In this document: positions 1 to 20,591 of the stretch, piece by piece | Layout: the number at the start of each line of letters is the position of its first letter | How positions within the stretch are numbered: position 1 is the stretch's first letter | Assembly (NCBI RefSeq): GCF_025602895.1 | Contig: NW_026516579.1 | Span: 1 to 20,591, forward strand | Length of the DNA stretch: 20,591 bases | DNA from: Polychytrium aggregatum | Taxonomy: Eukaryota; Chytridiomycota; Chytridiomycetes; Polychytriales | Reading direction: 5' to 3' | Translations under genes and position numbers: made by a program | Notes under the pieces: generated by a model | What the model was told of the DNA's origin: nothing | Seen by the model: the letters and a program-made list of their open reading frames with translations, nothing else | Databases searched by the model: none

Positions 1-86
1 AAGCCTTGGCCGATGGTACAAAATCAATCATGTCCACCCACTGCCACATCTTGGCAACAGTATCCAGCAGGCTTAGCATGAGTTGG

Positions 87-110
87 TTAGGCTTAGAGGT
101 TAGGCTCAGG
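87..110 (+). repeat. Degenerate TTAGG-like cluster
   Basis: Within 24 bases there are TTAGG (87-91), TTAG (93-96), TTAGG (100-104) and TCAGG (106-110). This resembles decayed telomere-type repeat, with the G-rich strand on plus. It is short and imperfect, and chance is a real alternative. Confidence 0.25.
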
Positions 111-740
111 TGCAGCACTTGTCCACTCTCCCTCTACATGCTCTGCCTGTTGGCCTTTGGTTTGAGTGGGAGTGTGTCTTGACTACTCGCTGAGTACCCT
201 CCGCTCTTCCATCACTGATATCACTACATAACTGCAATAACACCAATGCTGACCCTTGATTGATATGTGTGACTCTCTTGCCATCGCCACATACTGCCAC
301 CATCACTGTCCTTCCCTGCATGTGTTCAGTGAATGATGTCGCGATGCCTGGTACCATGTCCAAGTCCGAGTTCATAGTGCTCAACGGCGTCTGATGCCTT
401 CCAGAGTCCGATGCATGACGCATCGGCCTTCGAGATAATGCCACCTTACCCTGCCATCATTGGTTGGGGTAGTGGTATGCCAGAGGATGGACACAATGGC
501 ATATCATACTGACTCTATGACTAGTCAACGCAAGTGCTCTGAGGAGTAGTCTCGACCTTGGGATCGTGGGAACTCCATGCTTTGGGGCAGACAGTGCATC
601 CACGATGACGCATGCATGACTGGTGCATTGGCAATCGACTTGTCATGAACGGTGGATGAACCAATGGTCTTCGCCAGGGTTGAGACTCGGCGATGGATCA
701 TGGCATCTCCATGCACTTGTCTCATGGATGATGAGTCTGA

Positions 741-745
741 TGGGG
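741..745. repeat. Target site duplication of element 1 (left)
   Basis: TGGGG directly precedes the left LTR and is repeated directly after the right LTR at 7136-7140. Five bases is the usual duplication for Ty3/Gypsy integrases. It confirms the LTR edges and shows the element is still in its original insertion site. Confidence 0.9.
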
Positions 746-1326
746 TGTCAAGACTGGACAACGGGGCAAGCAGGGAAGTGCGCAGAGTCCTAATACAAGA
801 CTCGAACGTAGGGAGAGGAGCGGGGACTGGACTGGGACACAGAGTGTCAAGTGTAAAGCCAAAGTTTTATTCTAGATCCAAGGCTTAGGATACTAAAAAT
901 ACAAAGTGGCAAGACGAAGGCAAAAGACAGAGGCTGGTCGGAGGGCTATTTATGCGAGCGCCAAGGATCGACGCTGCAGAGCGAGGGGGCAGGAGCGAAG
1001 CAGCGGCGGGGAGGGCGAAGCAGCGAGCGAAGCAGGTGGCGGCCGTGACTCGGGATCCGTGAGTCAGCGGGCGTCAGTGGCGGCGGCATGGCGGCGCCAA
1101 GGCGTCAGCGGCGTCGAGGCGGCGTCGTGGGCGTAACCCATGACCAACAGCAAGGAAGCGGGAACGGAACACAGGACAGCGCGCGTGCTGGCGGTAAGAC
1201 AACAAGGCAGCACAGCGCGGGAAACAAACAAACAGAAGGAAGGGAAAGCACTAAGACAGGCAAACAGAAAGGAAAGGGCAAGGGTAAAGGAAGGAAGATG
1301 GGCAAAGGCAGAGGGTGTTCATGACA
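746..1326 (-). repeat. 3' LTR of element 1
   Basis: This 581-bp direct repeat matches 6555-7135 and is bounded by TG...CA. Read on the minus strand it holds a TATA-like ATAAATA (953-947), the R-region self-priming sequence (915-907) and an AATAAA poly(A) signal (871-866). A TGAGTCA bZIP-type site sits at 1060-1066. Differences from the partner LTR are scattered substitutions and single-base indels, so this insertion is older than element 2. Confidence 0.95.
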
Positions 1327-1329
1327 CTA

Positions 1330-1339
1330 CCCCCCTCTC
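1330..1339 (-). promoter_or_regulatory. Polypurine tract of element 1
   Basis: On the minus strand GAGAGGGGGG lies three bases upstream of the 3' LTR and overlaps the pol stop codon. This is the expected position of the plus-strand DNA primer of an LTR element. Confidence 0.7.
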
Positions 1340-4300
1340 AAGGCCCGAGCTCCGAGAGGGCCAGGCTTCGAGGATGAGAGGAGTGGTAGGCAGCGACAGG
1401 CTCCGGACAATGTGCAAGATTGCTGGCGGGCTCCCAGGTGCAATCCATCACCGTGTAGCCACGCCAGTGCACAAGATACTGGAGCTTACCTCGGAACAGC
1501 CTGGAGTCCAGGATCTGTTCGACTTCCCATTCGTCGTGGCCGTCGACTTGGATGGGTGGAGGGGGCGGGATCGTTCGACCTGGGATCTTGTCGTCGGCGG
1601 CAGGGCTCGAGAAGGGAGACGTGGAAGACAGGATGAATGCGCATGGACGAGGACAAGTCCAACTTGAAAGCGCGGGAACCGACTTGAGCGACGATCTTGA
1701 ACGGCCCAAGCTTGGTGTGGTCGAGCTTGGCCGTGGGTCGCTGGGTCTTGATGTTCTTGGCGGAGAGCCAGACTCGGTCTCCAACCTTGAACGGAGGGGA
1801 AGGGGAGTGGCCGGGGTCGTAGAACTTGGCTTGGGAGTCCTGGGCGAGGGCGATGTTGAACTTGAGTTCATCGTGGAGGGAGTGAATGGCTCGGGCTTGA
1901 TCGTCGGCGACGGAGGCATTCTTGGTGGTGCGGGGAAGGGCGACGGAAAAAACGAGGGTGGTAGCCGGTGTAGGCGAAGAAGGGGGAGCAGCCGAGGGTT
2001 GCTTGAGAGGTGTTGTTGTAGGTGAACTCGGCGTGAGGGAGGAAGCTGGGCCCAGTCGTCTTGCTGGAAGTTGATGAAGCAGCGGAGGTACTGCTCGAGG
2101 ATGGCGTTGACCCGCTCGGTCTGGCCGTCGGTCTGCGGATGGAACGCAGTCGACATCTTGTGCTTGATCTTGAGGCGGGTCAGGACGGCTTGGAAGAACT
2201 TGGAGGCAAAGGTAGATCCTCGGTCTGAGACGATATCGTCTGGAAGACCGTGCTTGGTGAAGACATGCTCGACAAACATCCGAGCAGTGTCCTTCGGCGT
2301 TGGCCTCGTTGCTTGACGGGACGAAGTGGGCCATCTTGGTGAAGCGGTCGACAAACACACAGATGGCTGTGTGTCCAGAGGACTCGGGAAGCTGGGTGAT
2401 GAAGTCGACCGAAACAGAAGACCAAGGGCGATCGGGAACAGGGAGCGAGGCAAGGAGTCCGTAGGGCTTGTGACGGGAGTGCTTGTTCCGCTGGCAGGTG
2501 TCGCATCCGGAGACATACTCCTTGATGTAACGACGCATGGTCGGCCAGTGGAAGGTCCGGGAGACGAGCTCGAAGGTCTTGGCGACGCCGAAGTGGCCGG
2601 CGGTCGGCGAGTCGTGGCACTCGACGAGGATCTTGCGCTTGAGCTCGGGGACATCGGGGACGCAGACGAGACCTTCAAAGAGCAGAAGGTCGTTGTCGAC
2701 GGAGTAGCCGGGACAGGAGGCAGGGTTCTTGAGGACTTGGGACAGGATCGGACCAAAGGTAGAGTCCTTCTTGAGGCTTGACTTGATGAGGACGGCGATA
2801 TCCTCAGACTCGGGGGCAACGGGAACGGCTCGGAGGGCGGAAACGAAGAGTTTTGGTGGCAGCAGGGTCTGGGTGTTCGGGGAGCTACGGGAGTCACCCC
2901 CCTCCTTAGGGAACTTGTCCTTGCGGGAGAGGGCGTCGGCGGCATTGTTGAGGGTTCCGGGTCGATACCTGATGACGAAGTTGTAGTCGCCAAGGATCTC
3001 GGACCAACGGACTTGGCGACGGCTGAGGTTGCGGGAGGTCTGGAAGTATTCAGAGGTTCTTGTGGTCGGTGACGACCTCGGTGGCTTGGGAGGAGAACTC
3101 GAGGTAGTGTCTCCATTGCTTGAAGGCTGCGACGATGGCGAGAAGTTCCTTATCATAGATTTGATAATTCATTTCTGCATCGAGCAGCTTCCGGGAGTAG
3201 AAGGCCACGGGGTGGAGGAGGCCTTCGTCGTCGCGCTGACTGAGAACAGCGCCAAGAGCATAGTCAGATGCGTCGGCTTCGATGACGCACTGACGCTCGG
3301 GGTCGAAGTGGCGGAGGACAGGACCGGTGCTCAGGCATTCCTTGAGCTTCAGGAATGACGTTTGAGCCGAGGGAGACCAGGAGAACTTGATGTCCTTCTT
3401 CAGGAGGTCCGTCAGCGGGGTGGCGATCTTGGAATAATCCTTGACGAACCGACGGTAGAAGTTCGCCAGGCCGAGGAAGACTTGGATGTCGTGGGCAGAT
3501 CGGGGGATCTCCCACTCCTGGATGGCCTTGACCTTGTCGGGATCCATGGAGATTCCATCGGGCGAGATGATGAACCCGAGGAAGGCGACGGAGGACTGGT
3601 CGAACTCACACTTTTCAAGCTTGAGTGAGAGTCCGGCGTCTTGGAGCTTGGTCAGGACTTTCTTGACATGAGCCTCGTGCTCGGCAGGATCGGAGGAGTA
3701 GATGAGGATGTCGTCCAGGTAGACGACCACGAACTGGTCAAGGTATTCTCGGAGGACATCGTTGACGAAGGCTTGGAACGAGGCAGGAGCGTTGGTCAAG
3801 CCGAACGGCATGACGTTGTACTCGAAGTGGCCGTAGCGACAGCGGAAGGCCGTCTTCCACTCTTCACCTTCAGCGATGCGCAAGAGGTTGTATGCGCCTC
3901 GCATGTCGAGCTTGGTGAAGATCTTGGCCTTGCCGAGGTTGTCGAACGTCTCGGCAATCAGGGGCAAGGGACAACGGTTCGGCACGGTGATCTTGTTCAG
4001 GGCCCGGTAGTCGACGCAGAGACGGAGGGAGCCATCCTTCTTCTTGACGAACAGGACTGGGGCACCGGCAGGGGACTCGGAACGGCGGATGAAACCCTTG
4101 GACAAGTTCTCTTGGATGTAGGTGTGGAGGGCGTCCATCTCCGGCTTGGAGAGGTTGTAGACGGGCCCAAACGACGGGGACGCACCTTCGACCAACGGGA
4201 TCGTGTGGTCGTAAGGGCGGTGCTGGGGGAGCTTGTCGGCCTCGGACTTGGAAAACACCTTGGCAAAGGACGAGTACTTGGAGGGGACAGAGGGCTCGGC

Positions 4301-5269
4301 CTTGGGCTTGGCTCCAGCGTCGACGGAGCAGAGGGACAGGACTCGGGCAGCATCCAAGAGGAACACTTCCAGGCCTTCCTTCTGGACGGCGTGCTGGAAG
4401 GGGATGCTGCCGATCAGGCTGACGCTGGGCAGGGACTGGGTCTTGGTCTTGGTCTTTGGGACGGCAGGAGGCAAGGCAGGACTGGGCTTGGGCACGGCAG
4501 GAGGCAAGGCAGGACTGGGCTTGGGCACGGCAGGAGGCAAGGCAGGGAGGATCTCGGGCTCGGCTGGGGACTCGGCTGGGGACTTGGCAGGAACGATCTT
4601 GGACTCGGGCAGGGACACGGCAGGCTCGGCGGGGACCTCAGCAGGGGACTCGGCAGGCGGCTCGGCAGGGCTGGACCTAGAGGACTGTGGCTCGGGAGAG
4701 AACGGGGAGGCCAAACTGTGGATAGAGGTGCAAGGCAAGAAAATAGAGTCATGGTGCCAGTCAAAGTAGGGCTTGTGTTTCTTGATCCAATCCATACCCA
4801 AGATGATCGGGTATGAAGCCAAGGGAATCAGCGCGAACGAGATTTGTTCATAGTGGCTGATGCCTGTGATCATAGAAACACAAACTCCAAGACTAGACTC
4901 CATCGAAGAACCATCGGCAAGAGTGATGACGAAAGAAGTTGCAAAGGTGGGGAGAGCGTGGGTTGCGGCGAATCCAGTGTCCATAAACGAAGTAACCGCG
5001 CCGGTATCGATCATGGCGGTTGCCCGTATGGACTCTGGACCGCACAGCAGAGTCACAGCGAGGGAGGGCTGACGTTGGATGTCAGGCTCGGGAGGCGAAG
5101 ACGAAGAAGCAAGAGCAGTGGAAACGGTGGCAATGGTGACGGGGGCAAGATGGCAAAAGGCAGAAGAGTGATTTACCGTGGAGACATTTACAGGAGGAAG
5201 ATTTATGACATGATTGACGCCTAGGAAAGCTCCTCCGACCTTTTCTAGGCAGAGAAGTTTTCCTGGTCG
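1338..5269 (-). pseudogene. Frameshifted Ty3/Gypsy pol (PR-RT-RH-IN-chromodomain)
   Basis: The pol frame opens at 5269, overlaps the end of gag by 25 nt in the -1 frame, and has no ATG of its own, so it was presumably made by -1 frameshifting. Domains in order: aspartic protease with canonical DTG (about 5005-4995); a Pro/Ala/Ser-rich linker (about 4690-4440); reverse transcriptase with YLDD (about 3715-3725); RNase H with DASD and DKEL; then a stop at 3050-3052. Beyond it the polyprotein continues in other frames: HHCC zinc finger, integrase core with D, D (SDRGS) and E (DGQTER), and a chromodomain (about 1540-1400) ending at 1338. The frame moves near 3051-3056, 2292-2297, 2035-2045, 1947-1952 (a run of six A) and 1603-1605, each time by one extra base. 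Integrase and chromodomain therefore cannot be translated from this copy. Sequencing error is an alternative for some of the shifts. Confidence 0.92.
4458..4545 (-). repeat. 33-bp in-frame tandem repeat in the pol linker
   Basis: Nearly three copies of a 33-bp unit encode a repeated 11-residue block of the PALPPAVPKPS type in the linker between protease and RT. The unit length is a multiple of three, so the frame is kept. The surrounding linker is also repetitive (SPAEPPAE, SPAEVPAE). It is probably an unstructured spacer expanded by slippage. Confidence 0.75.
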
Positions 5270-6483
5270 TCAAGTTTATTCACATCAACGACAGCCAAAG
5301 AAGCATCGATGGCAGCCAAGCGGGAGGATGCCTTATTGGGGCAGCGAAGGGCAATGTGCCCTTCCTGCTTGCAATAAAAGCAGCGGTTGGCAGCACGGAG
5401 GGCGGCCTTGTCCTCGGCGGTCAGCCTGCGAGCGGAGGCCTGGCTGAGGTCCATGGGCTGCGGAACGTTGAAGGCTTGAGCGGGGCGAGGAGGAGGAGCA
5501 GGAGCGAAGGGGCGAGGAGCCGGACGGAAAGGGAGAGGAGCCGGACGAGCAGGAGCAGGAGCAGGAGCGGAGCGGTGGTTGGGACGGCGGGAACGTTGGT
5601 CCTCCTGGCGGTTGTCGATGGCGATCGCCGCTTGCATGAGATCTTCGAGGTTGTCGAAGGAGCGGCGGGAGAGTTCGTCTTGAACCGAGGGCTTGAGTCC
5701 ACTCTCGAAGTGGAACATGAGAGGGTCTTGGGACCAAGTGAGGAGGTGGACGGCTTGGCGGCGGTACTCGGCGGCATAGGCGGCGGCGGAGGTGACTTGG
5801 TAAAGCCTGACCATCTCGCGAGCAGCGGCGATGGTGGGCTGGACCTGGCCAAAGGCAGCACGGAGCCACTCGGAGAAACCGGCAAAGTCACGGATGGCAG
5901 GGGGAGAGCACTCGGGGTCTCTCTCCAACTGATCGATGTACGGCTGCATGTAGTCTGCAGCAGTACCATCGAGATAGGATAAGGCGTAGAACACCTTATC
6001 CCTTTCAGTCTGGAAGAGGGGAGGGTTGGACACGAAGGCCAGTCTGCAATGCGAGAGGAAGGCATTGCAGCGGCTCGGGTCCTTACCAGAGAAGCGATCA
6101 GGGGGACCTATCTGCCTGGTGGCAGAGTTGCGACCAGCAGGGTTGTCCTCGGGGTCTTGGGCAGGATCATCGACGTCGTCAGGAACGCCGAAGTAGGGGC
6201 GACCTGCACGACGGATCGGGGCGGGAGCGGGAGCAGGAGGAGGTAGCTGGGCCTGGTAGCTGCGGAGGGCCTCCTGGACACTGGCGGCGACCACTTGGCG
6301 GACATCCTCTTCACGGCGAGCCAGGACCTGGTCCATACGATCGGTGATGCGGTTGAGCGCATCATCCTGATCGTGGAGGAACTTGGAAAAGTCCTGGAGA
6401 GAACGGGCGTTCTCGGCGGACTGGATAATGACCGCACGGATGGCCTGGAGCTCGGGCTCGGAAAGGCCAGAAGGGGAAGCCAT
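5245..6483 (-). CDS. Ty3/Gypsy Gag, element 1 (412 aa)
   Basis: This is the structural capsid and nucleocapsid precursor that forms the cytoplasmic particle in which the RNA is reverse-transcribed. I start it at the ATG at 6483 (MASPSGLSEP), about 70 bases after the 5' LTR; the same frame runs on upstream into the LTR but that part would be leader RNA. A predicted helical N-terminus (about residues 15-70) is followed by the retrotransposon Gag capsid region (about 110-270), a Pro/Ala/Arg-rich stretch and a canonical CX2CX4HX4C zinc knuckle at residues 368-381. The frame is undamaged, unlike pol. Pol follows in the -1 frame with a 25-nt overlap. No XXXYYYZ heptamer is obvious there; GGAAAAC is the nearest match. 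Confidence 0.9.
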   Translation of the reverse strand: MASPSGLSEPELQAIRAVIIQSAENARSLQDFSKFLHDQDDALNRITDRMDQVLARREEDVRQVVAASVQEALRSYQAQLPPPAPAPAPIRRAGRPYFGVPDDVDDPAQDPEDNPAGRNSATRQIGPPDRFSGKDPSRCNAFLSHCRLAFVSNPPLFQTERDKVFYALSYLDGTAADYMQPYIDQLERDPECSPPAIRDFAGFSEWLRAAFGQVQPTIAAAREMVRLYQVTSAAAYAAEYRRQAVHLLTWSQDPLMFHFESGLKPSVQDELSRRSFDNLEDLMQAAIAIDNRQEDQRSRRPNHRSAPAPAPARPAPLPFRPAPRPFAPAPPPRPAQAFNVPQPMDLSQASARRLTAEDKAALRAANRCFYCKQEGHIALRCPNKASSRLAAIDASLAVVDVNKLDDQENFSA

Positions 6484-6543
6484 TGGTAAAAGAGATAGAG
6501 AAGGGGACGGGGCAAAGGCAGGGCAAGTGGGGGGTTGTTGAAG

Positions 6544-6552
6544 GTCTTGCCA
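6544..6552 (-). promoter_or_regulatory. Primer-binding site of element 1 (self-priming type)
   Basis: Two bases after the 5' LTR the minus strand reads TGGCAAGAC. Its reverse complement GTCTTGCCA occurs in the LTR (minus strand, 6725-6717), 38 nt downstream of the start of the TATA box, i.e. near the predicted RNA 5' end. The Tf1/sushi group is known to prime minus-strand DNA with the folded 5' end of its own RNA. The 9-base match alone is modest, but element 2 has the same arrangement with the same spacing. Confidence 0.65.
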
Positions 6553-6554
6553 AG

Positions 6555-7135
6555 TGTCAAGACTGGACAACGGGGCAAGCAGGGAAGTGCGCAAGAGTCC
6601 TAATGCAAGACTCGAACGTAGGGAGAGGAGCGGGGACTGGACTGGGACACAGAGTGTCAAGTGTGAAGCCAAAGTTTTATTCTAGATCCAAGGCTTAGGA
6701 TACTAAAAATACAAAGTGGCAAGACGAAGGCAAAAGACAGAGGCTGGTCGGAGGGCTATTTATGCGAGCGCCAAGGATCGACGCTGCAGAGCGAGGGGGC
6801 AGGAGCGAAGCAGCGGCGGGGAGGGCGAAGCAGCGAGCGAAGCAGGTGGCGGCCGTGACTCGGGATCCGTGAGTCAGCGGGCGTCAGTGGCGGCGGCTTG
6901 GCGGCGCCAAGGCGTCAGGCGGCGTCGAGGCGGCGTCGTGGGCGTAACCCATGACCAACAGCAAGGGAGCGGGAACGGAACACAGGCAGCGCGCGTGCTT
7001 GCGGTAAGACAACAAGGCAGCACAGCGCGGGAAACAAACAAACAGAAGGAAGGGAAAGCACTAAGACAGGCAAACAGAAAGGAAAGGGCAAGGGTAAAGG
7101 AAGGGAGTGGGCAAAGGCAGAGGGTGTTCATGACA
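6555..7135 (-). repeat. 5' LTR of element 1 (promoter LTR)
   Basis: This 581-bp LTR has TG...CA ends and lies upstream of gag on the minus strand. It holds the TATA-like ATAAATA (6763-6757), the R-region primer sequence (6725-6717), an AATAAA-type signal and a TGAGTCA bZIP-type site (6870-6876) in U3. Transcription should start about 25-38 nt downstream of the TATA box. Confidence 0.95.
6757..6763 (-). promoter_or_regulatory. TATA box of element 1
   Basis: ATAAATA on the minus strand lies in the LTR followed by GCCC, very similar to TATAAATAGCC in the LTR of element 2. It lies 38 nt upstream of the sequence complementary to the PBS. Confidence 0.65.
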
Positions 7136-7140
7136 TGGGG
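7136..7140. repeat. Target site duplication of element 1 (right)
   Basis: TGGGG directly after the right LTR matches 741-745. Confidence 0.9.
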
Positions 7141-7566
7141 CATCCCACATGCCATTCCGACCTCACACTCCGATCATCGGGTTCGTATCTCCCCCAAACC
7201 GACTCAGATTGGGGTATCCGAGGGCGTATCTGCCGTGGGAAAGCTGCGTCTGGGGTGTCATGGGATGTGAATTGCATCATCCATGCATCGTGGATGCGTA
7301 AGGTTTGGCCATGGATGGGGAGGGTATTGGTCATCGTCGATGCTGATTCGTGCGATATCGGTGCGCAGACTGTGACGTTGATCACGATGGTCGATCACGA
7401 TGGCAGATAAGTCTGGTTGGGGCGATTCCCACGATCGTTGACGCTGGCGGCGATGCAGACTGGGAAACGATAAATACGGCAGCGAGGAAGACCAGCTTGA
7501 CTGACATCGCCAATGCGAGTTTCGGATCGCCAACGCGGGATCGGATCGTGAAACACAGGTTCATCG
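7141..7566. other. Gene-free stretch between element 1 and the LINE
   Basis: No protein family is recognisable on either strand. The stretch is rich in GATC/CGAT words and includes a short local duplication (CGATCACGATGG-like, about 7380-7402). The homology between the two LINE 5' ends stops at 7567. This stretch is therefore either the flank of the LINE insertion, or extra 5' UTR that the second copy at 20553 lacks. No telomere-type repeat abuts 7567, unlike at 20552. Confidence 0.5.
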
Positions 7567-7578
7567 CACATCGAGTTC

Positions 7579-7718
7579 TCTGCTCCTGCCGCACCTATCC
7601 TGCTCCTGCTGCACCTGTCCTGCTCTTGCTGCACCTGTCCTGCTCTTGCTGCACCTGTCCTGCTCTTGCTGCACCTGTCCTGCTCCTGCTGCACCTGTAT
7701 TGCTCTTGCTGCACCGTG
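7579..7718 (+). repeat. LINE 5' UTR monomers, 7 x 20 bp
   Basis: Seven head-to-tail 20-bp units of the type CCTGCTCTTGCTGCACCTGT occupy 7579-7718. The middle ones are nearly identical; the first and last are diverged. The partial LINE at the right end begins with the same first unit. Tandem 5' monomers act as promoters in mouse L1; whether these do is not known. They end about 105 bases before the ORF1 ATG. Confidence 0.9.
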
Positions 7719-7823
7719 TGGCCTGCACCACACTGCTTTCACCTCTGTGTTTGTTCCAGCTCTGCCCCTCCAGTTCCCCGCCCTCGCTCCCACACTCCCT
7801 GTCCCCTTCCCCACTGCTGAGCG

Positions 7824-10109
7824 ATGTCCAAGGACAGACCCCAGCAGTCCCTTCTCCCGGCCTCGACCATCGCTGTCGGCAGCTTGATCTTCAAGCGCAA
7901 GGAGCGACCCGTGGCCACCCCTTCCTCCCCCGCCAAGCGTCGCCTGTCCTTGCCCGACGCAATGACCATGCTCCCCAGGCCGGAGCATGACGAGCGTCTC
8001 CCCGAGTCCGAGTTCCCGTCCGTGTCCGTGCCCGAGTCCAGGCTCCCGGCCCCGCCCGAGTTCAGGTTCCCGGCCGAACCCGACTTTTCGTTCCCGCCCT
8101 TGGACCGCGCTGCCGCCCGTGCCGCCGTCGACATTGATGAACTGGAGGACATCAATGTCGAAGAAGACCTCAGCCCGGACCAAGAGCCTGACGCTGAGCC
8201 CTCGTCCTCCTGTGCCGACCAAGACCACCCTGCCGAGTCCCTGGCTCCCGTGTCCTCCTCCGCCGCTCCCCACCAAGACCACTGTGCCATGGACATTGTT
8301 GTCCAGCCCAGTGCCGACGTCGTCTCGGTTCCTTGGCGCGACGAGTTCTGGCGCAAGTGGCACGCCTCGTCCGACGTCGATGATCAGAAGGCTGCAACCC
8401 AGATCATCGACGTCACCAAGATGAACAACCAGCTGTGGATGGCCGTGACCGCCAAGCTGCAGTGCACTGTCCTGTGCCGCAAGTGCAAGCTCGCCTCGGC
8501 CGATCCCTGGATCGTCGTCAAGCACGGCAAGGACGAGCTCCAGCTCAAGTGTCCCCAGGCCCTCGAGGACGGACCCTGCCCCGGCCAGATGTCGGCCTTC
8601 CAGTTCTGGGCCCACATGAGCCGCACCACCAAGGAGTCCCGCAAGCTGTTTGTGGATGCGTTCTCGGACAAGTTCAAGGAGAACTTCCACACCAAGTGCG
8701 GCCTCAAGACCATGGACAAGCAGCGCGCCGTCCCCCGTGGTGCCTCTGAAGGCGCCCCTCGAGCAGCCCCTGCTTCCACTGCTGACCCCGTCGATCCAGC
8801 TCGTCGAGCTGTTGATGCTGTTGGCACTGCGTCCCCTGTCCCCAAGGCCAGGCCCGTCCTTCCGCCCCGACCCGTCGTCAAGGCCAAGACCCCTCCTCCG
8901 TCCCAGGCTCCCGTCCCTGCGATGAAACCCGAGGAGGCCCTCGCTATCCTCAAGCGAGAGGCTGACCGGGTGCAGTCCATCCTGTTCGAGGCACTCGTGG
9001 CCGACAACATGGATGCTGCCACCAAGGCCATGGTCCAGAAGATCGCCAAGTCCAATGTGGCAATCAGCCGTGCCACGGAGCAGCTCCGCAAGTCTGTTGC
9101 CAACAAGACTGCCACCCCCAAGACCCAGTCCCCCGGTTCCAAGACCCAGTCCTCCGGCTCCCTCCCTGGCTCTGCCCCTGTTTCCGCCCCGTCTCCCTCG
9201 TACAAGGCCGCTCTCTTGAAGAACGTTCGGGAGGCCGAGAGCCGTGTCGGCCGCATGTCCGAGGCCAGCCAGCTCGACGAATGGAAGAGGATGCTGACCA
9301 CCGGCCGAATGCCAGGCTCCTCCAAGCCGATCCAGCCCAACCAGCACCGCCAGCCAGTCCTTGTCCCCGGGACGGTCGCCAACTCTGAGCTCCGGAACGA
9401 CAAGTTCAGGGAGGCCGTCACCAACATGGACTGGCTGTACGTCGAGGGCATCCGCTGTGGCGACCTCGGCAGTGTCCGCCGCAACCTCAAGCGATGCGGC
9501 ATCGACACCAGGGAGTTGGCCGAGATCAACTTCCCTGAGGCCACGGTCATGGAGGTCCTTGTCCGCGACAAATCCAACAAGGCCGACCTTGGTGCCCGTC
9601 TGGAGTCGCTGTCGTCCACACATGGCAGGGTCAGGGTCGTACCGGCCTACGACGTCATCCATGGTCTCAAGCACCATGGACTGGCCCTGTCCCGATCCGA
9701 TGCCATCAAGAACTTTATGGCAAAGTCCCTCCGCCAGGCAGCCAAGGCCAAGACCGCCCCTGTCCGCCGCTGCATCCAGATGCGCATCCCCGAGGAGTAC
9801 CGCGACGAGTACGACTCGCTCCTCAAGAAGGCCCTATCCGGCAAGGAGGTCAAGCGGGCGGACATCACCGCCGTCCCCAAGGTCCCTGGTTCTGCCGCTG
9901 CCGCTGCCTCGTCGTCTGCCTCTGCCGCTGCCGCTACCGCTGCCCCTGCCGTTGTCGTTGCTGTCGCTGCTGCTGCTGCCCCCGCCGCTGGTGCCTCGTC
10001 AAAGCCCAGCAAGCCTCACCCCGCCTACAGAGTCCCGCTGTCCGTCATGGACACTGACTCTGAAGGAGAGGGCCCCCGGGCCAGCAGCAGCGCTGCACGA
10101 CTCCAATGA
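7824..10109 (+). CDS. LINE ORF1 protein (761 aa, putative nucleic-acid binding)
   Basis: This is the first ORF of the LINE, with the start at ATG 7824 (MSKDRPQQSL). The N-terminal ~200 residues are Pro/Ser/acid-rich with a basic patch near 25-42. A Cys cluster follows: C218-X2-C221-X21-C243-X8-C252, possibly a zinc-binding fold; there are no CCHC knuckles. A second Pro/Ala-rich stretch is followed by a likely helical/coiled-coil segment (about 365-420) and a folded region (about 525-600; WLYVEG...LKRCGI...VMEVLV) with an RRM-like alternation of strands and helices. The C-terminus is Ala-rich low complexity (about 690-735). ORF1 proteins of LINEs bind the element RNA as part of the RNP. The stop codon overlaps the ORF2 start. 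Assignment as ORF1p rests on position and layout, not on a recognised family. Confidence 0.8.
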   Translation: MSKDRPQQSLLPASTIAVGSLIFKRKERPVATPSSPAKRRLSLPDAMTMLPRPEHDERLPESEFPSVSVPESRLPAPPEFRFPAEPDFSFPPLDRAAARAAVDIDELEDINVEEDLSPDQEPDAEPSSSCADQDHPAESLAPVSSSAAPHQDHCAMDIVVQPSADVVSVPWRDEFWRKWHASSDVDDQKAATQIIDVTKMNNQLWMAVTAKLQCTVLCRKCKLASADPWIVVKHGKDELQLKCPQALEDGPCPGQMSAFQFWAHMSRTTKESRKLFVDAFSDKFKENFHTKCGLKTMDKQRAVPRGASEGAPRAAPASTADPVDPARRAVDAVGTASPVPKARPVLPPRPVVKAKTPPPSQAPVPAMKPEEALAILKREADRVQSILFEALVADNMDAATKAMVQKIAKSNVAISRATEQLRKSVANKTATPKTQSPGSKTQSSGSLPGSAPVSAPSPSYKAALLKNVREAESRVGRMSEASQLDEWKRMLTTGRMPGSSKPIQPNQHRQPVLVPGTVANSELRNDKFREAVTNMDWLYVEGIRCGDLGSVRRNLKRCGIDTRELAEINFPEATVMEVLVRDKSNKADLGARLESLSSTHGRVRVVPAYDVIHGLKHHGLALSRSDAIKNFMAKSLRQAAKAKTAPVRRCIQMRIPEEYRDEYDSLLKKALSGKEVKRADITAVPKVPGSAAAAASSSASAAAATAAPAVVVAVAAAAAPAAGASSKPSKPHPAYRVPLSVMDTDSEGEGPRASSSAARLQ
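10106..10109 (+). promoter_or_regulatory. ATGA stop-start overlap coupling ORF1 and ORF2
   Basis: The ORF1 stop TGA (10107-10109) overlaps the ORF2 ATG (10106-10108). In the telomeric silkworm LINE SART1 a UAAUG overlap drives termination-reinitiation, and AUGA is used in the same way by some fungal double-stranded RNA viruses. ORF2 is therefore probably translated at a low ratio from the same bicistronic RNA. Confidence 0.7.
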
Positions 10110-11193
10110 ATCCACACCCCTCGCAGGGAGGCGGCAGGGCCCAGACATCCCTGACCGTCGCTTCCTTCAATGTCTGTGGCATCAACGTCAACGACGTTGA
10201 ACTCAAGAACCTCATCGACACCAACGACATCGACTTTGTCGGTGTCCAAGAAACCCTCGCCGACCTCGAACCCCGCAGCCCTCTCTGTGGCTATGCCGTC
10301 AAGGTCCCTGGTCCCCGTTGCCGCGCCGGTAGAGGCATCGCCATCCTCTACAACCCGGCCAGGATCGACCCGCACGACTTCACCAACATTGAAGTCAGCG
10401 ACAAGGGCGACGCCATGTGGGTGACATACAAACACGTCATCCACATCGGCAACTTCTACCTGTCCCCGAGCCTCAAGCTGGACGACTACCGCGAGGCCCT
10501 CCAGTCGATCCACACCAAGGCCGCCCTCCCCGACGCCCAGGTCATTGTGGTGGGTGACTTCAATGCCCACCTCAGTGCCCTGAGCGGACTGCCCACGCCG
10601 CTCCGTGGCAGGGAGAAGATCCTCGAGGACACTGTCTCCCGCGCCGGTCTCCGCGTTGTGCCTCCAGCTGTGATCCCGACCCACACCCGGCAGCGGGGTC
10701 CCAGCTGGACAACGATCGACTACATCTTTGTGTCGCATCGCCAGGCCAACAACGACCCGCTGCTGCAGGTCGACACTGCCGGTGCCTTCCGTGGCCAGTC
10801 CGACCACTTCCCCATCTGGGCGACTCTGCGGGTACAGCCAAAGTACTACCCAAAGGTCGACCAATGGCAGTGGAAGATCGCCCAGCTCGAGGATCCTGCC
10901 GTCCGCGCCCAGTACCTCTTGGCGCTGCTGGACGAGCGCGAACGCGGTCTGCAGCGCATCCAGGCTGCACTCCGGCCAATCTCAAGGGGATCGGTCATTC
11001 CGATCTCGGAGAGTGCGGCCCAGGACTGCATCGACCGCGCCTGGTCCATCATGATCGCCCTGATCACCACCGCTGCCGACTCCACCATCGGCAAGGCTTC
11101 CATCAAGACCGTCTGGAAGGACCCGGCCCTGATCCCCGAGATGCGGCAGCTTCGCGAGAGGCGCCGCGATCTCATCTACCAGCTCAAGTTGCC

Positions 11194-11198
11194 CGGGC
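11194..11198. repeat. Target site duplication of element 2 (left)
   Basis: CGGGC lies directly before the 5' LTR and is repeated at 17603-17607. It is a 5-bp duplication, as for element 1. Confidence 0.95.
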
Positions 11199-11456
11199 TG
11201 TTAGGGATAGCTTCTGCTTGTTCTCCACTTTGACTGCACACTTGGCTGTTCTTTTGCCTTTCTGTTTGTTTGTGTGTAGCTTTGCAGTTCCCCTCCAATT
11301 TTCCGCCTTTTGCCTGCCATTTCCGCTCCTTCCGCACTTCCGTTTCCCCGCGCTGCTCCGCTTCCTTTGTCTTCTTCGCACGCGCCGGTTTGTTTGTGCA
11401 CGCGCCTTGCTGCGATTGGTTGCAATTCGGCTGCCGGTCATGTGTCCCACCACCGG

Positions 11457-11555
11457 TGACTCATGACCTGCCTGACCGCCCCGATCTCTTGTTCATCTCG
11501 CATGCATTTGCCCCAACCTTATACTTGACCAATCCGCTTCTTGGACGTTGAGTCA
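11457..11555. promoter_or_regulatory. Paired bZIP-type sites in the U3 of element 2
   Basis: TGACTCA (11457-11463) and TGAGTCA (11549-11555) are perfect AP-1/Gcn4 consensus sites, about 190-290 bases upstream of the TATA box. Element 1 has one TGAGTCA in each LTR. Fungal Tf1 is known to be bound by the stress bZIP factor Atf1; a similar stress control here is an inference. Confidence 0.4.
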
Positions 11556-11742
11556 CATTGCTTCGCCTTTGCACGTTTCTCCTGCCAGGTGCTTCGCTTT
11601 TGCTTGCGCCTCCCTCGCTTTGGTTCTCTGCCTGTCTCGGTGGTCCTTCTCGGCCCTCGTTCGTGCATCGCCCCCTTCGCCCTGCTCGATCGCCCACTTT
11701 TCCCTCCCTTGGCCGCCCTTCGCTGCCAAGTCCGGACTTGTC

Positions 11743-11750
11743 TATAAATA
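11743..11750 (+). promoter_or_regulatory. TATA box of element 2
   Basis: TATAAATA lies 39 nt upstream of the start of the PBS-complementary sequence, so RNA should begin at or just before that sequence. The same box occurs in the 3' LTR at 17356-17363. Confidence 0.8.
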
Positions 11751-11781
11751 GCCTGACCCCCGCGATGTGTAGTCGAACCTC

Positions 11782-11793
11782 AGCGTTCAAAAT
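11782..11793 (+). promoter_or_regulatory. R-region self-primer sequence of element 2
   Basis: AGCGTTCAAAAT is the exact reverse complement of the 12 bases that begin 2 nt after the LTR (11992-12003). Its position just downstream of the TATA box puts it near the RNA 5' end, as in Tf1-type self-priming. It is repeated in the 3' LTR at 17395-17406. An AATAAA (11801-11806) follows within ten bases and is the likely poly(A) signal when read from the 3' LTR. Confidence 0.75.
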
Positions 11794-11826
11794 AGGACTA
11801 AATAAAGTGCCTTCTACTTTATTCTC

Positions 11827-11984
11827 TGAGTGTTCCTCACGTCTCATTTCGAGACTAGTCTTATCTTGAACGGATCTTTGCTTCCCTCGCTCCCTCTCCG
11901 AGTCCACTTCGGACTTTACCCTTGCCTTCCCTGAGCTCACTTCGAGCTCACTTCTTCTTTTGCCGTTGAGTCCCCTTCGGACTC
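11827..11984 (+). repeat. Row of five small hairpins in U5
   Basis: Five inverted repeats with 5-base loops that all end in TTC: TGAG-TGTTC-CTCA (11827-11839), GTCTC-ATTTC-GAGAC (11841-11855), AGTCC-ACTTC-GGACT (11901-11915), TGAGCTC-ACTTC-GAGCTCA (11932-11950) and GAGTCC-CCTTC-GGACTC (11968-11984). In RNA they lie in the 5' leader between the transcription start and gag. The stems differ in sequence while the loops stay alike, which suggests that structure matters. The role is unknown; packaging or dimerisation is a guess. Confidence 0.6.
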
Positions 11985-11991
11985 TAACATC

Positions 11992-12003
11992 ATTTTGAAC
12001 GCT
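11992..12003 (+). promoter_or_regulatory. Primer-binding site of element 2 (self-priming)
   Basis: ATTTTGAACGCT starts 2 nt after the 5' LTR and is fully complementary to 11782-11793. There is no TGG start as expected for a tRNA 3' end. The spacing (2 nt) and target position are the same as in element 1. Confidence 0.75.
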
Positions 12004-12060
12004 CCCTCTTGGCTTCCCGGCCTTTCTTCTTCTTTCGCCTCTCTTTCCCTCGTCGATCCG

Positions 12061-13014
12061 ATGGCTGAGCCTGCTGCACCCCCTGCAGACCTCAACGCGT
12101 ATCTGGCGCGCATGGAGGAGCGTATGAACGCCCTCATGACCCAGAACGCTGCTCTCCATCGTCAGATCCAAGATCTGCAAGCTCCCGCCGCCGCTCCCCG
12201 CCAGGTCTACCAGGTCAACAAGCCCAAGGAGTTCCTAGGTTCCCGCGATGAAACGACGGCCTTCCTCGCCCAGTGCCACCTGGTTTTCCTCGCCGATCCT
12301 GCCTTCTTCGCGCCCGAGCGCCAGAAGGTCCTGTACGCCACCTCCTTCCTCCGCGGTGAAGCCTTCAAGTGGTACGAGGCCGCCTTCTACATGGCCAACC
12401 GCTTCCCGGCTTCCTTCGCGGATTTTGAAGTTGCCCTCAAGTCGACCTTCGGTGAGGACACGGCCTCCTCGCAAGATAAGGCCTTGAACGACCTCAAGCG
12501 CTTGGTCCAGCTCAAGTCCTGCCAAGCCTTCGCCACCCGCTTCGTCCAGCTCGCCGCCCGCGTCCAGACTGATGAACCCACCAAGATGCACTTCTTCAAG
12601 GAGGGTTTGAAGTCTGAGGTCAAGTTCCACCTCATCGGTCTCCGCCCCGCTCCCGCTTCCCTGCCTGAGTTGATCAAGGCAGCGGTCGAGTACGACGATG
12701 CCCTCCATCGTCTCAAGATCTCCTCCCGTTCCCAACCTCCTCCTCCTTCTTCTCGCTCTGCTCCCCATCACCACCATTCTCCCGCGCATGTTTCTTCTTC
12801 CTCCTCTTCTGCACCCACTCCCATGGACCTTGACTCTGTCTCGGTCCGCCCTGCTAAGCTCTCCGACGTCGAGAAAAAGCGACGTCGTGAGCAGGGTCTC
12901 TGCCTGTACTGCGGGGAAAAGTCTTGTCCCGGCAGTCGCGATGTTCAGCAGTGCCCGGTTCTGGTCAAACGGAACTCGGGAAATGCCCACAGCCGAGCAG
13001 CACCTCGCAAGTAA
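12061..13014 (+). CDS. Ty3/Gypsy Gag, element 2 (317 aa)
   Basis: This is the capsid/nucleocapsid precursor. I chose ATG 12061 (MAEPAAPPAD); it follows a 71-base leader after the LTR. A coiled-coil-like helix (about residues 10-40, ARMEERMNALMTQ) precedes a retrotransposon Gag capsid domain (about 55-225, with FLRGEAFKWYEA and the later HFFKEGLKSEV). A Ser/Pro/His-rich linker leads to a Cys motif at 281-298: C281-X2-C284-X4-C289-X8-C298. This lacks the His of a standard CCHC knuckle and has Cys in its place with longer spacing, so it may bind zinc differently. The last ~90 bases overlap the pol frame. Most ribosomes should stop at 13012-13014, a minority shifting into pol. Confidence 0.93.
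   Translation: MAEPAAPPADLNAYLARMEERMNALMTQNAALHRQIQDLQAPAAAPRQVYQVNKPKEFLGSRDETTAFLAQCHLVFLADPAFFAPERQKVLYATSFLRGEAFKWYEAAFYMANRFPASFADFEVALKSTFGEDTASSQDKALNDLKRLVQLKSCQAFATRFVQLAARVQTDEPTKMHFFKEGLKSEVKFHLIGLRPAPASLPELIKAAVEYDDALHRLKISSRSQPPPPSSRSAPHHHHSPAHVSSSSSSAPTPMDLDSVSVRPAKLSDVEKKRRREQGLCLYCGEKSCPGSRDVQQCPVLVKRNSGNAHSRAAPRK
12978..12984 (+). promoter_or_regulatory. -1 ribosomal frameshift heptamer GGGAAAT
   Basis: In the gag frame the codons read tcG GGA AAT, an exact X-XXY-YYZ slippery heptamer, 28 bases before the gag stop and inside the gag/pol overlap. A -1 slip here enters the pol frame at TGC (12984). I have not identified the downstream stimulatory structure. Confidence 0.65.
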
Positions 13015-16000
13015 GCGAGGTGGTCTGTTCGGCGATACGAACATCTTCCCCCTCTGACTCGTCATTATCGGACGATAAGCTTCTTCTTCCGGCCACCCTT
13101 GTCGTCATGAGTCTTTCTGGCCCGGTCTCCATCTCCCTTTCTGTCTTTATTGATGATGGATGCACCGCTCTTGCCCTCATTGATCCTGCCTTTGCGGATC
13201 TCCATAAACTCTCTCTTATCCCTCTTTCTACTCCCTACTCCGTTTCCCTTGCTGATGGTTCTTCGGCCGGTTTCATTCGTTTCCAAACCGTTCCTGTGAC
13301 GTTGACCATTGGTTCCCACACCGAGTCGATTTCTTTTCTTGTGACTCGACTCTCCACCACTCCCATCACTCTTGGTCTTCCCTGGATGCGCTTGCATAAT
13401 CCAGTTGTCAATTGGAAGTCCCTCTCCCTTTCGTTCTCCGATCCCTCTTGCCTTGCTGATGGACACATCCTCGCGGATGTCTCTGCTTCCTCCTTGGACA
13501 CTTCGTCCCCTTCCGGCTATTCGCCTCCCCCTTCGGGCACTTCGCCTTTGACTCCTCCCTCCGGTCCTTCCCTTACACCGGTTCCCTCCTTTGGCACTTC
13601 GCCTTCCCTTTCTTCCCGCCTTGACTCTGCTTCGCTTTCTGAAGAGCCAACGGCTTTATCTTCGCCCGACATTGAGCTCGTTAATGCGGCGAGTCTTCTC
13701 CGTCTTGCACGGGAAGACAAGCTCGACATTTTCGCTGCCCAAATGGATATCCGTCCTCCTTCGCCGGAGACGTATCCTACGGTGTCGATAAGGTCCGTGC
13801 TCACGACGAAGGTGTATGCCGAGTCTGGCACCCCTGTTGACTCTCGAGGTGTCCCGCTCAAATACAATGAGTTTGGCGACGTTTTCAGCCTCAAGTCTGA
13901 CCCTCCTTCTTCCTTGCCTCCTCACCGTCCGTATGACTTGTCTATTGAGTTTGTACGGACCGAGGATGGAAAGGAACCTCGTTTGCCAAAGCCGGGGAAA
14001 GTCTATCCTTTGTCCCCGGCCGAGGAATCTGCTCTTTCGGAGTATCTGACCAACGCCCTCGCACGTGGTTGGATCTCCAAATCCTCTTCTCCCGTTGGTG
14101 CTCCCTGCTTCTTCGTGAAGAAGCCCAATGGTGGTCTTCGCCTTTGCGTCGACTACCGGGGCCTCAATGCCATCACGAAGAAGAACCGCTACCCTCTTCC
14201 CCTCTTCCAGGATCTTCTGGATAAACTTTCTTCTGCCCGCGTCTTCTCACACCTTGACCTTCCTGATGCTTACCACTTGGTTCGTGTCAAGAAGGGCGAT
14301 GAGTGGAAGACTGCTTTTGTTTGCAAATCTGGCTCTTACGAGTACAATGTTATCCCCTTTGGTCTTTCGAATGCCCCCGCTGCTTTTCAGTTTTTTATGA
14401 ACGACATCTTCTCGGACCTCCTTGGTGTCTGTGTTGTCATTTATCTTGACGACATCCTGATCTTCTCAAAAGATCCCCTGGAGCATGAGGAGCATGTTAA
14501 GCTTGTTCTTTCTCGCCTTCGTGAACACTCTCTTAAGGTCAATCCGGCCAAGTGTTCTTTTGACCTTTCTGAAGTTGACTTTCTCGGCATGATCATTTCT
14601 GCCGATGGCATTAAAATGGACCCTGCCAAGGTCGAGGCCGTTTCCCTTTGGCCTGTTCCCTCTTCTGCTCGCGACATCCAAGTTTTTATTGGTTTCGCAA
14701 ACTTTTACCGCCGCTTCGTCAAGGACTTTTCCGCACTTGCTCGTCCTTTGACTTCACTCACCACCAAATCCTCCACCTTCTCTTGGTCTCCCGAGGCCCA
14801 AGAGGCTTTTGATTCTCTTAAACGTTCATTCACTTCCGCACCTATTCTTCGTTACTTTGATTTCTCCAAACCCGCTGTCATCGAGCCCGATGCTTCTGAC
14901 TTTGCTCTGGGTGCCGTCCTTTCCCAGTTTGACCCTGACGGCGCTCTTCACCCCGTTGCTTTTCACTCTCGGCAATTCCGTCCCGCCGAGGTGAATTATG
15001 ACACCCACGACAAAGAGCTCCTTGCTATTGTCGATTCCTTTACTGCCTGGCGTCATTACTTGATGGCTGCCGACCCCGATCATCCCACTCTTGTTTTCTC
15101 TGATCACCAGAACCTCACCCGGTTCACTTCCGCTTCCCAACTTTCTCGCCGCCAGTTCCGGTGGGCCCAATTCCTTTCTGATTTTGCTTTTCGCATTTAC
15201 CACCGCCCTGGTCGCCTCAACACCAAAGCCGATGCTCTCAGTCGCCGTTCTGACTTTGAGATAAAGCCTGGTGACTCCCTCCACTCCACCAACTTCCTTC
15301 AGCTGTTCGAGTCTATTTCTCTCGACAGCATCACCGTTATCGGCTCGAACCCCGATTTTCTTTCCGAGATTCGAGCTGCCACCCTTTCTTGTTCCCTTCT
15401 TTCTGACTTCAACGCCAAACGTCTTGATGGCGATTACTCCTTCCGTGACGGTCTCCTTTACTTTAAAGACCTGATCGTTGTCCCTTCCCCCGAGCTCCAG
15501 CTCAAAGTGTTTGAGCAACGTCACTGCTCCGCTGCCGCTGGTCACTTTGGTCTTGCCAAGACCGTTGAGCTCATCTCCCGGGACTTTCACTGGCCCCGGC
15601 TTCGTAAGTCTGTGCGTCGCTTCATTGCTAATTGTGAAGCGTGCCAGCGAGCCAAGCCGTCCCGTCACTCCCCTTATGGTTTACTTCACCCTCTCCCCGT
15701 TCCTTCCGAACGTTGGTGGGACCTGTCGATGGACTTCATCACGGATCTCCCACCTTCGAACGGCTTTGACTCCATCTTCGTGGTTAAGGACCGCCTGTCC
15801 AAACAAGCACACTTTGTGCCCACCACGAAGACGGTTACAGGCGAGCAAACCGCCGAACTCTTCCTCTCCCACATCTTCCGCTTGCATGGTTGTCCCCGGT
15901 CTATTGTTTCGGACCGAGGAACTCAGTTTACTTCGGCCTTCTGGAGGCGCTTCAATGAGCTTCTGAAGACGAAGATTTCCCTTTCTTCTGCCTTCCACCC

Positions 16001-16799
16001 CGAGACCGACGGTTCGACCGAGGTTCTCAACCAGGTCATCGAGCAGTATTTGCGTATCCATTGCAATTACCTGCAAGACGACTGGACCCTTCACCTTCCC
16101 CTTGCCGAGTTCACTTACAACAACTCGGAAAACACCTCCACTGGCATGACTCCCTTCTTTGCAGTCCATGGCCATCACCCCATTTTTGATCCCTCCATCA
16201 TCCGTGATCCTTCTGTTGTGCCCTCTGCCGAAGAACGTGTCGACCGACTTCAGACCGTTCTCGAGGATCTCAAGGCCAACCTCCGGGTTGCCCAAGAGTC
16301 CTACACTTTGCAGGCCAACAAATCCCGTCTCCCCACTCCCGACATCTCCGTTGGCGACCTCGTTTTTCTTGATCGTCGCCACATCCGCACCCTTCGTCCC
16401 TCCAACAAGCTTGATCAGAAAAAGCTTGGCCCCTTTAAAGTTCTTCGCCGCATCAACCCCGTTGCCTTTGAACTTAAACTCCCTTCCACACTCAAAGTCC
16501 ACCCCGTCTTTCATGTATCCCTCCTTGAACCCCGAACGAAGGACATTGTTCCCGAGTTCACCCAACCCGAACCTCCACCCATTCTTGTTGACTCCCAGGA
16601 AGAGTTTGAGGTCGAGACTGTTCTCGATTCTCGGCTCTTCCGTGGTCGCTTACAGTACTTGGTTCAGTGGAAGGGCTATTCCGAGACTGACCGGTCTTGG
16701 GAGCCCGCTGCCAATGTTTCCCACGCCACTGATCTTGTTGCTGACTTCCACCTTCGCTATCCCTCAAAGCCGAAGGCGACGCCCGGAGTTCGTCGCTAA
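12984..16799 (+). CDS. Ty3/Gypsy Pol, element 2 (PR-RT-RH-IN-chromodomain)
   Basis: Pol is made as a Gag-Pol fusion by -1 frameshifting and has no plausible ATG start. The post-shift part is 1271 aa, uninterrupted. Domains in order: aspartic protease (about 13120-13400), whose catalytic triad reads DDG in VFIDDGCTA instead of DTG/DSG; a Ser/Pro-rich spacer; reverse transcriptase (about 14000-14550) with YLDD at 14442-14453; RNase H (about 14870-15110) with DASD, DKEL and SDHQN; integrase with HHCC finger (HC...H...CEACQ, about 15520-15650) and core D (MDFITD), D (SDRGTQF), E (GSTEVLN) (about 15730-16040); a GPF/Y-like segment (KKLGPFKVLRR, near 16425); and a chromodomain (about 16605-16760; EFEVETVLDSR, WEPAANV). 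All RT, RH and IN catalytic residues I can read are present. The protease is the only unusual point. The stop TAA is at 16797-16799. Confidence 0.95.
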   Translation, partial: CPQPSSTSQVSEVVCSAIRTSSPSDSSLSDDKLLLPATLVVMSLSGPVSISLSVFIDDGCTALALIDPAFADLHKLSLIPLSTPYSVSLADGSSAGFIRFQTVPVTLTIGSHTESISFLVTRLSTTPITLGLPWMRLHNPVVNWKSLSLSFSDPSCLADGHILADVSASSLDTSSPSGYSPPPSGTSPLTPPSGPSLTPVPSFGTSPSLSSRLDSASLSEEPTALSSPDIELVNAASLLRLAREDKLDIFAAQMDIRPPSPETYPTVSIRSVLTTKVYAESGTPVDSRGVPLKYNEFGDVFSLKSDPPSSLPPHRPYDLSIEFVRTEDGKEPRLPKPGKVYPLSPAEESALSEYLTNALARGWISKSSSPVGAPCFFVKKPNGGLRLCVDYRGLNAITKKNRYPLPLFQDLLDKLSSARVFSHLDLPDAYHLVRVKKGDEWKTAFVCKSGSYEYNVIPFGLSNAPAAFQFFMNDIFSDLLGVCVVIYLDDILIFSKDPLEHEEHVKLVLSRLREHSLKVNPAKCSFDLSEVDFLGMIISADGIKMDPAKVEAVSLWPVPSSARDIQVFIGFANFYRRFVKDFSALARPLTSLTTKSSTFSWSPEAQEAFDSLKRSFTSAPILRYFDFSKPAVIEPDASDFALGAVLSQFDPDGALHPVAFHSRQFRPAEVNYDTHDKELLAIVDSFTAWRHYLMAADPDHPTLVFSDHQNLTRFTSASQLSRRQFRWAQFLSDFAFRIYHRPGRLNTKADALSRRSDFEIKPGDSLHSTNFLQLFESISLDSITVIGSNPDFLSEIRAATLSCSLLSDFNAKRLDGDYSFRDGLLYFKDLIVVPSPELQLKVFEQRHCSAAAGHFGLAKTVELISRDFHWPRLRKSVRRFIANCEACQRAKPSRHSPYGLLHPLPVPSERWWDLSMDFITDLPPSNGFDSIFVVKDRLSKQAHFVPTTKTVTGEQTAELFLSHIFRLHGCPRSIVSDRGTQFTSAFWRRFNELLKTKISLSSAFHPETDGSTEVLNQVIEQYLRIHCNYLQDDWTLHLPLAEFTYNNSENTSTGMTPFFAVHGHHPIFDPSIIRDPSVVPSAEERVDRLQTVLEDLKANLRVAQESYTLQANKSRLPTPDISVGDLVFLDRRHIRTLRPSNKLDQKKLGPFKVLRRINPVAFELKLPSTLKVHPVFHVSLLEPRTKDIVPEFTQPEPPPILVDSQEEFEVETVLDSRLFRGRLQYLVQWKGYSETDRSWEPAANVSHATDLVADFHLRYPSKPKATPGVRR

Positions 16800-16808
16800 G
16801 GAAGGGGA
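16798..16808 (+). promoter_or_regulatory. Polypurine tract of element 2
   Basis: AAGGAAGGGGA overlaps the pol stop codon and lies three bases upstream of the 3' LTR, the expected position for priming plus-strand DNA. Confidence 0.7.
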
Positions 16809-16811
16809 TGA

Positions 16812-17602
16812 TGTTAGGGATAGCTTCTGCTTGTTCTCCACTTTGACTGCACACTTGGCTGTTCTTTTGCCTTTCTGTTTGTTTGTGTGTAGCTTTGCAG
16901 TTCCCCTCCAATTTTCCGCCTTTTGCCTGCCATTTCCGCTCCTTCCGCACTTCCGTTTCCCCGCGCTGCTCCGCTTCCTTTGTCTTCTTCGCACGCGCCG
17001 GTTTGTTTGTGCACGCGCCTTGCTGCGATTGGTTGCAATTCGGCTGCCGGTCATGTGTCCCACCACCGGTGACTCATGACCTGCCTGACCGCCCCGATCT
17101 CTTGTTCATCTCGCATGCATTTGCCCCAACCTTATACTTGACCAATCCGCTTCTTGGACGTTGAGTCACATTGCTTCGCCTTTGCACGTTTCTCCTGCCA
17201 GGTGCTTCGCTTTTGCTTGCGCCTCCCTCGCTTTGGTTCTCTGCCTGTCTCGGTGGTCCTTCTCGGCCCTCGTTCGTGCATCGCCCCCTTCGCCCTGCTC
17301 GATCGCCCACTTTTCCCTCCCTTGGCCGCCCTTCGCTGCCAAGTCCGGACTTGTCTATAAATAGCCTGACCCCCGCGATGTGTAGTCGAACCTCAGCGTT
17401 CAAAATAGGACTAAATAAAGTGCCTTCTACTTTATTCTCTGAGTGTTCCTCACGTCTCATTTCGAGACTAGTCTTATCTTGAACGGATCTTTGCTTCCCT
17501 CGCTCCCTCTCCGAGTCCACTTCGGACTTTACCCTTGCCTTCCCTGAGCTCACTTCGAGCTCACTTCTTCTTTTGCCGTTGAGTCCCCTTCGGACTCTAA
17601 CA
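16812..17602 (+). repeat. 3' LTR of element 2
   Basis: The 791-bp LTR matches 11199-11989 with no difference seen by eye, at a constant offset of 5613. It includes TATAAATA (17356-17363), the self-primer sequence (17395-17406), AATAAA (17414-17419) and the hairpin row. Read as a terminator it would end the element RNA shortly after 17419. It could also drive outward transcription into the rest of LINE ORF2. Confidence 0.97.
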
Positions 17603-17607
17603 CGGGC
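17603..17607. repeat. Target site duplication of element 2 (right)
   Basis: CGGGC follows the 3' LTR and matches 11194-11198. After these five bases the LINE ORF2 frame resumes at 17608. Confidence 0.95.
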
Positions 17608-20189
17608 TCTCCCTCCGCGTCGCCGAGGACAAGCGCGCCGAACTCCGCGCTGTCCGCAAACAAGAAAAGAACCTCATCGTCCAGTCCCGCCGAGCAGCCG
17701 AGACCCTGGCCATGAACAAGCTGCACTCCCTCAACGCTTCCGAGGTCGCCAAGTCCCTGGCCGCCATGAAGAAGCGCAAGGAGCTCGACGACGCCTTCCA
17801 CTTTGACAACTCGGACGAGGCCCTCGAGCGACTTGTGGTCCACTACGGCAAGGTCTCCTCGCACTCCCAGGACACCCCCGGTGCCGCCTTTGACCGGACC
17901 GTCGGCCCAAGACCCCTGGACACTGTTCCGCGCCTGCTCCCCGAGGACCGCTCCATTCCCCGATTGTCGTCGGACGAGGTGGCCGATGCCATCGTCAAGT
18001 CCCCCAAGCGCAAGTCTTCCGGCCCGGACAAGATCAAGGCCGAGATGCTGCACCCTGTCGCTCCCGTGGTCGCTCCCTGGCTCCGGGCCATCCTGCTGGC
18101 CGCCCTCAAGGCCTCCGTCGTCCCGACCGAGTGGAACACTGTCCTGATCCACCCGGTCTACAAGAACAAGGGTTCGATCCTCGATCCGGCCATGTACCGG
18201 CCCATCGGGTTGACCCAGGTCCTCCGCAAGATCGCCGAGCGAGTCCTGCTGCCGTTCCTCACCCGCGAGATCGGCATCATGGACATTGCCCAGGGAGGCT
18301 TCCGCCCGGACCGAGGCACCCTCGACCAGGTGTACTCGCTCGACGCTCTTGTCCGCATGAACAAGATCCGCGACGACGAGTACAGCCTGGTCTTCCTCGA
18401 CATCAAGGCCGCCTACGACACTGTCTGGCGGGAGCGCCTCTGGGACAAGATCGCCACCCGAGGTGCTGGTCCGGTCGCCGTCGGGGTCCTCAGGGCCATG
18501 TTCGACCGCACTCTTGTCCGCGTCGCCAGCAAGGGCCGCACGTCGCAGCCTGTGTGGCTGCAGAAGGGTCTCATCCAAGGCTCGGTCCTGAGTCCCCTTC
18601 TGTTCAGTGCCCACATTGACGACCTGCCTGGACTGCTCCGAGCCGAGGACGGACTTGTGCTTGCCTCGAGTCGCCACCACCGTCTCCGGGTCAACTCGCT
18701 CTGGTTTGCCGATGACGGTGTCCTCATCTGTCCGGCTGGCCGCACCCAGGCCATGCTGGATATCTGCGAACGCCACAGCATCGACAACCGGTACCGCTTC
18801 TCGCCTCCCAAGTGCGAGGTGCTGTACTCGGCCTGCAACGTCGACCAGCTCCATCCCGCCAAGCTGTACGGCACCGAGCTGCCCAAGGTCCTCCAGTTCC
18901 GCTACCTCGGTGTCATGGTCGACATTGACGGATTCCGCCCGGACCTCCAGTTCGACAAGCTCCTCCGCAAGGTCCACATGGTCACCGACACCGTGGTTGG
19001 ACTCGGCATCACCCTCGGCAAGGTCTCGGCCAAGACCATCACCCAGGTCTACAAGACCTTTGTGCGGCCGACCCTCGAATACGGGATGGCCATGGACATC
19101 CCCGACCCAGCTCTGCGCGACCGCCTCGACGACGCCCAGATGACGGCCCTCCGCACCATGTTCCGCGTCGGCCCCGGCACTCCCGTCGGTGCCATGCACC
19201 TCAACTGCGGCCTTCCCAAGATGTCGGTCCGTGTCAAGATGCTGGCCCTGCAGAACTGGGCCCGCTGGGACGACCAAGTCTCTGACGGCGACAAGATGCT
19301 GTCGATGATCCTGCGCAACAAGATCATTGCGCCCTACCACCCCGACCAGTTCCTCGGCCAAGGAGTCCGAGCCGATCCGCACTGGGCCATGGTGGTCCGC
19401 CGACAAGAGGCCGACCACTCCCTCACGGCCACGGAGATCTACCGAGGCAAGACCCGACACCAGCCGCCGCCGCCCGGACCGCCCCGACCCCAGCCCGTCC
19501 CGATCAAGACCCTCATCTTCGAGGACCACATGAAGAACGGCTTCGACCGCTCCAAGCAGCTCACCGCCGCCTGCACCCCGTCGACCAAGATGTCGGGACT
19601 CTGGGAGGCTCGCGGGTACCAAGGATCCATGATCATGCTCATGTTCATGGTCCGATGGCGACTCGGTGCTCTCCCAGGCCACTTCAGATTTGGCTACCGC
19701 AAGTGCAAGAACCTGGCTCGACACGGATCCGGGATCGACTTGACCAGGACCCACGCACAGCAGTGTGTGGATCCGCATCAAGTCCTGGTCCGCAAGGTCG
19801 CAGCCCTCAAGACGGCCCACCCGACTTGGGTGGAAAGTGGTATAGCCGGAGTGGGACCAGTGGACAAGCTGCTGGACCTGCTCAGTTTCGATCGCACTCC
19901 CCCTCGCAGTCGCACCCCTCCCGCACTTGGATCACTTGCTGCTCATGTACCCGCTCCCCGCACTGCCTTCCGAGCATTCGCACTTGGTGCACACCCAGCA
20001 CCACCACCCACTCCCACACCCAGTGTAGTCCCACCCTTGCAGTCTCTCCCTGCACCCTCATCACAGCGTAGTATAGTGTCAGCACTTGTCATTCCTCCAC
20101 CCCGACCCCCCCTCGATCCTGCTGTTCCCTTGTGGGAACTGCTCGAAAATGTGTTCACCCGCTTGGTCTCAGACCTTGTGGGCAGCTGA
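17608..20189 (+). pseudogene. LINE ORF2, 3' part (reverse transcriptase), separated from its start
   Basis: This continues ORF2 in the exact frame left at 11198; the two parts make 1225 codons including the stop, a normal ORF2 length. The RT domain lies about 17980-18950: SSGPDKIKAEML, YRPIGLTQVLRKI, GGFRPDRG, FLDIKAAYDTVWR, LIQGSVLSPLLFSAHIDDL and the catalytic FADD at 18705-18716 (FADD replaces YADD, as in many LINEs). After thumb-like helices a C-terminal region has a sparse Cys/His motif (C...RTHAQQC, about 19705-19770) that looks like a reduced LINE zinc finger. A Pro-rich tail ends at TGA 20187-20189. There is no RNase H domain. The first internal ATG is at 17712, but a protein from it would lack the endonuclease. 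Confidence 0.92.
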
Positions 20190-20320
20190 GGCAGCACTAG
20201 GCTGCAACAGGAGTAAATAGGCTTGCCTGTGTACTCAACGTGCCGGGGTACCAACCTGTTGGACCTGATGGCTTGTCTTCTTGAATAAAGTTGACTATAG
20301 TAACAAAAAAAAAAAAAAAA
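20190..20320 (+). other. LINE 3' UTR and poly(A) tail
   Basis: The 3' UTR is 115 bases and includes a small stem-loop GCAGC-ACTAG-GCTGC (20191-20205) right after the stop, AATAAA at 20284-20289, and an A16 tail (20305-20320) 15 nt after the signal. The tail is followed at once by another LINE 3' fragment, with no host sequence or target duplication in between. Confidence 0.85.
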
Positions 20321-20521
20321 TCCTGCTGTTCCCTTGTGGGAACTGCTCGAAAATGTGTTCACCCGCTTGGTCTCAGACCTTGTGGGCAGCTGAGGCAGCA
20401 CTAGGCTGCAACAGGAGTAAATAGGCTTGCCTGTGTACTCAACGTGCCGGGGTACCAACCTGTTGGACCTGATGGCTTGTCTTCTTGAATAAAGTTGACT
20501 ATAGTAACAAAAAAAAAAAAA
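20321..20521 (+). mobile_element. 5'-truncated LINE copy (188 bp plus poly(A))
   Basis: Positions 20321-20508 repeat 20117-20304 with no difference seen by eye: the last codons of ORF2, the whole 3' UTR with AATAAA (20488-20493), then A13. The 5' truncation inside ORF2 is typical of incomplete reverse transcription. Its 5' end abuts the A16 tail of the upstream LINE and its own tail runs into telomere-type repeats. Confidence 0.93.
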
Positions 20522-20552
20522 CCTAACCTAACCTAACCTAACCTAACCCTGA
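20522..20552 (-). repeat. Telomere-type repeat (CCTAA)5 CCCTGA
   Basis: Five perfect CCTAA units (20522-20546; TTAGG on the minus strand) are followed by CCCTGA. TTAGG is the classic arthropod telomere repeat and fungi usually have TTAGGG; the final unit resembles TTAGGG with one change. It separates two LINE copies, joining the poly(A) of one to the 5' end of the next. Confidence 0.8.
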
Positions 20553-20591
20553 CACATCGAGTTCTCTGCTCCTGCCGCACCTATCTGCTCC
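20553..20591 (+). mobile_element. 5' end of a second LINE copy (cut by window edge)
   Basis: Positions 20553-20591 match 7567-7606 except for one missing C, covering the start of the 5' UTR and the first 20-bp monomer. It has the same orientation as the upstream LINE, so the arrangement is head to tail. The match begins directly after the telomere-type repeat, which makes 20553 a candidate natural 5' end. Confidence 0.85.

What the first reader, a model, noticed from the sequence alone, without database searches (positions are those of the whole stretch)
20305..20591. Head-to-tail LINE array joined through telomere-type repeats: candidate chromosome-end-targeting retrotransposon
Seen: LINE - A16 - truncated LINE - A13 - (CCTAA)5 CCCTGA - next LINE 5' end, all in one orientation. 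The poly(A) faces the C-rich strand, so the first cDNA strand (oligo-T) is continuous with the 3' end of the G-rich TTAGG strand. That is the product expected if the LINE primes on a chromosome end or inside telomere repeats. Known parallels: HeT-A/TART, MoTeR, GilM/GilT, Zepp, TRAS/SART. Inference: tip to the left, centromere to the right, with telomerase-type repeats added between rounds of LINE attachment.
Basis: partly seen in the sequence, partly recalled or inferred. Interest (0 to 1): 0.92.

Follow-up and report, generated by a model that had tools for sequence, protein, structure and literature searches.

The report
Chytrid retrotransposon that builds chromosome ends
In a chytrid fungus, a jumping gene is stacked head to tail at the chromosome ends with short bits of telomere between copies, as if it is glued onto worn-out ends alongside the normal telomere enzyme.

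Summary
A non-LTR element (LINE-A: ORF1, APE-type endonuclease, RT, poly(A)) has 195 tails with at least 8 A. Of 38 tails on contigs over 200 kb of known length, 36 lie within 75 kb of an end with poly(A) inward. Of the first 100 tails, 27 join telomere or degenerate telomere repeats and 47 join LINE sequence, all 47 head to tail. Of 22 outer (5') junctions tabulated, none resumes an interrupted LINE; 10 are uninformative. At 31 of 35 distinct mapped joins the base before the join is A (26 of 27 LINE joins without extra bases, about 9 expected), so the priming 3' end finished in T. Buried telomere tracts are mostly 3-5 repeats; contig-end tracts 275-358 bp. A telomerase domain is present. Best reading: LINE-A attaches by poly(A) to eroded chromosome ends and telomerase caps it between rounds. 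Fungal telomeric LINEs in the papers seen are CRE-type; this one has an APE endonuclease. No long reads available.

The parts
1..745 (+). 5' region of LINE-A (or subtelomeric sequence repeatedly fused to it), interrupted by Ty3A; continues at 7136
   Evidence: Contiguous with the LINE 5' part, without Ty3A, in C1 and C124; LINE tails join it at about 385, 390 and 665; telomere-capped near position 52 in C335.
746..7135 (-). Ty3/gypsy LTR element A with chromodomain, inserted in the LINE 5' region, 5-bp duplication TGGGG (741-745 / 7136-7140)
   Evidence: LTR repeats, Pfam RVT_1, RNase H, rve, Chromo, junctions read.
7136..7823 (+). LINE-A 5' region; 7567 is the recurrent point at which truncated copies were capped by telomere repeats; 20-bp tandem repeats 7580-7715
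   Evidence: 15 of 58 copies of the 7567 motif lie directly beside a telomere-joined tail (counted by hand).
7824..10109 (+). LINE-A ORF1, 761 aa, no Pfam match and no homologue found
10106..11198 (+). LINE-A ORF2, first part: APE-type endonuclease (PF03372, PF14529); the motifs recalled as catalytic (SFN, QET, GDFN, IDYI, SDH) are present
   Evidence: motif meaning recalled.
11199..17602 (+). Ty3/gypsy LTR element B with chromodomain and 791-bp identical LTRs, inserted in LINE ORF2, duplication CGGGC (11194-11198 / 17603-17607)
17603..20189 (+). LINE-A ORF2, second part: reverse transcriptase (PF00078)
   Evidence: closest solved structures.
20190..20304 (+). LINE-A 3' UTR
   Evidence: used as query.
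20305..20320 (+). poly(A) A16 joined to the next, inner LINE fragment
20321..20508 (+). 188-nt 5'-truncated LINE-A copy (3' end only)
20509..20521 (+). poly(A) A13 joined to the telomere tract
20522..20552 (+). buried telomere tract (CCTAA)5 plus variant CCCTGA (C-rich strand)
   Evidence: contig-end tracts carry the same variant.
20553..20591 (+). start of the inner LINE-A copy, truncated at the 7567 point; the contig ends here

Best explanation
LINE-A is a telomere-associated non-LTR retrotransposon of the chytrid Polychytrium aggregatum. Its RNA is reverse transcribed from the 3'-OH of a chromosome end: the poly(A) tail pairs with a terminal T of the G-rich strand (telomeric ...TTAGGT(T)-3', or an eroded subtelomeric end finishing in T), so each new copy is added with poly(A) toward the centromere and its often truncated 5' end outward. 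Telomerase (TTAGG type) then caps the new 5' end; the cap erodes to a few repeats or is lost, and another LINE attaches. Shown: anatomy, terminal position, polarity, head-to-tail joins, terminal-T rule, short buried tracts, a telomerase domain, telomere caps on truncated LINEs. Inferred: that the primer is a free end and not an endonuclease nick, that short or uncapped ends are preferred, and that the cycle still runs.
For: Position and polarity: 36 of 38 tails and 20 of 22 of the 5' motifs on contigs >200 kb of known length are within 75 kb of an end and outward; 19% of that sequence lies within 75 kb of an end. Joins, first 100 of 195 tails: 25 telomere, 2 degenerate telomere, 47 LINE all in sense, 9 Ty3-type (4 sense and 5 antisense to the element's coding strand, orientation worked out by hand), 17 unassigned. 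Outer junctions of truncated copies, 22 tabulated: 9 another LINE-A poly(A), 1 the tail of a second LINE family, 2 telomere, 10 LTR-element ends or other sequence; none resumes an interrupted LINE. Terminal T: reference base before the join is A in 26 of 27 distinct LINE joins without extra bases (mean 9.2 for random breaks, 0 of 20000 simulations reached 26) and in 5 of 5 such Ty3 joins; counting joins with extra bases as failures it is 31 of 35. Contig ends: C39, C40 and C112 end in about 341, 358 and 275 bp of CCTAA repeats; in C39 and C40 these abut truncated LINE. Ten distinct buried caps: the first run of perfect repeats is 3-5 units in 8 and 10-11 in 2. Telomerase RNA-binding domain in three pieces at C408.
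Against: The endonuclease looks intact, so nicking is possible. No long reads, no strain comparison, no expression data. Exceptions: C112:710334 (243-nt fragment, internal), C335 left end (tail and 5' motif point inward), C375:456023 (internal 5' motif). Four of 35 mapped joins lack the A; three of these carry extra or mismatched bases. Repeated identical junctions and tandem spacings of about 2.81/2.96 kb and 5.18 kb show that recombination also spreads the arrays, so copies are not independent events. 17 of 100 joins are unassigned and 95 of 195 tails were not tabulated.
Confidence: 0.74

Rival explanations
1. TRAS/SART-like: the APE endonuclease nicks TTAGG repeats (between T and A) and inserts LINE-A into telomere arrays; direct LINE-LINE joins come later from breakage and recombination.
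For: Intact-looking APE endonuclease. The telomere join phase, poly(A) then CCTAA, is what a cut TT|AGG would give (cut site from a PMC4700185 passage). TTAGG telomere as in silkworm.
Against: Most joins are not to telomere repeats (73 of 100; 157 of 195), yet those that map to the base mostly obey the same terminal-T rule (31 of 35); buried tracts are mostly 3-5 repeats while contig-end tracts are 275-358 bp, where random insertion should leave longer inner tracts.
Confidence: 0.13
2. Template jumping: the RT runs off one LINE RNA and jumps to the poly(A) of a second RNA, making head-to-tail concatemers at one insertion; telomere joins are separate.
For: All 47 LINE joins are sense; very short pieces (about 41, 68, 112, 188 nt) are chained; a terminal T could also help a jump.
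Against: Poly(A) also joins Ty3-type DNA in both orientations, with the A rule in 5 of 6 mapped cases, and telomere repeats lie between LINE copies in many places, which a jump cannot make.
Confidence: 0.07
3. An ordinary LINE that got trapped at chromosome ends and was spread mainly by subtelomeric recombination and tandem amplification, not by targeted attachment.
For: Same junctions recur on several contigs; tandem spacings in C207, C38, C374, C182; identical cap at 7567 next to different LINE pieces.
Against: 70 distinct 30-mer joins among the 91 tails read, many truncation points, and a base rule at the join that recombination would not create.
Confidence: 0.06

Closest known systems
MoTeR1/2 of Magnaporthe oryzae
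   Same: Fungal non-LTR elements in telomere repeats; head-to-tail arrays separated by short telomere tracts; truncated copies; LTR element MAGGY inserting into the arrays; regular tandem amplification (PMC7367193, abstract and sections 3, 21, 26 read)
   Different: MoTeR1 has a putative restriction-like endonuclease, SLACS/CRE1-like RT and a telomere-like terminal sequence; LINE-A has an N-terminal APE endonuclease, a separate ORF1 and a poly(A) tail, and joins non-telomeric sequence more often than telomere
FoTeR of Fusarium oxysporum and Cnl1 of Cryptococcus
   Same: Chromosome-end elements of fungi; FoTeR 3' ends followed by typically 3-7 telomere repeats, much like the 3-5 here (PMC12857005, abstract and sections 3, 16, 18, 19 read)
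   Different: Placed with CRE/SLACS elements and REL endonucleases by that paper; no poly(A)-to-LINE attachment described in the sections read
Zepp of Chlorella
   Same: LINE accumulated in a telomeric region (cited in PMC10088271 passages); 5'-truncated tandem copies with poly(A) inward (recalled)
   Different: Green alga; kinship with LINE-A not tested
HeT-A/TART/TAHRE of Drosophila
   Same: Arrays at chromosome ends, poly(A) toward the centromere, mixed families (PMC10088271 passages)
   Different: No telomerase in Drosophila; here a telomerase domain and CCTAA contig ends are present
TRAS/SART of Bombyx
   Same: LINE with ORF1 and an endonuclease cutting TTAGG between T and A, which would give the same join phase (PMC4700185 passages)
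   Different: There only full-length copies are reported at telomeres (same passages); here many truncated copies joined mostly to non-telomeric sequence

Membership tests
Non-LTR retrotransposon (LINE) | RT of RVT_1 type, endonuclease, poly(A) 3' end, no LTR | tested here: met
   PF00078, PF03372/PF14529; poly(A) read at the tails tabulated (the search pattern itself requires A8)
CRE/SLACS-type fungal telomeric LINE (MoTeR, FoTeR, Cnl1) | No N-terminal APE endonuclease | tested here: not met
   LINE-A carries PF03372/PF14529 at the start of ORF2
CRE/SLACS-type fungal telomeric LINE (MoTeR, FoTeR, Cnl1) | C-terminal restriction-like endonuclease; RT in the CRE clade | not tested
   No motif search for REL and no tree was run; Pfam found only RVT_1 in the RT part
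TRAS/SART (R1 clade) | Insertion within TTAGG repeats at one phase | tested here: inconclusive
   38 of 195 tails join CCTAA at one phase but most joins are elsewhere
TRAS/SART (R1 clade) | Sequence clade R1 | not tested
   No named R1 sequences used
HeT-A-like end-attaching element | Copies at chromosome ends, poly(A) inward, head to tail | tested here: met
   36 of 38 terminal and outward; 47 of 47 LINE joins sense; works like it, kinship not claimed
HeT-A-like end-attaching element | Replaces telomerase | tested here: not met
   Telomerase domain at C408, CCTAA contig ends
Zepp | Sequence kinship to Zepp RT | not tested
   Zepp sequence not held

The most novel reading that the evidence does not exclude
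A chytrid keeps telomerase but uses an APE-type LINE as a second, parallel end-repair system: ends worn down to about five or fewer TTAGG repeats, or past them, become primers for LINE-A (and a second family, LINE-B) through one terminal T, and telomerase re-seals the added LINE. This would be an origin of telomeric LINEs in fungi separate from the CRE-type MoTeR/FoTeR/Cnl1 group.
Probability: 0.4. Interest if true: 0.82.

Novelty: new variant of a known kind. Interest (0 to 1): 0.72.

Why it matters
It adds a case from an early-diverging fungal phylum in which LINE attachment and telomerase appear to alternate on the same ends, with 195 tails recorded in one assembly. The terminal-T rule and the short buried tracts turn a long-standing question (do LINEs prime on free or critically short chromosome ends in telomerase-positive cells?) into something that can be tested biochemically and by long reads.

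Tried and rejected
Nested insertion of LINE into LINE: not seen at any of 22 tabulated outer junctions, of which 10 are LTR ends or other sequence and say little. Reading CCCTGA/7567 as the LINE's true 5' end: dropped, because other copies continue upstream. HeT-A-like 'tags' (the upstream element's 3' end and the telomere tract carried in the RNA; recalled) could explain why different LINE pieces precede the identical (CCTAA)5CCCTGA cap; kept as an idea, not tested. ORF1 homology search: none of 8000 scored candidates at E<=0.001. Endonuclease against solved structures: only E 0.17 and 0.83.

Papers, listings unless said otherwise: Polychytrium aggregatum + telomere, 0; Polychytrium aggregatum + genome, 5; chytrid + telomere + non-LTR retrotransposon, 3; telomeric repeat + TTAGG + Chytridiomycota, 4; Cnl1, 7. 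Searches listed only 20 of 81, 12 of 63 and 12 of 259. No report of this element was seen in those listings; subscription journals are largely missing.

Rows and results against the reading: among 35 distinct joins mapped by DNA to window LINE, LINE 5' region or Ty3, 4 lack A before the join: C1:341, C149:13534 and C79:888119, which carry extra or mismatched bases and were left out of the 27 and 5, and C28:132346, which sits one base from the C197 and C245 join and may be the same event. Diverged LINE, telomere and unassigned joins were not in that count. LINE-B joins that mapped to the window: A before the join in 5 of 6, one of the 5 with mismatching leading bases. The 75-kb limit was set after seeing the data. 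One diverged-LINE row (C79:852845) was assigned by identity to C79:878652, not by its own match. My notebook gives 92 tails read and 14 of 17 LINE-B tails; the right figures are 91 and 13 of 16.

Full report
Host. The window is contig C309 of a 64.68-Mb, 418-contig assembly. An EF-2 exon from contig C357 (388471 bp) matched Polychytrium aggregatum at 100%, on a record contig of the same length; other chytrids in the list were about 81% or less. The window therefore very probably comes from that chytrid fungus.

Anatomy. The LINE (called LINE-A here) has ORF1 (7824-10109, 761 aa, no Pfam match), ORF2 overlapping it by ATGA at 10106, an N-terminal APE-type endonuclease (PF03372, PF14529), an RT (PF00078) and a 115-nt 3' UTR with poly(A). 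Two Ty3/gypsy elements with chromodomains interrupt it: Ty3A at 746-7135 and Ty3B at 11199-17602 with identical 791-bp LTRs. Sequence 1-745 and 7136-7566 is one block before Ty3A entered; parts of it are joined to the LINE without Ty3A in C1 and C124 and its last bases also precede the LINE in C101, C235 and C375. Against solved structures the RT part scores best with human L1 ORF2p-type entries (E about 1e-16; the top row is labelled only RNA-directed DNA polymerase), then R2 (5e-12). In the protein database the RT part has 52 hits among 8000 scored candidates at 23-38% identity, 33 of them with a precomputed APE-type domain (counted by hand); ORF1 had none.

Copies. The tail GACTATAGTAAC + A8 occurs 195 times (105 forward, 90 reverse; backwards control 0), of which 100 were listed. 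The tail followed within 14 bases by CCTAACCTAA occurs at 38 distinct tails. The 7567 motif occurs 58 times.

What follows each poly(A). Of the first 100 tails, 91 were read directly; the other 9 are telomere-joined, and three of these (C59, C204, C212) were read later. Classes: telomere 25; degenerate telomere 2 (C183, a CCTA run; C112:710334, CCTAACC into a Ty3-like element); LINE-A 32; diverged LINE 9; LINE 5' region 6; Ty3 or Ty3-like 9 (4 sense and 5 antisense to the element, by hand); unassigned 17. All 47 LINE joins are sense. By 30-mer, 70 joins are distinct among the 91 read. Diverged LINE and Ty3-like assignments partly rest on translated comparison.

Where they are. For contigs >200 kb with known length, 36 of 38 LINE-A tails, 20 of 22 of the 5' motifs and 13 of 16 LINE-B tails are within 75 kb of an end and point outward. 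Exceptions: C112:710334, C335 (tail and 5' motif, inward), C375:456023, and for LINE-B C46:453904 and two in C377. Tails on smaller contigs, and on contigs of unknown length, were not counted. The 38 include nine tails taken beyond the first 100; those lists favour telomere-joined or long poly(A) tails.

5' sides. tabulates 22 copies whose outer junction was held: 9 are preceded by another LINE-A poly(A) (three of them the same C170 join), 1 by the tail of a second family, LINE-B (C40), 2 by telomere (C39, C40) and 10 by LTR-element ends or other sequence. None resumes an interrupted LINE. Two further 41-nt pieces (C2, C170) are preceded by a tail. Most copies ran off the held stretch, so this covers a minority.

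Contig ends. C39 (left), C112 (left) and C40 (right) end in CCTAA tracts of about 341, 275 and 358 bp with variants such as CCTGA and CCCTGA. In C39 the tract runs straight into 36 nt of LINE 3' end, A15, (CCTAA)5 and another truncated LINE. In C40 it caps a 240-nt LINE piece. In C112 it caps sequence without LINE match. The ends of C2, C13, C35, C124 and C135 and the right end of C112 do not show a telomere tract.

Buried tracts. Ten distinct cap types were read after LINE-A tails: the first run of perfect repeats is 3 (two types), 4 (two), 5 (four), 10 and 11; one of the fives continues as CCCTGACCCTGA plus a further run, and one of the threes continues after extra C. Tracts of a single repeat were outside this count. 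This is far below the contig-end tracts and fits attachment to short telomeres, or later shrinkage.

Terminal T. For 27 distinct joins mapped to the base in LINE-A or its 5' region without extra bases, the reference base just before the join is A in 26; breaks placed at random and shifted past A runs in the same way give a mean of 9.2 and never reached 26 in 20000 trials. Five Ty3 joins without extra bases show it in 5 of 5. With three joins that carry extra bases counted as failures, it is 31 of 35. So the priming strand mostly ended in T, as in TTAGGT(T). After the A, C is favoured over G (16 C, 7 T, 3 G of 26; P about 0.03 for C and 0.01 for G, uncorrected), a weak hint of ...GGT-3'. An endonuclease leaving a 3' T would give the same rule, so this alone does not separate a nick from a free end.

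Telomerase. Three matches to the telomerase RNA-binding domain, all over the cut-off, lie together at C408:433538-434141. The rest of the gene was not examined.

Recombination. C207 holds nine tails; eight of them are spaced alternately about 2.81 and 2.96 kb, a spacing also seen in C38. Tails in C374 and C182 are 5.18 kb apart. MoTeR arrays show the same kind of regular amplification (PMC7367193 section 26).

Literature. Telomere-associated LINEs named in passages of PMC10088271 are SART/TRAS, GilM/GilT, Zepp1, MoTeR1, Tx1 of the anole and (rotifer) Athena; PMC12857005 puts FoTeR, MoTeR1 and Cnl1 with SLACS and CRE. None of these is from a chytrid, and the fungal ones are of the REL type by that paper. 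Searches for a chytrid or Polychytrium report showed none in their listings.

Verdict. Confirmed observation; end attachment alternating with telomerase is the best explanation (0.74); a new variant of a known kind, with the mechanism open between free-end priming and endonuclease nicking.

Noticed in passing
C207:6103-26205, C38:11578-17343: Alternating 2.81/2.96-kb spacing of LINE-A tails with fixed telomere tracts; looks like rolling-circle or D-loop amplification. C39 left end carries one of the same junctions.
   Followed up: partly
C182:30840-36018, C374:34554-50119: Telomere-joined LINE-A tails repeat at 5.18-kb steps; in C182 the tract is (CCTAA)4 followed by an unassigned AT-richer sequence. 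C374 was seen only through the search pattern.
   Followed up: partly
L135-L152; 19 places: Second LINE family (LINE-B, tail CAACTATCAAAAC-poly(A)) mixed into the same arrays; 13 of 16 tails on large contigs terminal and outward.
   Followed up: partly
window 20547-20552; C39, C40 and C112 ends: Telomere repeat variants such as CCTGA, CCCTGA and CCCTAA within CCTAA tracts; TTAGG-type telomere in a chytrid.
   Followed up: partly
C2, C20, C40, C59, C170, C256, C286, C309: Same (CCTAA)5CCCTGA cap at LINE position 7567 preceded by different LINE pieces (about 41, 188, 240 nt and longer); unexplained, gene conversion or RNA-carried tag.
   Followed up: partly
C112:708823-711937 (L016): Internal 243-nt LINE-A piece between Ty3-type stretches, poly(A) followed by CCTAACC and no target duplication seen: possible former chromosome end or repaired break.
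   Followed up: partly
window 746-7135 and 11199-17602: Chromodomain Ty3/gypsy elements sit inside the LINE copy, as MAGGY does in MoTeR arrays.
   Followed up: no
C20:91026 (L076), C24:99375 (L077): Short interior CCTAA runs inside simple-sequence regions, no LINE noticed there.
   Followed up: no
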